DNA of 64,000 bases from Vibrio tritonius. GTDB taxonomy: Bacteria > Pseudomonadota > Gammaproteobacteria > Enterobacterales > Vibrionaceae. The stretch is from contig NZ_AP014636.1 of the NCBI RefSeq assembly GCF_001547935.1, positions 434,001 through 498,000 on the forward strand. Direction: 5' to 3'. This document shows, one piece after another, positions 1 to 64,000 of this stretch (position 1 is its first letter; each line of letters begins with the position of its first letter). The notes below the pieces were generated by a model. The model had not been told where the DNA came from, made no database searches, and saw only the letters and a list, made by a program, of their open reading frames with translations. Both the position numbers and the translations under genes were made by a program.

Positions 1-2
1 TA

Positions 3-230
3 ATGACGTCGCTAGCGTTTTTACTGGGGGTATTCCCGTTAGTGATCAGTACCGGCGCTGGTGCTGGTGGTCGTACTTCAGTGGGAACCGGGGTATTTGG
101 TGGGACGTTAATCTCAACCATGTTTGGTATTTTCTTTGTTCCACTGTTTTATGTCATTGTGCGTTCCTTATTTGGACGCAAGCTAAAAGTGAAAGGCGCA
201 AAACAAGGTCAAGAAGAGGTGGGTCAATGA
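3..230 (+). CDS. RND multidrug efflux permease, C-terminal fragment
   Basis: The open frame enters from the left edge, so only the last 75 or so residues of an inner-membrane proton-driven RND (AcrB/MexF-type) pump are present. The glycine-rich stretch with [17 protein letters not shown] followed by a hydrophobic helix and [10 protein letters not shown] is the usual last transmembrane segment of this family, followed by a basic cytoplasmic tail. The stop codon overlaps the start of the outer-membrane factor gene by 4 bases (ATGA), so the two are translationally coupled in one efflux operon. Substrate cannot be judged from this fragment. The true start lies outside the window. Confidence 0.9.
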
Positions 231-1639
231 AGGTACAAAAGTTAACGAGTGTCCCGCTTATTACCTTGGCTGTTATGTTATCGGGCTGCTCATTAGTGCC
301 TGAGTATCAGCGGCCGCAAGCACCAGTGCCCGCTCAGTTTGCAAACGCCAGTACCAACGCAAGCCAAAGTGGCAGTGCAGTGCTTGATTGGCAGGGCATT
401 TTACGTGATCACCGTTTACAGCAAGTGGTGGCGATGGCTCTCAATAATAATCGTGATTTGCGTGTTGCTTTACTCAATATTGAAAAGGCGCGGGCGCAGT
501 ATCGAATTGAAGATTCTGCGCTCTATCCTTCTGTCACGGCTGGGGTAACCCACACAGCGAGTAAAACTAGTGGTTCTATTACTCGTACCGATGCCTTAAA
601 GGTCGGCATCAGTAGTTGGGAAGTCGACCTGTTTGGTCGACTGGATAGTCTAAGCCAAGAAGCGATGGAAACCTATTTGGCCACACAAGAGACTCAACGC
701 AGCACGCGTATGGCGCTGGTTTCAGAAGTGGCAGTCGATTGGCTGAATGTTTGGGCTTATCAGCAGCAATTAGCCTTGGCACAACAAACCTATCAAAGTC
801 AGCTTAATACATTGCGTTTAACCCAAGAGATGCATCGTTTAGGTGCTGCTTCTGGTGTAGACTTGGCGTCAGTTCAGTCCAGTGTCTACAGTGCGCGTGG
901 TGATGTGGCGTTATATCAAACTAACTTGGAACAAGCACGTAATGCACTCGAACTGGTGGTTGGCAAGGGCGTTCCTGAGGCGTTATTGCCAATTGAAGAC
1001 AATATTGATCAAGCGATAGCGCTTGCGCCATTAACCGACAATTTATCATCAGACGTACTCTTACAACGCCCTGATGTTCTGTATGCAGAGCACAGCCTAA
1101 AAGCGGCTAATGCCAATATTGGGGCAGCGCGTGCGGCGTTCTTCCCTACCATTTCATTAACCGCTAACGCAGGGCGAAGCAGTGACCAACTCTCAGATCT
1201 GTTCTCCGCTGGGCATGGTACTTGGTCGTTTATTCCTTCGATTTCGATTCCCATTTTTAATGCTGGTGAACTGCGCGCGTCGTTAGATGTGGCGAAGATC
1301 GAAGAGAAAGTAGAAGTGGCGCAATATGAACAGGCAATTCAAACCGCCTTTTCTGAGGTGGCAAATGCTTTTGCAGTTCGTCGACGTATTGATGAGCGAT
1401 TAGTTGCGAAAGAGGGGGAAGTGGCTGCTAACCGTAAAACCTATCAATTAACTGATGCGCTCTATCGCAACGGTGCTGAGAGTTACTTGAATACACTTAC
1501 AGCGCAGCGTAGCTATTACAGTACTGAACAACAGTTGATCTCGCTGAAATTAGCCGAGTTAGGTAATCGTGTCACCCTCTATCAAGTGCTCGGTGGGGGA
1601 GCTGACGCGACGGTGGAATCCGTCACTCACACGCCATAA
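227..1639 (+). CDS. Outer-membrane efflux factor lipoprotein (NodT/OprM family)
   Basis: A 470-residue TolC-like outer-membrane channel partner of the RND pump encoded just upstream. The N-terminus is a lipoprotein signal with lipobox LSGC and acylated Cys21, followed by the [13 protein letters not shown] segment typical of NodT-type factors. Two outer-membrane-efflux repeats follow, with the family hallmark [30 protein letters not shown] near the middle (no run quoted beyond key residues). Length is normal for OprM relatives. It is the last gene of the operon, since two hairpins follow. The pump presumably exports drugs or other small amphiphiles, but nothing here shows the substrate. Confidence 0.93.
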
Positions 1640-1641
1640 TT

Positions 1642-1708
1642 CCACAAGCTCGGTCATTTTCTTGTGGCATTTTACTAGAACGCCTCTGGCTCTAAGCTGG
1701 GGGCGTTT
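1642..1708 (+). terminator. Two tandem hairpins ending the efflux operon
   Basis: Hairpin one pairs CCACAAG (1642-1648) with CTTGTGG (1661-1667) and is followed by CATTTT. Hairpin two pairs AACGCC (1679-1684) with GGCGTT (1702-1707) and is followed by TGTCTT. The T-runs are weak, so one or both may act mainly as mRNA 3'-end stabilisers. Confidence 0.5.
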
Positions 1709-2014
1709 GTCTTGCTAAAGTCAGAAAAAAATGAGGATTGTATTAGGTTTACTTAAATTTGTGATATTGATCACGCAAATAATTGAGTGCTAAGTAATTG
1801 ATATTACTATTTTTTGCTCGACCTAACCGATTGAAAATACAGATAAGTTTCAAATATTATGCAAGATATTGCCTGTTGGGCAAATTTTTACCCAGTTATA
1901 CACACCGCTATACTGAATCCAACAAAAAAACAAAATTGAAACAGTCGGTTACGGAATAAAAAGCTTGGTTAACCGAACCAGTTCTCAAATCCATGGTTCA
2001 GGAGTTTGACTCAC
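1709..2014. promoter_or_regulatory. Intergenic region with a CRP-like site at 1760-1775
   Basis: This A+T-rich gap upstream of the lipoprotein gene holds TGTGA-TATTGA-TCACG at 1760-1775, a match of nine out of ten conserved bases to the CRP half-sites TGTGA/TCACA. It lies about 240 bases before the lipoprotein start. AGGAG at 2000-2004 is the ribosome binding site for the ATG at 2015. Nothing else recognisable was seen. Confidence 0.45.
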
Positions 2015-2485
2015 ATGCTTACAGCGTCGAAGGCTTATACGTATCTACCTCACAGCAAAGTGCTTATTGTTGCCTCAATGGTTAGCGTTTTATCTGGGTG
2101 TTTTAGCGACAGTAAAGCGGACCATATTCGAGATTATTTGCAACACAATATCGAGTTCACCCAAAACGGTTGGAAGATTACCGATGTGCATGAAGGCCGC
2201 CAAGGGTATTACGTATCGATTACCATGGGGCATAACGATGAGAACAGTTATAAGTTCCTATACAACATGGCGAAAAATCGACGCAATAAGAATAAATTTG
2301 TCGATAACTTAGATACAACATACCAGAGCCGACTCAAAGCTTTGTGCCCCAATTCACAATCAGAGCGTGGTGCTGATTTTTGGCAAGATATGGGGGAACA
2401 GAAGTTCTTTGATATGAGTATTACGATTAAAGATTTCGGTAAAGGCGTCGTCGCAGAATCGTATTGCCATCGTCCCGAAGCGTAA
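2015..2485 (+). CDS. Hypothetical lipoprotein
   Basis: A 156-residue protein of no family I recognise. The ATG at 2015 is preferred over the in-frame TTG at 2006 because AGGAG at 2000-2004 sits ten bases before the ATG but almost touches the TTG. The N-terminus is a long lipoprotein signal with lipobox VLSGC and acylated Cys29; the mature part begins FSDSKADHIRDYL and contains two further cysteines (about residues 109 and 150) that could pair in the periplasm. The body is hydrophilic, with many Asn/Lys/Asp and no transmembrane segment. It stands alone with its own terminator, possibly under CRP control from the site at 1760. Confidence 0.7.
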   Translation: MLTASKAYTYLPHSKVLIVASMVSVLSGCFSDSKADHIRDYLQHNIEFTQNGWKITDVHEGRQGYYVSITMGHNDENSYKFLYNMAKNRRNKNKFVDNLDTTYQSRLKALCPNSQSERGADFWQDMGEQKFFDMSITIKDFGKGVVAESYCHRPEA

Positions 2486-2519
2486 ACAAAGAGAACTAAA
2501 TTGCGTGGCTTCGACTGAG

Positions 2520-2543
2520 AAAGGGTAACTAGGTGCCCTTTTT
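2520..2543 (+). terminator. Rho-independent terminator after the lipoprotein gene
   Basis: AAAGGG (2520-2525) pairs with CCCTTT (2536-2541), followed by further T residues. Confidence 0.6.
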
Positions 2544-2859
2544 CGTTAAGTTGTGATCTCATGTCTTTCTTTACCGCGATAACGCTAGCGCTTTCACATC
2601 CTTATGATTTCGACATTTCTATACTTGAAACATGGTGATACATGAGTGCAACACGCTGTTCACTTTCTCAATGCTTTGCCAAGAGCGAATACATTCGCGC
2701 TAAAAAAGCATCTTGAGGTAACTTGGGTATAGAGCTAGCGTTGTTGGTCAATCAACAGTTTTATTTGCCAAGACGGTCATGGAGGACGATGTTTACGATA
2801 TTCATCAAGCGATAAGACTGCGCCTCAGTCCACCAAAGGTATGATTCCCGGAGGTAATT
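2544..2859. other. Gene-free stretch with one repeat copy
   Basis: No coding region is credible here. At 2712-2731 the sequence CTTGAGGTAACTTGGGTATA is the reverse-complement relative of the repeats at 22019 and 52496. GGAGGT at about 2850-2855 is the strong ribosome binding site of the next gene. Confidence 0.5.
2712..2731. repeat. Dispersed TATACCCAAGT repeat, single arm
   Basis: CTTGAGGTAACTTGGGTATA matches the right arm of the palindromic element at 52496-52576 and, reverse-complemented, the left part of the copy at 22019. Only one arm is present here. Confidence 0.6.
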
Positions 2860-3258
2860 ATGGGCTATTACAAACATGGTGTATCAATTGGGTTGCTGCA
2901 AATTAACAGCGAGTTTGTGTTGTCGGTTAAAGCGGTTGGCACGTTAACTCATGAAGATTATCAGCACCTTGTTCCGATGCTAGAAGCCGCTATCAATAAA
3001 ATTGATGAACCCCAAGTGAAAGTGCTGTTTGATGCCACTGAGTTTACGGGGTGGGAAATGCGCGCTGCATGGGATGACTTACGTCTTGCTGTAAAATACG
3101 GTTCAGGTGATAAAAAAGTCGCGGTCTACGGTAATCATGATTGGGTCGGTTGGACGATGAGAGTCGGTCAATGGTTTATGGCAGAAGGTGAAGTCGAGTC
3201 GTTTGATACTTATGAACAGGCTGTAGATTGGTTATGCGAGCCGGAAATGGCGCTGTAA
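2860..3258 (+). CDS. SpoIIAA-like (STAS/IX) protein
   Basis: A 132-residue soluble protein of the SpoIIAA-like/DUF3478 family. Recognisable features are the N-terminal strand reading FVLSVKAVGTLTHEDYQHLVPMLE, the central VKVLFDATEFTGWEMRAAWDDL and the C-terminal KKVAVYGNHDWVGW, all in the expected order. Members are found alone in many gamma-proteobacteria; the fold suggests lipid or nucleotide binding, but a function is not established. A very good ribosome binding site (GGAGGT, 5 bases before the ATG) supports the start and suggests good expression. It appears monocistronic. Confidence 0.85.
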   Translation: MGYYKHGVSIGLLQINSEFVLSVKAVGTLTHEDYQHLVPMLEAAINKIDEPQVKVLFDATEFTGWEMRAAWDDLRLAVKYGSGDKKVAVYGNHDWVGWTMRVGQWFMAEGEVESFDTYEQAVDWLCEPEMAL

Positions 3259-3366
3259 AATTCATAGCTAATCAAGAAGATATCTGCTAAACAGAGTACC
3301 ATGTTGCCGCGCAGGTAAAAAGGCGTGGCTTAGAATATGCCTAAGCGCTTAACGCGCAAGGCGAAC

Positions 3367-3849
3367 ATGGACATCATGATGATCGACTTACTCACGGAAA
3401 TGACCGCAGCAGAGTTTCTGCATTTTAAAGCAGAAACCACACAAGAATACGCAGAAGAAAATGTCACCTCGGGTCGCTGGCCAGCAGAAGGCGCATTGGC
3501 ACGCTCAGAATCCGAAATGGAAATCATCCTCCCTGAAGGCCAACAGACACCGCATCACTATTTTTTCAATTTAACCCCCGACGAAATCGGCCAGCCTGTC
3601 GGTCACTTATGGCTTAACGTCACGCCGCTATTTCAAAGCGCCTTTGTCTACAGCATCAAAGTCGATGAAGCCTATCGCCGCCGCGGCTACGCCAAAAAAG
3701 CGCTGCAAGAAGCGGAGTACTACGTGCAAAAACTCGGTATTAAACAACTCGGGCTGCACGTATTTACGTATAACGAAGGCGCCGTCGCGCTTTACCAATC
3801 CCTCGGTTATCAAACCACCAGCATCAATATGACCAAGAAGTTGGGTTGA
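3367..3849 (+). CDS. GNAT-family N-acetyltransferase
   Basis: A 160-residue acetyl-CoA-dependent acetyltransferase. Motif A is clear: VDEAYRRRGYAKKALQEAE carries the Q/RxxGxG/A-type acetyl-CoA loop, and the end has YNEGAVALYQSLGYQ, the typical motif B ending. The open frame reaches back to an ATG at 3337, but the ATG at 3367 has AAGGCGA just before it and begins at a normal GNAT N-terminus, so it is preferred. The acceptor substrate is unknown; the general shape resembles small-molecule or antibiotic-type GNATs. Confidence 0.85.
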   Translation: MDIMMIDLLTEMTAAEFLHFKAETTQEYAEENVTSGRWPAEGALARSESEMEIILPEGQQTPHHYFFNLTPDEIGQPVGHLWLNVTPLFQSAFVYSIKVDEAYRRRGYAKKALQEAEYYVQKLGIKQLGLHVFTYNEGAVALYQSLGYQTTSINMTKKLG

Positions 3850-3951
3850 TTGTTACTAGAGACAGCTTGAAGTCAATGCTGAAAAAATCGACTGTGAATA
3901 AAAATTCGCTTACGATACAATATGACACCACGATGTATTGAGAGGGATCAT

Positions 3952-4896
3952 ATGTCAAAGCAAGATGAACAACGATTGCTGGTTAAAATAGCAACTCTAT
4001 ACTATGTAGATGGTAAGAAACAGTCTGATATTGCGGGACTTTTGTCTTTATCTCAGTCTTTTGTTTCACGAGCTATCAACCGCTGTTTAAAAGAAGGGGT
4101 TGTTAAAATATCGGTTGTACAACCCGACAATATATTTCTTGGCCTTGAGAAAGGCATCGAAACTCAGTTTGGTATTAAACAGGCCATCATTGTTGATGTG
4201 GCTCCTGATGCGTCGGACAGCGAGCTGAAACGCGCCATCGGTTCTGCTGCTGCTCATTTTCTCGAAACTCGCATTCGTAAAACGGATCTTATAGGGATCT
4301 CTTCATGGAGTAGCACTATCCGCGCTATGGTGGATGAATTGCATACCCAAACGCTGAAGGCTCAAGGTGTAATTCAGTTGCTCGGTGGTGTGGGAGCCAA
4401 TGGTAACGTTCAAGCCACAATATTGACGCAAAAGCTAGCAGAGTTGCTTGATTGTCAGGCTTGGTTGCTTCCATCACAAAGTATCGAACGTTCAGTTGAA
4501 GAACGAGACCGTTTACTCGCGACGCAAGATGTCTCTCAGGTTGTAAGCCAATTTGACGCTGTCGATTACGCCATCGTTGGCGTTGGTCAACTTGCTCCCT
4601 CTCAGCTTTTGATGAATTCCGGAAACTATTACGACGAAGCGACACTAAAGACGTTGGCCGATCGAGGCGCCGTTGGTGATCTCTGTCTGCACTATTTTGA
4701 TGATCAAGGGAATGCTGTACTTAAAGAGAATGAAGATCCTGTCATTGGTATGGAGCTAGACAAATTACGTAACTGTCCCAATGTGGTTGCTTTGGCGGGA
4801 GGCGATAAAAAAGTATCTGCGATCAAAGGTGCCTTGCTGGGTGGTTATATAGATGTGTTGATCACAGATTATGAAACTGCTCGCTCATTGCTTTAG
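3952..4896 (+). CDS. SorC/DeoR-type sugar-responsive regulator, likely controlling the adjacent sugar operon
   Basis: A 314-residue regulator of the SorC family (COG2390). The N-terminal helix-turn-helix (about residues 10-60) reads KIATLYYVDGKKQSDIAGLL and LSQSFVSRAINRCLKEG, followed by a sugar-phosphate-isomerase-like effector domain ending in VVALAGGDKKVSAIKGALLGG, a family hallmark. The ATG at 3952 is chosen because AGAGGG lies at 3941-3946; the open frame extends to 3922 without a ribosome binding site. It precedes, in the same direction, a sugar ABC/transketolase operon, and SorC proteins normally bind phosphorylated sugars made by the pathway they control. The palindromes at 5109 and 9430 are its likely operators. 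Confidence 0.88.
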   Translation: MSKQDEQRLLVKIATLYYVDGKKQSDIAGLLSLSQSFVSRAINRCLKEGVVKISVVQPDNIFLGLEKGIETQFGIKQAIIVDVAPDASDSELKRAIGSAAAHFLETRIRKTDLIGISSWSSTIRAMVDELHTQTLKAQGVIQLLGGVGANGNVQATILTQKLAELLDCQAWLLPSQSIERSVEERDRLLATQDVSQVVSQFDAVDYAIVGVGQLAPSQLLMNSGNYYDEATLKTLADRGAVGDLCLHYFDDQGNAVLKENEDPVIGMELDKLRNCPNVVALAGGDKKVSAIKGALLGGYIDVLITDYETARSLL

Positions 4897-4919
4897 TTTT
4901 TGCTCATTATTTTTCTAAG

Positions 4920-4970
4920 TGGAATATTGGATATGTTAACTAACCATCTGATATTCCATTTCTTTTTTAG
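4920..4970 (+). terminator. Terminator after the SorC regulator gene
   Basis: TGGAATAT (4920-4927) pairs with ATATTCCA (4951-4958), followed by TTTCTTTTTT. This separates the regulator from the operon, which then needs its own promoter. Confidence 0.6.
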
Positions 4971-5022
4971 AAATTCCTCTTCTCATTTTCTCATTCCTTT
5001 TCAGATAGCTTAATGTTTACTC

Positions 5023-5038
5023 TGTGATGATGTTCAGA
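5023..5038 (+). promoter_or_regulatory. Weak CRP-like site upstream of the sugar operon
   Basis: TGTGA-TGATGT-TCAGA matches nine of ten conserved CRP half-site bases and lies about 95 bases before the binding-protein gene, where catabolite activation would be expected. Confidence 0.35.
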
Positions 5039-5061
5039 ATTTGACCATTCTAAAGTGGTAG

Positions 5062-6069
<1,008 letters not shown>

Positions 6070-6082
6070 CGGTGAGAAGGTT

Positions 6083-6115
6083 CTGGGCAAGTGAGATGGT
6101 TTTTTGCTTGCTCAG
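6083..6115 (+). terminator. Intercistronic hairpin after the binding-protein gene
   Basis: CTGGGCAAG (6083-6091) pairs with CTTGCTCAG (6107-6115), with one G-U pair. There is no T-run beyond it, so it more likely stabilises the binding-protein mRNA or causes partial termination, as is common after binding-protein genes. Confidence 0.5.
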
Positions 6116-6144
6116 AAAGGAAACAATAAATAAGGAAGAGCGAT

Positions 6145-6735
6145 ATGCTGAAAACTCATTCTCATTTAGGTTGGCTTGTTGGAATGATAGCGTGTGTCCT
6201 GTTATCTGCTTGCGATGTTGTTAAATTGGACAGTAACGGCAAGCCCATTATTCCAATGTCTGCTGCGGATGCCGCTTCAATTAAGAATATGTCACCAGAA
6301 GCTCTGGCTGATAAATTCTGGCCAGACATAGTACAAGAAGCCAATCAAAAAGCACTGACGTTAGATTCTCTGACGCAGCTGTCTGGTAAAGCGAACCGCT
6401 TTATTAAACTGTCCGGCACGGTAAAAGGCATCGATAGCGAGACCAAGACTGCCACTATGGTGGTGAGAGCCTCCTCGAGTGAAGTGACATTACAAATTGG
6501 ACCTATCATTCGCGGTAATTCGATTCGTGATGCCGCGTCATTTATCGAGTTCGATCAATTTAAAAATCAAGTGCAGTTTGCCCGCCTTTCTAAACAACTA
6601 AATAAAAAGGCGATGGCAAGTTTTCCATATCCCGACACCAGTTGGACTGGCAAAAAAGTAGAAGTGATTGCGGCTGTTACCGTTAGTAATCACAAAATTA
6701 CCGAAGCCATTCCCATTGAGATTACTCAGAGGTAA
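6145..6735 (+). CDS. DUF2291-family periplasmic lipoprotein of a sugar ABC operon
   Basis: A 196-residue lipoprotein with lipobox LLSAC (Cys23). The start of the mature part, CDVVKLDSNGKPIIPMSAADA, and the central SGTVKGIDSETKTATMVV resemble DUF2291 proteins, which occur repeatedly inside ribose-type ABC operons but have no assigned role. It lies 75 bases after the binding-protein gene and 2 bases before the ATPase gene, so it is co-transcribed and probably an accessory to transport at the membrane. AAGGAAG precedes the start. Confidence 0.78.
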   Translation: MLKTHSHLGWLVGMIACVLLSACDVVKLDSNGKPIIPMSAADAASIKNMSPEALADKFWPDIVQEANQKALTLDSLTQLSGKANRFIKLSGTVKGIDSETKTATMVVRASSSEVTLQIGPIIRGNSIRDAASFIEFDQFKNQVQFARLSKQLNKKAMASFPYPDTSWTGKKVEVIAAVTVSNHKITEAIPIEITQR

Positions 6736-6737
6736 GC

Positions 6738-8261
6738 ATGATGGAAGAGAAACTAAAACCAGAAGTGATCATGCGTGCTGAGAATATTTCTATGGTATTT
6801 CCGGGTACCAAAGCATTGGATAATGTTTCTTACAATGTTTATCGCGGTGCTGTTAATGTCATCATTGGTGAAAACGGAGCCGGTAAATCGACGTTAATGA
6901 AAATTCTCGCGGGTATTCAGCAGCCAACAGAAGGTGAGTTGTTACTCAATGGCCGGTCGGTGGTGATCGATAGTACTCGCAGTGCTGCTAAATTGGGGAT
7001 TGGCATGGTTCATCAGGAGTTAAACCTCTCTGATAACTTGAGTATTGCCGAAAACATTTTTCTTGGGCGAGAGCTACAACACGGAGTTTCTCCCATTGAT
7101 AACGCTCATCAAGCTCAATTGGCTCAAGAAGTTATGGAACGGCTTAAACAGACGTTAGATCCTAACGAATTAGTCGCCAATCTTAAAGTGGGCCAAAAGC
7201 AACTGGTAGAAATTGGGAAAGCCTTGGCTGGTGACATCGATATTTTGATTCTCGATGAACCGACTTCAGCGTTAAGTAAGGCAGAGGTTGAGATTCTATT
7301 TTCCGTGATTCGCGACCTCACGTCACAAGGGGTTTCCATCATTTATATTTCACACCGTTTAGAAGAACTGATGGAAATAGGCAACTACATTACGATTTTG
7401 CGCGATGGCAAATTTCAAGCTGAAGCAGCGGTGACGGAGATCGATGTTGGATGGATTGTACGGGAAATGCTGGGAAGTGATCCTGTCACTGACTTTTTAC
7501 CCGACCAGCGTCAGTTTGGTATCAAGCTGCTTGAAGCGGAAGACATTACCTATGTGAACGAGTCGGAAACAGCAGTTGTTGACCATGTCTCCTTTGATGT
7601 TCGAGAAGGGGAGATTGTGGGCATCTATGGTTTGATGGGGGCGGGACGTACTGAGCTATTTGAATGCCTTGTTGGACAATCAAATTATACTGGTCGATTT
7701 TCTCTAAACGGTAAGATAATTCGCCCCAATACTTCTACGCCTGACCGGATAAAAATGGGGATTGGTTTAGTACCCGAAGATCGTAAAAAGTCAGGTATTT
7801 TCCCTGTCAGTTCTGTGGCAACTAACTTAACGATTTCAAGTTTATGGAAGCGTTTAAAAGGGCTGGCTATCTCCCCTAAAGCAGAGCAGGAGGCCGTTAA
7901 TTCTGCAATCGATTCTTTATCGATTAAGGTCTCGACACCAGAAGTGGAAATTCAAGCTCTCAGCGGTGGTAACCAACAAAAGGTTGTGATTGGCCGCTCG
8001 CTGTTAACTGAACCTAAGGTGCTGCTCCTAGATGAGCCAACGCGAGGGATTGATATCGGTGCGAAAGCAGACGTGTTTGAAATGATGGTTAAGCTTTCGC
8101 AACAGGGTATTGGGATTCTTTTCTCTACTTCAGATCTTAAAGAGATTATGGCGGTTTCTGATCGAATCTTGGTGATGTCCAACGGTAAGTTGACCGCTGA
8201 TGTAAGGCGAAAAGAGACCAATGAAGAACAGTTAGTGTTAGCCAGCGCGCAAGGATTTTAA
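6738..8261 (+). CDS. Sugar ABC importer ATPase, two nucleotide-binding domains (RbsA/MglA type)
   Basis: A 507-residue fused double ATPase. The first domain has Walker A IGENGAGKST (residues 43-52), the signature LKVGQKQLVEIGKAL and Walker B ILDEPTSALS. The second domain has the degenerate Walker A GLMGAGRTE that is normal for RbsA relatives, the signature LSGGNQQKVVIGRSL and Walker B LLDEPTRGID. Length and organisation match the family. It starts 2 bases after the DUF2291 gene and is followed 2 bases later by the permease gene, so the importer genes are tightly coupled. Energises uptake of the sugar captured by the binding protein at 5134. Confidence 0.95.
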   Translation: MMEEKLKPEVIMRAENISMVFPGTKALDNVSYNVYRGAVNVIIGENGAGKSTLMKILAGIQQPTEGELLLNGRSVVIDSTRSAAKLGIGMVHQELNLSDNLSIAENIFLGRELQHGVSPIDNAHQAQLAQEVMERLKQTLDPNELVANLKVGQKQLVEIGKALAGDIDILILDEPTSALSKAEVEILFSVIRDLTSQGVSIIYISHRLEELMEIGNYITILRDGKFQAEAAVTEIDVGWIVREMLGSDPVTDFLPDQRQFGIKLLEAEDITYVNESETAVVDHVSFDVREGEIVGIYGLMGAGRTELFECLVGQSNYTGRFSLNGKIIRPNTSTPDRIKMGIGLVPEDRKKSGIFPVSSVATNLTISSLWKRLKGLAISPKAEQEAVNSAIDSLSIKVSTPEVEIQALSGGNQQKVVIGRSLLTEPKVLLLDEPTRGIDIGAKADVFEMMVKLSQQGIGILFSTSDLKEIMAVSDRILVMSNGKLTADVRRKETNEEQLVLASAQGF

Positions 8262-8263
8262 AT

Positions 8264-9340
8264 ATGAAAACTCAAACATTATCAAGCGCCGAACTGCATG
8301 CGCATAAGTTCAACTCTGCCAATTTAGGTTTGTTATTGCTAAAGCTAAGAACCTTCATTGCGCTGTTTATTATCTTGGGATTTTTCTCATTTATGGTTGA
8401 TGGGTTCCTCGAACCCGCCAGTTTGATCATCATGATTAAACACATTTCTATTAACGCTTTTCTTGCTCTAGGGATCACCTTTGTCATCATTACTGCAGGT
8501 ATTGACCTTTCAGTCGGCGCGACTTTGGGCTTTTGTGGCATGGTGGCTGGCTACATGATTGCGAAAGGGATTGTCCTTCCTATGTTTGGTATCGCCATTT
8601 TCCCCAGCGTCTGGATCATTGTCCCTGTCGTGTTGGTGATTGGTGGTTTGATCGGTGCCGTGAATGGTTTAATTATTACGCGCTATAACGTTGCGCCATT
8701 TATCTGCACATTGGGCACCATGTACGTGATTCGCGGTGCGGCGATGTTACTTTCTGCAGGTGAAACTTTCCCTGGTTTGCAAGGTAATCCTCAGCTAGGC
8801 AATACCGGTTTTGACCTCATTGGTTCCGGTGATTTTCTGGCAATTCCCTACGCTATATGGCTGATGTTTATTGTCGCCGCAATTATTGCCTACATAGCGA
8901 AAAAGCTGCCTTTTGGACGCCATGTGTATGCCATTGGGGATAACGAACGGGCCGCTGAACTTTCTGGGGTGAAAGTCAATCGCGTTAAAATTTGGGTTTA
9001 CACCATCTCAGGATTATGTGCCGCACTGGCCGGAATCGTTGTGACATCCCAATTGGTAGCAAGTCACCCTGCCACAGGTACCGCGTTTGAAATGAATGCG
9101 ATTGCGGCTGTTGTTCTTGGTGGTACATCGTTGGCCGGAGGGCGGGGTACGATCAGTGGCACACTTATCGGTGCATTTGTTATCGGCATTTTGGCAGATG
9201 GCTTAGTCATGATGGGCGTGAGCGAATTTTGGCAAATGGTAATCAAAGGCTTAGTGATTATTATCGCTGTGATTATCGACCAAATGCAGAGCAAAATGCA
9301 GTATAAAGCGGCTATTACTTCCCAAAAATCAGTAAGTTAA
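8264..9340 (+). CDS. Sugar ABC importer permease (RbsC type)
   Basis: A 358-residue inner-membrane permease with eight to ten hydrophobic segments. Family hallmarks include ITAGIDLSVGATLGFCGM near residue 80, NVAPFICTLGTMYVIRGAA in the middle, and the cytoplasmic coupling segment GDNERAAELSGVKVNRVK, followed by AAVVLGGTSLAGGRGTISGTL. About 40 residues before the first membrane segment are longer than in E. coli RbsC. It completes the importer. The next gene begins after a gap of 128 bases that holds a second copy of the operator palindrome, so the enzymes may have an internal promoter. Confidence 0.94.
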   Translation: MKTQTLSSAELHAHKFNSANLGLLLLKLRTFIALFIILGFFSFMVDGFLEPASLIIMIKHISINAFLALGITFVIITAGIDLSVGATLGFCGMVAGYMIAKGIVLPMFGIAIFPSVWIIVPVVLVIGGLIGAVNGLIITRYNVAPFICTLGTMYVIRGAAMLLSAGETFPGLQGNPQLGNTGFDLIGSGDFLAIPYAIWLMFIVAAIIAYIAKKLPFGRHVYAIGDNERAAELSGVKVNRVKIWVYTISGLCAALAGIVVTSQLVASHPATGTAFEMNAIAAVVLGGTSLAGGRGTISGTLIGAFVIGILADGLVMMGVSEFWQMVIKGLVIIIAVIIDQMQSKMQYKAAITSQKSVS

Positions 9341-9429
9341 TAAAGGCCTGGTAAGCGAGGGAAGGTGGTGTGAGTGAATTTTATCTACTTTCGCCAAGTA
9401 TCGTTAGGCCTGTATTTTTTATACATAGT

Positions 9430-9456
9430 GAATATATATTCCAATATGAATATATA
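9430..9456. promoter_or_regulatory. Candidate SorC operator, copy 2 plus a half-site
   Basis: GAATATATATTC at 9430-9441 is identical to the palindrome at 5109-5120, and a further half, TGAATATATA, follows at 9447-9456. It sits immediately before the ribosome binding site (AAGGAG, 9456-9461) of the transketolase A gene, where bound protein would block an internal promoter or its transcript. Confidence 0.55.
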
Positions 9457-9468
9457 AGGAGATTTAAA

Positions 9469-10299
9469 ATGAATCCTTATCATTTATCTGTTGAAGAGTT
9501 AAAACGCAAAGCGACTAGTATTCGTAAACGTATTGTGGTTCTCAACTCAGAAAGTCCCGCTGGTGGTCACACTGGTGCAGATCTATCGCAAGTTGAAATT
9601 GTAACAGCGCTCTATTTTCGCATCTTGAATTGTGGCCCAGATCGACTTAACGACCCTGAACGCGATATCTATATCCAATCGAAAGGTCACGCTGCTGGTG
9701 GCTATTACTGCTGTTTGGCTGAGGCAGGCTATATTCCAACGGATTGGTTGCCTACTTATCAGCATCCTGATTCCAAGCTTCCTGGGCATCCGGTAAAACA
9801 GAAAACCCCAGGTGTTGAACTGAATACTGGAGCGCTAGGGCATGGTTTGCCTGTAGCGGTTGGCTTGGCTATTGCGGCCAAAAAGAGCGGTAGCCAGCGC
9901 AAAATCTATGTATTGACTGGTGATGGTGAATTAGCCGAAGGAAGTAACTGGGAAGCCGCATTAGTTGCTGCTCATTACAAGCTGGATAACTTAATTATCA
10001 TCAATGATAAGAATAAGTTACAGCTCGCAGGCTTTACCAAAGACATCATGAATACCGACCCGCTCGATCAAAAGTGGCAAGCTTTTGGCCTCGATGTCAC
10101 TCAGTGTGAAGGTAATGATATGGCATCAGTTGTGAGTGCTTTGGAAGGTCTTGTTGATGCAGGTAAACCACATGTCGTGATCGCCAACACAATTAAAGGG
10201 GCTGGCATATCGTTTATCGAAGGAAGACCCGAATGGCATCACAGAGTACCAAAAGGAGAAGAAGTAACATCAGCACTTGAGGAATTAGACAATGAATAA
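9469..10299 (+). CDS. Transketolase subunit A (N-terminal, thiamine-diphosphate-binding half); candidate apulose-4-phosphate transketolase
   Basis: A 276-residue protein equal to the N-terminal half of transketolase. It carries the substrate/TPP loop residues in SKGHAAGGYY (72-80) and GALGHGLPVAVG, and the TPP-magnesium motif GDGELAEGSNWEAALVA with the closing IINDKN (151-182). The ATG at 9469 has AAGGAG in front; the open frame extends to 9370 but that part has no ribosome binding site. It overlaps the B-subunit gene by 8 bases. Split transketolases paired with an FGGY kinase and a fucose-type isomerase are known from D-apiose catabolism, where apulose-4-phosphate is the ketol donor; that assignment is inference, the transketolase call is firm. 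Confidence 0.92.
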   Translation: MNPYHLSVEELKRKATSIRKRIVVLNSESPAGGHTGADLSQVEIVTALYFRILNCGPDRLNDPERDIYIQSKGHAAGGYYCCLAEAGYIPTDWLPTYQHPDSKLPGHPVKQKTPGVELNTGALGHGLPVAVGLAIAAKKSGSQRKIYVLTGDGELAEGSNWEAALVAAHYKLDNLIIINDKNKLQLAGFTKDIMNTDPLDQKWQAFGLDVTQCEGNDMASVVSALEGLVDAGKPHVVIANTIKGAGISFIEGRPEWHHRVPKGEEVTSALEELDNE

Positions 10300-11236
10300 C
10301 ACAGAACATTTTGCAAACATTATGGTTGAGCGTTTCATTGCTGCAGTCAATCGTGGTATCGATTTAGTCCCAGTGGTTGCTGACTCAACATCTACCGCTA
10401 AGATTGCTCCTTTTATCAAAGAGTTTCCTGACAGATTAGTTAATGTGGGCATTGCTGAACAAGCTATGGTTGGCACGGCTGCTGGGTTGGCTCTTGGTGG
10501 TAAAGTTGCGGTGACTTGTAATGCCGCTCCTTTTCTTATTTCCCGCTCCAATGAGCAAGTAAAAGTCGATGTCTGTTACAACAACACAAATGTGAAGCTG
10601 TTTGGACTTAATTCTGGAGCAAGTTATGGGCCTTTGGGCAGCACTCACCACAGTATTGATGATATTAGTGTGATGCGCGGTTTTGGTCACATCGAAATCT
10701 ATGCCCCAGCAACCCCTTGTCAATGTCGTCAAATCATCGATTATGCGCTCGAAAAACAAGGACCTGTTTATATCCGATTAGACGGCAAAGAGTTACCTGA
10801 ACTTCTAAACGAAGATTATCACTTTGAACCGGGCAAGATTGACCTTGTTGCATCAGGCAACGATATCGCCATTGTCGGTTTGGGATCCGCTTTGTACGAA
10901 GCAGTGGAAGCGGCCAATCGTCTGACCTTACAGGGCATTTCAGCGAAAGTGCTTTCTGTTCCCTCTATTCGTCCCTGCAATACGCAACAGTTGGCGAACG
11001 AGCTGGCTCAAGTGAAATCGGTTATCACCGTGGAAGAGCATAATGTGAATGGTGGTCTTGGTGATTTGGTCTCAGAAGTCATTGCAGAACAAGGTCTTGC
11101 TGTGCGTTTAAAACGATTAGGTATTCCTGATGGGGAATATGCGCTTGCTGGAGACCGAAAGTCTTTGCGTGCTGCTCATGGGTTTGATGCAAAAGGTATT
11201 GAGGCGCAAGCCATCACTATGATAAGGGGGCATTAG
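10292..11236 (+). CDS. Transketolase subunit B (C-terminal, pyrimidine-binding half); candidate apulose-4-phosphate transketolase
   Basis: A 314-residue protein equal to the central and C-terminal transketolase domains. The catalytic glutamate lies in VNVGIAEQAMVG (Glu56), the Pyr-domain aromatic pocket follows around residues 75-110 (VTCNAAPFL, GASYGPLGSTHHSIDD), and the C-domain has VITVEEHNVNGGLGDLVSEV. It begins inside the A-subunit gene (8-base overlap), so the two chains are made together and form the active alpha2beta2-type enzyme. The kinase gene starts one base after its stop codon. Confidence 0.92.
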   Translation: MNNTEHFANIMVERFIAAVNRGIDLVPVVADSTSTAKIAPFIKEFPDRLVNVGIAEQAMVGTAAGLALGGKVAVTCNAAPFLISRSNEQVKVDVCYNNTNVKLFGLNSGASYGPLGSTHHSIDDISVMRGFGHIEIYAPATPCQCRQIIDYALEKQGPVYIRLDGKELPELLNEDYHFEPGKIDLVASGNDIAIVGLGSALYEAVEAANRLTLQGISAKVLSVPSIRPCNTQQLANELAQVKSVITVEEHNVNGGLGDLVSEVIAEQGLAVRLKRLGIPDGEYALAGDRKSLRAAHGFDAKGIEAQAITMIRGH

Positions 11237-11237
11237 T

Positions 11238-12737
11238 ATGAAACAGCCCTTTATTCTAGCCATAGATGAAGGCACGACTAATGCGAAAGCCATTGCTGTT
11301 TCTAACCAAGGACAGGTATTGGCCAAAGGCAGTGTCTCTTTATCTATTCACTACCCAGAACCTGGATGGGTTGAACAAGATCCTGAGGAGATCTGGTCTG
11401 CTACGCTTGAGGCGATGGATCACTGTTTAGCAACATTGGATCGTCAGTTACTTCAAGGGGTTGCCATCAGCAATCAACGGGAATCGGTGCTGGCATGGGA
11501 TAGAACTACAGGGCGAGCACTCTCTCCATTGATCAGTTGGCAATGCCGTCGCTCTGAAGCGATTTGCCAGCAAATTGCGCAAAAATCATTGGCGGCTGAA
11601 ATACAAAGTCGCACCGGTGCGGTGATAGATCCTCTCTATCCCGCTTCCAAAATTAAGTGGTTATTGGCACATATCGATAATGGTCTTGAACGCGCTTCTT
11701 TGGGTGAAATTTGCGTTGGCACTGTGGATAGCTGGCTTGTCTGGAAACTCACCGGCGGCAAACAATTTGTGACAGATCATTCCAATGCTTCACGCTATCA
11801 ACTGTTCAATATTAATGAGTTTCGCTGGGACCCGTTATTGCTGGATTTGTATGAAATCCCACAACAGTGTTTACCTCAAGTGCTGCCATCCAGTGATATT
11901 CGAGGTGTGACGATTGACCTGAAAAGAGTGGCGGCTGGAGTGCCGATTGTGGCTCAAGTTGGCGATTCTCATGCCGCACTGTTTGGGCAAGGGGGATTTG
12001 AATCTGGCGTGGTCAAGGCGACTTATGGCACAGGAAGTTCGTTGATGGTACGTGTTGAGCGTCGCCCCTTGCAAGATTTTGGGGTTTGCTCAACGGTTGC
12101 TTGGCACGATGGAAAGCCACGGCTTGCTCTAGAGGGAAATATCACTCATACAGGAGCGGCGCTGAAATTTGTCGCCAACCTGTTGGGAGTTAAAGATATT
12201 GAAACTCTAAGCCAGATGGCTTGGTCGGTAAACGATACGCAAGGTGTCTACTTCGTTCCTGCGCTAGCGGGATTGGGGGCGCCACACTGGGACCCAAATG
12301 CTCGTGGTCTTATTTGTGGTTTAACCGATGCAGCAACGCCTGCGCATATCGCCCGTGCTGCTTTTGAATCTGTCGCTTACCAAATTGCTGACTTATTGTT
12401 CGCGATGGAAAATGCGAGCGGTATGACACTGACGGCAATTTCAGTCGATGGTGGACCAACACGTAATCGTGATCTTATGCAGTTTCAAGCCGATGTATTA
12501 CAGAAAAAAATTGTAAAACGCGATGTCGCTGAAGTGTCGGCGCTCGGTGCAGCGTTTCTTGGTGGTCGCGCATTAGGTTGGTGGCAAGACAATCAGAGCA
12601 TATTGGCATTATTGCCGGCCTGCGAAGAAATTTTACCTACAGAACAAAGTGAAACAATAAAAACAACATATCAACACTGGAAACAAGCCATTCAAAGAGC
12701 CCGTTTCCAACCCTACAATGTCGAGGAAATACAATAA
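11238..12737 (+). CDS. FGGY-family carbohydrate kinase; candidate D-apulose kinase
   Basis: A 499-residue sugar kinase. The N-terminal phosphate loop DEGTTNAKAIAV (residues 10-21), QQCLPQVLPSS, GDSHAALFGQGG and the C-terminal adenosine loop SVDGGPTRNRDLMQFQADVL (key residues DGG) with SALGAAFLGG place it in the FGGY family, near glycerol/xylulose-type members. It is located between the split transketolase and the isomerase, the order expected for isomerase, kinase, transketolase. The product would be a ketose phosphate used by the transketolase. The last base of its stop codon is the first base of the isomerase start (TAATG). Confidence 0.9.
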   Translation: MKQPFILAIDEGTTNAKAIAVSNQGQVLAKGSVSLSIHYPEPGWVEQDPEEIWSATLEAMDHCLATLDRQLLQGVAISNQRESVLAWDRTTGRALSPLISWQCRRSEAICQQIAQKSLAAEIQSRTGAVIDPLYPASKIKWLLAHIDNGLERASLGEICVGTVDSWLVWKLTGGKQFVTDHSNASRYQLFNINEFRWDPLLLDLYEIPQQCLPQVLPSSDIRGVTIDLKRVAAGVPIVAQVGDSHAALFGQGGFESGVVKATYGTGSSLMVRVERRPLQDFGVCSTVAWHDGKPRLALEGNITHTGAALKFVANLLGVKDIETLSQMAWSVNDTQGVYFVPALAGLGAPHWDPNARGLICGLTDAATPAHIARAAFESVAYQIADLLFAMENASGMTLTAISVDGGPTRNRDLMQFQADVLQKKIVKRDVAEVSALGAAFLGGRALGWWQDNQSILALLPACEEILPTEQSETIKTTYQHWKQAIQRARFQPYNVEEIQ

Positions 12738-14155
12738 TGAAACCTACAACAGAACAGACAACTCTAGCGGTCCTCTTTGGTAATCGAAATTTCTTTCCTA
12801 GCTATCTGTTGGACGAAGCTAGGCAAGCTGTCCAAAATCTTTTGGAACGCTTGGGAATTCGCTCAATTATGCTAAGCAGTACACAAACACCTTACGGTGG
12901 TGTCCAAACTTATCAAGATGCAAAAGTCGCTGCTGAACTGCTCAAATCACATCGAGATGAAATCGATGGGATCATTGTAGTACTGCCTAACTTTGGTGAT
13001 GAGAAAGCCGTTGCCGACTCCATTCGACTCTCAGGTCTCTCTGTCCCTGTATTGATCCAAGCAGAAGCGGACTCTTTAGATAAAATGGGCCTAGAAACTC
13101 GCCGTGACAGTTTTTGTGGCAAAATTTCTCTGTGCAATAACTTACGTCAATACGGCATTCCTTTTTCTCTGACCAAACACCATGTTTGCCAAGTCAAAGG
13201 CGACGTGTTCGCTAATGATGTGATGAAATTTGAAAGTGTTTGTCGTGTTGTCAACAGTATTAAAGGCTGCCGTGTAGGCGCGATTGGTGCTCGTCCAGCG
13301 AGCTTTAATACGGTGCGCTATAGTGAAAAATTGTTGGAAAGGATGGGCGTTACAGTAGAAACCATCGACTTATCAGAAATTTTGAGTTCAGTTGAACGGC
13401 TAAAAGATGAAGATATCCGTATTAGCGAAAAACTGGCACTACTGAAAGATAACGCTAGTACTGATGGGATTCCTACTGAGAAGTTAGTTACCATGGCGAA
13501 ACTGTTTGTTGTGATCAGTCAATGGATTACTGAGAACGACATTCAAACCACGGCTTTCCAATGTTGGACATCTTTACAGCAGTCACTGGGTGTCAACGTC
13601 TGCTCAATCATGAGTGTCATGTCGGGGCAATTAGTGCCAAGTGCTTGTGAAGTTGATGTGATGGGGGCTTTATCGATGTACGCGCTCTCAATGGCATCAC
13701 AAAAACCAGCATCCATCGCCGACTGGAATAACAACTTTGGGGATGATGGTGATAAATGTGTTCTATTCCATTGCGGTAACTTCGCGACTAGTGAACTGAT
13801 TGATCCTTTTATGAGTACAGCCGACATCATTGGTACTACCGTTGGTTGTGAAAATACCTGTGGTGCAATCAATGGGCGCATGAAAGCTGGTCCATTGAGT
13901 TATTTTCGAATATCTACCGATGAGTTTACGGGTGAAGTCAAAGCGTATGTCGGAGAAGGTAAATTTGTCGATGATGAACTAAACACCGTTGGTTGCCGCG
14001 CAGTCGTTGAGGTGAAACAACTCGAGTCGTTACTGAGCTATATCTGCAAAAACGGTTTTGAACATCATGTGGCGATGAACCATTCCAATTGCGCGGAAGC
14101 GTTATATGAAGCTTGTACGACCTATTTGGGCGTGCAGTGTTACCGTCACTCTTAG
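12737..14155 (+). CDS. L-fucose/L-arabinose isomerase-family protein; candidate D-apiose isomerase
   Basis: A 472-residue protein of the fucose/arabinose isomerase fold. Visible marks are the N-terminal sugar-binding Rossmann part (VLFGNRNFFPSYLLDEARQ), GCRVGAIGARPASFNTVRYSEKLLERMG at about residue 180 (key residues GARP), the metal-site segment with CEVDVMGALSMYALSM at about 310, and HCGNFA and the final MNHSNCAEALYEAC. It is the last gene of the operon. Fucose isomerases proper are about 590 residues, so this belongs to the shorter branch. With the kinase and transketolase it would supply the ketose; the D-apiose assignment is inference. Confidence 0.85.
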   Translation: MKPTTEQTTLAVLFGNRNFFPSYLLDEARQAVQNLLERLGIRSIMLSSTQTPYGGVQTYQDAKVAAELLKSHRDEIDGIIVVLPNFGDEKAVADSIRLSGLSVPVLIQAEADSLDKMGLETRRDSFCGKISLCNNLRQYGIPFSLTKHHVCQVKGDVFANDVMKFESVCRVVNSIKGCRVGAIGARPASFNTVRYSEKLLERMGVTVETIDLSEILSSVERLKDEDIRISEKLALLKDNASTDGIPTEKLVTMAKLFVVISQWITENDIQTTAFQCWTSLQQSLGVNVCSIMSVMSGQLVPSACEVDVMGALSMYALSMASQKPASIADWNNNFGDDGDKCVLFHCGNFATSELIDPFMSTADIIGTTVGCENTCGAINGRMKAGPLSYFRISTDEFTGEVKAYVGEGKFVDDELNTVGCRAVVEVKQLESLLSYICKNGFEHHVAMNHSNCAEALYEACTTYLGVQCYRHS

Positions 14156-14180
14156 TATCGTTTGCTTATTGTTACTAATA

Positions 14181-14225
14181 AAACACCATTCTGGTCAGGG
14201 GGCTGGTCGGAATGGTGTTTTTGTT
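14181..14225. terminator. Strong bidirectional terminator between the sugar operon and the convergent LysR gene
   Basis: AAACACCATTC (14181-14191) pairs perfectly with GAATGGTGTTT (14210-14220), followed on the plus strand by TTGTT and preceded by TAATAA/AAA that would give a T-run on the minus strand. Confidence 0.85.
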
Positions 14226-14227
14226 GA

Positions 14228-15121
14228 TTATGCCACCAACTGCTCCATCAAATACTGCACAAACACTTGTACGCTTTCTGGATGTTGGCGGCCGGCCATC
14301 ACTTGCAGCTGCAGGCTGCGTTGCACAAAGGTGGATTCAGTCATTGGGCGCAAAATAAGGCCATCTTTAGGGGCTTGGCGCTGGATGGATTGAGCGCCGA
14401 ACAGTGCGACGGCTTGCGGCGTATCTTTGGTGAACGTGTAGATTGCGCCCATGGCATTACTGGTGAGGGCGGGGTAGACCTTAATTCCGGCTAAGTGGCA
14501 GGTAATTTCAAACAAATAGTTCAGCGTGGTGCCTGATTCCGACAATGCCAGTGGGTAAGCAGCGATATCCGATACGGTTAATTTCTCTTTGTTTGCCAAT
14601 GGATGGTCCTGACTGAGCAGCGCAAATACGGGGGAAGGGACTTGCAGTGCCACTTGCACACCTTGCTCAGGTTGCAGGCTGAACGTTAGGGCGGCATCGA
14701 CAACACCTTCTTTGACTAACTGAGTGGCCTTTGCAGAATCCACGACTTGCAGAGAAAACAGGGTTTGCGGATGGGTTTGGCGAAACTGAGTAATAATATG
14801 CGGCAGAAAGTCCCAAGCCATCCCTTCCGGGCAAGCCAGTGAGATCGATTGCTGCTGGCGATTGGTGACCCCTTGCATTTCGGTAATCACATTAGTCAGT
14901 TCTACATCGTTACGTAATGCGTAGGTATAAAGCAGCTCACCCGCAGGGGTTAGGGTCATACCACGGGCTTTGCGTTCAAAGAGAGTTAATTGCAACTGCT
15001 CTTCTAATTGACTGATTTGGCGACTGACGGCAGATACGGCAATATGCAGCTCTTCAGACGCAGCGGAAAGCGAGCCGGTTTTCGCTACCGAGTGAAAATA
15101 CTTAAGATTGATGTCGTGCAT
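14228..15121 (-). CDS. LysR-family transcriptional regulator
   Basis: A 297-residue LysR-type regulator. The N-terminal winged helix-turn-helix (residues 1-60) reads INLKYFHSVAKTGSLSAASEELHIAVSAVSRQISQLEEQL in family order, followed by LFERKARGMTLTPAGE and a periplasmic-binding-protein-like effector domain. It is divergent from the M20 peptidase gene, with 125 bases between; in LysR systems the divergent gene is usually the target. The inverted repeat at 15140-15158 lies in that gap. The effector is unknown. Confidence 0.9.
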   Translation of the reverse strand: MHDINLKYFHSVAKTGSLSAASEELHIAVSAVSRQISQLEEQLQLTLFERKARGMTLTPAGELLYTYALRNDVELTNVITEMQGVTNRQQQSISLACPEGMAWDFLPHIITQFRQTHPQTLFSLQVVDSAKATQLVKEGVVDAALTFSLQPEQGVQVALQVPSPVFALLSQDHPLANKEKLTVSDIAAYPLALSESGTTLNYLFEITCHLAGIKVYPALTSNAMGAIYTFTKDTPQAVALFGAQSIQRQAPKDGLILRPMTESTFVQRSLQLQVMAGRQHPESVQVFVQYLMEQLVA

Positions 15122-15139
15122 TGTTTAGCTTTCTATTTA

Positions 15140-15158
15140 AGGCAAAACTTAGTTGCCT
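15140..15158. promoter_or_regulatory. Inverted repeat in the LysR/peptidase divergent gap
   Basis: AGGCAA (15140-15145) and TTGCCT (15153-15158) form a dyad with a 7-base A+T-rich centre, close to the T-N11-A layout bound by LysR proteins and placed where the regulator could act on both genes. Confidence 0.4.
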
Positions 15159-15246
15159 ATTTAATAATTGTTGCAAACCTAAGCTCATCATAAGCTAAAC
15201 CCTGTAACTAAATCGAGCCTTTGCGAGAGAAAAATAGGGAGATTAG

Positions 15247-16647
15247 ATGAGTGAGTCACAAGCCTTTGGGCGTTCACATGCCATTACGTTGGCAACTCAG
15301 ACCATGGAAAATGGGGAATTTATTCAAACATTAACCCGCCGGGTTGCGTTAATGACCGAGAGTCAAAATCCAGAGGCAACTGAGCATTTGTCCGCTTATC
15401 TTAGCGAAGAGATGACGCCATATTTGGCAGCGCTTGGTTTTCGCTGCGAGCAATTTGACAATCCCGTTGCTGGTAAGCCGCCACTGTTGGTCGCACAACG
15501 TATCGAAAGCTCTGATCTACCGACGTTATTGCTGTATGGGCATGGCGATGTGACCAACGGCCAAGAAGAGCTTTGGCAAGCGGGCACCCATCCTTGGCAG
15601 CTTAGCCAAATTGACGACAAAATTTTTGGTCGCGGCACAGCCGATAACAAAGGTCAGCACACGGTTAACTTTATCGCGTTAGAAGCCGCGCTTAAAGCGC
15701 GCGAAGGTCAGCTAGGCTATAACGTAAAAATCTTGTTTGAGATGAGCGAAGAGGTTGGTTCTACTGGCCTGGAAGCCTTCTGCCGTGAACACGCTCAAGA
15801 ACTCGAATCGGATCTGTTTCTGGCATCTGATGGTCCGCGCCTTAATGCGCAAAGTCCAACCATCTTCTTGGGTTCTCGTGGGGTGTGTCAGTTCCGTTTG
15901 CGTTGTGAAACCGGCAATGGTGCAAGGCACTCTGGTAACTGGGGCGGCGTGATGACCAACCCGGCGATTCGTTTGCAGCATGCTCTGGCGACCTTAGTAT
16001 CGGCTAATGGTAAGTTATTGGCTGAGTGTTTAAAAGCGCCCGCGCCGCAAGGTTTAACCGCCGAGATGATGCGAGAGCTGCCCGTTGGCGGCAATGCTGG
16101 CGACCCTGAACTCAATCCGAATTGGGGCGAGGCGCATCTCTCTGTGGGTGAACGTTTGTTTGGCTCTAACACCCTTGAAGTGATTGCCCTTGGTGCGGGG
16201 AATATCACCAAACCGATTGGCGCTATTCCCAATTCTGCCGAGGCAGTGTGTCACTTACGCCTTGTGCCAGGTACGGATCTAGATAACTTGGTGAGTAACC
16301 TGCTGGAGCATTTTGCGGCGCACGATTTTCTTGATATCGAAGTGATCTATGAAGGGGGATACAACGCAACTCGCCTTGATCCGACCCATCCATGGGTGGA
16401 TTTTGTCAAAACATCGATGGAGCACTCGCTCAATCAACCGATTACCGTATTGCCAAACTTAGGTGGCACGATTCCTAATCACTGTTTTGCCGATGTATTA
16501 GGTTTGCCAACCGTATGGATGCCTCATTCGTACCCATCTTGTCAGCAGCATGCTCCAGATGAACACTTGCTGGCGAGTGTTGCCAAACAAGGCTTAGCCG
16601 CCGCAGCGGGTTTGTTTTGGGATTTAGGGGAACATTTTCCGCGCTAA
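15247..16647 (+). CDS. M20-family metallopeptidase/deacylase
   Basis: A 466-residue zinc hydrolase of the M20 dipeptidase/carboxypeptidase family. The metal and catalytic residues are all present: His99 and Asp101 in YGHGDV, Asp133 in GTADNKGQ, the catalytic and metal Glu168/Glu169 in EMSEEVGS, and a C-terminal HAPDEH. A lid domain lies between, with GARHSGNWGG. Members cleave dipeptides or N-acyl amino acids; the precise substrate cannot be told. AGGGAG before the ATG supports the start. Divergent from the LysR gene and facing the MHS transporter gene, which may import the substrate. Confidence 0.9.
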   Translation: MSESQAFGRSHAITLATQTMENGEFIQTLTRRVALMTESQNPEATEHLSAYLSEEMTPYLAALGFRCEQFDNPVAGKPPLLVAQRIESSDLPTLLLYGHGDVTNGQEELWQAGTHPWQLSQIDDKIFGRGTADNKGQHTVNFIALEAALKAREGQLGYNVKILFEMSEEVGSTGLEAFCREHAQELESDLFLASDGPRLNAQSPTIFLGSRGVCQFRLRCETGNGARHSGNWGGVMTNPAIRLQHALATLVSANGKLLAECLKAPAPQGLTAEMMRELPVGGNAGDPELNPNWGEAHLSVGERLFGSNTLEVIALGAGNITKPIGAIPNSAEAVCHLRLVPGTDLDNLVSNLLEHFAAHDFLDIEVIYEGGYNATRLDPTHPWVDFVKTSMEHSLNQPITVLPNLGGTIPNHCFADVLGLPTVWMPHSYPSCQQHAPDEHLLASVAKQGLAAAAGLFWDLGEHFPR

Positions 16648-16685
16648 CACTGCGTTTCTTATCAACCCATTGACATGAACAGTTA

Positions 16686-16708
16686 AAGAGCACTTTGGTG
16701 CTCTTTTT
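16686..16708 (+). terminator. Terminator of the M20 peptidase gene
   Basis: AAGAGCAC (16686-16693), loop TTTG, GTGCTCTT (16698-16705), then TTT. Confidence 0.8.
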
Positions 16709-16724
16709 GCGTTTGTGAGCAGAA

Positions 16725-16750
16725 ATAAAAAAGGCTACCGAAGTAGCCTT
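16725..16750 (-). terminator. Terminator of the leftward MHS transporter gene
   Basis: AAGGCTAC (16731-16738) pairs with GTAGCCTT (16743-16750). On the minus strand the hairpin is followed by a run of T (AAAAAA at 16727-16732 on the plus strand). Confidence 0.8.
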
Positions 16751-16773
16751 ATCTGATAACCGTTGGGGATGGT

Positions 16774-18072
16774 TTAGCGAATCTTAAAGTGCTTACGAAT
16801 TGCAATCATCGAAACTAGGCTCACACAACAAGAGAAGATGAGGTAGTAACTTGGTGCCATTAAATCGCCCGTTGCACTGATAGACCAAACCAGTAGCGCC
16901 GGAGTGAAGCTACCAAATACCGTGGTGGCGATGTTGTAACTGAGCGCCATGCCGGTGGCGCGAACTTCGGTTGGGAAGAGTTCCGACATCAATGCCGGTA
17001 AGCCACCAAAGTACATCGCTTTTAGAATACTCAGCCAGAACAATACTGCAGCGAGCATCAGCAGCGTCGCATTGTGCGAGAGCAAGACAAACGCCGGGTA
17101 GACTGAACACAAGAACAAGCCACCGGCACTCATCATGAGGCGAGTTCGGCCAATTTTATCTGATAAGTTACCAATAAACGGTGTCAGTACCGTCAACACG
17201 GCGTAGCTAATAAGCGTGCCACCGTAACCAATCGAGCCGCTTAAGCCAAGAAACTTGGTCGCATAGGTTGGCATAAAGATGATTGAATAGGTCACTGAGG
17301 TAGAAAGCACCATGGCGCCAATGTTGTAGAAGATGCCTCGTTTGTGGTTTGCAAACAGTTCCACTAAGGGTACTTTGGTCTCTTTTTTCTCAGCAAATTC
17401 CTCGGGTTCTTCAATATGTCGGCGGATGTACAAACCGATTGGACCGATTAACAAGCCAAAAATAAACGGCACGCGCCAGCCCCAGTCGGAAAGCTGTTCA
17501 GGCGTTAACGTTGCACTGAGTACCAAGCCAAATCCTGCCCCCAGTAAGCCGCTAATACCTTGACTCGCAAACATAAAGCTAGAGATAAACCCTTTGCGAT
17601 CTGGATATTGTTCTACCAACATAGCGGTCGCGCTGCCAAATTCGCCGCCAGCAGAGAAGCCTTGCAGTAAACGAGCAAGCAAAATACCAATGGGAGCCAG
17701 TAGCCCTATTGTTTCGTAAGTTGGCATGATAGCGATAAGTAGTGTTCCGGCCATCATCAACCAGATGGTCAGTAGCATGGCAGATTTTCGACCGGCTTTA
17801 TCCGCATAGCTACCAATAACCACTGCGCCGAGTGGTCGAATTAGATAGGATAAGGCAAACGTGACCAGTGTCATCAATAATGACAACGTCTCGCTATCCG
17901 TTGGGAAAAAGAGTGTTGAAATGGTACGTGCAAAAAAGGCGTAAGCGATTAAGTCAAACCACTCCAGCGCGTTACCGATGGAAGAGGCTACGATCAATTT
18001 GTACAGTTTCTTGTCGCTCGGTTTACTTACCGCAAGCGACTCACTGCTTTGTGCCGCATAACTGTTATTCAT
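16774..18072 (-). CDS. MFS transporter, metabolite:H+ symporter (MHS/ProP-like) family
   Basis: A 432-residue inner-membrane transporter with twelve hydrophobic segments. The N-terminal GNALEWFDLIAYAFFA, the loop SYADKAGRKSAMLL, and FSAGGEFGSATAMLVEQYPDRKGF in the fourth-fifth helices are characteristic of MHS members such as ProP, ShiA and KgtP. The start at 18072 has AGGGAA in front; an in-frame start at 18141 has none. It converges on the M20 peptidase, so uptake of an organic acid, betaine or acylated amino acid is possible, but the substrate is not evident. Confidence 0.9.
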   Translation of the reverse strand: MNNSYAAQSSESLAVSKPSDKKLYKLIVASSIGNALEWFDLIAYAFFARTISTLFFPTDSETLSLLMTLVTFALSYLIRPLGAVVIGSYADKAGRKSAMLLTIWLMMAGTLLIAIMPTYETIGLLAPIGILLARLLQGFSAGGEFGSATAMLVEQYPDRKGFISSFMFASQGISGLLGAGFGLVLSATLTPEQLSDWGWRVPFIFGLLIGPIGLYIRRHIEEPEEFAEKKETKVPLVELFANHKRGIFYNIGAMVLSTSVTYSIIFMPTYATKFLGLSGSIGYGGTLISYAVLTVLTPFIGNLSDKIGRTRLMMSAGGLFLCSVYPAFVLLSHNATLLMLAAVLFWLSILKAMYFGGLPALMSELFPTEVRATGMALSYNIATTVFGSFTPALLVWSISATGDLMAPSYYLIFSCCVSLVSMIAIRKHFKIR

Positions 18073-18245
18073 ACTGATTCCCTGTAAATAATACGTTCCT
18101 GTATTTATCTCGATACTAGGGAGTCGATCACAATTAAACAATTATCCATTTCTTAATCCTGCTTTGCCTTTTTTAGAAAGACGAATCGCTAGATAGGTAT
18201 CTAAGTGCAAGCTATTCAATGAACGACGAGCACTTAGTGGCGCAA

Positions 18246-20660
18246 TCACTGGCTGCTTTGCTCTTTCCTGATTCGTGTAATCAATGCCTCTGCGGCTAAG
18301 GGTGGAGCGTAGTAATAGCCTTGAATTAATTGACTATTACGCTGAGCAACAAAGGCGAGTTGTTCACGTGTTTCAACCCCTTCAACAACGATATCCAAAT
18401 TGAGGTCATGGGCCATTTTGATGATGGTCGCCGTCAGTTTGCACTGCTCCTGATCATCAGGAAGGCCGATAATAAAGCTGCGATCGATTTTCAGCGTGTC
18501 CCACGGCATTTTGGATAAGTAGGAAAGTGATGAATAACCAGTACCAAAATCGTCGATGGCTAAACGAACGCCGAGCTGTTTCAATTGATGCAGTAACGGA
18601 AGAACTTCATTTTCTCGTTCGATATAAGCCGATTCTGTCAGTTCCAATTCCAGTAAACGGACGGGAAATTCGGTTTGCTTGAGCACATTGTTTAGCGTTG
18701 TTATAAACTGGCCAAAGCGCAGTTGATAAGCGGACACGTTAACCGACATTTTCAATTCGCATAAGCCCTGTGCAATCCATTTTGCTCCGTCTTCGCAGGC
18801 ACGTTTAAGAACGAATTCGCCTAAAGGTTCGATTAATCCTGTCTCTTCTGCAATCGGGATAAACTCAGCGGGTGACACCCAGCCAAGTTCATCATCGTGC
18901 CAGCGTGCAAGGGCTTCAACCCCGACCAAACGTTCGGTTTTGGCACAGTATTGAGGCTGGTAATAGACCTGCACCTTGCCCTCTTGCAAGGTTTGCTTGA
19001 GCTTATTGCTTACGGTCAATTTGCGTTGACTTTCTAGAGTCAGCCGCTCTTCATATAGTCCATAACTGCCGCGGCGATTACGTTTTGCTTCATAAAGCCC
19101 AGCATCAGCCTCTTGTAGCAAATCCCGATTTTCTCCTTGCGCCTGGAAACTAGCCCCAATCGTAGCGGAAATGTACACCTCTACTTGATTATTAAGCGGT
19201 ATCACTTGGGCAAGACGGTGTTGAATCGCATTGATCAATTGCGTCACTTTCAATAGCGGCAAATTGGCAATCAAAATCGCAAATTCATCTCCACCAGTTC
19301 GCGACAGACCGAGTACATCATCGGGAAATTCATCATTCAGTAAGCGCAGTCTATCTGCCTGAGTACGCAATACCGTATCGCCCGCTGCATGCCCATAACT
19401 ATCGTTTACGTCTTTAAAATGATCCAAATCGACGACCAATAGCCCAAACGCCTTACCCTGTAGGCTCTCAATTACATCATCTAGGACACGACGGTTAGGT
19501 AACTGGGTAAGTTGATCATGGCGAGCGAGATGGTTAAGTTTGGCCTGAATCCTCTTTTGTTCGTCGATATTGACCAATGACAGTACAAAAGTTACAGGCT
19601 TGCTTGACTCGGACTCAACTTTGGTAACGGAGAGTAGCCCATGATGTTTATCGCCAAAGGTAATTTCACCACGCCAAGGAAGAGTGCGTAGTACCTGTAG
19701 CTCTAGGGAGCGCTGAGGATAAGTGAAGAGTGAAAAGATCGAATCTGTACGCGTTAATAGTGTGGATATCGGTAATGCTAATAATTCGCATAAGGCATGG
19801 TTTGCTCTTAGAACCTTACCTTGATTGTCCACAATCGCTAAGCCCTCGTCTGTGTGTTTAAATACCGTATCAGCTTGTTCACGATAAGTCTCTTGTTCCG
19901 ACATTTCTTCTGTTAATTGAGTGCTGGTTTTAAGGAGCAATGTCCAACGAAAATCGTCCGTGCTTAAGTAACTAATGAACGACTTACGACGAATAAGGGT
20001 AAAGAGAATCAGCGGAAATGCGTATCCGCTAGCAGTTAGGATTTTGCCATCCAACGACCCAAATACAATATTGATGATCTCTTGGGAAAAGCCAAAGGCT
20101 AATAGTGGGAAGATAATACCATCAATACAGAGAACCGTTATGAACAGCAGAATATAACAAAAGCCGGTTACCACAGGGTTGAAATGGCATTTTTTCAGTT
20201 TTTCAAAACTATAGAGCAGCGTAAGCAACTCAAGAATAATCAGTACGCCACCCAAAATAATAAAAGGAGTGGAGATATCAAACAGCGCTGGCGAAGTATT
20301 ATGGGGATTCATTATCCCTTGGTGTGACAAACTGCGCGCGGCCAAATCAGAAAATAGCGCATTAAATAAATCGACAAACAGCACTAAGCGCACCAAGTGG
20401 CGCAGAATGAATAGGTCACGCTCAACTAAAACAAATAATACCGACGACATCATAAAAGCGCCGTAGCAAATATTGCCACCGGATACAGTAATATCCGCGG
20501 TGACGGGGAGTGAATAAACGTTTCCAAAGAATCCACCGATCAATAGTACCAACGCAATGTAGATGTAATAAGAGACGCGACGCAGTGGTCCATCAAGTAC
20601 AGTGAAATAGAGTGGGAATATCGAAAACAGAGCTATTTGCAGCAAAAAGAGTTCAAGCAT
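18246..20660 (-). CDS. Membrane-anchored PAS-GGDEF-EAL cyclic-di-GMP protein
   Basis: An 804-residue signalling protein. The first 230 residues contain seven or so hydrophobic helices that I cannot assign to a named MASE domain; a PAS domain follows (about 255-365, FKHTDEGLAIVDNQGKVLRANHA). The GGDEF domain is intact (SRTGGDEFAIL near residue 455), as is the EAL domain (VEALARWHDD near 581, ELTESAYIE, DDFGTGYSSLSYL, KIDRSFI, VVEGVET, IQGYYY). Both synthesis and hydrolysis of cyclic-di-GMP are therefore possible from sequence. It is a single gene with A+T-rich flanks; nothing suggests which process it controls. Confidence 0.93.
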   Translation of the reverse strand: MLELFLLQIALFSIFPLYFTVLDGPLRRVSYYIYIALVLLIGGFFGNVYSLPVTADITVSGGNICYGAFMMSSVLFVLVERDLFILRHLVRLVLFVDLFNALFSDLAARSLSHQGIMNPHNTSPALFDISTPFIILGGVLIILELLTLLYSFEKLKKCHFNPVVTGFCYILLFITVLCIDGIIFPLLAFGFSQEIINIVFGSLDGKILTASGYAFPLILFTLIRRKSFISYLSTDDFRWTLLLKTSTQLTEEMSEQETYREQADTVFKHTDEGLAIVDNQGKVLRANHALCELLALPISTLLTRTDSIFSLFTYPQRSLELQVLRTLPWRGEITFGDKHHGLLSVTKVESESSKPVTFVLSLVNIDEQKRIQAKLNHLARHDQLTQLPNRRVLDDVIESLQGKAFGLLVVDLDHFKDVNDSYGHAAGDTVLRTQADRLRLLNDEFPDDVLGLSRTGGDEFAILIANLPLLKVTQLINAIQHRLAQVIPLNNQVEVYISATIGASFQAQGENRDLLQEADAGLYEAKRNRRGSYGLYEERLTLESQRKLTVSNKLKQTLQEGKVQVYYQPQYCAKTERLVGVEALARWHDDELGWVSPAEFIPIAEETGLIEPLGEFVLKRACEDGAKWIAQGLCELKMSVNVSAYQLRFGQFITTLNNVLKQTEFPVRLLELELTESAYIERENEVLPLLHQLKQLGVRLAIDDFGTGYSSLSYLSKMPWDTLKIDRSFIIGLPDDQEQCKLTATIIKMAHDLNLDIVVEGVETREQLAFVAQRNSQLIQGYYYAPPLAAEALITRIRKEQSSQ

Positions 20661-20868
20661 AAATGAGGATCGTACGATTAATAGACGGAGTGAATTCTAT
20701 ACGAAGTTTTCTATATTAGTAGTGATTACTTTGCAAAAAGCGGCTGAAATGTTGGAAGTCTTAAATTTGAGGTGATTTAAGAAGCAGGTTCAAGAAGCAT
20801 AAGAAAAGAATAACCTCTCTTTAGTTGGATGGGTGAGGGCCATCCAAAGAGTAACGGGTGAGGTAGAA

Positions 20869-21012
20869 TTACAGTTCGAACAAACGGTCAAACTCACGCT
20901 GCGCCAAAATTTCTTCAATCTTTTTGCGAGTTTCATGTTCGCTCAGAGATTTTTTATTGAGGCTATCGTCTTGCTGCGGTTTGGCTTTCGTCGTTTTGGT
21001 CTTTTTTGACAT
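20869..21012 (-). CDS. Small basic protein, possible PA3496-family
   Basis: A 47-codon ORF running MSKKTKTTKAKPQQDDSLN then KKSLSEHETRKKIEEILAQR and EFDRLFEL. AAAGGA lies 10 bases before the ATG. A lysine-rich tail followed by an amphipathic ETRKKIEEILAQREFDRL helix resembles the short PA3496-type putative regulatory proteins of gamma-proteobacteria, but I assign it only tentatively. It lies between the GGDEF-EAL gene and the Csp gene with the same orientation as both. Confidence 0.55.
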   Translation of the reverse strand: MSKKTKTTKAKPQQDDSLNKKSLSEHETRKKIEEILAQREFDRLFEL

Positions 21013-21202
21013 AGAGTTTCATTCCTTTAAAAACCACAAGAGCATAATCATTAACAATAAAATGAAAAGTAATGTCTATGTATTATGAGATCTTGTGTGA
21101 ATAAATAATAAAGTTTTATTGTGCATTATAATAATGAACATGCATTTACAGGTTAACCCAATTCAATATTGAAATGGATAATGTGTGCGAGATAGATAGG
21201 AA

Positions 21203-21301
21203 TTAAATTTGATATTCTGATTGAGGAGTGTTTTGTTCTTTCAATTTTTTATCACGTAATAATTGATACCAATGACGCTGACGCGTAGTTCTTCGAGCCA
21301 T
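21203..21301 (-). CDS. Very small basic ORF (32 aa) downstream of the Csp gene
   Basis: The ORF reads MARRTTRQRHWYQLLRDKKL then KEQNTPQSEYQI and is preceded by AAGGAAATAT before the ATG. It is rich in Arg/Lys and Gln and follows the Csp gene by 110 bases in the same direction. The ribosome binding site and sensible composition argue for translation; length and lack of a known family argue for caution. Confidence 0.4.
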   Translation of the reverse strand: MARRTTRQRHWYQLLRDKKLKEQNTPQSEYQI

Positions 21302-21411
21302 ATATTTCCTTCATGTAAATAGAGAAAAAAGAGGAGATTGTATCTAGTAGAGCGAGGGTAATAAAAGGGAGGGAATTGGCGCGATGGATAGCCATCACGC
21401 CAATAAATTCA

Positions 21412-21624
21412 TTACAGCGCTGTAACGTTTGCTGCTTGAGGGCCTTTTTTACCCTGTTCAACGTCAAAGCTTACACGTTGACCTTCAGCAAGAGTTTTGA
21501 AACCTTCAGATACGATAGCGTTGAAGTGTACAAACACATCTTGACCACCGTTGTCTTGGCTGATGAAACCGAAACCTTTAGTTTCGTTGAACCATTTTAC
21601 TGAACCAGTCGCTTTGTTAGACAT
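21412..21624 (-). CDS. Cold-shock-domain protein (CspA family)
   Basis: A 70-residue single-stranded nucleic-acid-binding protein. Both RNA-binding motifs are intact: [12 protein letters not shown] (RNP1, residues 10-21) and DVFVHF (RNP2, 29-34), with the terminal [11 protein letters not shown]. The start at 21624 is the genuine CspA N-terminus ([12 protein letters not shown]); the open frame reaches 21768 but that is non-coding leader. The protein acts as an RNA chaperone at low temperature or during stress transitions. A gap of nearly 500 bases upstream is consistent with the long structured leader usual for this family. Confidence 0.96.
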
Positions 21625-22018
21625 AGATATTTCTTCTTTTTTACGATTAAAATTTAATGTTGAGCTTTTAACAAATTGGATTAAATGGATTTTCAGGAAG
21701 AGTTGTCGCAGGGCTAAACGAAATAGTTCGAAAGATGACTGAGAGGTAACTTGTACTAAAGGTTTCACTTAAAACTCATTTTGTTAGAGCTAGGCAGAGT
21801 ATACACGTTGCTCAAATAATCACTAGCGTTATTTTTGATAAATTTACTTATCACAGAAATTTGCGAGGAGAATCAACCATCCTAGCAGAGAACGATTTAT
21901 CGTGAGTTATTCTAATGCGGGATTCAACTGGTCAAACCGCCAGATTTTGAGTGTTTCCCTATTCTTCCTGTATACTCCGGCGACCGCAGGATGCGGCGCT
22001 CTACTTTTAGGATGGGTA
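21625..22018. other. Csp 5' leader and promoter region
   Basis: No credible gene. By analogy with CspA genes the first 150-200 bases upstream of 21624 (minus strand) are probably the structured leader of the Csp mRNA. A small hairpin CCGC-AGGAT-GCGG lies near 21984-21996. Nothing else was recognised. Confidence 0.4.
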
Positions 22019-22068
22019 TATACCCAAGTAACCTCAAGATTCCGTTTCAGTGATTAAGAAACTGAAAC
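22019..22068. repeat. Dispersed TATACCCAAGTAAC repeat plus hairpin
   Basis: TATACCCAAGTAAC at 22019-22032 is identical to the left arm of the element at 52496; it sits inside a GGGTATATACCC palindrome and is followed by CTCAAGATT. A second stem GTTTCAG (22044-22050)/CTGAAAC (22062-22068) follows. This looks like a diverged or rearranged member of the same repeat family, within the corA leader. Confidence 0.6.
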
Positions 22069-22119
22069 ATAAAAAAGATAGATTACGGGTCAACTCGTAA
22101 CGATGGAGAGGAGTGTGCA

Positions 22120-23076
22120 ATGCTGCGTTTTTTTAGAATAATAAATGGCGTAATTACAGCCATGCCAACCGACGAGAGCAGCGATCTTAGACAATGTGTT
22201 CAGCAGGCCGAATGGATTGATGCACATGAACCTACAGATGAAGAGCGTCAATTAATTAGTTCGTTATGGCGCATTGAACTGCCCGAATCAACCGATGTAG
22301 AGGAAATTGAAACATCGGCACGTTGCTTTATTGACTGTTCAGGGATTCACGTTCACTCACTATTTCTTTCTCCCACAGAAGGACGCCACAATTCGGTGAC
22401 TGTCGCTTGTATTTTACAAAACGAACGATTGATCACCATTCGTGAAGGGGATGTGGCCGATTTTCGTTTATTACGATTACGTGCGCGACGTGGCCAGGTA
22501 CATTGCAATAATGTAGACAGCCTATTGGTGACTTTGCTTGAGCAGAAAGTAGAAAATCATGCGGATATTCTGGAAGATATCCATCGCCAATTGGAAAAAG
22601 TGAGTCACGACGTACTTGAAAATGAAGACTCAGATTTGGAAGAGTGTATTAGCCGTTTAGCGCGTCTTGAAGACAGTAACGGTAAAGTTCGTTTGTGCCT
22701 AATGGATACTCAGCGCACGATTTCGTTTCTGCTTCGAAACTTAAAATCACGTAATGATCATCGAGAAACCTTAACTGAAGTTGGACACGACATTGAAGCG
22801 TTGATGTCTCACACCACGTTTTTGTTCGACAAAATCAACTTCTTAATGGATTCAACTCAAGGTTTTATTAATATCGAACAGAACCAGATCATTAAAATTT
22901 TCTCGATTGCTTCTGTGGTATTTTTACCGCCAACCGTTATCGCAAGTATTTATGGGATGAACTTTGATTTCATGCCAGAACTGCATTGGTTCGGTGGTTA
23001 TCCGTTTGCGCTCGGATTGATGTTAGCCTCTGGCTTTGCCCCGTATGTGTACTTTAAACGCAAAGGGTGGCTCTAA
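22120..23076 (+). CDS. corA: Magnesium/cobalt channel CorA
   Basis: A 318-residue divalent-cation channel almost the same length as E. coli CorA. The long acidic cytoplasmic funnel (residues 1-250) includes DIEASAR-like EIETSARCFID, KVRLCLMDTQR and FINIEQNQIIKIFSIASVVFLPP, followed by the selectivity motif YGMNF at about 278-282, the MPEL loop, a second membrane helix and the basic YFKRKGWL end. The gene stands alone with a clear terminator. CorA-like ZntB transporters were considered, but the GMNFxFMPEL loop and KRKGWL end are CorA-like. Confidence 0.93.
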   Translation: MLRFFRIINGVITAMPTDESSDLRQCVQQAEWIDAHEPTDEERQLISSLWRIELPESTDVEEIETSARCFIDCSGIHVHSLFLSPTEGRHNSVTVACILQNERLITIREGDVADFRLLRLRARRGQVHCNNVDSLLVTLLEQKVENHADILEDIHRQLEKVSHDVLENEDSDLEECISRLARLEDSNGKVRLCLMDTQRTISFLLRNLKSRNDHRETLTEVGHDIEALMSHTTFLFDKINFLMDSTQGFINIEQNQIIKIFSIASVVFLPPTVIASIYGMNFDFMPELHWFGGYPFALGLMLASGFAPYVYFKRKGWL

Positions 23077-23104
23077 AGGACAATTGTGATCCTAGCCCCA
23101 AATG

Positions 23105-23141
23105 AAGTCCTCACTGTTTACGCCGTGGGGACTTTTTTTAC
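23105..23141 (+). terminator. Terminator of corA
   Basis: AAGTCCTCAC (23105-23114) pairs with GTGGGGACTT (23125-23134, one T-G pair), followed by a seven-base T-run. Confidence 0.88.
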
Positions 23142-23350
23142 GCTAGCTTTTTCACAACTTAACGCCGAAATGAGTAACAGCGCTTTATTTGAGCGCCAAG
23201 TGTCACGCTGCTGATAAAATTCACACAAGGCTTACCTGTTCCCTTTCTTCTCTTTACATTCCTTTACGTTTTCTCTTTATCATCGCCAGCATTTATCAGT
23301 TAACCCATTGAGTTATCTGTTGAACACTTACCATGATAGTAGGAAATACA

Positions 23351-24019
23351 ATGAAAAAAATATCGTGTTTATTGGCTGTGGTACTGGTACTTACGGGGTG
23401 TGAAGCAACACAAAGACAAAATGCGACAACCGGAGAACAGGAAACCAATTCTGCGACCAAAGGGGCCATGATTGGTGCTGTAGCCGGGGTATTAACCGGA
23501 CTCGCAACTGGAAAGAGTGCTAAAGATCGCCGTAAACGCGCGTTGATTGGCGTCACGGGTGGGGCAGCTATCGGTGCTGGCGTTGGGTATTATTTTGACC
23601 GACAAGAAGCGGCGTTACGTAAAGAGCTGGTGGATTCGGGCGTTCAGGTCAAGCGTATTGGAGATGGTCAGTTGGTTCTTGTGATGCAAAATGGTATCGG
23701 TTTTCAATCTAACTCTTACAACCTTGATGCCAGCATTTATAAATCGCTCAATGGGGTGGCTCGTATCCTAGTGGAGTACCCTAAAACGCAACTTTTGATC
23801 ACAGGACACACCGATAGCTCTGGTAGCGCCAGTTATAACCAGCAGCTTTCAGAGCAACGTGCCAGCTCGGTTCGTACTTATTTGATCGGTCAAAAGGTGG
23901 CATCAAATCGCATTCAAGTGCAAGGAGCGGGAGAGAGCCAACCTATTTGTTCCAACAATACTCAGTCAGGCCGTAAGTGTAACCGCCGCGTTGAAATTTC
24001 GATTTTGCCGCTCGAGTAA
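23351..24019 (+). CDS. OmpA-like peptidoglycan-associated lipoprotein (YiaD type)
   Basis: A 222-residue outer-membrane lipoprotein. The lipobox LTGC acylates Cys17. A glycine-rich Gly-zipper segment follows (GAMIGAVAGVLTGLATG and GVTGGAAIGAGVGYYFD), then a C-terminal OmpA domain with the peptidoglycan-binding pattern TGHTDSSGSASYNQQLSEQRA (key residues HTD, N, LS, RA) and NRRVEI. This architecture is that of YiaD. The ATG at 23351 has AGGAAA before it; an ATG at 23333 lacks a good site. Its role is probably envelope integrity. Confidence 0.9.
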   Translation: MKKISCLLAVVLVLTGCEATQRQNATTGEQETNSATKGAMIGAVAGVLTGLATGKSAKDRRKRALIGVTGGAAIGAGVGYYFDRQEAALRKELVDSGVQVKRIGDGQLVLVMQNGIGFQSNSYNLDASIYKSLNGVARILVEYPKTQLLITGHTDSSGSASYNQQLSEQRASSVRTYLIGQKVASNRIQVQGAGESQPICSNNTQSGRKCNRRVEISILPLE

Positions 24020-24029
24020 GACTTTTTAA

Positions 24030-24048
24030 GCCCCTGCGTTGCAGGGGC
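24030..24048. terminator. Hairpin between convergent OmpA-like and ArgP genes
   Basis: GCCCCTGC, loop GTT, GCAGGGGC. The stem is strong; T-runs are short on either strand, so efficiency is uncertain. Confidence 0.6.
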
Positions 24049-24069
24049 ATTACTTCCGGACGAAATCCT

Positions 24070-24969
24070 CTACCTTACCAAAATCCCCTTTGAAGCTTGG
24101 AAAAAACCGTTGGTGATTTGTGTGAGTCCTTTCGAGTTAACTGCCGCATGCTGCCAATAGTGTGGTTCATTTAGCCACACCTCTGGGGCCAAATTGACCA
24201 ATGAATTTGCCGCAATCGCCTCTTCAAACAGCCCATCCGCACTAACGCACCAACCCATATGGCGTTTGGCCGCTTCTACTAAACTCACTGAATCCGGTAG
24301 GTAGTGAATGTGATGTGGTGTGATGTGTGAACCAGTAATCTTTTGCATAAAACGCATTTGCAGCGGGTCTTTACGGTTATAAATCATCACTGGGGCGTTG
24401 AGAAAAGCCTCTTCAGTCAACCCTTGAGCAAAATAGCGCGCGGCAAATTGTGGCGAGGCGATGGCGCAGTAACGCATGTTACCTAAAAAATGCACCGCAC
24501 ATCCTTGTAAAGGAGTCTTCTCGCTGGTAATTGCCCCTAGAACATCGCCATTTTTCAGATGTTCGAGCGTGTATTCTTGGTCATCAACGCGAATATCAAA
24601 TTTGTGACCATATTCTTGATGCAAATCGGTCAAGGCATTTAATAGCCAAGTGGAGAGCGAGTCTTCATTGACTGCAATAGGAAAGGGCTTGGCGTGCAAT
24701 TGGCTATGCTGTTCGGGCAATAAGTCCGCCATCACTTCTGCTTCGAGTAGAGCCATTGATTTCACGCGACTCAGGAGCTGTTCTCCTGCTCGTGTTGGGC
24801 GACATGGGGTTTGCCTCACCACTAATAATTGCCCAATTCTATCTTCCAAAGTCCGCAGCCGCTGTGAGATAGCAGAAGGTGTCACGTTTAGCTTTTTGGC
24901 GGCTTTATCAAAACTCGCCTCTTCAATCACCGCAATAAACGCATCCACTTGGGGAGAGAGCAAACTCAT
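24070..24969 (-). CDS. argP: LysR-family regulator ArgP-like, controls the adjacent exporter
   Basis: A 299-residue LysR protein resembling E. coli ArgP (IciA). The helix-turn-helix reads DKAAKKLNVTPSAISQRLRTLEDRIG (within residues 18-45), then RQTPCRPTRAGEQLL and the ArgP-like NEDSLSTWLLNAL in the effector domain. It is divergent from a LysE-type exporter gene, the same arrangement as argP/argO. ArgP senses lysine and arginine and activates argO when arginine is in excess; that function is transferred from the family. Confidence 0.82.
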   Translation of the reverse strand: MSLLSPQVDAFIAVIEEASFDKAAKKLNVTPSAISQRLRTLEDRIGQLLVVRQTPCRPTRAGEQLLSRVKSMALLEAEVMADLLPEQHSQLHAKPFPIAVNEDSLSTWLLNALTDLHQEYGHKFDIRVDDQEYTLEHLKNGDVLGAITSEKTPLQGCAVHFLGNMRYCAIASPQFAARYFAQGLTEEAFLNAPVMIYNRKDPLQMRFMQKITGSHITPHHIHYLPDSVSLVEAAKRHMGWCVSADGLFEEAIAANSLVNLAPEVWLNEPHYWQHAAVNSKGLTQITNGFFQASKGILVR

Positions 24970-25128
24970 GGCAATTCCATCATTAGAAATTCTTAATAAG
25001 CGTAAGATTATATCGATTTTCTAAACAACGCCAGCTCGGCATACTGACAGCAAATGAATTTTCTCCCTATTTATCTTTGTTAAAAGCTGGGGGAAATAAC
25101 GACATAAATAACACGAAAAAGGTGATGT

Positions 25129-25755
25129 ATGCTGGTCTCCTCACTTGCCACTGGTTTTACAACTGGAGCGGGTTTAATTGTTTGTATTGGCTCACAAAAC
25201 GCGTTTGTGCTGCGCCAGGGGTTATTACGTAGTTATACCGCGATGGTGGCAACGGTCTGTATTGTAAGCGACGTATTTTTGATTTTTTGTGGGCTGTCTG
25301 GCTTGGGATTTATTGTCAAGCAGTGGCCAGGTGTCATTGATGTAGTACGTTACGCTGGAGCGGCTTTCTTGATGTTTAATGCTTATGGTGCAGCAAAACG
25401 AGCATGGCAGGGAAGTGGTGTGCTCGATCCAAGTGCCACTCAAGGTGGCTCTCTCAAACAAGTGCTGCTTACTTGCTTGGGGTACACTTGGCTGAATCCT
25501 CATGTCTATTTGGATACGGTGGTGATGCTCGGTAGTCTATCGTTGCATTACGACGGGGATGAAAAATGGCATTTCGGCGCCGGTGCAATGTTAGCCAGCG
25601 CGGTATGGTTTATCGCCATCACCTATGGCGCGAGGCTACTGCTGCCTTTGTTTCATAACCCCAATGCGTGGCGTATTTTAGATGGTTTGATTGCGCTGAT
25701 GATGGCCTACCTTAGCGTGACGTTGTTGATGATGCCGTTGGCTGTAATAGCGTAA
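25129..25755 (+). CDS. argO: LysE/ArgO-family amino-acid exporter
   Basis: A 208-residue inner-membrane exporter with about six hydrophobic segments. The start GFTTGAGLIVCIGSQNAFVLRQGLLR is the LysE hallmark, including the IGSQNAFVLRQG motif, and CLGYTWLNPHVYLDTVVMLG is the second conserved block. It exports basic amino acids, most likely arginine. The divergent ArgP-like gene is 159 bases away, and the gap between them would hold the activator site. Substrate preference between lysine and arginine cannot be fixed from sequence. Confidence 0.88.
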   Translation: MLVSSLATGFTTGAGLIVCIGSQNAFVLRQGLLRSYTAMVATVCIVSDVFLIFCGLSGLGFIVKQWPGVIDVVRYAGAAFLMFNAYGAAKRAWQGSGVLDPSATQGGSLKQVLLTCLGYTWLNPHVYLDTVVMLGSLSLHYDGDEKWHFGAGAMLASAVWFIAITYGARLLLPLFHNPNAWRILDGLIALMMAYLSVTLLMMPLAVIA

Positions 25756-25893
25756 GATCAGATAAGAAAAATGATAGAGAATGGAAAGTAAAAGTTAAGT
25801 TATATATTGCTTTCCATTTCATTGAACTGGTTTTATGCAAAGGATTTGATAGAATACTTGAATAATTTCATCAGTTAGAACAAGGAGGTATTT
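25756..25893. other. Gap before the ABC-F leader ORF
   Basis: AATGGAAAG (25780-25788) and CTTTCCATT (25810-25818) form a 9-bp stem with a 21-base loop, possibly the end of the argO transcript. TTGAAC (25822) and TAGAAT (25850) are promoter-like words but spaced too widely to be convincing as a pair. Confidence 0.3.
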
Positions 25894-25983
25894 ATGATTT
25901 TGTGTGCATTGTTTTTTGCATACGTTTTTGCTTACCTAGCTCGCTCAAGTTTTCCAGCATCGTGCTGCGATAACCTAGCTTGA
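25894..25983 (+). CDS. Candidate 29-codon leader peptide upstream of the ABC-F gene
   Basis: The ORF reads MILCALFFAYVFAYLARSSF then PASCCDNLA and is preceded by an almost perfect ribosome binding site, AAGGAGGT at 25882-25889, 4 bases before the ATG. Such a strong site in front of a tiny hydrophobic ORF, 112 bases before an ABC-F gene, is the arrangement known for ribosome-targeting-antibiotic resistance genes that are switched on by ribosome stalling. The peptide's last codons lie inside a stem (25941-25949 with 25979-25987). Existence as a leader is inference. Confidence 0.5.
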   Translation: MILCALFFAYVFAYLARSSFPASCCDNLA

Positions 25984-26098
25984 GCGAAGTCATCAAATTT
26001 ATAGACTAACTAGAGTCTCTTCTCTCTAGCTTACACGGTTATTGTCAGCGATTTACTGACAAGGGCGTTGTTATGCCTAAAACTTGAGTAAGCCAATG
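25941..26098 (+). promoter_or_regulatory. Possible translational attenuator of the ABC-F gene
   Basis: TCGCTCAAG (25941-25949), inside the leader ORF, pairs perfectly with CTTGAGCGA (25979-25987), at its end. The core CTCAAG can instead pair with CTTGAG at 26083-26088, immediately upstream of the ABC-F ATG at 26096. Two further hairpins lie between: CTAGAG (26010-26015)/CTCTAG (26024-26029) and TTGTCAG (26042-26048)/CTGACAA (26056-26062). No T-run follows, so control would be at translation rather than termination. Confidence 0.4.
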
Positions 26099-27850
26099 AG
26101 CACTTTATTATCTGCACAATCTATTCATTTTCAAACGTCTTCGACAATTTTGTTTGAAGCACTTTCATTCACCCTCAGAAAAGGCGATCGCATCGGTCTT
26201 GTAGGCCATAATGGTTGCGGAAAAAGTACATTATTACAGTTACTCTACGGCAGTAAGATTCCCAGTTCTGGTGAGATCACGGTTGCTAAACAATGTTTGA
26301 TGGAACGAGTCGAACAATCTCTGCCACAAGAATTAGAGAACGTCACCCTAATGAATGCTCTATTAGCGAAGCTACCGGAAGATGACCGAGAGCAAGAGCA
26401 ATGGCGTGTTGAATTGCTTCTCGCTGAAATAGGGTTTTCAGAGCAAGATTGGGGGTTAAATGTTGGGAGTCTAAGTGGCGGTCAACACACGCGGCTGTTG
26501 TTATCGCGAGCGCTTATTTCACAACCTGATTTATTACTGCTTGATGAACCGAGCAACCATCTTGATCTACCGACCTTACTTTGGTTAGAGCATTTCCTTT
26601 TGCATTGGCAAGGCAGTTTTGTACTTGTATCTCATGACCGACGGTTATTGGACAAGGTGACGAACTGTACTTGGATACTGAGAGATAAAACCCTCAACTA
26701 TTTTCAGTTGCCGTGTTCTGCTGCCTTAACGGAGCAGGAAAGAGTAGACGAAGCCGCGAGGTTGAGAAATCTTTCCGAACAAAAGGAAATTAACCGAGTA
26801 GAACAAAGTGCCAAGCGATTAGCAAACTGGGGGAGGGTTTATGATAACGAAGACTTGGCAAGAAAAGCCAAGACGATGGAGAGGCGGGTTGAACGACTAA
26901 AAGAATCACAAACCGAATTAACCAGTGGTACGCCATGGCAACTTAGCTTAAAAGGCGAGCGGCTAAACGCGAACCAATTAGTAACGATGAGTGATTTAGG
27001 TGTTGTACCTGCACGCCATGGACCACAACTGTTTTCTATTGAAGAACAAATGGTAAAAAGTGGTGATCGAATCGCCATCATTGGTCGCAATGGTTGTGGT
27101 AAATCGTCATTGCTGAAAATGTTATGGCAGCACTGCATTAAGGTAGTGGAATCTGAAGGCAACATAAGGTTTCATCCTCGTTGTCGCGTCGGTTTCTATG
27201 ATCAGAGCCTGAAACAGTTGCACGATGATGACACCCTAATTGATGCACTCGATACGTTCACTAATGTCGGTGAGGAAGCCCGCAAAATAGCGTTAATCAG
27301 TGCTGGGTTTGAATACAGTAGACATTCGCAATTCGTCGGTGATTTGAGTGGTGGAGAACGTTCTAGATTACTTATGCTTGCTCTATCTCTCGCTCAGTAT
27401 CACCTACTGATGTTGGATGAGCCGACAAACCATTTGGATCTCAATGATAAGGAGCAACTTGCCGCTACACTTAATCAATTTGATGGGGGGATACTAGTCG
27501 TTACCCATGATCGCGAACTGATTGAAAAAAGTTGTAACCGTTTCTGGCTTATCCAAGATGGGCTGTTAACGGAGTGGCACGATCTTGAAAAGCTCTATTC
27601 CGTTATAGATGGCAACTCGACCACTCGAACAGTTCGGATTGGTGATTCAAAAAGCCAATCGGTGGATGAACTTACCCAACAGAAAAGTGAGCAGATTTGT
27701 GAGGAAACCTTGTTAGAACAGCTTTGTCATTTGGAGACATTACTTGAGGAGGATTTGAAGCGAAAACCGAAGCATCAAAAGCCCAATCTACAACACCAGT
27801 GGCGCGAAGAGATTACGCGTATTTCACAGTTGCTGAGTCTTGAATTGTAA
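26096..27850 (+). CDS. ABC-F ribosome-associated ATPase (possible antibiotic-target-protection protein)
   Basis: A 584-residue soluble protein with two ABC ATPase domains and no membrane segment. Domain one has Walker A GHNGCGKST, signature LSGGQHTRL and Walker B LLLDEPSNHLD; domain two has GRNGCGKSS, LSGGERSRL and LMLDEPTNHLD. The linker between them (about 235-300) is charged and helical (RVEQSAKRLANWGRVYDNEDLARKAKTM by key residues), as in the P-site tether of ABC-F proteins. The ATG at 26096 is preferred to a TTG at 26084. The upstream leader ORF suggests inducible expression. Whether it protects against antibiotics or is a housekeeping relative of Uup/YheS is undecided. Confidence 0.85.
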   Translation: MSTLLSAQSIHFQTSSTILFEALSFTLRKGDRIGLVGHNGCGKSTLLQLLYGSKIPSSGEITVAKQCLMERVEQSLPQELENVTLMNALLAKLPEDDREQEQWRVELLLAEIGFSEQDWGLNVGSLSGGQHTRLLLSRALISQPDLLLLDEPSNHLDLPTLLWLEHFLLHWQGSFVLVSHDRRLLDKVTNCTWILRDKTLNYFQLPCSAALTEQERVDEAARLRNLSEQKEINRVEQSAKRLANWGRVYDNEDLARKAKTMERRVERLKESQTELTSGTPWQLSLKGERLNANQLVTMSDLGVVPARHGPQLFSIEEQMVKSGDRIAIIGRNGCGKSSLLKMLWQHCIKVVESEGNIRFHPRCRVGFYDQSLKQLHDDDTLIDALDTFTNVGEEARKIALISAGFEYSRHSQFVGDLSGGERSRLLMLALSLAQYHLLMLDEPTNHLDLNDKEQLAATLNQFDGGILVVTHDRELIEKSCNRFWLIQDGLLTEWHDLEKLYSVIDGNSTTRTVRIGDSKSQSVDELTQQKSEQICEETLLEQLCHLETLLEEDLKRKPKHQKPNLQHQWREEITRISQLLSLEL

Positions 27851-27877
27851 AAGAGTTCTTCATTTCTAATGTCATAC

Positions 27878-27908
27878 TGCGCCAGTGGTTATACACTGGC
27901 GCATTTTG
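27878..27908 (+). terminator. Terminator of the ABC-F gene
   Basis: TGCGCCAGTG (27878-27887) pairs with CACTGGCGCA (27894-27903), followed by TTTTG. Confidence 0.85.
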
Positions 27909-27929
27909 TTGAAGCTCTGAATTTTGCCT

Positions 27930-27949
27930 CTTGAGCTTATTTGGGTATA
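27930..27949. repeat. Diverged single-arm copy of the TATACCCAAGT repeat
   Basis: CTTGAGCTTATTTGGGTATA matches the copy at 2712-2731 at 17 of 20 bases. Confidence 0.45.
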
Positions 27950-27963
27950 TCTATAAAATAAAG

Positions 27964-27979
27964 TGTGATTTTTATCACG
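27964..27979 (+). promoter_or_regulatory. CRP-like site upstream of the PTS operon
   Basis: TGTGA-TTTTTA-TCACG matches nine of ten conserved CRP bases. It lies about 300 bases before the PRD regulator gene in a 420-base gene-free, very A+T-rich region (27851-28270) in which I see no gene; a small hairpin TGTCC/GGACA lies near 28120. Catabolite control of a PTS operon is expected. Confidence 0.5.
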
Positions 27980-28270
27980 TAATTTTTATTTATTCACTTT
28001 ATGTACTAATTATTTTTAGTTGTCGCGAACAACTTAGCAGTTTAAGAATTTCTTTTTCCATATAATAGAAAGTTTGTGCAGTTCTTAAAAATTGAATTAA
28101 TGTCTCAGTGTTTGTTAGTTGTCCATAGTTAAGGACATAAAATAGTATTGTGACCTCATCAAATCCTCCCTATATTCATCATCATAGAATGTGCAATTAA
28201 ATGGCCTATTAAATAGAAATATTAAGTGGCTAATCATATTTATTAATTTAATCTAAAAATAAAGATAACA

Positions 28271-29836
28271 ATGAAAATGATTACCTCAAGACAGCATAAA
28301 TTATTGCGTATATTATTACAGCAGCGTGAATATTCAACATTATTCTGTTTGGCTGAGCGGCTTGGTGTATCGAAGAAAACGATACAACGTGATTTAAATA
28401 TAATTAATGAATATTTATCGGAGTCAAATATTCATGTCGACACTAAAGCTGGGGCGGGTGTATTACTAGTGGCGGGAAGCACTACCGACCTTTTGCAATT
28501 AGAACAACAGATCAACGGTGAAACAGACGAAGCGGATGGCGTAATGGGCCATACTCGACGGATAAAAATTGCATCTTGGCTACTCAGTGAAACGCCCAAA
28601 GAAACGTCGATCAACAAGCTTTCTGAACGTTATTTTATCAGTAATGCCTCTATTGTTAATGACTTAAGAATTATTGAGGATTGGATCACGCCGCTTGGAT
28701 TACAGTTGATACGTAGCCAAAGTGGTACGCGCATCAAGGGCAATGAAAACAATGTCCGGCAAGCGATGGCGGCCTTAATTAATGGTCTGATGAACCATCA
28801 AGACCCTGGCACGGTCAACCATTCACGCTTAGATCAGGGTAGCTATAAAGGTTTGGTACAATATTTTGGTGTCGATGATGTGGCTTTCGTGCAAGTGTTA
28901 TTGCAGGAGATGGAACAGGAATTATCCTACCCATTAGGCGAACCATACTACATTAATATATTTACTCATATTTTGATCATGATGCACCGTCGTACTCGGG
29001 GCAACTTATTGAGTAATCCAGACCACGTAGCTGCACAATCGCCTGAAGATTCAGCATTTATAGTTGCGAATAAAATGGTGGAGAAAATAGAACAGCATAT
29101 TCATTTGTCGTTACCAGAAGATGAAGTATGGTTCATCTACCAATATATTATTTCCTCAGGTGTGCTGGTGGTAGAAAATCAAAGCCACAGTTTGCTCCAT
29201 ACGGAATTATTAAGTGATCAGGCAAGAGATATTACATTGCTGTTAGTAACTCGATTTTCGCAATTAATTAATATTGACCTTGTTAGTGATACCCAGTTAT
29301 ATGAAGGTTTGGTCGTACATATTAGGCCGCTTATAAATCGCCTCCACTATAAAATTGTGATTCGCAATCCGCTATTGGATGATATTAAAAATGAAATAGC
29401 CGATGTTTATCAATTAACACGAATTGCAGTGGAGAATATTTTTATTACCAATGCTCAACAGTCTGTTTCAGACGATGAGGTTGGTTATCTTGCTGTGCAT
29501 TTTCAGGCAGCGATAGAACGGCAAATTACACATAAGCGCGTGTTGCTGGTGTGTTCTACCGGAGTTGGCACATCTCACTTACTGAAAAGTCGGATTTTAC
29601 GTGCGTTTCCTGACTGGGAAATTGTAGCGGCTGTGCCATCTGATAGTTTGCCAAGTGTGAGCCAGCAACTGGCTCCAGACCTGGTGATTTCGACGGTTCA
29701 TGTTCCTGAAATCGAAACGCCAGTGGTGTATGTCACGGCATTTCTTAATGATGCCGATCTCCAAAGGGTTACCGATAAACTGATAACAGAAAAGCTGCAC
29801 CAAGCGTGCGATGCCTATGCTGTTACTCGATCTTAA
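28271..29836 (+). CDS. PRD-containing PTS-responsive transcriptional activator (MtlR/LicR type)
   Basis: A 521-residue regulator. Two N-terminal helix-turn-helix units are visible (LAERLGVSKKTIQRDLNIINEYL at residues 23-45 and INKLSERYFISNASIVNDLRIIEDWI near 115-145), followed by two PRD domains rich in conserved His (HILIMMHRRTRGN, AVHFQAAIER) and a C-terminal EIIB-like domain with its cysteine in VLLVCSTGVGTSH (about residue 427). The usual C-terminal EIIA domain is absent; that function is in the next gene. It heads the fructose-type PTS operon and is likely switched by PTS phosphorylation. Confidence 0.88.
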   Translation: MKMITSRQHKLLRILLQQREYSTLFCLAERLGVSKKTIQRDLNIINEYLSESNIHVDTKAGAGVLLVAGSTTDLLQLEQQINGETDEADGVMGHTRRIKIASWLLSETPKETSINKLSERYFISNASIVNDLRIIEDWITPLGLQLIRSQSGTRIKGNENNVRQAMAALINGLMNHQDPGTVNHSRLDQGSYKGLVQYFGVDDVAFVQVLLQEMEQELSYPLGEPYYINIFTHILIMMHRRTRGNLLSNPDHVAAQSPEDSAFIVANKMVEKIEQHIHLSLPEDEVWFIYQYIISSGVLVVENQSHSLLHTELLSDQARDITLLLVTRFSQLINIDLVSDTQLYEGLVVHIRPLINRLHYKIVIRNPLLDDIKNEIADVYQLTRIAVENIFITNAQQSVSDDEVGYLAVHFQAAIERQITHKRVLLVCSTGVGTSHLLKSRILRAFPDWEIVAAVPSDSLPSVSQQLAPDLVISTVHVPEIETPVVYVTAFLNDADLQRVTDKLITEKLHQACDAYAVTRS

Positions 29837-29859
29837 TTTTATGTAAGCGAAGGTTGTTT

Positions 29860-30327
29860 ATGGACATCACGAAAATTCTCACAGTGAAACATGTAAAACT
29901 GAATATGGTTGCGACGACCAAAGCGGAAGCGATTGAAGAGCTAACCGATTTACTTTGGAAAGAGGGGGCGATTAGCAGTCGTGAAGATTTTATTAGCGAC
30001 GTATGGAAGCGCGAAGAGCAAGGTTCCACCGGCTTTGAAAATCACATTGCTATTCCTCATGGTAAATCTTCAGCGGTGAATCATACCGCGCTTGTGATTG
30101 GACGCACTGACAACGACATTCCCTGGGAGAGCCTCGATGGCAGCGATATTCGTTGCATCATTTTGTTCGCCGTTCGTCTTGAAGATCAAAATACCACTCA
30201 TATTCGCCTATTAACTCAAGTGGCCAGTGCTCTTGCGGATGAAGAGATTGTAGACCAGTTACTCAAAGAAAAAGATCCACAAAATATCGTTAATCTCTTT
30301 AGCCAATATGCTGAAGCAGAATGCTAA
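29860..30327 (+). CDS. PTS EIIA component, fructose/mannitol type
   Basis: A 155-residue phosphotransferase protein with the active-site His67 in NHIAIPHGKS and the family's STGFENHI before it. It passes phosphate from HPr to the EIIB of 30400. The start at 29860 (MDITKILTVKHV) is preferred to 29806 since the 5' part overlaps the regulator gene and lacks a good ribosome binding site; GAAGG lies about 10 bases before the chosen ATG. It sits 23 bases after the regulator gene. Confidence 0.9.
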   Translation: MDITKILTVKHVKLNMVATTKAEAIEELTDLLWKEGAISSREDFISDVWKREEQGSTGFENHIAIPHGKSSAVNHTALVIGRTDNDIPWESLDGSDIRCIILFAVRLEDQNTTHIRLLTQVASALADEEIVDQLLKEKDPQNIVNLFSQYAEAEC

Positions 30328-30399
30328 TACCAACCTTTCATTATTTCTGTTTGCCAATATCGGCTGCAGAGATAATGGACCTAACTTTCGAGAATGATT

Positions 30400-30711
30400 A
30401 TGAATATTGTAGGTGTTTCAGCGTGCACAGTCGGAATTGCACACACATATATCGCACAAAAGAAAATCGTCGATGCGGCTAAAAAAGCGGGGGACAATGT
30501 AAAAATTGAAACTCAAGGCACGATTGGTATCGAAAACACATTGACCGATGAAGACATTAGAAATGCAGACATTGTTATCTTAGCTTGTGACGTCAATATC
30601 TCCGGAGAACAACGCTTCGAAGGTAAGAAAGTCGTTAAAGTTCCCACCCAAACAGCGATTAAGTCTCCCAATAAACTGATTGAGAAATTGCACGAGCTGA
30701 TTAATCAATAA
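30400..30711 (+). CDS. PTS EIIB component, fructose type
   Basis: A 103-residue EIIB-Fru domain with the phosphorylated Cys9 in VSACTVGIAHTYIAQ, and TQGTIGIENTLTDEDI and ADIVILACDVNI in family order. The ATG at 30400 is preferred to the ATG at 30394 because GAGA is correctly spaced only for the former. A single protein, whereas E. coli FruA fuses EIIB with EIIC. Confidence 0.9.
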   Translation: MNIVGVSACTVGIAHTYIAQKKIVDAAKKAGDNVKIETQGTIGIENTLTDEDIRNADIVILACDVNISGEQRFEGKKVVKVPTQTAIKSPNKLIEKLHELINQ

Positions 30712-30754
30712 CCGATTAATAACCAAATAAGCAATAACAAATAGGGGTTTATTC

Positions 30755-31861
30755 ATGACTATTAAAGAAATATGGAAAGCAGCAAATCCGAAAGGGCATT
30801 TGCTGACCGCTATCTCGTTTTTGATTCCAATTGTTTGTGGTGCAGGTTTTATTATTGCTATCGGTATGGCAATGGGTGGTACGGCGCAAGATTCCTTAGT
30901 GTCTGGGCAGTTTGACTTATGGCAGTCACTCGCCACTATGGGGGCAAAAGCACTCGGACTATTACCCGTCGTCATAGCCTGTGGGATCGCTGGTTCAATT
31001 GCAGGTAAGCCCGGTATTGCACCTGGATTTGTGGTGGGACTTGCGGCTAACGCTATCAGCGCTGGCTTTATCGGTGGCATGATCGGCGGTTATCTAGCAG
31101 GGTATATCGCACTTGGCATCATCAAAAATGTTAAAGTGCCCGACTGGGCGAAAGGTTTAATGCCAACCTTGATTGTGCCATTTTTTGCCTCACTCGCCAG
31201 CGGTCTTATCATGATTTACATCATTGGTACGCCAATTGGTATTTTCACCGATGGTTTGACCTCTTTCTTAAGAAGCATGGGGACATCTTCTAATTTAATT
31301 GTGGGTGCAGTGATCGGCGCGCTGTGTATTGTCGATTTTGGTGGCCCAATTAATAAAACGTGTTTTGCTTTTGTATTAACACTACAAGCGCAAGGTATTA
31401 ATGAACCAATTACCGCATTACAATTAGTCAATACGGCAACCCCAATTGGTTTTGGTTTAGCGTATTGGATCAGTAGCTTAATGCGCAAAAATATTTATAA
31501 CCATGAAGAAATTGAAACTTTAAAATCAGCAGTGCCAATGGGCGTAGTAAATATTGTTGAAGGTTCAATTCCGATTGTTATGAATGACATTATTCGCGGT
31601 ATTGTAGCCGCTGCGATTGGTGGTGCTTGTGGCGGTGCAGTTACCATGGTGTATGGCGCGGATGCAACTGTCCCATTTGGCGGTGTGCTGATGATTCCTA
31701 CCATGTCAAACCCAATGGCGGGTGTGATGGCATTAGTGGTTAACATCTTGGTTACCGGTATTGTCTATGCGATTATCAAAAAAGAAGTTCCTCGTGATGT
31801 GGTCATTAATAATGACGACCAAGAGGAAGAGATCGATCTAGACGATATTAAAATTAGTTAA
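30755..31861 (+). CDS. PTS EIIC component, fructose type
   Basis: A 368-residue inner-membrane sugar-translocating domain with about nine hydrophobic helices. Conserved family blocks include HLLTAISFLIPIVCGAGFIIAIG, AGKPGIAPGFVVGL, DFGGPINKTCFAF and the substrate-site stretch VVNIVEGSIPIVMNDI near residue 263. The C-terminal tail is acidic (DQEEEIDLDDI). Ribosome binding site AATAGGGG precedes the start. With the EIIA and EIIB genes before it and the AlsE-like epimerase after it, the sugar taken up may be a ketohexose other than fructose, such as D-allulose. Confidence 0.92.
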   Translation: MTIKEIWKAANPKGHLLTAISFLIPIVCGAGFIIAIGMAMGGTAQDSLVSGQFDLWQSLATMGAKALGLLPVVIACGIAGSIAGKPGIAPGFVVGLAANAISAGFIGGMIGGYLAGYIALGIIKNVKVPDWAKGLMPTLIVPFFASLASGLIMIYIIGTPIGIFTDGLTSFLRSMGTSSNLIVGAVIGALCIVDFGGPINKTCFAFVLTLQAQGINEPITALQLVNTATPIGFGLAYWISSLMRKNIYNHEEIETLKSAVPMGVVNIVEGSIPIVMNDIIRGIVAAAIGGACGGAVTMVYGADATVPFGGVLMIPTMSNPMAGVMALVVNILVTGIVYAIIKKEVPRDVVINNDDQEEEIDLDDIKIS

Positions 31862-31960
31862 GCGACTAATCAAATATTCAAAACTATTTTCTCATCAATA
31901 GGCATTACTATTAAATTATCGCCAGATAATGAAGTTGATGGGAACCGTCATATCACAAGT

Positions 31961-31999
31961 ATATTAGTTGAAAGAGTGAAATAGCCTTTCAACTAATAT
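31961..31999 (+). promoter_or_regulatory. Long perfect hairpin between EIIC and the epimerase gene
   Basis: ATATTAGTTGAAAG (31961-31974) pairs at all 14 positions with CTTTCAACTAATAT (31986-31999), leaving an 11-base loop. There is no T-run. It may be an mRNA processing or stabilising element, or a dyad for a DNA-binding protein, separating the transport genes from the epimerase. Confidence 0.5.
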
Positions 32000-32029
32000 C
32001 TATTTATCTTTGATAATGGATTTTAAAAT

Positions 32030-32722
32030 ATGAGTGAACATATTCATATATCTCCATCGCTAATGACGATGGATCTGGACCAATTTAAAGAGCAAATCAC
32101 TTTCCTTAATGATCATGTCGATTCATTTCACATCGATATTATGGATGGGCATTTTGTACCGAATCTAAGTTTGTCACCTTGGTTTATTGAACAAACGCGT
32201 AAGCTCACTAATAAAGAGATGTCTGCGCATCTTATGGTCACCGACCCAACATTTTGGGTACAACAACTGATTGATATCAAATGTGAAGTTATCTGCATGC
32301 CTGCTGAAAACATTAACGGCATCGCGTTTCGTCTTATCGACCAAATCCATGCCGCTGGCTTAAAGGCAGGTGTGGTTCTTAACCCAGAAACCCCCGTGCG
32401 CGATATTCTGCCTTATATCGATATGCTCGATAAAATCACTATTATGACAGTGGATCCTGGCTTTGCTGGGCAGCGCTTCTTAGTGCGGATGTTAGATAAA
32501 ATCACGGAACTTCGCGCACTACGTGAGGAGCATGGCTATCACTATCTGATTGAAATGGATGGTTCAACCAACAAAGCACACTGGAAAGTGATTCATGATT
32601 CTAAACCTGACATTTACGTGATTGGCCGCAGCGGATTGTTCAACTTGGCTAACAATATTCATAGCTCATGGGAAATGATGGTCACTGAATTTGAATCGGC
32701 AACCGGGCAGAAATTCGCATAG
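32030..32722 (+). CDS. alsE: Ribulose-phosphate-3-epimerase family, close to D-allulose-6-phosphate 3-epimerase AlsE
   Basis: A 230-residue TIM-barrel epimerase that aligns through its length with E. coli AlsE (231 residues). Metal-site residues are His34 and Asp36 in SFHIDIMDGHFVPN, a His in SAHLMVTDP (about 67) and an Asp in LIEMDGSTN (about 180); the AlsE-like MTVDPGFAGQRF and GRSGLFN follow. It would turn D-allulose-6-phosphate into fructose-6-phosphate. Its place after a fructose-type PTS that would deliver a phosphorylated ketohexose fits that role. Ribulose-phosphate epimerase activity is the alternative. Confidence 0.8.
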   Translation: MSEHIHISPSLMTMDLDQFKEQITFLNDHVDSFHIDIMDGHFVPNLSLSPWFIEQTRKLTNKEMSAHLMVTDPTFWVQQLIDIKCEVICMPAENINGIAFRLIDQIHAAGLKAGVVLNPETPVRDILPYIDMLDKITIMTVDPGFAGQRFLVRMLDKITELRALREEHGYHYLIEMDGSTNKAHWKVIHDSKPDIYVIGRSGLFNLANNIHSSWEMMVTEFESATGQKFA

Positions 32723-32752
32723 CTTTTGGTCGTGTTTAGCTGATGTTTAAAT

Positions 32753-32779
32753 AACGAAGAGGCTTGGTGCCTCTTCGTT
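32753..32779 (+). terminator. Terminator of the PTS/epimerase operon
   Basis: AACGAAGAGGC (32753-32763), loop TTGGT, GCCTCTTCGTT (32769-32779). The stem is perfect; T-run short. It may serve the convergent DeoR gene too. Confidence 0.75.
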
Positions 32780-32820
32780 GTGTAAATTAATCGGGTTGTG
32801 TGCGGCTAACTTTACGAAGT

Positions 32821-33576
32821 CTACACTGCCTGCAAATCGATATTTTTTGCACGGATAAGTTCTTGGATCTCTTTATCCAAATGTGAATCGGTGATGATGC
32901 TAGTGGTTTCGCTTAAATCACACGCTTTGTAAAGAGAATAGGCACCGTATTTTGAACTGTCGGCGATGAGTATTTTTCTGTTCGCGTTTTGTATGATGTC
33001 TCGTTTAAGAAATGCTTTTTCTTCTGTTGGGGTGGTTATGCCTTTTTCAAGACTCCAACTGTTACAGGTCAAAAACGCGATATCGGGGTTGATGGAACGT
33101 AATAATTGGCGTCCGTGCTCTCCGATCGTTGATTGGCTGCTGTAGTCTACCGTACCACCAGTGACAATCACTTCAATTTGTTTAAATTCAGATAAAAATA
33201 GAGCAATGTGCAGATCAACGGTGATGACTTGAAGTGGTAGGTCGATAAGATTTTTTACCAGAGCCATTGATGTCGTTCCTGCATCAAGAACGATGGAATC
33301 TCCAGCCTTGACCATCGTCGCTGCACATTCTGCAATACGCTGTTTTTCGCGCATTGCACGCAGCATTTTCTCATTGGTTGTTGGTTGATTTGCGACGAAG
33401 CGGTTAAGCGATACACCACCATGAGTTCGAGTAATGACACCTTGTTCATCCAGTTTGATTAAATCTCGTCTGATCGTGGCAGGCGAGGCTGCCACAATTT
33501 TGACTAGATCATCAACGGTCACCAAATTATGGTGTTTTAAGTACTCAACTATCTGCTCAACTCGCTGATTCTTCAT
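32821..33576 (-). CDS. DeoR-family transcriptional regulator of the acid-sugar locus
   Basis: A 251-residue repressor. The N-terminal helix-turn-helix reads [42 protein letters not shown] (key residues SPATIRRDL, residues 30-38) with THGGVSL after it, and the C-terminal DeoR effector domain includes [32 protein letters not shown] and ADSSKYG. It ends the leftward operon, overlapping the PdxA2-like gene by 4 bases. It probably responds to a phosphorylated intermediate and may bind the palindrome at 35927. Confidence 0.9.
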
Positions 33577-34559
33577 ATTTTGCTCAATTTAACGGCTAAC
33601 TCTACCGATTTAACCATGCTTTCGGGATTGGCTTTACCCGTCCAAGCGATGTCAAATGCGGTCCCATGGTCTGCTGAGGTGCGGAAAAATGGCAAACCCG
33701 CTGTGATGTTAACACCATCGTAAAAGCCCATCAATTTCAGAGGGATGTGTCCTTGGTCATGGTACATTGCAACCACAATATCGTATTGACCTTGAGAGGC
33801 TTGTAAGAAGACCGTGTCTGGGGGGCAAGGACCATAGACATCTACACCCTGTTCACGCATTTCAGAAATGCTTGGATTGAGAATTTCAAGTTCTTCATGA
33901 CCAAACAATCCATTTTCACCTGCGTGGGGATTAACACCAGCGACTGCAATTCTAGGATTGGCAAATCCGGCTTTTCTCATGAACTTATCAGCAATGTCAA
34001 TGACAGTATTAACGCGAGTTTTATTCAATGTTTGTAGAAACTTCAATAGCGCTATATGGGTTGTTACATGAATAACACGAAGAGTGTCAGTGTAGAGCAC
34101 CATAGCGTAATCTTTTGTATCCGTTAACTTTGCCAGCAATTCGGTATGACCCGGATAATGATGCCCTGCTAAATGAAGTGCTTCTTTATTCAGTGGGGCA
34201 GTAGCGATGGCATTGATTTCGCCCTTCAAAGCCAATTCGGTAGCTTGTTTGATACAACGATAGGCAAGATCGCCAGCCTGAGCTTGTACTTTACCAATTT
34301 CAAAGTGCTCCATATCCTCAAGAGGAACGTCAATGACATTCACGATCCCCGGAGCAAATATAGCGTCGCTGATAGATGTAATGATTTTCAACTCTTGTGG
34401 AGAAGCGAGCTTTTTGTCGATAATCGATTTCAGTATTTCAACGCTACCAAAAACAACACAATTCGTACCCGAAAGTGAATCGGTATTAAGCGCTTTTAGG
34501 ATGATTTCTGGACCAATACCCGCAGGATCGCCCATTGTGATACCAATGACACCTTTCAT
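33573..34559 (-). CDS. PdxA2-type 4-phospho-threonate/erythronate dehydrogenase (decarboxylating)
   Basis: A 328-residue protein of the PdxA family. The metal histidines are visible in [23 protein letters not shown] and [16 protein letters not shown], and the start [15 protein letters not shown] is the family signature. When paired with a DUF1537 kinase, as here (4-base overlap with the kinase gene), PdxA homologues oxidise D-threonate- or D-erythronate-4-phosphate, giving dihydroxyacetone phosphate and CO2, rather than working in vitamin B6 synthesis. That transfer rests on published work on DUF1537/PdxA2 pairs. Which four-carbon acid is used cannot be read directly. Confidence 0.88.
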
Positions 34560-35842
34560 TGTCTGACCTCTTTATGTAATTGTTGAATAACTTGAGAAAA
34601 CGTCGTCGGATCGCCAAATCCGCCAGCTTTAGTAAATGTTGGAAACGGTGTGTATTGGCTTTCAAGTTGCCCCCATGGTACACAACCTGCCACAATGCCC
34701 TTGATTTGATATTGTGTTGCGTTTAACCGTTTAGCTGTCGCCATGGCAACATCTCCGCCACATAGAATCAGCCCACCAATATGTTCATGAGCAGCTCTCA
34801 CAATTTGGTAAGTCAGCTCAGCTAAACATTCACGGACATGTTCAGCTAATTGCATTTGAGTTAAACCATATTGAGTCGCTAAGTTTTTTAACTCATATCT
34901 AAGCTCTGGATTTTTGCAGCTTCGCACTACACAGTTGGCTCCTGACTTTAATCGGCTTATCGCATCAGCAGTTTGCTTGTTGATGTAAAGCCCGCTGTTA
35001 TCAGAGAGAATATTATCTATTTCTAGATCAATAACTTCCGCAATTTTCTCGTCGACTAAATATTGTGATTGAGTCAAGGTCATTTCACTCATTGACCCAA
35101 TCATGGCGAGTACAGGCTGTTTACTCTTTTTCAATGGCAGGTCAGCTGTTGCTTGTTGTTCGACGATAGCGTGCGTTAGTTCTCCAGTCGTCACGAAAAC
35201 GGTAGGTATTTTTAGTTGGGTTGCTGCCTGGTAAAGCTGGTAAAGGTCATCATGAGTTTCGGTATCACATACGATAATTTCGCTACCAGTTTCATAAAAA
35301 TGATCAAAACTTTGTCGTTGCAGCACATTATTTACTTCGTGAGAAAGATATTCCACGGTGACTCGCGTAGTTTGAGACTGAATAATCTCAGCAATGCGTG
35401 ATGAGTGAATGGGGGACTTCGGGTCTGATGCAAACTCTGTCTCAGCAAGTGGTATGTCATTGACATAGCATAACCCGTTAACAGTTTTTCTACCGGCCGA
35501 AGGGGCGGCTATCGCAACAATAGCTAGGGAATAACCCGAAGAGAGTAAGGCGTCAATCTCACTACCGATGTTTCCTCTTAGTGTTGAATCGACTTTCTTA
35601 ATCAGTAGAGGTTGTTGTTGTGCTAAATGGTAGTTTTGCGCGACCTTCTGTAGCGCTGATTTTGCATCTTGTTTATCTAGATCTCGTGAGTCAGTACAAA
35701 TAACGCCGGTATCGATGACGCTGCTTTGCTTGTTTTGTGATGAGAGTAATACATGTGTTGCAATACCTGCTGAAGCGAGGGCAACGCCAACATCATTTGC
35801 GCCAGTAAAGTCATCAGCGAGGATATACCGGGGTCTACTCAT
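34556..35842 (-). CDS. Four-carbon acid-sugar kinase (DUF1537 family; D-threonate/D-erythronate kinase type)
   Basis: A 428-residue kinase. The N-terminal domain opens with ILADDFTGANDVGVALASAG (acid-binding Asp pair) and has KKVDSTLRGNIGSEIDALL (key residues DSTLRGN); the C-terminal ATP-binding domain has LILCGGDVAMATAKRL and GCVPWG. The start at 35842 (MSRPRYILADDF) is preferred to 35872, with GAAGGAAGG directly upstream. It is first in the leftward operon and phosphorylates the 4-hydroxyl of a four-carbon aldonic acid. The gene is divergent from the aldolase/TRAP operon across a palindrome, so both arms probably share control. Confidence 0.9.
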   Translation of the reverse strand: MSRPRYILADDFTGANDVGVALASAGIATHVLLSSQNKQSSVIDTGVICTDSRDLDKQDAKSALQKVAQNYHLAQQQPLLIKKVDSTLRGNIGSEIDALLSSGYSLAIVAIAAPSAGRKTVNGLCYVNDIPLAETEFASDPKSPIHSSRIAEIIQSQTTRVTVEYLSHEVNNVLQRQSFDHFYETGSEIIVCDTETHDDLYQLYQAATQLKIPTVFVTTGELTHAIVEQQATADLPLKKSKQPVLAMIGSMSEMTLTQSQYLVDEKIAEVIDLEIDNILSDNSGLYINKQTADAISRLKSGANCVVRSCKNPELRYELKNLATQYGLTQMQLAEHVRECLAELTYQIVRAAHEHIGGLILCGGDVAMATAKRLNATQYQIKGIVAGCVPWGQLESQYTPFPTFTKAGGFGDPTTFSQVIQQLHKEVRQ

Positions 35843-35926
35843 TCCTTCCTTCATTTGATTTCTGAACTCCAAGATTTATCGATTGGTTTCATTGTAATCA
35901 AAAAATCATATTAATAAAGACATTTT

Positions 35927-35942
35927 TGATTAAATTTAATCA
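35927..35942. promoter_or_regulatory. Candidate operator of the divergent acid-sugar operons (perfect 16-bp palindrome)
   Basis: TGATTAAATTTAATCA is its own reverse complement, in the 209-base gap between the divergent kinase and alcohol dehydrogenase genes. Flanking words GTAATCA (35895-35901) and ATGATTAT (35945-35952) repeat the half-site, a pattern like multi-site DeoR operators. The regulator at 32821 is the obvious candidate. Confidence 0.55.
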
Positions 35943-36051
35943 TTATGATTATTTGTGAGCTAAATCTCGCAAAGTGAATCCATTTTTATTTATAAATATG
36001 ACTAATTTGTAAACGATGTGATTGAAAATAATCAAACGGCCGAGGGAAGGT

Positions 36052-37188
36052 ATGAACATATTTACAACAGTAATAAGTGGTGGGCTTGAGCAGTCATTGC
36101 AGATCTTATCGAAGGATGCTCATCTGCTGGTGATGACCGACGGCAATGTAATCAATTTGGATAAAGTTCAATCGCTAATATCCTCACTGGATAATCACGG
36201 TTATCACTACACTCTCATTAGCGATCTTCCTGCAGAACCAAATAATCATGATGTTGAACGTCTAATTGACGTTTTGCCTACTGATGTTGACGTTGTACTT
36301 GGTATTGGTGGCGGCAGTGTACTGGATATTTCTAAATTGATTTCTGTTCTTTACAGCGGTTCGTCTCCTTCTGTGGACTTTTTTAATCAATTATTGGCTG
36401 GTACAAAGCCAACGGCAAGAATTCCTCTAGTACTTATTCCTACCACGGCTGGAACTGGTGCAGAAGCAACGCCTAATTCGATTATCGCTTTACCCGAGAA
36501 GTCAACGAAAGTCGGCATTATTTCCCCACTCATGCTGCCTGATTATGTGGTTTTAGCTCCAGAACTGACGACATCAATGCCATCGCATATTACTGCGTCA
36601 ACGGGCATTGATGCGCTTTGTCATCTGATTGAATGTTATACAGCAAGCGTTTCAAATCCAGTTGGCGACAATTACGCCATGATTGGGATGCAAAAGTTCT
36701 TTGCCAATATAGAGAAAGTGATTGAATCACCGAGTGATCTCACTGTTCGCCTTAATTTGTTGTGGGCGTCTTATTATGGTGGTGCTGCCATATCTCATTC
36801 AGGGACACATCTTGTCCATGCTCTTTCCTATCCTTTGGGGGGCAAATATAAGATTCCTCATGGATTAGCCAATTCCTTATTACTTGTTCCTGTGATGAAG
36901 CACATTTATCCGCACTGCGAAGAAAAGCTTGCCAACGTTTATCGCTTACTTCCACAAGCAGATATGTCTCTGTCTGACTCCGACATGGCATCTAAGTTAG
37001 TCGTTTATCTAGAGCACTTGGTCAAAATGCTCGGCTTGCCAACGACGCTAAATGAAATAGGTATTGAACGAGAACAACTCACCGAACTCGCAGCGGCAGC
37101 GATGCAAGTGACTCGTTTACTCAATCACTCACCGGTAAAAGTCACAGAACAAGAAGTTCTGAAACTTTATCAAAGTATCACCAATTAA
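36052..37188 (+). CDS. Iron-containing alcohol dehydrogenase-family protein
   Basis: A 378-residue group III (iron-type) dehydrogenase. The NAD-binding GIGGGSVLDISK lies at about residues 85-96, PTTAGTGAEATPNS follows, and the metal ligands are in TGIDALCHLIE (Asp, His) and SGTHLVHALSYPLGG...IPHG (His). The ATG at 36052 has GAGGGAAGG in front; the frame extends to a TTG at 36022. First gene of the rightward operon. In this context it may reduce a sugar-acid semialdehyde made by the aldolase, or oxidise a hydroxyl of the starting compound; the substrate is inferred only. Confidence 0.88.
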   Translation: MNIFTTVISGGLEQSLQILSKDAHLLVMTDGNVINLDKVQSLISSLDNHGYHYTLISDLPAEPNNHDVERLIDVLPTDVDVVLGIGGGSVLDISKLISVLYSGSSPSVDFFNQLLAGTKPTARIPLVLIPTTAGTGAEATPNSIIALPEKSTKVGIISPLMLPDYVVLAPELTTSMPSHITASTGIDALCHLIECYTASVSNPVGDNYAMIGMQKFFANIEKVIESPSDLTVRLNLLWASYYGGAAISHSGTHLVHALSYPLGGKYKIPHGLANSLLLVPVMKHIYPHCEEKLANVYRLLPQADMSLSDSDMASKLVVYLEHLVKMLGLPTTLNEIGIEREQLTELAAAAMQVTRLLNHSPVKVTEQEVLKLYQSITN

Positions 37189-37197
37189 GGATCTATT

Positions 37198-38073
37198 ATG
37201 ACTAGCCTGATTACTGGTCCACATGTTGCCATTGTTACACCTTTTAATGAACAAGGCGCCCTAGACGAAAAGGCACTGAGAGCGCAAGTTCGTCGGCAAC
37301 TCACAAATGGCAATAAGATTTTTTGTAACGGAACGAACGGCGAATTCTTCGTATTAAGTGACGCAGAGAAACGTCGTGTGGCTGAAATTTGTCTTAACGA
37401 AGCCAATGATAATGATTTGGTGGTGACGCACATTGGTGAAACGTCACTTGCTCAGACTATTGCTCACGGTAAAGATGTTGCTGCGATGGGAATCAAAGCG
37501 GTCTCGGTTATTACTCCATGGTTTTCTGCTTTACGTCCCCATGAGTTGGTTCATTATTATCAACAAGTTGCGGATGCTGTACCCGTGCCGATTTACCTCT
37601 ATAACATTCCCGCTCGTACTGGTAATACCATTACCCCTGATGTTGCTGCTGAACTGGCTAAACATCCCAATATTTATGGGATAAAGGACAGCGCTGGTTC
37701 GTTAGAAAGCCTGCAAGGTTTTCTTGCGGTAAGCCAAAATGCGGAAAACTTCGATGTGCTAACCGGACCTGACTCATTAATTTTGACTGGTTATCAACTC
37801 GGCTGTGTTGGTTGCATTTCTGGAATAGCCAATATTGTACCTGAACTAGTCAATCAAGTTTATCGTGGCTTCTTACAAGACAACATGGCCTTGGCTAACG
37901 AAGCCCAAAATAGGATTAATTATTTACGTTCAACACTTTATCCGATGGCTTTCGCTCCTGCTGTTGTGAAGAAAATGGTGAACTTATTGGGAGAAAACGT
38001 GGGTGAGAGTCGCTATCCCGTATATTTCTCGAAAGAAGAAAGAGAGAGAATGCTAGAGATTTTTAACGGATAA
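37198..38073 (+). CDS. DapA/NanA-superfamily aldolase (pyruvate-forming type)
   Basis: A 291-residue class I aldolase/dehydratase-fold protein. The substrate carboxylate loop is GTNGEFFVLSDAEK (about residues 43-56), the catalytic Tyr lies in YLYNIPARTG (about 137), and the Schiff-base Lys in IYGIKDSAGSLE (about 165). Members cleave or form 2-keto-3-deoxy sugar acids (NanA, KdgA) or make dihydrodipicolinate. Neighbours (TRAP transporter, sialidase-like protein, YhcH) point to a 3-deoxy-2-ulosonic acid rather than lysine synthesis. It lies 9 bases after the dehydrogenase gene. Confidence 0.87.
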   Translation: MTSLITGPHVAIVTPFNEQGALDEKALRAQVRRQLTNGNKIFCNGTNGEFFVLSDAEKRRVAEICLNEANDNDLVVTHIGETSLAQTIAHGKDVAAMGIKAVSVITPWFSALRPHELVHYYQQVADAVPVPIYLYNIPARTGNTITPDVAAELAKHPNIYGIKDSAGSLESLQGFLAVSQNAENFDVLTGPDSLILTGYQLGCVGCISGIANIVPELVNQVYRGFLQDNMALANEAQNRINYLRSTLYPMAFAPAVVKKMVNLLGENVGESRYPVYFSKEERERMLEIFNG

Positions 38074-38110
38074 ATAAAATTAGAAAATATAAAAATAAGG
38101 ATACCCTACA

Positions 38111-39109
38111 ATGTTTAATAAGCACATTCGATATGCTCTTAAGACAGCAGCATTATGTTCCATAGTTATAGCTGGAGTTGCACAAGCAACTGACACGGCG
38201 AGTATTATATCTCAACCACCAGGTAATGGCTGGTATACCTACGGTACAACCTTTTCTCAATTAATACCGAAAGCAACCCACGATGAATATAAAATTAAAC
38301 TGATTCCTCGTGGAGGCGGTATGACTAACCCTGTTGTGGTGAATAATGGTAAAGCCGATTTTGGTTTCGCGACATCTAATGCTGCTGTTTGGGCACGTGA
38401 TGGTCTAACTGATATCTATAAAGGTCGAACAAATAAAGACTTACGTATGGTTCTTGATGACGTGCAGCAAGCCTACACCATAACGGTTGCTCGTAAAGGT
38501 TGGGTTGAGCAAACCGGTAATGATACTTGGGAAAAAATCATCCATGCAGACAAAGTGATTATTGCGATGAAGCCAACTGGCTCTCAAGTGCCAATTATTG
38601 CTAACTATATTTTTGAATCTCTAGGTACCGATTTTGAGACACTCAAAAAAGAAGGGAAAATAGTCCAAATGGGGAGCGGTCAGGCTAGCCAAATGATGCG
38701 TGATAATGCAATCGATGTGTATATTGATAATGTTCCGGCAATGCATCCCAATCTCACTGAAATGACCCTGACGAGTGATGTTACTTATATTCCTTATTCT
38801 AAGAAAACACTAGAAGCCTTAGCAAAAGTTGGTCTGCCAACGGGTACTATGCCAGCAGGTACTTACAATGAACAAACTAAGGATTATGTCAATCCAGTTA
38901 GTGCTACGGTATTCCTAACTAACTCAAAAGTCAGTGACGATATTGTTTATAACGTCACCAAATCTCTAGTCGAAAATCAATCTGAAATCAAAAAGGTGCA
39001 TTCACCATTAAAATTTTGGCATCCAGAAACCATTGGCTCACACCAAGAACTGGTTAAATTACATCCGGGAGCTCTAAAGTATTATCGCGAGCAAGGTTGG
39101 ATTAAATAA
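38111..39109 (+). CDS. TAXI-type TRAP transporter solute-binding protein
   Basis: A 332-residue periplasmic protein with a signal peptide ending near AGVAQA. It shows TAXI-family blocks: ISQPPGNGWYTYGTTFSQLI (key residues G-W-Y), RGGGMTNPVVVNNGKADFGFATSNAA near residue 75, and the end with HPGALKYYREQGWI. TAXI proteins deliver solutes to a fused DctQM permease, which is the next gene. The ligand is probably an organic or sugar acid; TRAP systems usually carry carboxylates. Confidence 0.9.
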   Translation: MFNKHIRYALKTAALCSIVIAGVAQATDTASIISQPPGNGWYTYGTTFSQLIPKATHDEYKIKLIPRGGGMTNPVVVNNGKADFGFATSNAAVWARDGLTDIYKGRTNKDLRMVLDDVQQAYTITVARKGWVEQTGNDTWEKIIHADKVIIAMKPTGSQVPIIANYIFESLGTDFETLKKEGKIVQMGSGQASQMMRDNAIDVYIDNVPAMHPNLTEMTLTSDVTYIPYSKKTLEALAKVGLPTGTMPAGTYNEQTKDYVNPVSATVFLTNSKVSDDIVYNVTKSLVENQSEIKKVHSPLKFWHPETIGSHQELVKLHPGALKYYREQGWIK

Positions 39110-39136
39110 GCGGATGTTTTGCTAGAGCTAGAGAGT

Positions 39137-39160
39137 GGTGTATCGATGCTTTGATACACC
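39137..39160 (+). terminator. Intercistronic hairpin after the TAXI binding-protein gene
   Basis: GGTGTATC (39137-39144) pairs with GATACACC (39153-39160). No T-run; likely mRNA stabilisation that favours the binding protein over the permease. Confidence 0.5.
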
Positions 39161-39216
39161 GTTCTTATCAAAGATCTTTAGGTCGTTCCTGTTGGTTCGA
39201 TAAGTAGGATATCGTT

Positions 39217-41097
39217 ATGAAATATCGTCATTTTATGAATGCCATAACCGCTGTTATTAGTATGGCCTATTTGGTGTTTCTATTACGCCAGTTCTTTTCC
39301 CCTGTGTCTCCACTGACTGCTGCAAGTATTCATGTGTACATGGCAACAACGCTAGTTTTGTGTTTTAAACCTTTGGAATTTAAAAATTCTTCTTTTCTAT
39401 ATTTATCAAGAATAGTAAATCTTATTTTTATTGGTTTAACACTGTCGGTTGTATTCCACTATTATACTGCTATTCCACGTTTGGAAACTCGTCTAGAAAT
39501 GATCGATGACATTCTATTTTCCGATAAATACGCATTTTGTGTTGGCTTATTAATGCTGTTTGAAGCGGTTAGACGCTCAGTCGGTTTTTCATTGCTATCG
39601 GTTGTTATTGTATTTGTTCTCTATGGTTTTTTCGGTCCTCACTTCCCAGGGTGGACTGCATTCGATGGTTTTAGTCTCGATACCATGACAGAGCTAATCA
39701 GTATGCAAGCCGATGGCCTATTTGGTATTACGGCAAGTACAGCAATTAACTTTGTGTTTTTCTTTGTTATGTTCGGTTGTGTCTTTACCATGACTGGTGG
39801 CGGCAGTGTCTTTATTGACTTAGCGATGAAAGCGACAGCTTCCTTGACTGGCGGTGCAGCGAAAATGTCTCTTTTAGGATCGGCATTGTTTGGTATGGTC
39901 AGTGGTTCTGCGGTGGCGAATACCACATCTACAGGTGTGTTGACTATTCCAATTATGAAACGCTCAGGTTACACCAAAGAACAAGCTGCAGCGACAGAAG
40001 CCATTGCATCTACCGGTGGTCAGCTAATGCCTCCTATCATGGGCATAGCAGCCTTCGTTATGTCTGATATGTTGGGTATTCCATATGCCGACATTGCGGC
40101 TGCAGGGATCATTCCCGCGACGGCTTTTTACTTTGCTTTATTCGTTATTATTGATTTGAGAGCTCGTAAAACAGGGATTGGTAATATTGCCAAAGAAGAT
40201 CTGCAATTTGAGCCAATTATGCCTCGTGTTCATTTACTCATTTCTCCAGTATTTCTTGTTATCGCACTAATTTCAGGCTATTCAGCGCCTTATGCAGCAT
40301 TTGTTGGGACGGTATTTGCCCTTTTAGCACCACTATTACGTAAAAACACACGTTACACCTATAAAGTTGTCTACCCGATGATCATGGATATTGCGAAGCA
40401 GATGTCTTGGGTATCAGTACCATTAGCTTCAGTCGGTATTATTATGGTTCTTGCGACTCAATCTAACTTGGCCTTCAAGTTCGTCGAAATTTTGAGTTCA
40501 GTGGGGCAAGATAATCTGTATTTATCTCTTATTATGGTGATCTTGGGTTGCGTTATTATGGGGATGGGGCTGCCAACGGTAGCGGCTTATATTATTGGTT
40601 CAATTATCTTTGCTCCAGCACTTATTTCTATGGGGGTAGATACGCTCGCGGCCAATATGTTCATTATGTATTACTGCGTATTGTCAATGGTGACACCACC
40701 CGTCGCTTTGTGTGCTTATGCAGCTTCAGCGATAGGACATGCCGATTCATCTAAAACGGGCTTCATCGCTTTCTCGTATGCGTTGGTTATTTTCCTCGTT
40801 CCATTTAGCTTTATTACTGACCCTGTTGTTTTATGGAAAGGCAGTTGGTACCTAATTCTTATCGCTTTTCTGGGCATGTTAATGGCCACCTTCTGTTGGG
40901 CAGTATTTTTACAAGGATGGTTGAAAAAGAACCTCAATATTGTTGAAAGAATATTGTTTTTAGTGGCAAGTCTCGGAATTGTTCTGGATAACTCAGCGAC
41001 AACGCTTTGGTTTTTCTTCATAGGACTATCGGCAGTGCTAATTGTGTGGTGTTGGAAGTCAACTCCTAGAACAGTGCCTAATGCAACGCTAGTGTAA
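39217..41097 (+). CDS. TRAP transporter fused permease (DctQM, 4TM/12TM)
   Basis: A 626-residue inner-membrane protein with a small-subunit-like part (about residues 1-130) fused to a large DctM part. The DctM part has GCVFTMTGGGSVFIDLAMKA, LGSALFGMVSGSAVANTTSTGVLTIP, AIASTGGQLMPPIMG and MGMGLPTVAAYII, all hallmarks of TAXI-associated fused permeases. It would import the ligand of the TAXI protein using a sodium or proton gradient. It lies 107 bases downstream of the TAXI gene, with a hairpin between. Confidence 0.93.
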   Translation: MKYRHFMNAITAVISMAYLVFLLRQFFSPVSPLTAASIHVYMATTLVLCFKPLEFKNSSFLYLSRIVNLIFIGLTLSVVFHYYTAIPRLETRLEMIDDILFSDKYAFCVGLLMLFEAVRRSVGFSLLSVVIVFVLYGFFGPHFPGWTAFDGFSLDTMTELISMQADGLFGITASTAINFVFFFVMFGCVFTMTGGGSVFIDLAMKATASLTGGAAKMSLLGSALFGMVSGSAVANTTSTGVLTIPIMKRSGYTKEQAAATEAIASTGGQLMPPIMGIAAFVMSDMLGIPYADIAAAGIIPATAFYFALFVIIDLRARKTGIGNIAKEDLQFEPIMPRVHLLISPVFLVIALISGYSAPYAAFVGTVFALLAPLLRKNTRYTYKVVYPMIMDIAKQMSWVSVPLASVGIIMVLATQSNLAFKFVEILSSVGQDNLYLSLIMVILGCVIMGMGLPTVAAYIIGSIIFAPALISMGVDTLAANMFIMYYCVLSMVTPPVALCAYAASAIGHADSSKTGFIAFSYALVIFLVPFSFITDPVVLWKGSWYLILIAFLGMLMATFCWAVFLQGWLKKNLNIVERILFLVASLGIVLDNSATTLWFFFIGLSAVLIVWCWKSTPRTVPNATLV

Positions 41098-41110
41098 TCG
41101 TTCATTTTAA

Positions 41111-41133
41111 TTAGCCCTCTGATCGAGGGCTAA
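41111..41133 (+). terminator. Intercistronic hairpin after the TRAP permease gene
   Basis: TTAGCCCTC (41111-41119), loop TGATC, GAGGGCTAA (41125-41133). A strong stem without a T-run; downstream genes have the same direction and theme. Confidence 0.5.
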
Positions 41134-41174
41134 TCACCCAATTTAATGAAATACCCAAACATGGAGTAGATTCA

Positions 41175-42326
41175 ATGAATCAAGAAGTTGTCACAGTCAT
41201 TCGAGATGGAAAATTAACGAGTAACGATGATCGATTTTCCACAGCAATGTTGCCTTCTAATTATCCCCAAAATCATGCCTCAAATTTATTAGTCTTACCG
41301 AACGGTGACATCCTATGTACTTGGTTTGCGGGTACTCAAGAAGGGGTTTCTGATATTTCCATTTTGTGTTCTCGTCTGCGTAAAGGCAGTGATGTGTGGG
41401 AACTTGCGGTTAAACTATCAAATGATCCAGAGCGGTCGGAACAGAACCCTGTTTTATTTTTGGACCCAGATAATATTCTGTGGTTGCTTTGGACTGCACA
41501 ACTTGCAGGCAATCAAGATACGGCAATTGTTCGCTGTCGAAAGTCTCAGGATTTTGGTGAAACTTGGTTAGATATTAATGTGCTGATCGATAAACCGGGC
41601 ACCTTTATTCGTCAACCTATCGTGGTTCTAGAAAATGGTAATTGGTTGCTACCCATATTTAATTGCACGGTAAAACCAGGTGAAAAATGGGTCGGTAACT
41701 ATGACACAAGTAGCGTTAAAATTTCTGAAGATAAAGGAAAAACGTGGCGTGATGTGAATGTTCCGAATAGCCTCGGTTGCGTGCATATGTCGATTGCACC
41801 GTTAAAAAATGGCTCTTTAATTGCGGTTTATCGCAGTCGTTGGGCAGACCATATTTATCAAAGCTATTCACATGATCATGGTGAAACATGGAGTGAACCT
41901 AAAGCAACCGAATTACCGAATAACAATTCATCGATTCAAATCACTGCACTTAATAACGGCGATTTAGCCATGGTATTCAATAACATGAGCGCGGCAGGTG
42001 CAATCTCACGTCGCAGTTCTTTGTATGATGAGATTGAGGATGACAGTGGAGCCAAAGAGCCGGAAATTATTGATGGCAAGAGTGCATTTTGGGGCGCTCC
42101 ACGAGCACCAATGTCGTTGGCGATTTCAAAAAATAATGGGGAAACATGGTCGGTTATTGGCAACCTTGATGAAGGAGATGGCTTTTGTATGACCAATAAC
42201 TCCCAAGAGAAGCTTAATCGAGAGTTTTCTTACCCAACCATTACTCAATCTCCGGATGGAGTAGTACACATCGCTTATACCTATTTCCGTCAAGCGATTA
42301 AATATGTGCGTATAAATCATTTGTAA
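41175..42326 (+). CDS. BNR/Asp-box repeat protein, sialidase-like fold (GH33-related), cytoplasmic
   Basis: A 383-residue protein of the BNR_2 beta-propeller group often annotated exo-alpha-sialidase. Four Asp-box motifs are visible: SQDFGETW, SEDKGKTW, SHDHGETW and SKNNGETW. Conserved family blocks are HASNLLVLPNGDILCTWFAG, QNPVLF, GTFIRQPIVVLENG, GCVHMSI and RSRWADHIYQS. There is no signal peptide, so it works in the cytoplasm on something already imported. GH33 contains ketosidic 3-deoxy-ulosonic-acid hydrolases (sialic acid, Kdo, DHA). True glycosidase activity is unproven: the family is broad and the classical N-terminal arginine motif is not obvious. Confidence 0.75.
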   Translation: MNQEVVTVIRDGKLTSNDDRFSTAMLPSNYPQNHASNLLVLPNGDILCTWFAGTQEGVSDISILCSRLRKGSDVWELAVKLSNDPERSEQNPVLFLDPDNILWLLWTAQLAGNQDTAIVRCRKSQDFGETWLDINVLIDKPGTFIRQPIVVLENGNWLLPIFNCTVKPGEKWVGNYDTSSVKISEDKGKTWRDVNVPNSLGCVHMSIAPLKNGSLIAVYRSRWADHIYQSYSHDHGETWSEPKATELPNNNSSIQITALNNGDLAMVFNNMSAAGAISRRSSLYDEIEDDSGAKEPEIIDGKSAFWGAPRAPMSLAISKNNGETWSVIGNLDEGDGFCMTNNSQEKLNREFSYPTITQSPDGVVHIAYTYFRQAIKYVRINHL

Positions 42327-42335
42327 TCGAAATGT

Positions 42336-42365
42336 AGGTAACCCTATCCCTTCATTGGGTTACCT
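42336..42365 (+). terminator. Intercistronic hairpin after the BNR gene
   Basis: AGGTAACCC (42336-42344) pairs with GGGTTACCT (42357-42365). Confidence 0.5.
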
Positions 42366-42386
42366 AATATTTAGGAGAGTATTGTC

Positions 42387-42857
42387 ATGATATCTGGCAG
42401 TTTATTTTCGTTATCCACTGCAGGACTACTTGATCCATTTAAACAGATTCTATCGTACTCACAGTGTTCCTTTGCCGCATTATCTGAAGCAGATGACCAA
42501 AAAATGCAACTCTCAGATGCATCGTGGTTTTGCAATATTGGACCAACGGCAACCCAAGAACCTGAACTTCGTCATACAGAATTTCATAAACTTTATGCGG
42601 ATATTCATGTGGTATTGGAAGGTGAAGAACGCATTAATTTTGGAGTGATCAATTGCATGGATGAGGTGTTTACTGAGAAAAAGCCGGATTTGTTGATTTT
42701 GCAGACGCCAAAACTTACACAATCTATGACGCTCAGGGTGGGAGACTTCGCTATATTTTTCCCCGGAGAACCTCATCAGGCTCTGTGTATGGTCTCTGAA
42801 CCAAAACCCATTCGTAAAGCGGTTTTCAAGGTGCCGTTATCGATGATTGAGGAGTAA
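42387..42857 (+). CDS. YhcH/YjgK/YiaL-family protein, probable sugar-acid anomerase
   Basis: A 156-residue cupin-like protein. Metal-ligand candidates are in HTEFHKLYADIHVVLEGEERI (His, His, Glu by key residues) and FPGEPHQALCM, the two conserved family blocks. E. coli YhcH (NanQ) has been shown to speed anomerisation of sialic acid, and other members sit in sugar-acid operons. Here it follows the BNR protein and precedes the SDR by 2 bases, consistent with a ulosonic-acid substrate that must open before aldol cleavage. Confidence 0.83.
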   Translation: MISGSLFSLSTAGLLDPFKQILSYSQCSFAALSEADDQKMQLSDASWFCNIGPTATQEPELRHTEFHKLYADIHVVLEGEERINFGVINCMDEVFTEKKPDLLILQTPKLTQSMTLRVGDFAIFFPGEPHQALCMVSEPKPIRKAVFKVPLSMIEE

Positions 42858-42859
42858 TT

Positions 42860-43537
42860 ATGAGTCGTATTGCGTTAGTGACAGGAGTGAGCTCTGGGAT
42901 CGGTCAAGCTATCGCGGAGACACTGCTAAAAAATGACTGGCATGTTATAGGATTAAGCCGCACACAAGTGAGCCATGAACATCCTAATTTTGTTAGCTAT
43001 TCTGTTGACCTCATGGATACTCAGAAATTGCTAAATTGTCTAGAACAATTGCCTAAGATTGATGCTGTTATCCATGCGGCAGGAAAAATGGTCGCAGCAC
43101 CTTTAGGGAGCCTCAACCTTGAGGAAAGTCAGGCGATATGGCAACTGCATGTTGGGGTTGCTGAAATTTTGGCGAACTATTTTGCTGATAAGCTCAGTGA
43201 AGGAGGGCGTATCGTTATTATCGGAAGTCGAACATCAAAAGGTGTGGCTGGTCGTTCGCAATATGTTTCGACTAAATCTGCGTTATTTGGGATGGTACGT
43301 AGCTGGGCCGCAGAGCTTGCTCCAAAAGGCATTACCGCCAATATTATCGCTCCAGGAGCAACAGAAACGCCAATGCTAATGAATCCAAATAGAAAAGCGT
43401 CACCTCCTAAATTGCCCCCTATCGGTCGTTTCATTTCCCCTTATGAAGTTGCTCAATATGTCAATTTCATTGTATCTCCTCATGCTGGAGCTATTACTGG
43501 GCAAGAGCTAGTCATCTGTGGGGGCGCTTCGCTTTAG
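42860..43537 (+). CDS. SDR-family oxidoreductase
   Basis: A 225-residue classical short-chain dehydrogenase, slightly short for the family. The cofactor loop is TGVSSGIGQ (residues 8-16), HAAG follows near residue 72, and the catalytic Ser and Tyr-xxx-Lys lie in IIGSRTSKG and SQYVSTKSALFG; the C-terminus has TGQELVICGGASL. The R in GLSRTQ after the second strand would favour NADP(H). Last gene of the rightward operon. It may oxidise or reduce a hydroxyl or semialdehyde of the pathway. Confidence 0.9.
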   Translation: MSRIALVTGVSSGIGQAIAETLLKNDWHVIGLSRTQVSHEHPNFVSYSVDLMDTQKLLNCLEQLPKIDAVIHAAGKMVAAPLGSLNLEESQAIWQLHVGVAEILANYFADKLSEGGRIVIIGSRTSKGVAGRSQYVSTKSALFGMVRSWAAELAPKGITANIIAPGATETPMLMNPNRKASPPKLPPIGRFISPYEVAQYVNFIVSPHAGAITGQELVICGGASL

Positions 43538-43675
43538 TATTGATTACCTGGTTCTTCTCAGAGTTAGCCACAAACGTTCTAACCCAACCGATACTTAGGC
43601 AAAGTGTGACTATCGCATTCGTGAATCGGTGGTTATAGTGGTTTATCGATGTGTTGAGAACAGGGCAGTAACTGG

Positions 43676-44335
43676 ATGAGCAATATAAAGAACGTTTTAT
43701 GTTTTGGTGACTCGTTAACATGGGGATGGATTCCGCAGCCGCACAGTGTGCCTTCGCAGCGTTATGCGCCTGATGTACGTTGGACAGGCGTGATGGCGAA
43801 GGTGCTGGGGGATGAGTTTCATGTGATAGAAGAAGGGCTGAATGCTCGTACTGTCAATGTTGATGACCCGCTTGATCCGCGTCTTAATGGTTCCGCTTAT
43901 TTTCCGACAGCACTTGCCAGCCATTTGCCCTTGGATTTAGTCATCATCATGCTAGGGTCAAACAATACCAAAGCGGCGTTTAATCAGAGCGCACAAGAGA
44001 TTGCTGAAGGAATGTCGTTGTTGGTTACTCAGGCGTACCGCTGTGCAGGTGGGGTGGGGGCTGCGTATTCGGCGCCGAAAATCTTGGTGGTGTCGCCACC
44101 GCCCTTAGGTGAGATGCCCGACCCATGGTTTCAAGTGATGTACGAAGGTGGTCATGAGAAAACCCTAGAGCTTCCTAAGTATTACCAGATGATGGCGAAC
44201 TTTTTAAAAGTGAATTTCTTTGATGCGGGCTCAGTTATCAAAACCGATGGCTGCGATGGTTTGCATTTAACGCCTGAAAGTAATGGTATGCTTGGGCGAG
44301 CCTTGGCAGAGCATGTGCTAAAGATACTTAGTTAA
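43676..44335 (+). CDS. SGNH/GDSL hydrolase, close to the MsAcT arylesterase/acyltransferase
   Basis: A 219-residue SGNH hydrolase. Ser13 in CFGDSLTWGW is the nucleophile, GSNN lies in block III, and Asp/His are in DGLHLTPES at the end. The layout closely resembles the M. smegmatis acyltransferase MsAcT (APDVRWTGV, EEGLNARTVNVDDPLDPRLNGS, VSPPPLGEMPDPWFQ by key residues). MsAcT has GTND where this protein has GSNN. It hydrolyses or transfers short acyl esters; such enzymes are usually cytoplasmic and no signal peptide is seen. It appears monocistronic. Possible role: removal of acetyl groups from imported sugars. Confidence 0.88.
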   Translation: MSNIKNVLCFGDSLTWGWIPQPHSVPSQRYAPDVRWTGVMAKVLGDEFHVIEEGLNARTVNVDDPLDPRLNGSAYFPTALASHLPLDLVIIMLGSNNTKAAFNQSAQEIAEGMSLLVTQAYRCAGGVGAAYSAPKILVVSPPPLGEMPDPWFQVMYEGGHEKTLELPKYYQMMANFLKVNFFDAGSVIKTDGCDGLHLTPESNGMLGRALAEHVLKILS

Positions 44336-44389
44336 CAAAGCTACTCAGTTAATGAAGCCACGTAGTTAATTAAAGCTATTCGGTTAATG
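44320..44389. repeat. Four imperfect 17-18-bp tandem repeats at the hydrolase 3' end
   Basis: Units: AAAGATACTTAGTTAAC (44320-44336), AAAGCTACTCAGTTAATG (44337-44354), AAGCCACGTAGTTAATT (44355-44371), AAAGCTATTCGGTTAATG (44372-44389). The first covers the last codons and stop of the hydrolase gene, so the array looks like duplication of the gene's end. Confidence 0.6.
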
Positions 44390-44498
44390 ATGCGTTGAGC
44401 GTTAACCAAGAATAGATCATCTAAAGACTAAAAGGCAGAGCCGAGATAACCCGATTCTGCATTTGTGTTTTTGCAACAGCTTATCTTTAAGCTGTAAC

Positions 44499-45902
44499 TT
44501 AGATATTAGACTCGTCCTGATGAGACGCGTTGGATCGACATCGGTCGATTAAGGTGAGTAACTGTTCGAGCAGTTGCGCTGTTTGGTGGTTGAGTGCATA
44601 TCCCATATTGATGCGCAGACAGTCGTTATAGCGCTCAGATTCTGTGAAGATATCGCCGGTGCGAATATCCAAATTGGCATCGGCGGCCACTTTTTTAAGA
44701 AGAGCCGCTTGCAGATGAGGAACTTGAATCCACAGTACCAATCCGCCATCGGGTTGGGTGATGCGGCTACCTTGAGGTAAGCGCTGCGCAAGATAATACG
44801 TGTAGTCGCGACGATTATCTGCTAACTGATATTGCGCCCGTTTAAGGTGTTTGGCATAACCGCCATTGCGAATAAAGTCAGCAATCGCGGTTTGAATCAG
44901 CACTGGCACACCCTGATAGTGGCGCTGAAATTCCGCCAAATAACGACCGGGGCGACACCAACCCAAGCGATAACTGGGCGACAGCGTTTTGGAAATAGAG
45001 CTACACCAAATCACATAACCACTCACATCGTAGTAAGCGGTCGGCAAATGCAGAGTATCGGAGTGGTTGAGTTCAAAATAGACATCGTCTTCAATGATAG
45101 GCACCTGATACTCTCCGGCCAAATTGGTTAGACGCTGCTTTTGCGCAGGTGAGAGCGTGATGCCTTGCGGATTCATGTGCGTGGTGCAAAAGAGCCCCGC
45201 TTGAATCTGTGTCTGCTGCAGTAACGCTTCTAAGGTCTCTAAATCAATACCATCTTCGCGCGAAGGAATTTCAATCACATTCAATTCAAGTTGCGAAAGT
45301 AGGTCGAGCAGGCCATTAAAGCAGGGTGAACTCACCGCGACTGTGTCGCCTTTTTGGGTACACACCGTGAGTGCGGTTTTCACGCTGTCCATGCAGCCAT
45401 GGGTAATTACCAATTCTTGACTGTTGAGCGCAAATCCCTGATCTCCGAAATGATCCGCCAGAGCTTGGCGCAGCATTGGTTCTCCCTGTTTATCGGGGTA
45501 GCGAGAAAACTGCCGCTGGCTACTGCTGATGGCTTTGCGCAGGCTTTTTTCGACCCCTTTTTGTGTTTGCACATCAAGGTCTAAACATGCCATACCCAGC
45601 GGCCCCTGAGCGACGACTTTAGGCTTCAGTGTCCGTATAGGTGTGGTGCGCTCGGTATCAAAGCGTGGCCAAGTAGGCGAAGGCAGAGATAGGGTATGAG
45701 CGTTAATGAAAAATCCCGCTTGCGGTCTAGCGCTGATCCAACCTTGCTTTTCCAGTTCTTCATAACAGCTAACCGCCGTAGACACACTAATACTGTGCTG
45801 CTGGGCAAATTGGCGTAGCGATAGCATTCGGTCGCCATCTTTGAGTCGCTGCGCTTGAATATCTTGGGCAACTTTATCGGCTAACTGTTTGTATTTCAGC
45901 AT
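44499..45902 (-). CDS. MocR-type regulator (GntR helix-turn-helix fused to aminotransferase domain)
   Basis: A 467-residue regulator. The N-terminal GntR winged helix spans about residues 1-70 (DRMLSLRQFAQQHSISVSTAVSCYEELEKQGWI by key residues SVSTAVSCYEEL), and the rest is a class I aminotransferase-like domain with the PLP lysine in SSISKTLSPSYRLGW. The start at 45902 (MLKYKQLADKV) is chosen because the frame's earlier start would overlap the divergent EamA gene. MocR proteins commonly activate a divergent neighbour on sensing PLP with an amino compound; here that is the EamA transporter. Confidence 0.9.
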   Translation of the reverse strand: MLKYKQLADKVAQDIQAQRLKDGDRMLSLRQFAQQHSISVSTAVSCYEELEKQGWISARPQAGFFINAHTLSLPSPTWPRFDTERTTPIRTLKPKVVAQGPLGMACLDLDVQTQKGVEKSLRKAISSSQRQFSRYPDKQGEPMLRQALADHFGDQGFALNSQELVITHGCMDSVKTALTVCTQKGDTVAVSSPCFNGLLDLLSQLELNVIEIPSREDGIDLETLEALLQQTQIQAGLFCTTHMNPQGITLSPAQKQRLTNLAGEYQVPIIEDDVYFELNHSDTLHLPTAYYDVSGYVIWCSSISKTLSPSYRLGWCRPGRYLAEFQRHYQGVPVLIQTAIADFIRNGGYAKHLKRAQYQLADNRRDYTYYLAQRLPQGSRITQPDGGLVLWIQVPHLQAALLKKVAADANLDIRTGDIFTESERYNDCLRINMGYALNHQTAQLLEQLLTLIDRCRSNASHQDESNI

Positions 45903-45913
45903 AATGAGAAAAT

Positions 45914-45950
45914 TGTACTGGTTAAATTTTAAAAAATTGTATCTGTACTG
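45914..45950. promoter_or_regulatory. Candidate MocR binding repeats
   Basis: TGTACTG occurs at 45914-45920 and again at 45944-45950, direct copies 30 bases apart (about three helical turns), in the gap between the MocR gene and the EamA gene. Direct repeats at such spacing are typical MocR operators. Confidence 0.5.
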
Positions 45951-46003
45951 TTTTCTCGACGCAAGGGATACTGCTGACATAATAAATTCACAAGGAATAT
46001 CCA

Positions 46004-46900
46004 ATGCAGGGACGAGATCTATTACTCATCATCACCGTGATGGTGATTTGGGGCATCAATTTTACCGCGATAAAAATGGGCGCTAGCGAGTTTGATCCCT
46101 TTGTCATTACCGCTATCCGCTTTTTTCTCGCGTCCTTTCCTTTGGTGTTCTTTATCAAACGTCCTCCCGTATCAGTGCGCTATTTTATTGCCTATGGCAC
46201 GGTATTTGGTACTGGCGTATGGGGAATGGGCGCTTGTGCTATCGCGTTTGGACTCTCGGCTGGGATGGAAGCAATATTGATTCAGTTGGATGTGTTAACC
46301 AGCGTGTTAGTTGGCGCGTTGGTCTATAAAGAGACCATTACCAAACGTATGGGGGCAGGGATGATGATCGCCATGTTGGGGCTAACGGTTTCGATCATCT
46401 ACACCAACGGCAATATTACTGCTGCAGGGCTGTTCTTTATTGCGATTTGTGCGATTTGCTGGCCGCTGGCAAGCATCCTTATTCGCCAATCGGGCACGAC
46501 AACGCCCTTTGCGTTTACCGTGTGGGGAATGGCATTTGCTCCCATTCCCTTAATTGGGCTTAGCTTGCTGATGCACGGCACCCAAGGTTTGGTCTCTACT
46601 TTTACCCATTGGAATGGCAATGCGTGGTTCTCGGTTCTCTTTCAAGCTTATCCCACCACCATTTTCGGTTACTGGATCTGGAATAAGATGACCTTGAAAT
46701 ACCCGATGTCCATCTTAGCGCCTACTACTTTGATGACCACTGTATTCGCTTTGATTAGTGGTTATATTATCTATGGCGAGCAACTTTCATCGGTGCAGTG
46801 GGTTTCTTGTGCGCTGTTTCTCCTCGGGATTATCGTGGTTATCTATCCGAAAAAGCGCGCGACAGACCCCTTAACGTTGAAGCCAGAACAAGCGGTTTAA
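46004..46900 (+). CDS. EamA/DMT-family transporter
   Basis: A 298-residue inner-membrane protein with ten hydrophobic segments in two EamA repeats. VMVIWGINFTAIKMGASEFDPFVITAIRF is the classic first repeat (key residues WGxNF, P); the second repeat starts near ICAICWPLASILIRQ. AAGGAAT precedes the ATG. Such proteins export amino acids or metabolites. Divergent from the MocR regulator, its probable activator. Its 3' end overlaps, on the other strand, the end of a decayed ORF. Confidence 0.9.
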   Translation: MQGRDLLLIITVMVIWGINFTAIKMGASEFDPFVITAIRFFLASFPLVFFIKRPPVSVRYFIAYGTVFGTGVWGMGACAIAFGLSAGMEAILIQLDVLTSVLVGALVYKETITKRMGAGMMIAMLGLTVSIIYTNGNITAAGLFFIAICAICWPLASILIRQSGTTTPFAFTVWGMAFAPIPLIGLSLLMHGTQGLVSTFTHWNGNAWFSVLFQAYPTTIFGYWIWNKMTLKYPMSILAPTTLMTTVFALISGYIIYGEQLSSVQWVSCALFLLGIIVVIYPKKRATDPLTLKPEQAV

Positions 46901-47384
46901 TCTCACGAAGGTGACCTTTGATTTTGCTCGCGCCAGCGACCAGTGCTGCTTTTCTCGCACCTTCCCATTCGCCTAAGGCAATGTTTTCCCAATCTTCGCG
47001 ACTGCGCCGTATTAGCGCGATTGCGTATGCAACATAAAGTAAGGTAATCCACTCATCTAGTGGTGCCGACCAAAAAGGCTGGACCAGCAAAGCAAGCACG
47101 ACCACGCTTGGGCCAAGCCAATGCAGGCTGAGCACCTTGCGCCAGTTGTTCCTCTTGATAAAAAAGCAGCTCCATGCAGCAGCGGGAATGGTTGCCGCTA
47201 AGACGGGCTGTAAAAATCGGAGCCATGACCAATCAAGCGTCCATCTAAGGCCCACTGTGCCGGTAGTCAGCGAGCATAGCAGCAGAAAAGCACACGCCGC
47301 TTTTGCCTGCTGTGGGAGTCGAACATACAAGGTCACAGCCAGTAACAGCAGTAACAGAGACACCACAAAAGGAACCGCAATCAC
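46839..47384 (-). pseudogene. Truncated membrane-protein ORF, possible remnant of a membrane-anchored regulator
   Basis: The frame encodes about five hydrophobic helices (VPFVVSLLLLLLAVTLYVRLP, LQPVLAATIPAAAWSCFF, WLGPSVVVLALLVQPFW by key residues) then SREDWENIALGEWEGARKAALVAG. It has no ATG: the only start before the in-frame TAG is a GTG at 47384 with no ribosome binding site. Its last 20 or so residues are antisense to the EamA gene, so the C-terminus is not natural. The helix-rich start followed by a charged linker resembles AraC-type regulators with a membrane sensor that have lost the helix-turn-helix part. Family assignment is weak. Confidence 0.35.
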
Positions 47385-47408
47385 CAGCAGTGTGAGCTGC
47401 TAATTCCG

Positions 47409-47687
47409 GTGGCGGTGGGTAGTCGAGATGGCAACTCGATAGGTATCAGTGACACCGAGGGACTTAGCATTGCCGTGACCAGCGACAAGCTCAATCAAGC
47501 GTTGCAAAGTGGAGAGCGAGTGCTGAGTTCGAACTGGCAATTTGCCTACGGTGCACAGTCTCACCAAGTTGATGGTGTGGTACTTAATGGCGTGAACAAG
47601 AGTGAAACTTTTGTTCTTAATTCACGCCAACGTTGGGTGTCGTGGTTACTCGATGGTTCTGTGCAAGTACGTTGTCTAACTAAGTAG
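47409..47687 (+). pseudogene. Unrecognised ORF, probably the 3' end of a truncated gene
   Basis: A 92-codon frame from a GTG, open upstream to 47355, lacking any ribosome binding site. The product (SIAVTSDKLNQALQSGERVL, SHQVDGVVLNGVNKSETFVL in order) is soluble, beta-rich in appearance and of no family I know. It abuts, head to head, the broken ORF at 47384. Two start-less reading frames meeting within 25 bases suggest a deletion or rearrangement junction near 47385-47408. Confidence 0.35.
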
Positions 47688-47701
47688 CCGATTTTAATGA
47701 G

Positions 47702-48103
47702 TTACTTGAGCAAAGGGAGCAGTTGATCTCGGGTGAGTGGTGCGATTGTCACGGTAGAAGCAAGCGCAGGGTCAAGCCAAATGACCTCTTCAATTTCTGC
47801 TGCGGGAGTCAATTCGCAGTGAGGAAGAGAGACTCGAAAAACCTCAGCAATCAATTCACACCCAGGTTCGTTAATCGCTCTATCGATAAAAGTGCCTACC
47901 GGAGTGAGACTTTGCTCGTCTAACGCTATATTAAGCTCTTCTTGTAATTCACGAATCAAAGCCTGAGCGGGCGTTTCTCCTGTTTCAGGCTTTCCTCCGG
48001 GTTGCATAAAGTAGGCGGAATTTCTCTTTCTAACTAACAAAGCGTGGTCACGTTGATCGGTGATCAGAGCGGCAGCGATACGAATGGTTTTTGATGGAGA
48101 CAT
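47702..48103 (-). CDS. NUDIX hydrolase
   Basis: A 133-residue pyrophosphohydrolase. The Nudix box is GKPETGETPAQALIRELQEE followed by LNI: all catalytic Glu/Arg residues are present, but the near-invariant Gly close to the end is Asn. The first strands (RIAAALITDQRDHALLVRKRN) and MQPGGK are typical. MutT-like or nucleotide-sugar/nucleotide diphosphate substrates are possible. Single gene, leftward. Confidence 0.88.
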   Translation of the reverse strand: MSPSKTIRIAAALITDQRDHALLVRKRNSAYFMQPGGKPETGETPAQALIRELQEELNIALDEQSLTPVGTFIDRAINEPGCELIAEVFRVSLPHCELTPAAEIEEVIWLDPALASTVTIAPLTRDQLLPLLK

Positions 48104-48452
48104 AGCAAATTAGCGGTATTAACAGGACATTCCCGTAGGATAGCGGTTTTGTTTGAACAAGAAAACCAAGTCGCCCATTTTCAATCTAATAAGCTGTTCT
48201 TACTGATTTTACTGCCAAGAATATCAAGACCACCTGTATAGCAAAAGTTGACTTGCCCCATGGGAATGTTGGACGGTGCGTAAACGTTTTCACAAATTTG
48301 GGAGTCAAGGTAACACTATGACACCTCAATGTTATGCATTTTGTGGCTTATTGTTCACAATGTCATCGCTTTTACGTAAATCTACCGTGCAGCTTTTTAC
48401 GTTGTTTGACAAATGGCTTTGGCTGCCGGAGCGCATACAAAGAGAGGGAATT
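48104..48452. other. Gene-free upstream region of the rhamnogalacturonan lyase gene
   Basis: No gene or clear hairpin. The lyase frame is open back to 48276, but that extension has no ribosome binding site and puts a poor peptide in front of a clear signal peptide, so it is read as 5' leader. No site of a known pectin regulator (KdgR type) was recognised. Confidence 0.4.
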
Positions 48453-50135
48453 ATGAACCTAAAAAGAAGGTTGCGGCCACTGCTTTTATCAGCAGCTGGT
48501 GCAATACTTACCTGCGTCGGCTTACCTGCCTATGCCAGTTTTTCATTAACATCTACCACTAATTACTACACTGTCGACACCAACGCCGGCGTCGTGTTTA
48601 GCATTCGCCGCACAGATAATGGCGTAAGCACACAATCGGCTGGGGATTTGGCTTCATTGAAAATTAATGGGACTGAATATCAAGATCAAAGCCGAGGTTC
48701 TCAGCTCAACTCTGGCTTTGATTGGTTATACAAAGATACCTCTTCTGTGACGGTTAGTGCACAAAAAATCAACAGCAATTACATTAAAATCACTGTAAAA
48801 GCAGGCGATCTTACTCACTACTATATGGCGCGTAATGGTTATCCGTATATTTATATGGCTACCTATTTCACTTCAGAGCCGAGCCAGCATGGACATGTTC
48901 GATATATCGCCCGCATCAAGCGAGCTCTATTGGATAATGGGCCTGAAGCGTCGGATATCTCTGATACCGTTTCCACCGTTGAATCGAGCGATATTTTTGC
49001 GCTGTCAAATGGCGAAACTCGTTCTAAACACTATTCGAATCAACGTGCTATCGATTGGAGTGCCATTGGTGCCACCGGTGACAATGTTGGTATTTGGATT
49101 GTCCGTGATAACCAAGAAGGCAGCTCTGGCGGGCCTTTCTACCGCAGTTTGCTGAATCAAGGTGGTTCGACTGACCAAGAAATCACTTACATTGTAAACT
49201 ACGCAGAAGCGCAAACCGAAGATTACCGTACCGGCATTCTTAACCATTACACGCTGGTGGTTAATGATGGAGAAACTCCACCATCTGATAGTGATATTGA
49301 TACCTCATGGTTTGCCAATATGGGGCTGACTGGATACGTTGCTGATAGCAATCGCGGTCGTGTTGCTGGGGTCGCTATCAACAATATGAATAGCGATTAC
49401 ACCTATACAGTCGGTTTTGCCAATAGCTCTGCTCAATATTGGGCAAGTGCGGATGCTTCAAGTGGTTATTTCAGTAGCGATAATATGTTACCTGGCACTT
49501 ACACCATGACCATTTACAAAAATGAGTTAGCGGTTGAGAGCCAAAGCGTGACGGTATCTGCAGGCGATACGACCATTTTGAACACCATTACCATCAATGA
49601 TGATCCTGGTAACGACAGCGTGATTTGGCGTATCGGCAAATGGGATGGTTCACCACAAGAGTTTCTTAATGGTGACCTATTGACCACGATGCATCCATCG
49701 GATCCAAGAATGGCGGAATGGGATACTGGCAACTTTATTGTTGGTACATCGAATACCAAATCTTTCCCAGCCTATATCTGGAAAGACATTAATAACAGTC
49801 ACATCATTTACTTTAAACTAAGTGATGCGCAGCGCGCGTCTGCACATACCCTACGCATCGGTATCACTATTGCTTATGCGAATGGGCGTCCTAAAGTGTC
49901 GGTTAACGATTGGACATCATCCAATCCATCACCGTCGACTCAACCAAGTACGCGTTCGTTAACCGTTGGTACTTATCGTGGTAATAACACGACCTTTGAA
50001 TACACGATTCCAGCCAGCGCTTGGGCGGATTCAGGGGAATGGAATACGCTAAAAGTCACTGTAATCAGTGGTTCAGGATTGAGTGATTACTTATCTGCAG
50101 GTGTTAGTATTGATAGTATTGATTTACTCAAGTAA
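48453..50135 (+). CDS. Secreted rhamnogalacturonan lyase (polysaccharide lyase family 4)
   Basis: A 560-residue secreted enzyme that cuts the rhamnogalacturonan-I backbone of pectin by beta-elimination. A signal peptide ends near GLPAYA. The order is the RhiE/RGL4 one: an N-terminal beta-sandwich catalytic domain (FSLTSTTNYYTVDTNAGVVFSI, GTEYQDQSRGSQLNSGF), a middle fibronectin-like domain (TGYVADSNRGRVAGVAI), and a C-terminal carbohydrate-binding jelly roll starting VIWRIGKWDGSPQEFLNGD. GAGAGGG lies 5 bases before the ATG at 48453. It is a single gene; products would feed into the periplasm and link with the acid-sugar and pentose operons elsewhere in the window. Confidence 0.9.
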   Translation: MNLKRRLRPLLLSAAGAILTCVGLPAYASFSLTSTTNYYTVDTNAGVVFSIRRTDNGVSTQSAGDLASLKINGTEYQDQSRGSQLNSGFDWLYKDTSSVTVSAQKINSNYIKITVKAGDLTHYYMARNGYPYIYMATYFTSEPSQHGHVRYIARIKRALLDNGPEASDISDTVSTVESSDIFALSNGETRSKHYSNQRAIDWSAIGATGDNVGIWIVRDNQEGSSGGPFYRSLLNQGGSTDQEITYIVNYAEAQTEDYRTGILNHYTLVVNDGETPPSDSDIDTSWFANMGLTGYVADSNRGRVAGVAINNMNSDYTYTVGFANSSAQYWASADASSGYFSSDNMLPGTYTMTIYKNELAVESQSVTVSAGDTTILNTITINDDPGNDSVIWRIGKWDGSPQEFLNGDLLTTMHPSDPRMAEWDTGNFIVGTSNTKSFPAYIWKDINNSHIIYFKLSDAQRASAHTLRIGITIAYANGRPKVSVNDWTSSNPSPSTQPSTRSLTVGTYRGNNTTFEYTIPASAWADSGEWNTLKVTVISGSGLSDYLSAGVSIDSIDLLK

Positions 50136-50241
50136 TCAGCACATCAATAAGTAAAATTCAGGGAGCACTAGGCTCCCTGCTAATCTCAGGTATGTTTGGT
50201 TAAAAAGGTGAGTTTAAAGGTAACCAACTCATGCCATAAGG

Positions 50242-50826
50242 TTATTTAAACGCACGAATAACTAAACCAATTTGACGAATCATGCCTCCTATTTTCACCA
50301 TCATTTTTGCTTTTGGTGAAAGTAGCTGCGGTTGATAGTCATTAATCAATCGGTAAAGGTGGTAAATTGATACCTTACGTGCAATGCGCCAAACTGGACT
50401 CCAAGCATGGCGACATAAGGTCACACGCTCGAAGTCAACCAACCCCAAATTTCCATGGTTATCGACCACAATATCTCTGATCGGCAATGAATGACGTGCA
50501 ACGCCCGCTGCCAACATTTGATACACAATCTTTGAGAGAATAACCACGTTATCCGCAGAGAGACTGCTTGCGGTTTTTCCCGGTAAGCGAGACATTCGAA
50601 TCGTATGTTGATCGTCATTGGTATCAATCAATGTTGGTACCCCTTCAATATCGAGCATACGTTGTAACGACTCTTTTTCTCTGCCATAACGACGAGGACT
50701 ACTTTTCTTCGGTTTGAATATTTTTACGACTTCACTGTCACCGATTCTCAGTAGCATTTTATTGGTTTCGTAAACACCATTAATGACGCGTTTTGTAAAT
50801 TGATTTTCTTTGTTTTTCATTGTCAT
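50242..50826 (-). CDS. Small kinase-fold protein (LPS/RIO-kinase-like)
   Basis: A 194-residue protein with the pattern of a minimal protein-kinase-like fold. A Lys in EVVKIFKPKK could serve as the ATP-binding Lys; HSLPIRDIVVDNHGNLGLVDFERV contains an HRD-like loop (RD, then N) and DFE in place of DFG. The N-terminal glycine loop is missing or degenerate. Similar short proteins in gamma-proteobacteria are annotated serine/threonine or lipopolysaccharide-core kinases. No neighbours suggest a role. GGAA lies upstream of the ATG. Confidence 0.65.
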   Translation of the reverse strand: MTMKNKENQFTKRVINGVYETNKMLLRIGDSEVVKIFKPKKSSPRRYGREKESLQRMLDIEGVPTLIDTNDDQHTIRMSRLPGKTASSLSADNVVILSKIVYQMLAAGVARHSLPIRDIVVDNHGNLGLVDFERVTLCRHAWSPVWRIARKVSIYHLYRLINDYQPQLLSPKAKMMVKIGGMIRQIGLVIRAFK

Positions 50827-51186
50827 GGATTTCCATACTCGTAAAAAAAACGTTCCCCAACCAAGGGCGAGTAGATGACCATTCGGTCACTTAGTGAATA
50901 GACACCATGATGACTGACTGTTTCACAATTGAGCTTTACTCGATGTTGTACAGTGTTTTATTGTAACGATATGTTACTGCAAAATGTGACCTATATCCAA
51001 TCAATAGATAGGATTCTTTGTGCTATCAATGCCATAGTTCGCATATGTTAATGATGTAGAACACATTATTGAGTGGTTCCAAGTGAAAATGTTCTGCTAT
51101 AGTTATTTAACTCGTTAGTGGTAGTTATTGATTGGATGAATATTATCCAGCGACTCAAACGAAGTCGTATTTAGGGAGAAAGGGAC
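50827..51186. other. Divergent promoter gap
   Basis: 360 bases between the kinase-like gene and the chemoreceptor gene. A small dyad TGACC-ATTC-GGTCA is near 50877. AGGGAG about 8 bases before 51187 is the ribosome binding site of the next gene. Nothing else was seen. Confidence 0.35.
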
Positions 51187-52485
51187 GTGTTTTTTAAAAA
51201 GCCTGTAGATAATTCAACAGTCAACGATTCGTATCGACAAGCCTTTTGTGCATTAGAGTCAATGCGTAAGTTTGTTGCAATGATCGAGTTTGACCCGAAG
51301 GGGAACATTCTTGATGCCAATGAACTGTTTCTTTCTACTGTGGGTTACACGCTTGCTGAGTTAAAAGGGCTGCATCATAAGATCTTTTGTAGCCCCGAGG
51401 TGTTTAATAGTCCTGCTTATGCTAAGCACTGGCAAGATTTGGCGAATGGTAAAGAAATCGCTGGTGATTTCTTTCGTGTAAGAAAAGATGGAAGCCCACT
51501 GATAATGGAAGCGACCTATTTCCCTGTGATAGATAATGGGAAAGTGGTTCGTGTGATGAAGGTGGGGACTGATGTGACTAAAAAATTCACTTCAGCGATG
51601 AGTAAAGCGGATATGTATATCGCATTAAATAAAACTTATGCGGTTATAGAATTCGAACCCGATGGCACCATCATTAATGCCAATGATAATTTCCTGCAAG
51701 TGTTACGCTATCAACGAGAACAAGTGATTGGTAAACATCACCGAATATTCTGTTTTGATGACTACATCAAGGAAAACCCTAACTTTTGGCGAGATTTAAG
51801 CCAAGGTAAAGCCAACTCGGGTCGTTTTAAACGTCGTACCAGTTATGATGAAGAAGTTTGGATCGAAGCCTCTTATTGTCCAATTGTCGATGATAAAGGT
51901 AAGGTTTACAAAGTGGTTAAGTTTGCCGTTGATATTACAAGCCATGTGCAAAAAGGAGTTCAACTTCGCAAAGCGGCTCATGTCGCTCAGGATACATCGG
52001 TGGAAACAGCATCCGTTGCCGAAACAGGTAAAGCGGATTTGCGTGAATGTGTCGCCCTATCGGATAAGATGAACGATACCGTGAACTCTGCCATTAACCA
52101 GCTTAATCAGTTAGTGACACTCTCTTCTGATGTTTCCAATATCGTGAAAACCATAACCTCAATCGCTGATCAAACCAATTTGCTCGCACTCAATGCGGCG
52201 ATAGAAGCTGCACGAGCGGGCGAGCATGGGCGCGGTTTTGCTGTTGTTGCTGACGAAGTTCGTCAGTTGGCGACTCGGACCTCTTCTTCAACGAATGAAA
52301 TCAATGATGTGGTACAAAAAAACATCCATTTAACAAATGAGGTGGTAGAAACCATTAAAAGTACTTCAGTAGTTGCCGAGCAGACGAACGAACGCATTGA
52401 GGAAGTGTCGATGATCATGGATAAAATCCATGCTGGCGCGAATGAGGTGTCGGAGGCGATTGAAAATCTGGATTTAAATGATTAG
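51187..52485 (+). CDS. Soluble PAS-PAS methyl-accepting chemotaxis-type protein (BdlA-like)
   Basis: A 432-residue protein without membrane segments, starting at GTG. Two PAS domains (about 30-135, [22 protein letters not shown]; about 145-260, [22 protein letters not shown]) each end with a PAC-type strand ([16 protein letters not shown]). The signalling tip is intact: [38 protein letters not shown] in family order. Architecture and length match P. aeruginosa BdlA, which links redox or cyclic-di-GMP cues to biofilm dispersal. No che genes are nearby. Confidence 0.9.
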
Positions 52486-52495
52486 TCGTTCACGT

Positions 52496-52576
52496 TATAC
52501 CCAAGTAACTTCAAGATTATAAAAAATAAATGGCGCTACATGGGCGCCATTTATTTTATGAGGTTACTTGGGTATA
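52496..52576. repeat. Palindromic repeat element, full copy
   Basis: The outer arms TATACCCAAGTAAC (52496-52509) and GTTACTTGGGTATA (52563-52576) are perfect inverted repeats. An inner 14-bp stem AAAATAAATGGCGC (52523-52536)/GCGCCATTTATTTT (52544-52557) is also perfect. The whole is a near-continuous hairpin of about 80 bases that probably also ends the chemoreceptor transcript. Related arms occur at 2712, 22019 and 27930. Confidence 0.75.
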
Positions 52577-52782
52577 TAACATTCAAATATGGATAATCAG
52601 GCAATAAATTAAGAATATCGGACACGATATTTTTCCGTAAAAGTCTAAACTATCTCCTGTCTACTGGAATGAAAAAATACACTGTTTGGAATCGAATAAT
52701 TCTTCAACATAGTGTTTTTCATCGCACTGACTTCTTAATCCACAATAGGATGGTGTTCTCTCTGTGAGGATTGGAACTCTAC

Positions 52783-52897
52783 TGTGGTTGTGTCTCTGTT
52801 TGTTATTCTGTGTTTTAACCACACCTTAAGCAATCAGCCATGGATGTAAGTCTTGGCTTTTTAACCTACCGCTACTGCTTTAGTAGCGGATTTTTTT
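52783..52897 (+). ncRNA. Candidate small RNA or transcribed leader with terminator
   Basis: Three hairpins in a row: TGTGGTT (52783-52789)/AACCACA (52817-52823); AGCCA (52836-52840)/TGGCT (52854-52858) followed by TTTT; CCGCTACT (52869-52876)/AGTAGCGG (52882-52889) followed by A then seven T. The last is a textbook terminator although no gene lies between it and the previous terminating palindrome, so a transcript should start between about 52600 and 52780. No protein-coding frame fits. 52577-52782 and 52898-53044 show nothing else. Confidence 0.45.
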
Positions 52898-53044
52898 CTC
52901 GTCTTTTTACATTAAAAATCACCGACACCACTCTATCTCGTTCAATCTGAATTAAATTCATGTTGAAGATTAAAAATCCTCAGTTGTTCTCAAGTATTGG
53001 ATATAAGAATATTTGGCCATCTAGATGGATGAAGGTAATATTTG

Positions 53045-54421
53045 ATGACAACTCGAGTAACAGATCCTCGTGAAATGCTGGAAAATTCAGCAATGACATG
53101 GTTACAAAAAATCATTGTGGCTATCACAGTCGCTTTTAGTGCTGTTGATGGTTTTGATGTACTAGCTATCGCGGTTTCTGGTGCTGGGATCATGAATGAA
53201 TTTGGTCTTAACCGTGCAGATTTAGGCGTAGTACTCTCTATGGAGCTACTGGGCATGGCGCTGGGATCCGTGCTGCTTGGCGGTGTCGCCGATAAAGTAG
53301 GGCGTCGGAAAATGTTATTAGGATGCTTAGTGGTAATGGCGCTAGGGATGGCAATGGTGGCACAAGTGACCAGCGTGAGTGCATTATGTGCATGGCGTGT
53401 CTTTACTGGCATAGGGATTGGTGGCTTACTTTCTACTAACAATGCTGTTGTTGCAGAGTTTACTAATCAACGTTCACGTGGCCTAAGTATTTCACTTATG
53501 GTGATTGGCTATCCGATGGGAGGAATCATTTGTGGTGCTGTGGGTCATGCTATTTTAGATGCCGGCGCTGCAAACTGGCGCGATATGTTTTTTGCTGGCG
53601 CAGTGATGTCGGCAGTGATGATTCCTATTACCTACTTTTTCGTCCCAGAATCAGTGCATTGGCTAAGCCGTATCCAGCCTAAGGATGCACTAGAGCGAAT
53701 CAATGCAGCGCTTATAAAACTAGGTCACCGTAGTGTTCAGACATTACCGTTACCAACGCAACAGGAAAGTCGTACATCCATCTTTGATATCTTTTCGATG
53801 GGGGCAAAAGGGTTATTAGTATCAACCCTATTAATGACATTGGCCTATTTGTTCCAGATGATTACCTTCTATTACGTATTGAAATGGACACCGACCATTG
53901 TCGTGCAAATGGGGATTGGTGCTGCATCTGCCGCTGGTGTGTTGTTTTGGGTTAACGTCGGTGGCGTGTTGGGTGGCGCTTTGTTTGGTCTGCTTAGTAG
54001 CAAAGTCGGCTTAAAGCGTTTGACCGTTGGTGTGCTTGTCTTAACGTGTGGTGCCGTGACTCTCTTTGGTCAATCCCAAGCTGATCTAGCTCAGCTCAGT
54101 TTATTAGCGGCGGGCGCTGGATTTTTCGCTAACGCAGGCGTTTCTGGGATCTATACCCTAATTGCATATGTATTCCCAACTCACGTTCGCGCCACTGGTA
54201 CTGGCTTTGTCATTGGTGTCGGCCGCGCTGGTGCGGTGATTGCTCCTTGGCTTTCCGGACTCTTAATGCAACAGGGATTAGACAAAGGCGACCCACTTTT
54301 AGATGTGCTTGCCTATGTGGCACTGCTCATGGGGTTGTGCTCGCTTGTTGCCGCGCTGGCGTTGTTTTTTCTGCGCGATGAAACCGAAACAGTGAAGCAA
54401 GTACAAACAGTAGAAAGTTAA
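53045..54421 (+). CDS. MFS transporter, aromatic acid:H+ symporter (AAHS) family
   Basis: A 458-residue twelve-helix transporter. The DGFDVL motif in helix one (VDGFDVLAIAVSGAGI), the loop GGVADKVGRRKMLLG, and RVFTGIGIGGLLSTNNAVVAEFTNQRSRGL are hallmarks of PcaK/BenK-type carriers; VRATGTGFVIGVGRAGAVIAPWLSG is the second-half signature. The ATG at 53045 has AAGG in front; a TTG directly before it is less likely. It is followed by a shared terminator with the two-component genes, which may control it. Substrate probably an aromatic or other hydroxy acid. Confidence 0.9.
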   Translation: MTTRVTDPREMLENSAMTWLQKIIVAITVAFSAVDGFDVLAIAVSGAGIMNEFGLNRADLGVVLSMELLGMALGSVLLGGVADKVGRRKMLLGCLVVMALGMAMVAQVTSVSALCAWRVFTGIGIGGLLSTNNAVVAEFTNQRSRGLSISLMVIGYPMGGIICGAVGHAILDAGAANWRDMFFAGAVMSAVMIPITYFFVPESVHWLSRIQPKDALERINAALIKLGHRSVQTLPLPTQQESRTSIFDIFSMGAKGLLVSTLLMTLAYLFQMITFYYVLKWTPTIVVQMGIGAASAAGVLFWVNVGGVLGGALFGLLSSKVGLKRLTVGVLVLTCGAVTLFGQSQADLAQLSLLAAGAGFFANAGVSGIYTLIAYVFPTHVRATGTGFVIGVGRAGAVIAPWLSGLLMQQGLDKGDPLLDVLAYVALLMGLCSLVAALALFFLRDETETVKQVQTVES

Positions 54422-54426
54422 CTAAC

Positions 54427-54450
54427 AAGGCGAGGGGAAACACTCGCCTT
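54427..54450. terminator. Terminator between the AAHS transporter and the convergent response-regulator gene
   Basis: AAGGCGAG (54427-54434) pairs with CTCGCCTT (54443-54450), then TGTT. The same core recurs at 58221-58247. Confidence 0.75.
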
Positions 54451-54452
54451 TG

Positions 54453-55016
54453 TTAAGCTTGCAGCATCAGATATTTGTATTCTTTTAAACTCATTTTTTG
54501 ACGAATATTAGCACGATGAAATTCTACGGTTTTAATTGAGATATCAATGTGGCTCGATATCTCCTTAGTTGAAAACCCAAGGGTCAGATATTTAAGTACT
54601 TGCTGCTCACGATCAGTCAATTGTGCTGTCATGTTTTTTAACTGGGTCTTCAATTCGCTGTTTTTCATAGCGTTGTGAACAACCGAAAGTAATGCGTCAA
54701 TATCAACCGGTTTTTGAAGAAATTCAAATGCTCCTTTTTTGATCATTTCGACAGCAGTATGCACTTCACCATGCCCCGTTAAGAATATGGTCGACCAATG
54801 TTCAACTTCATGCTGGATTTGAAGGTACAGCTCAACGCCTGAGACTTTTGGCATTCGTAAGTCAAGTACTAGGCAGGCTGGTTTGAGCTCAAAAGTCACT
54901 TCTGCCAAGAAAGTTTCGGTATCAAGATAACTGTTAACTCGATAACCTTCGTCTTCCATTAGAAGGGTAAGTGACCTAAGTAGAATCGGGTCATCGTCGA
55001 TTATATAAACATCCAT
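54453..55016 (-). CDS. FixJ/NarL-type response regulator
   Basis: A 187-residue two-domain regulator. The receiver has acidic pocket DDD (residues 7-9), phosphorylated Asp52 in LVLDLRMPKVSG, Thr in LTGHGE and Lys in FLQKPVD. The LuxR-type helix-turn-helix has LTDREQQVLKYLTLGFSTKEIS and KTVEFHRANI near the end. It overlaps nothing but is 5 bases from the kinase gene, its evident partner. The receiver is FixJ-like. Targets may be the neighbouring transporter and lipoprotein genes. Confidence 0.92.
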   Translation of the reverse strand: MDVYIIDDDPILLRSLTLLMEDEGYRVNSYLDTETFLAEVTFELKPACLVLDLRMPKVSGVELYLQIQHEVEHWSTIFLTGHGEVHTAVEMIKKGAFEFLQKPVDIDALLSVVHNAMKNSELKTQLKNMTAQLTDREQQVLKYLTLGFSTKEISSHIDISIKTVEFHRANIRQKMSLKEYKYLMLQA

Positions 55017-55021
55017 CGTTT

Positions 55022-56617
55022 TTAACTTGTTGCTGGTAAAGTGAATTGAAAATGTGTTCCATTGGAGGTGTTCTGCAAACGAATGTATCCACCACAGGAT
55101 TCAACAATATTACGACAAATAGAAAGCCCTAAGCCCAGTCCATCTTGTTTGCCAGAAACAAAACTATTAAAAATAGATGGCTTCATTTCGGGATTGATTC
55201 CTCGACCATTATCTATGACATCGAAGTAAACGCTGTTTCCTTGCTTTGAGATGTTAATCGTAATTGCTGGATTGGATTTCTGTTCGTCACGTAACGCCTG
55301 ATAGGCGTTTTTTATCAAGTTAATGTACACCTGAACTAAACAGGTATGATCCGCTTTAACTTTAATAGCGGAATATTCGGGCAAAGCAAAGGCGATATTG
55401 AGGTGTCCAATTTCATGTTTAAGTAAGGAGAGTGCTTCGTGTAGGCAAGCAAAGGGACAAATATCGGTAATCTCTTTCACTGACGAAGCTTTCACTAAAG
55501 AGCGTATTCGGGTTTGTATCGCTCCCATACGTTGTAAGGCTAGCTCTGCGTCTTGGTTATGAAGAGAAATCCGTTCGATATTAAGTGATTCTCCCGTTTT
55601 CATGCATCTTAGTGCCATTTGGACATTGAGCATTGCCGATTGGAGCGGTGTCGCGAGTTCATGAGTGATGGTACTACTTAATTCACCAAGTGATGCAAGA
55701 TGTGACATTTTGTGAATGTTTTCTGATTGCTGCTTATTTTGCTTTTCCAAACGAACTCGTTCATCCCGTGATAACCCCATCATGAGAGCCAAAATCGAGG
55801 ATACGGTGAACCCCATTTGCAACTGTGTTGGTGTATAAAGCGAAATGTGCGCCAAAGTATATGTTCCTGCCGCGAGCACATTGGTTACTAATGCATTTAA
55901 TGCCCCTTTAAATGCGCCAAATTGAACAGAAAACCAACAAATTGGAATTAAGAATAAATAGGAGTAATACGAAATATCTTGGTAAAAACTAATGAATGCA
56001 AATATCAGCGTGCCGCATAATACGCTGCCGATAAAAAGAAGTTTTTCGTTCTTTCCAATATCACGTAATAGGTGTGAGAATTCTTTTGCAGAATTATTCA
56101 TGAACCAAAAACTAAATGGTGCAACCATCATAATGCCGGCAAGATCGCCAGACATAAATGAAAAGAAAGCATCTCTTAGTGCAAACTTGGGGATAACATC
56201 GTATTCATTATATAGCGTGATAGCGGCGCATGCAGAAATGAAGGTCGTAATCAATGAACCCAAAATGAACTTTGAAAATAACGTGCTAGCCGAAAACGGG
56301 CTTTGCATCTTAAACCAGCGACGAAGCACCAGAGCAAAGCTACCGTATACCGCCACTTGCCTTAGGTTATTTATCCATACGTATTCTGCAAATTCCCAAG
56401 GTGTTTTCCCTGGAGATGAGGCGAGTACAGCTGCAATAAACACCAATGGTAAATAGCGCCATCCTTTGTAATAGATTAGAGCAATAGTCAGAGCTGGTGC
56501 AGGGTAAAAACAAGCGATGGCGGTATTGTTTGGATAAACCCTAAAAAGCGTTCCGGTTTGATAACATGCCCAGAACCAAAAAATAAAAATTAGAGAAGAC
56601 TTTATTAATGATTTCAT
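55022..56617 (-). CDS. MASE1-type membrane sensor histidine kinase
   Basis: A 531-residue kinase. The first 280 residues form about eight membrane helices of MASE1 type (PAPALTIALIYYKGWRYLPLVFIAAVLA; FFSFMSGDLAGIMMVAPF). The phospho-acceptor His lies in STITHELATPLQSAMLNVQ (about residue 320), and the ATPase has the N-box INLIKNAYQAL, G1 DNGRGI and G2 GLGLGLSICRNIVE. It belongs to the HPK4-like class usual with FixJ-type partners. The ATG at 56617 is preferred to a TTG at 56626. The sensed signal is unknown. Confidence 0.91.
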   Translation of the reverse strand: MKSLIKSSLIFIFWFWACYQTGTLFRVYPNNTAIACFYPAPALTIALIYYKGWRYLPLVFIAAVLASSPGKTPWEFAEYVWINNLRQVAVYGSFALVLRRWFKMQSPFSASTLFSKFILGSLITTFISACAAITLYNEYDVIPKFALRDAFFSFMSGDLAGIMMVAPFSFWFMNNSAKEFSHLLRDIGKNEKLLFIGSVLCGTLIFAFISFYQDISYYSYLFLIPICWFSVQFGAFKGALNALVTNVLAAGTYTLAHISLYTPTQLQMGFTVSSILALMMGLSRDERVRLEKQNKQQSENIHKMSHLASLGELSSTITHELATPLQSAMLNVQMALRCMKTGESLNIERISLHNQDAELALQRMGAIQTRIRSLVKASSVKEITDICPFACLHEALSLLKHEIGHLNIAFALPEYSAIKVKADHTCLVQVYINLIKNAYQALRDEQKSNPAITINISKQGNSVYFDVIDNGRGINPEMKPSIFNSFVSGKQDGLGLGLSICRNIVESCGGYIRLQNTSNGTHFQFTLPATS

Positions 56618-56794
56618 AATATACAAAAATTAGATAGCCGTTGATATTATACGTATTTACATTCTTTGAGCTAGTTTAAATTTATGTTAAAGGTATGGCA
56701 TTAATAAATATTATTAGTCCAACCTAGGGTTTTACCCCAGTTAATAAAAATCATGATTAGATTATCATTAAATAAAAAACGAAAGGTAGTCTAA

Positions 56795-58174
56795 ATGTTT
56801 TATAAAAATGTTATTGTGGCGAGTATGTTTCTTGCACTCGCTGGCTGTAATGGTTCTTCAAACGATTCATCAGATAATACTTCTACTGTTACAACAAAAC
56901 AGTTCACGATTATTGACGGCTATTTAAAAGATGCCCAAGTCTACGTTGATCGAAACGCCAACCAAGTAGCAGATGAAAATGAACTGGTCGGCAGTACTGA
57001 TGACAATGGTCAAATAACCATTAACAATGTGAGTGATGGACAAACGATTATCGCGGTTATTGATGCTGGCACAACAACGGATCAGGATTTTGGCAGCGTG
57101 GTGGGACACAGCTACCAGATGGCATCAAACAGTAGTTCTTCCGTAATAACGCCTTTTACTACACTAGCGGTAAAGCAGAACATCTCTTTGGCGGACGTTG
57201 CTTCGCTAGTGAATCTTCCTGAAAGTGTTGTCAGTGGTGACTATGTTAATGCGCAAAGTGAAGATGCTGATAGAGCACATCTTATTGCACGTAGTGCAAC
57301 TCGGACGTTGTCTGATTTGAGCAGTAGTGACGATGATATGTTGGATAATTTTGCTGATTTTCGTGATAGCGCAGCAGAAGTGCCAGCTAGCCAACTTAAT
57401 AGCGTCAATTTGGAAATTAACGATGGTAAAGTCACTCAGATAGCGGCTAAACCGACCCTAAAAGAATTTTTGCAATCTGGCTCGTTGACCTCATTTAGCC
57501 TAAATGAGTTTTGGCGTCATCTATGTGAAGACGAAGATATCGACAGTACCGCAGGAGAAAACTGCACTGGACTTGGTGATGGTTCAACACGATGGACATT
57601 TGACCTAAGTGATGCAACGAACCCAACGGTTATCGTTACCGATGCGAATCATTCTGAAACGAATCCATATCAGGTCAAATTCGATATTAATTTTGCCAAG
57701 GGTTTGAATGCCTTTTCTTTAGCTTGGGTTGAGAACGGACAGACCCAAAATTCAGAGATGAAAGATAACTTTATCTATACTGAAAACGGCTTAGCGATTG
57801 CCGTGTCTGTGGACAGCGACTTGCAACTCTACACAACGGCTAAGACGAACCAATCATTGACCGGTTTTTCCGCTATTACCTTGGATGAATCACAGTGGCA
57901 AGGCATAACATTGTATCATTTGAATGATACTAAACAGATTTCTCAGGATTATCCTTGGAAAGCTGAACCCCAAATGACGGCAGTGAAACCGACTGTTATT
58001 TCGACCAGTGGCTCTATTCATTTTGGTGACACTGAATACACCGTATTACAAGAAACGCCAGATTTGTATCTCATCAAAGATGCTAATAATCATCCTTCAT
58101 TGCTAATTAAAGACAAAGCGATGGCAGAACGCTTGATGAGCGATTGGCAGAAGATGCCAACAGAACAAAATTAA
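56795..58174 (+). CDS. Large hypothetical lipoprotein with Ca-loop-like motif
   Basis: A 459-residue lipoprotein (lipobox LAGC, Cys18) with a Ser/Asp/Asn-rich tether after it. Residues 40-66 (IIDGYLKDAQVYVDRNANQVADENE by key residues) contain DRNANQVADENE, a dockerin/EF-type calcium loop pattern common in secreted vibrio lipoproteins, followed by a carboxypeptidase-regulatory-like fold (TDDNGQITINN). The rest is not recognised; WRHLCEDEDIDSTAGENC suggests a disulfide. It is divergent from the two-component genes and may be regulated by them. Surface or periplasmic location is likely. Confidence 0.75.
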   Translation: MFYKNVIVASMFLALAGCNGSSNDSSDNTSTVTTKQFTIIDGYLKDAQVYVDRNANQVADENELVGSTDDNGQITINNVSDGQTIIAVIDAGTTTDQDFGSVVGHSYQMASNSSSSVITPFTTLAVKQNISLADVASLVNLPESVVSGDYVNAQSEDADRAHLIARSATRTLSDLSSSDDDMLDNFADFRDSAAEVPASQLNSVNLEINDGKVTQIAAKPTLKEFLQSGSLTSFSLNEFWRHLCEDEDIDSTAGENCTGLGDGSTRWTFDLSDATNPTVIVTDANHSETNPYQVKFDINFAKGLNAFSLAWVENGQTQNSEMKDNFIYTENGLAIAVSVDSDLQLYTTAKTNQSLTGFSAITLDESQWQGITLYHLNDTKQISQDYPWKAEPQMTAVKPTVISTSGSIHFGDTEYTVLQETPDLYLIKDANNHPSLLIKDKAMAERLMSDWQKMPTEQN

Positions 58175-58215
58175 ATAATAACAACGTTAGGCTGGCTAGG
58201 CCTTTAGTGATACTA

Positions 58216-58250
58216 GATAAAAGGCGAGGGGAAACTCTCGCCTTTTTATC
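58216..58250. terminator. Terminator between the lipoprotein gene and the convergent LacI gene
   Basis: GATAAAAGGCGAG (58216-58228) pairs with CTCGCCTTTTTATC (58237-58250), one base bulged, with a built-in T-run. Core identical to the terminator at 54427 except one loop base. Confidence 0.85.
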
Positions 58251-58256
58251 AGTGTA

Positions 58257-59264
58257 TTAATACGTTCCGGTAGTTTTTCTCGCAACCAATGAGGTTGATA
58301 TGAGCAGATCACACCTTTTCGCTTCGTGATTCGCGCCTCTGGTCAATAGGCACTGGATTGAGAGCTTAGCGATTTGCTCAACATTCTGATGAATAACGCT
58401 AAGAGAATAAGAGTCTTGTTGCGTCACGAAGGTATCATCAAAGCCAATTAATAAATAATCATCTGGTGCGATTAATCCCTGATGTTTCAACCCATCCAGT
58501 ACCCCGCAGGCTAACTGAGAGTTTGCAGCGTAAATCAACTCACCTTTGCTAAGCGAATAGGTCAGGCCCCAGCGATAACCACACTCATAGTTGGCATCGG
58601 GAACAAGTGAGGTAGAAAACTTAAGTTCTGTATTATGGTTTTTATGGACATATGCCAACTGAATTCCTCTATCTAGCCCCGCCCATGTTGAAGAGTGGCC
58701 GTTAATCCAAGTAATGCCGCGTGACTGTTTCTTTAGTGCCATGTTAAGTACCAGTTCAGCTGCCATTTTATTGTCTGAGCAAACACTATCGATAGTGGGT
58801 AAGTTCACGCGGCGGTTGATGGTGACCACGGGAATATCGACTTCTGAACACTTTCTCGCAAGTTCGGTTGGTGGTTGTCCTGAGGTAATAACGACTCCTG
58901 AAACACGGTATTGAATGAACTGGGTAATGGTATTTTCCAATTGCTCCTTATCATGTACTTCCATAACCAAAGCTTGAAAGCCACATTGCTGAACTTCTAA
59001 AAGTAGGCCCTGCAATAACGCGGCTCGAAAAGGATCATCTAAGCGCGTCACTACAATGCCAATCAGTTGGGTGCGTTTACGGTTCAAACCTTGCGCAAGA
59101 AAGTTAACTTGATAACCCAGCTGCTCGGCAGCCTGCTGAACCTTGGTGCGTGTTTTAGGTGCAATGCTACCACTGTTACTTAATGCTCGAGATACCACAG
59201 CTCGAGAAACACCTGCTAGATCAGCAACATCTTGTGCTGTGATGGTTTTGTTTTGTTTAGTCAA
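58257..59264 (-). CDS. LacI-family transcriptional repressor
   Basis: A 335-residue regulator. The helix-turn-helix reads ITAQDVADLAGVSRAVVSRALS at its start, with the hinge helix AAEQLGYQVNFLAQGL, then a periplasmic-binding-protein-like effector domain (IGIVVTRLDDPFRAALLQGL, LLIGFDDTFVTQQ). The only sensible start is TTG at 59264, with GGAG 8 bases before it; this overlaps the end of the MBL gene by 8 bases, so translation is coupled. LacI proteins bind palindromes with a central CG, such as the one at 60134. Confidence 0.9.
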   Translation of the reverse strand: MTKQNKTITAQDVADLAGVSRAVVSRALSNSGSIAPKTRTKVQQAAEQLGYQVNFLAQGLNRKRTQLIGIVVTRLDDPFRAALLQGLLLEVQQCGFQALVMEVHDKEQLENTITQFIQYRVSGVVITSGQPPTELARKCSEVDIPVVTINRRVNLPTIDSVCSDNKMAAELVLNMALKKQSRGITWINGHSSTWAGLDRGIQLAYVHKNHNTELKFSTSLVPDANYECGYRWGLTYSLSKGELIYAANSQLACGVLDGLKHQGLIAPDDYLLIGFDDTFVTQQDSYSLSVIHQNVEQIAKLSIQCLLTRGANHEAKRCDLLISTSLVARKTTGTY

Positions 59265-60027
59265 GAAAACGCTCCAATTGAGGAGTGGTAGGCAGCGAGA
59301 GATCAATCATCAAACCATCTTGACTCACATAAACGCCATCTGTTTCAGCGCAAGTACGTTTGATCTGTGGGAGGTATTCATCCCAACAGTGGTAAACCAA
59401 GAGATTAGGGAGGTTTAACGCCTGTTTAAGCTCAATGCATTGTGGCAAATCGCCATGGGAATTATCGGAGGATAAAGCGGCAAAAGAGGCACATTCTTGA
59501 AACGCAATATCGACGTTGTGCATCAAAGCGGTTGTTGCTGCCGTTGGGCGTCCGTCGCCACTATAAAATACACTATGCGTACCATTGCTGATGCGCAGAG
59601 CGCGATTAGGGACTTCATGCTGCGTATCTGCTGTATCTACATTCCAATTGCCAATCGACATATGCTCTTGGGTTGTCATCCAGTGGATTGCAAAGCAAAT
59701 ATTCTTTTCTGGCCAGATAGATAAAGCCACTAAGTTTTCCAGAACCGTTTGTTGTTCTTGTTGGCAGATAATGATCAGGGGTTTGGTACGTCCAAAGCTT
59801 TTCCATTGATTGAGCAAAGCAGCCAATCCCGAACAGTGGTCGGGATGAATGTGGGTGAAGTAGATGACATCAACTGTGTTGATGTCGAGGTTTCTTTGCC
59901 ACAATGCTCTGGGAATGGTTGGCCCACAGTCAATTAGCCAATTCTGATGTTCATCAGAAATAATGACTGCCGATGTATTGCGTTGTGTCGAAAATGCACT
60001 GCCTGATCCAATTACTTCAACTTTCAT
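59257..60027 (-). CDS. Metallo-beta-lactamase-fold hydrolase (PhnP/RNase Z-like)
   Basis: A 256-residue metal-dependent hydrolase. The di-metal motif is THIHPDHCSG (HxHxDH) at about residue 68, and further ligands lie in STQHEVP-like ADTQHEVPNR, FYSGDGRP and SHGD; the C-terminal His is in YHCWDEYLP. This layout is that of PhnP phosphodiesterases and RNase Z relatives, which cleave cyclic or linear phosphodiesters. The start at 60027 has GAGG upstream; 60057 lacks one. Paired with a LacI regulator and divergent from an ABC importer, it may process the imported compound. Substrate unknown. Confidence 0.82.
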   Translation of the reverse strand: MKVEVIGSGSAFSTQRNTSAVIISDEHQNWLIDCGPTIPRALWQRNLDINTVDVIYFTHIHPDHCSGLAALLNQWKSFGRTKPLIIICQQEQQTVLENLVALSIWPEKNICFAIHWMTTQEHMSIGNWNVDTADTQHEVPNRALRISNGTHSVFYSGDGRPTAATTALMHNVDIAFQECASFAALSSDNSHGDLPQCIELKQALNLPNLLVYHCWDEYLPQIKRTCAETDGVYVSQDGLMIDLSLPTTPQLERFLD

Positions 60028-60133
60028 CCATAGCCTCAAATTTATTCTCAGTTTCATTAATCTGTCATAACGCTACGTCAGATTAAAAACATCAATTGAT
60101 GATGATACACCGAGTTGTCATTTTTTTTACACC

Positions 60134-60155
60134 AAAATGAACACGTGTTCATTTT
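60134..60155. promoter_or_regulatory. Candidate LacI operator (perfect 22-bp palindrome)
   Basis: AAAATGAACACGTGTTCATT followed by TT is perfectly symmetric about a central CG, the form of LacI-family operators. It lies 22 bases before the ABC ATPase start and in the gap shared with the MBL/LacI operon. A second, shorter palindrome CATCAATTGATG lies at 60090-60101. Confidence 0.7.
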
Positions 60156-60177
60156 TTGCAGAAAGAGATTATATTTC

Positions 60178-61221
60178 ATGGATAGGGCGCAGATGAGCCA
60201 CCTAGTGATTAACGATTTATCGGTTTGTTACGGCAGCCAAACGGTATTAAAGGACATAAACATTGCTGTTGAGCATGGTGAAATGCTTGCGCTTCTTGGT
60301 CCTTCAGGTTGTGGTAAAACCACGTTATTGAATACGTTATGTGGCTTTACTGCCGCCAACTCAGGGAAAATTAGTGTCGCAGGTCGCGATATCACGCACT
60401 TGTCACCGGAAGCGCGAAATATCACCATGGTTTTTCAAAGCTATGCGTTATGGCCACATATGACCGTTGAGCAAAACATTGCTTTTGGTTTGTCGCTGCG
60501 TGGTTATGACAAAACACAATCGCGTAAACAAGTCATGAAAATGCTCGAAGCGGTCAATTTAAAAGAAGTTGAGCGCAAAAAAGTCACTGAATTATCTGGA
60601 GGGCAACGTCAACGTGTTGCACTTGCTCGTGCTCTAGCGGTTGAGCCGGATATATTGCTGTTAGATGAACCTCTTTCCAACTTAGACGCCAAAGTGCGCT
60701 TATCTGTCCGTGATGAAATAAAGCAGTTGCAACAACACCTTGGTTTTACATCGATCATCGTCACCCACGATCAGGAAGAAGCTCAGGTGATGGCAGATAG
60801 AATTGCTGTTCTTCACCAAGGGCATATTGAGCAAGTCGGTACGCCAGAAGAGATCTACTATCACCCTAATACCGCGTTTGTGGCCGATTTTATGGGGGCC
60901 GACAACCATCTTGATCCGGTTTCATTATCAAATATATCTGTCGATGTCAGAAAGGACGGACGTTCAATTCAGTTGCCAGTGCATTTACAACAGCTTTACT
61001 TTCGTAGCGAACACGCCGTGGTGATGCCATTGACCTCTGAGTTACCGGAACACGGTTTAGTGCTTAGTGGGGAAGTGACAAGAAGTGTCTTCCTCACCGG
61101 GCAGTATCAAACAGTAGTGAATGTAAACGGTTTCCTTTGCCATGCACGCTGTAAGGAAGAACTTAATTTAAACGAGAAGGTTCAAGTTCATGTTGAGCCT
61201 CGGTATCTTTTTTCATTTTAG
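60178..61221 (+). CDS. ABC importer ATPase (PotA/FbpC-like, with TOBE domain)
   Basis: A 347-residue ATPase. Walker A GPSGCGKTT, Q-loop in VFQSYALWPHM, signature LSGGQRQRVALARAL, Walker B ILLLDEPLSNLDAK and switch IIVTHDQEEA are all present, with a C-terminal TOBE-like domain from about residue 250. The ATG at 60178 is used; 60193 (MSHLVIND) is an alternative. First gene of a four-gene importer, directly behind the LacI-type operator. Similar systems carry iron, polyamines, phosphonates or sugar phosphates, so the family does not fix the substrate. Confidence 0.92.
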   Translation: MDRAQMSHLVINDLSVCYGSQTVLKDINIAVEHGEMLALLGPSGCGKTTLLNTLCGFTAANSGKISVAGRDITHLSPEARNITMVFQSYALWPHMTVEQNIAFGLSLRGYDKTQSRKQVMKMLEAVNLKEVERKKVTELSGGQRQRVALARALAVEPDILLLDEPLSNLDAKVRLSVRDEIKQLQQHLGFTSIIVTHDQEEAQVMADRIAVLHQGHIEQVGTPEEIYYHPNTAFVADFMGADNHLDPVSLSNISVDVRKDGRSIQLPVHLQQLYFRSEHAVVMPLTSELPEHGLVLSGEVTRSVFLTGQYQTVVNVNGFLCHARCKEELNLNEKVQVHVEPRYLFSF

Positions 61222-61257
61222 TAAATTACAAACCCCAATCATATAGGGAGACAGGGT

Positions 61258-62406
61258 ATGTCTTTAAAAAAACAGTGTCTTATCGCGTTAGCGTTAGGAA
61301 GTATCGCATTGCCGACATTGGCTGCTTCTGAGACGGTCTTAAACGTAGTGACCGCAGGCAGTCAAAATATGGTGGATTACGTAAAAACCTTTCTGGCGCC
61401 TAAATTTGAAGCAACTCATCCGGGTGTCACTATACATGTTGTAGGAACCGGTCCCGGTGATGCTGGCTCAAACAAGATCAATGAGAAATTAGAAGCGCAG
61501 CAACAAGCTGGATCAAAACAGTGGGACATTGATGTTGCTGTTGTACATGAAAAAGCAGGTGGGCAAATGGTGCAAAAAGGTTTGCTCGCGCGCTATACCG
61601 ACGATGTTGAAACCAGCAAATTGGCAACTCGAGACAGTGCCAAATATGCCTTGGGTGCTAATGTTCAAGGTTACGTTATTCCGATGTTCCATAGCCAAAC
61701 CGCGATTGCCTATAACAGCGACCTAATTGATACCCCACCATCGTCTTATGATGGCTTGATCAAATGGACCAAAGAACACCCAAAAGCTTTTGGATATAAC
61801 GGGATTAAAAACGGCATGTCCGGCCTCGCATTTGTTACTGGATGGGTGTATGCCTACGGTGGTGGTTCCGATGCTCTTACTCAAGGTGAATACAACAAAG
61901 CCCAAGAAAAGTCGTGGTCACAAGCGTTCGAAAAGCTTAAACAATTCAACTCAAATGTAACCTTTACTCCGGGTAATGCTGGCACGTTAGATATGCTCAA
62001 CCGCGGTGAAATTGCCATGGGACCTGTATGGGTTGATATGTTTTATAGCTGGAAAGCGGATGGCAAGCTGTCTCCAGCAATGAAACTGAAATTGATTGCT
62101 CCGGGCATGCCGGGTCAGCCAATGTATTATGTCGTTCCGGAAAAAGCAGCCAACAAAAAGCTTGCAGAAGAGTTTATTGCGTTGGCGACCAGCCCCGAAA
62201 TCCAAGCGAATGGGATTGTGAAACAATTTAATTGGTATCCAGGTATTGATGCCAATTTTGTGCAGAGTCAGTTGGATAAAGCAACGTGGGCTAAATTGTT
62301 TAAAGAAATTACGCCAACGGATCTTAAAAACTATGGCAAAAGTTTCCCTACCGCCGCCTATTTTGATGACATCAAAGAAGGTTACGAGCGCCAAGTAGAA
62401 AATTAA
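61258..62406 (+). CDS. ABC importer extracellular solute-binding protein
   Basis: A 382-residue family-1-type binding protein with a signal peptide ending near TLAAS. Conserved features are VVGTGPGDAGSNKINEKLEAQ in the first lobe, QTAIAYNSDLID, a hinge with NRGEIAMGPVWVDMFYSW, and PGQPMYYVVPEKAANKKLAEEF. GGGAG before the ATG supports the start. Ligand not identifiable; glycerol-phosphate, polyamine or phosphonate classes are possible. Confidence 0.9.
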   Translation: MSLKKQCLIALALGSIALPTLAASETVLNVVTAGSQNMVDYVKTFLAPKFEATHPGVTIHVVGTGPGDAGSNKINEKLEAQQQAGSKQWDIDVAVVHEKAGGQMVQKGLLARYTDDVETSKLATRDSAKYALGANVQGYVIPMFHSQTAIAYNSDLIDTPPSSYDGLIKWTKEHPKAFGYNGIKNGMSGLAFVTGWVYAYGGGSDALTQGEYNKAQEKSWSQAFEKLKQFNSNVTFTPGNAGTLDMLNRGEIAMGPVWVDMFYSWKADGKLSPAMKLKLIAPGMPGQPMYYVVPEKAANKKLAEEFIALATSPEIQANGIVKQFNWYPGIDANFVQSQLDKATWAKLFKEITPTDLKNYGKSFPTAAYFDDIKEGYERQVEN

Positions 62407-62428
62407 TCAAACTTACGTTTGATATGAC

Positions 62429-62461
62429 GAGACATTGATGTCTTTGAGGCATCAATGTCTC
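62429..62461 (+). terminator. Intercistronic hairpin after the binding-protein gene
   Basis: GAGACATTGATG (62429-62440) pairs at all 12 positions with CATCAATGTCTC (62450-62461). No T-run; likely favours the binding-protein mRNA over the permease part. Confidence 0.6.
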
Positions 62462-62480
62462 TGATTGAATTGGATTTATC

Positions 62481-63311
62481 ATGAATGAAAACAATCGTAC
62501 ACTGGCCTTATTAATCTTACCTGCATTGGTTGTTATTGGGTGCTTTTTTGTCTACCCATTGGGGTATTCAATTTATTCTGGATTAACCGATGTTAACGGC
62601 ATGCTTACTGGGCAGCATCTTGTCAAGGCTATTGATTTTTATGGCAAAGATATGCTGTTTACCGCAATTATTGTTATCGTTTCAATCGCATGCATTTTAG
62701 TGCTGTCAGTCGGGATTAGCGCTTTAGTAACATTGTCACCTTTTCAAGGAATTACTAAATTGCTGGGGGCGTTATATCGCATTCCTTTATTTATTCCATT
62801 CATAGTCACCGCGCAAATGATGAGAACCTTCTTGGCAAAAAATGGATTAATGAATAATGGGCTCGTTGAGTTAGGTATATTAACTCCGTTTGAAACCGTT
62901 TCATTTTTGGGTTGGAAGGGCATCATTATTACGTTCATTTGGAAGCAACTTGCTTTTGCCACGTTACTTATTGCAGGAGCGATGGCAGCAATTGAAGCCG
63001 ACCAGACTCGCGCAGCGCGTAATCTCGGGGCAAATCGGTGGCGTATTTTATGGCAGATATTATTGCCCCAAATCAAAACGACAATAGCGGTAGCTATGGT
63101 GCTGTCGTTGGTTTCTATTATGTCGGTTCTTTCGGTTCCCATGATGATTGGGACGGGAACGCCCACAATGTTGAGTGCTGATATGGCATTTCGGATCAAT
63201 TCATACAGCGATTATCCAGTAGCTAATGCACTTGGTATTATCTCTTATTGTATGACAGGGCTTTTTAGCTGGTTTTATCTTCGACAAAGCACCAAGCAGG
63301 AGTCACGTTAA
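62481..63311 (+). CDS. ABC importer permease 1
   Basis: A 276-residue inner-membrane permease with six helices. The cytoplasmic coupling EAA loop is EADQTRAARNLGANRWRILWQILLPQIK (key residues A-RNLGA-LP). It overlaps the second permease gene by one base (TAATG) and pairs with it in the transport channel. Confidence 0.9.
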   Translation: MNENNRTLALLILPALVVIGCFFVYPLGYSIYSGLTDVNGMLTGQHLVKAIDFYGKDMLFTAIIVIVSIACILVLSVGISALVTLSPFQGITKLLGALYRIPLFIPFIVTAQMMRTFLAKNGLMNNGLVELGILTPFETVSFLGWKGIIITFIWKQLAFATLLIAGAMAAIEADQTRAARNLGANRWRILWQILLPQIKTTIAVAMVLSLVSIMSVLSVPMMIGTGTPTMLSADMAFRINSYSDYPVANALGIISYCMTGLFSWFYLRQSTKQESR

Positions 63312-64000
63312 TGAGCTCTTTTGTATTATCCTTGCCTCAACAATGTATGGCGCTTTCATCTCACTGCGTTAGACGTATCAAAGCTCACTTTTGGCTACAA
63401 GTTTTTTTCTTGGTGTTCTTTATGCTGGCTATCTTTGGCCCGCTTTGTAACCTCTTAATTTGGAGTGTCACCGAAAGTTGGTTTTTCCCTCACACCTTAC
63501 CGAGCGAATGGGGATTGAAATATTGGCATAAAGTATTTAGTCCGTACAGTGATGTGTCGGGTTCGCTATTAACCAGCCTTTTCATTGCTGTGTCAGCGAC
63601 CGCATTGGCCTTATTGATCTCCATACCTGCCGGCTACGCACTTTCAAAACCAAGTATGCCACTACGCTTACCGCTGATGATGCTGTTTCTCTTACCGCAA
63701 GCTTTCCCTAACCTTACGGTGTATATGAATATTGCTAAGTTGTTTTATCAGGTGGGGCTAAATGGCACTGTGATTGGCGTTATCTTAGTGCATACGGTTC
63801 ATGGGCTGATGTATTCCGTTTGGATCACGGTTGCGGCTTTTTCTGCTCAAGATCCATTACTGATTCGTGCTGCTCGTAATATTGGTGCCGGTCCAGTCAA
63901 AGCCTTTTTTTCGGTGACATTACCTTTGGCTGCTCCCGGTATTGTGGCCAGTGGCATATTCGTTTTTTTAGAATCGATGGACGAATTTACTGGGACATTT
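63311..64000 (+). CDS. ABC importer permease 2 (cut by the window's right edge)
   Basis: The ATG at 63311 shares its A with the stop of permease 1. The frame stays open to the last base, giving 230 residues with a long cytoplasmic start, five helices, and an EAA loop with DPLLIRAARNIGAGPVKAFFSVTLPLAAPGIVASG (key residues AARNIGA, LP). It is the second half of the transport channel. The C-terminus is outside the window. Confidence 0.92.
   Translation, partial: MSSFVLSLPQQCMALSSHCVRRIKAHFWLQVFFLVFFMLAIFGPLCNLLIWSVTESWFFPHTLPSEWGLKYWHKVFSPYSDVSGSLLTSLFIAVSATALALLISIPAGYALSKPSMPLRLPLMMLFLLPQAFPNLTVYMNIAKLFYQVGLNGTVIGVILVHTVHGLMYSVWITVAAFSAQDPLLIRAARNIGAGPVKAFFSVTLPLAAPGIVASGIFVFLESMDEFTGTF

Follow-up and report, generated by a model that had tools for sequence, protein, structure and literature searches.

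A conserved gene cluster of Vibrio tritonius with a predicted role in the breakdown of Dha by way of D-threonate

Vibrio tritonius encodes a kinase and a dehydrogenase of the D-threonate type divergently from an aldolase, an importer and a sialidase-like protein, and the locus raises the question of which compound such a gene set would consume. The window analysed here is the whole stretch of 64,000 nucleotides (64 kb) in which the locus lies. What is clear is the gene set with its shared control signal; the exact sugar is a matter of chemical inference. With a probability that we put near 0.6, the gene set is a bacterial route for the breakdown of Dha, a rare acid sugar found in the walls of plants and algae and the predicted substrate.

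Gene products of the two operons

All the genes named in a first-pass annotation of this DNA were recovered, in position as well as in strand. The minus-strand operon comprises a DUF1537 acid-sugar kinase of the DtnK type (34556..35872; OxoTetrKin 131.2), PdxA2 (33573..34559) and, closing the operon and previously unnamed, a DeoR-family regulator, P0001 (32821..33576; PF00455 167 bits, PF08220 66.8 bits). The plus-strand operon begins with an iron-type alcohol dehydrogenase (Fe-ADH, 36022..37188; PF25137 144.6 bits, PF00465 119.1 bits) and a class I aldolase of the DHDPS family (37198..38073). A TAXI-TRAP importer follows, with its solute-binding protein (38111..39109; TIGR02122 134.9 bits, cut-off 84.35) and fused permease (39217..41097; TIGR02123 493.2 bits, cut-off 320.65) both scoring above their cut-offs. 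The operon is completed by a BNR_2 sialidase-fold protein (41175..42326), a YhcH/DUF386 protein (42387..42857) and an SDR oxidoreductase (42860..43537; PF13561 111.4 bits). No NCBIfam equivalog cut-off was reached by the Fe-ADH or the SDR. TTG is the listed start of both the kinase and the Fe-ADH reading frames; in each, an ATG at residue 11 (about 35842 and about 36052, respectively) is the likelier start.

The earlier assignment of the kinase and PdxA2 to the D-threonate type is borne out by NCBIfam scores, by PDB matches and by the position of the kinase in a clade with Pectobacterium DtnK. The curated DtnK cut-off of 450 (NF047819) is exceeded by cluster kinases from Pectobacterium (613), Klebsiella (514) and Pantoea (489); the window kinase (397.5 bits) lies under it, together with those of Lonepinella (423), V. 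hepatarius (384), Bacillus (323) and Megasphaera (290). In a quick tree of 37 rows with long branches flagged, the window kinase and Pectobacterium DtnK share a 16-row clade (SH-aLRT 96), YgbK falling in a separate group. The kinase encoded in the cluster of Pectobacterium carotovorum is almost the same in sequence as PDB 4xfm, which we take to be the assayed D-threonate kinase. PdxA2 narrowly misses its own cut-off (NF002891, 576.6 bits against 583) and matches PDB 2hi1 (E=2.9e-152) and 6e85, a 'D-threonate 4-phosphate dehydrogenase' (E=1.5e-144); it is predicted to act on 4-phospho-D-threonate, giving DHAP and CO2. The scores of the window kinase and PdxA2 below these cut-offs count against the Dha route.

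Membership of the aldolase in the DHDPS/NAL class I family is indicated by PF00701 (191.6 bits) and by Lys163 and Tyr135, present in 63/63 sequences; in this family the lysine forms the Schiff base and the tyrosine is catalytic. The enzyme had been described as DapA/NanA-type; the NanA part of this label has to be amended, as the residue at the aldehyde end is DapA-like (Arg140, not Leu). Arg140 takes the place of DapA Arg138, a position held by Leu in NanA and YagE of E. coli, and Asn47 and Phe109 are likewise shared with DapA. This place is Arg in 58/63 family sequences, the other five being one Lys and four paralogue-like cases. Identity with NanA itself was rejected (TIGR00683 114.9 against a cut-off of 382, and Arg instead of Leu), as was identity with the housekeeping DapA (TIGR00674 174.7, cut-off 206.15). 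Another locus of the V. tritonius genome scores 361 bits with PF00701, and two other aldolase paralogues of this genome have Leu or Thr at the DapA-138 place. Arg140 instead of the Leu of NanA and YagE would suit the acidic aldehyde that Dha gives more than it would suit Kdo or Neu5Ac.

The sialidase-like protein has the sialidase propeller fold and no signal peptide. Its His204, invariant in 76/76 sequences, faces the Glu of NanB and NanC in the aligned segment of a low-scoring sequence alignment, presumably the Glu of the Tyr/Glu catalytic pair of GH33 sialidases. With His204 where NanB and NanC have Glu, the active site appears altered and hydrolysis by the predicted enzyme is not assured. 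Eight arginines (146, 220, 222, 279, 280, 310, 349 and 372) are also invariant in 76/76 proteins; they are candidates for the arginine triad of GH33 and would suit a diacid ligand. The protein is predicted to be a cytosolic Dha-glycoside hydrolase. Chain 5mqr, which we take to be the bi-modular Bacteroides enzyme with GH143 (BT1020), matches weakly (E=0.45). The Bacteroides Dha hydrolase had been placed in GH33 by the first-pass annotation; its family is GH143 according to PMC6811678. The YhcH/DUF386 protein, over the cut-off of the broader model TIGR00022 (97.4 bits, cut-off 45.5) and under that of the NanQ model NF040884 (97.6 bits, cut-off 160), is a possible ulosonic-acid anomerase.

Conservation of the gene set and of a palindrome

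Relatives were chosen through the sialidase-like gene as 80 named loci, the best 80 of 561, a set containing close kin and two contig pairs, each pair being one strain. The kinase, PdxA2, Fe-ADH and aldolase all stand by the sialidase-like gene in 58 of these best 80 of 561 loci (51 in Pseudomonadota, 6 in Bacillota, 1 without rank). As the four core enzymes recur at this frequency with differing importer types and gene orders, the arrangement exceeds chance. Eighteen loci short of the kinase, the aldolase or more by ORF count were traced into their own genomes. The aldolase is present in 12/18, with a DUF1537 kinase near it in all twelve, within ~1.5 kb in 11 and within ~4.3 kb in the remaining genome, G058, where it is in fact the same locus. 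Among the stretches fetched, 6/7 contain kinase, PdxA2 and aldolase, and five of those six the Fe-ADH too. The remaining 6/18 genomes (five Bradyrhizobium, one Acetobacteraceae MAG) gave no aldolase match at 1e-50 and do have the importer-sialidase part, which may therefore be used by another route as well. The cluster ranges over plant-associated Enterobacterales, Bacilli, Alpha- and Betaproteobacteria, animal-gut bacteria, pectin-degrading Vibrio and some E. coli. The sialidase-like gene was found in 1043 of 5426 complete E. coli genomes (about a fifth), and strain 536 has a complete cluster between glnS and nagE, a place without it in K-12.

A palindrome conserved in the divergent intergenics, TGATTAAATTTAATCA (35927..35942), is the predicted DeoR operator; the exact 16-mer has a single copy in the 5.2 Mb genome, located between the two operons. 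Allowing up to 3 mismatches, it was found in 44/44 divergent intergenics (window included) against 7/2200 shuffles. The only other match at this threshold in the window is a second operator-like site, TGATTGAAAATAATCA (36019..36034; 3 mismatches). In split Pantoea genomes, TGATTAaATTtAATCA (up to 3 mismatches) lies upstream of the importer-sialidase operon in 8/8; three of the eight were also checked on the kinase side, and all three have it there. In 12 genomes the pattern recurs exactly at 16 sites, of which locus coordinates put 15 at cluster genes. The palindrome is missing before the importer in both of the split Bacillus loci that were tested (L060 and L063), and no secreted hydrolase tied to it was seen among the sites annotated, a part of all sites. 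The union of the two operons into one unit, as first proposed, thus stands on conserved neighbourhood and shared palindrome: with the latter on both parts in split Pantoea and its single exact copy between the operons, the two together look like one regulon. P0001, which among NCBIfam families comes closest to YgbI (184.2 bits, under the cut-off of 400), is the probable repressor and, judging by conservation, would control both operons from TGATTAaATTtAATCA.

Predicted Dha route and rival explanations

The Dha compound would be imported by TAXI-TRAP, a task that SSS, SLC13/DASS, ABC or other importers would perform elsewhere. In the cytosol, the sialidase-fold protein would release Dha from its partner and YhcH may aid ring opening. 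The DapA-like aldolase, with Arg140 in support, would then yield pyruvate together with D-threuronate, which like the substrate of DapA itself is a semialdehyde acid of four carbons, and Fe-ADH would reduce D-threuronate to D-threonate with NADH. Family-level evidence suggests that the DtnK-type kinase forms 4-phospho-D-threonate and that PdxA2 converts it to DHAP and CO2, regaining NADH. The C7 acid would be turned into pyruvate, DHAP and CO2 at the expense of one ATP in a redox-neutral manner. The chemistry originally suggested on paper, cleavage of Dha at C3-C4 to D-threuronate and reduction to D-threonate, held when the Fischer projections were rechecked. The SDR has no place in this scheme. 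No description of such a Dha pathway was found in the literature, nor, in the accessible parts of the sources, of the fate of Dha after release from RG-II. Somewhat short of even odds, and thus tentatively, we propose a first bacterial Dha catabolism, combining an importer, a new cytosolic sialidase-fold family that frees Dha (His for Glu), a DapA-derived aldolase, a D-threuronate reductase and the known kinase and PdxA2, with Dha as a common bacterial food.

D-threonate use needs only a kinase and PdxA2, and the left operon could be an ordinary scavenging operon for D-threonate or D-erythronate beside an unrelated sugar-acid operon. The DUF1537 family does include D-threonate and D-erythronate kinases, DtnK among those mentioned in PMC10971088. 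Such chance neighbours are scarcely credible, however, in view of the 58 loci in two phyla with varied gene orders (from the best 80 of 561), of an aldolase that stays with the kinase in split genomes and of one palindrome on both parts; conserved linkage has largely refuted the idea already. The DHDPS family also contains dehydratases, and a KdgD-type enzyme with D-threonate made otherwise might be considered. It is very improbable: the KdgD model scores 79.3 bits against a cut-off of 373.95 and, given an aldolase, the four core enzymes would already close a redox-neutral route.

The sialidase fold recalls the sialidases feeding sialic-acid catabolism, which in E. coli K-12 (nanA, nanT, nanQ) likewise employs a DHDPS-family lyase, a YhcH-type protein and an importer, and Kdo is found in RG-II (PMC12168206) and Kdo-type acids in algal scales (PMC10762512). 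A route for Kdo, 5-O-methyl-Kdo or sialic acid is nevertheless quite improbable, as Kdo would lead to D-arabinose and sialic acids to hexosamine or hexose, none of them reaching threonate via one dehydrogenase. Moreover, the lyase has Arg, not Leu, at the aldehyde end, while Leu or Thr stands there in two other aldolase paralogues of the genome. The cluster also differs from sialic-acid catabolism in having no amino-sugar kinase, epimerase or deaminase. It is unlikely, too, that the same regulon and D-threonate end serve another 2-keto-3-deoxy acid, or Dha in a lactone, anhydro or O-methyl form, converted by the sialidase-fold protein and the SDR before the aldolase. The sialidase-like protein, without signal peptide and with an altered catalytic segment, does adjoin importers of small acids, and importer, sialidase-like gene and SDR occur together in L073, L075, L076 and L077, from genomes without aldolase match (1e-50). 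An SDR of the window's kind was found in 62 of the best 80 of 561 loci. Complete clusters without SDR exist (it was found in 0/7 of those with a DASS importer), so that its step is not obligatory, and we know of no abundant compound of these kinds yielding D-threonate, which also counts against this explanation.

Sources of Dha and significance of the cluster

Within plants, Dha is confined to RG-II (PMC12168206); among marine green algae it occurs in the scales of prasinophytes and in the theca of Tetraselmis (PMC10762512). The V. tritonius genome has 5 pectate-lyase matches and 1 GH28 match, and a PL4 lyase lies inside the 64 kb window. Of 40 genomes with the sialidase-like gene, 26 gave a GH28 match (25 of these above the family cut-off), as did 1 of 40 relatives without the gene, a comparison confounded by taxonomy. 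No more than 10 of the best 80 of 561 loci, as fetched, include GH28 of the single type that was clustered. The 14/40 sialidase-gene genomes without GH28 match include V. hepatarius, both tested Pasteurellaceae and Escherichia sp.; on the Dha reading, such genomes would have to scavenge.

D-threonate catabolism by DtnK and PdxA2 was reportedly described by Zhang et al. in 2016, with the same kinase clade and PdxA2 type as in the window. The window pair differs in its company of aldolase, Fe-ADH, importer and sialidase-fold protein, which would make D-threonate an internal intermediate. In E. coli K-12 ygbI-ygbN, too, a regulator of the DeoR type adjoins a DUF1537 kinase acting on four-carbon acids; YgbK, however, belongs to another part of the kinase tree and stands alongside a putative decarboxylase and isomerase. 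The Bacteroides RG-II system would free the same sugar, also by a propeller enzyme, GH143 being a five-fold propeller within a bi-modular enzyme (PMC6811678) whose kinship to the window's protein is unproven.

Dha is among the rarest plant-wall sugars. If true, the proposed route would account for the D-threonate kinase in pectin-degrading and gut bacteria, provide a substrate for a widespread and misleadingly named 'sialidase family protein' and show which carbon source a gene cluster present in E. coli serves to use. Dha from pectin and green algae would then be a common bacterial food.

Gene content and linkage of the two operons

The ten genes found at 32821-43537 of the window match the description given in the first-pass annotation. 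The left operon, which carries PdxA2 and a DUF1537 kinase, is closed by the gene of a DeoR-family regulator and is divergent from the right operon, which extends from an Fe-ADH to an SDR. The window is located in a genome of 5.22 Mb and two contigs (G000), and the nearest named relatives of its sialidase-like protein belong to Vibrio species; such a protein is also recorded under the name Vibrio natriegens. An SGNH/GDSL hydrolase is encoded directly 3' of the SDR gene (43676-44335, + strand); it was considered as a pectin acetylesterase, a candidate rejected on the basis of its PDB match, aryl esterase 2q0q (E=2.4e-93), and was left out of the cluster. Genes for a PRD-type regulator, a fructose-type PTS EIIC and a ribulose-phosphate 3-epimerase-like protein (28271-32722, + strand) are probably a separate upstream sugar operon. 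Further along the window, ABC importer genes (60115-63311, + strand), with a LacI-type regulator gene nearby (58257-59306, - strand), are nearest to a putative 2-aminoethylphosphonate type (PhnT2 353.2 bits versus a cut-off of 457.7).

Comparable loci were fetched by alignment of the sialidase-like protein against named bacterial genomes, and the best 80 of 561 were used. The core enzymes were counted using tblastn on the fetched stretches, with identity thresholds of our own choosing. The kinase, PdxA2, Fe-ADH and aldolase are present together in 58 of these 80 loci; related genomes among these are not independent, but gene order and importer vary. An ORF-based count of 50/80 was too low, because long ORFs in GC-rich DNA give artefacts, and was replaced. 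Individually, over the same best 80 of 561, the kinase was found in 62 loci, the aldolase and Fe-ADH in 61 each and PdxA2 in 59, together with the SDR in 62, an SSS importer in 61, YhcH in 49 and DeoR in 44. The families displaying complete loci include Enterobacteriaceae, Erwiniaceae, Pectobacteriaceae, Yersiniaceae, Pasteurellaceae and Vibrionaceae as well as Bacillaceae, Veillonellaceae, Selenomonadaceae, Rhodocyclaceae, Comamonadaceae and Azospirillaceae. By tblastn, 22 loci fall short of the full core: 5 are cut by a contig end (L055, L056, L067, L071, L077), 11 are from Pantoea and Bacillaceae in which the core is split from the importer-sialidase operon, 5 are from Bradyrhizobium, and L032 is devoid of PdxA2.

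The importer is of the TAXI type in the Vibrio and Lonepinella clusters, SSS in most clusters, DASS/SLC13 in those of Klebsiella and E. coli and ABC in that of Azospirillum, and a TTT binding protein is found in a Comamonadaceae plasmid cluster. An apparent SSS-sialidase fusion of 900 residues in two Bradyrhizobium loci (L073, L075) was rejected as an artefact of the long ORFs arising in GC-rich DNA, the two parts being read in different frames (importer 3, sialidase 2). In L032 (3470-6019), and likewise in L047, L050 and L069, the neighbours of the aldolase include an MFS importer and a D-2-hydroxyacid dehydrogenase (PF02826), which may offer another way into the pathway.

For 18 loci that have the sialidase-like gene but a core incomplete by ORF count, the search was extended to the genomes that contain them. 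The aldolase is present in 12 of the 18, each time with a DUF1537 kinase near it, at about 1.5 kb or less in 11 genomes and at about 4.3 kb in G058, where both genes turned out to belong to the same locus as the sialidase-like gene. Six of seven fetched stretches contain the kinase and PdxA2 along with the aldolase, and five of the six have Fe-ADH as well; in the seventh (L130), ORFs for PdxA2, DeoR and the sialidase-like protein were seen. The other six genomes (five Bradyrhizobium, one Acetobacteraceae MAG) gave no aldolase match at 1e-50, and another DHDPS-type gene lies nearby in Bradyrhizobium loci L073, L076 and L081, two of these genes being confirmed by Pfam. The split genomes make the case for a single unit stronger.

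A palindrome common to both operons

The exact palindrome TGATTAAATTTAATCA is located at 35927 of the window, in the divergent kinase/Fe-ADH intergenic region. Allowing up to 3 mismatches, it is retrieved in 44/44 such regions, partly near-copies of each other, versus 7 of 2200 mononucleotide shuffles. In split Pantoea it precedes the importer-sialidase operon by no more than 400 bases in 8/8 genomes, with 0 to 3 mismatches, and it is present on the kinase side in all three genomes whose kinase stretch was fetched; it was not found at the two split Bacillus loci tested. The earlier proposal linking the two operons is thus borne out by the conserved linkage and the common palindrome, and gene content, linkage and palindrome are solidly established.

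The exact palindrome is unique in G000, where sites with 2 mismatches number six versus five for a control pattern. For the pattern TGATTRWATTNAATCA, 12 other genomes gave 16 exact sites in all, 15 of them at cluster genes by our placing; one of the 12, a Serratia genome (G429), has no exact site. Given these placings and the unique site in G000, the predicted regulon seems to consist of little beyond the cluster genes. Beside the palindrome, at 35943-36018, the window contains TTTGTGAGCTAAATCTCGCAAA, and several enterobacterial loci have TATGTGAGCAA in the same position; judged by eye, this element looks like a candidate CRP site.

D-threonate and its predicted origin from Dha

The Pectobacterium carotovorum cluster kinase scores 613 on the D-threonate kinase model (cut-off 450) and matches PDB 4xfm, which we take to be the assayed P. 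atrosepticum D-threonate kinase, over its full length with 854 bits. The window kinase scores 397.5, below this cut-off, and falls in the same clade of the tree as the Pectobacterium kinase. The window PdxA2 reaches 576.6 versus a cut-off of 583, and its PDB relatives carry corresponding names. Based on these scores, matches and clade, D-threonate is the likely substrate of the kinase, and very likely an intermediate of the pathway.

The window aldolase keeps the family Lys and Tyr. Its Arg140 aligns with DapA Arg138, the residue that holds aspartate semialdehyde by its carboxylate; in E. coli, both NanA and YagE carry Leu at this position. Arg occupies this position in 58/63 aldolase family members, the other five being four apparent paralogues and one protein with Lys, and Phe109 and Asn47 are unlike DapA. 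A carboxylate-bearing aldehyde, D-threuronate, is the product expected from cleavage of 3-deoxy-D-lyxo-2-heptulosaric acid (Dha). The conversion of Dha to D-threonate put forward in the first-pass annotation holds on paper: D-lyxo corresponds to C4 left, C5 left and C6 right, and cleavage and reduction give, numbered from the carboxylate, C2 left and C3 right, which is D-threonate. Kdo fits less well, as previously argued, since on paper its cleavage would yield D-arabinose. Aldolase, reductase, kinase and PdxA2 would together constitute a closed path whose products are pyruvate, DHAP and CO2 and whose redox balance is neutral; the scheme gives no step to the SDR. Dha is the best chemical fit as the source, with a probability of roughly 0.6. 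No description of bacterial Dha catabolism was found among the matches listed in a literature search. By alignment, no GH143 chain is among the matches listed for the sialidase-like protein, which does not in itself exclude kinship to GH143.

Distribution and possible Dha sources

Among 369 surveyed genomes from the class, the sialidase-like gene and aldolase were found solely in G000, so that no co-occurrence statistic beyond rarity can be drawn; the sialidase-like gene is present in 0/40 sampled relatives, 24 of them of the same genus. It is found in 1043 of 5426 complete E. coli genomes. E. coli 536 has a complete cluster between glnS and nagE (L134, 4946-13925), with a TerC-family gene between aldolase and sialidase-like gene; E. 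coli K-12 has no cluster there, glnS and nagE being direct neighbours.

G000 contains five matches to PF00544 (pectate lyase family) and one to GH28, and a PL4 rhamnogalacturonan lyase (PF09284 243.7 bits, PF14686, PF14683) is encoded 4.7 kb downstream of the cluster (48276-50135, + strand). GH28 matches occur in 26/40 genomes with the sialidase-like gene (25 above the cut-off) versus 1/40 relatives without it, the two sets differing in taxonomy. Of the best 80 of 561 loci, 10 include a GH28-type gene in the stretch that was fetched; it adjoins ABC importer genes in Pantoea L023 and an altronate/galactarate dehydratase-type gene in Bacillus L064. An excerpt of PMC12168206 reports Dha in plants solely from rhamnogalacturonan II. 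According to an excerpt of PMC10762512, Dha also occurs in prasinophyte scales and the Tetraselmis theca, a marine source of Dha.
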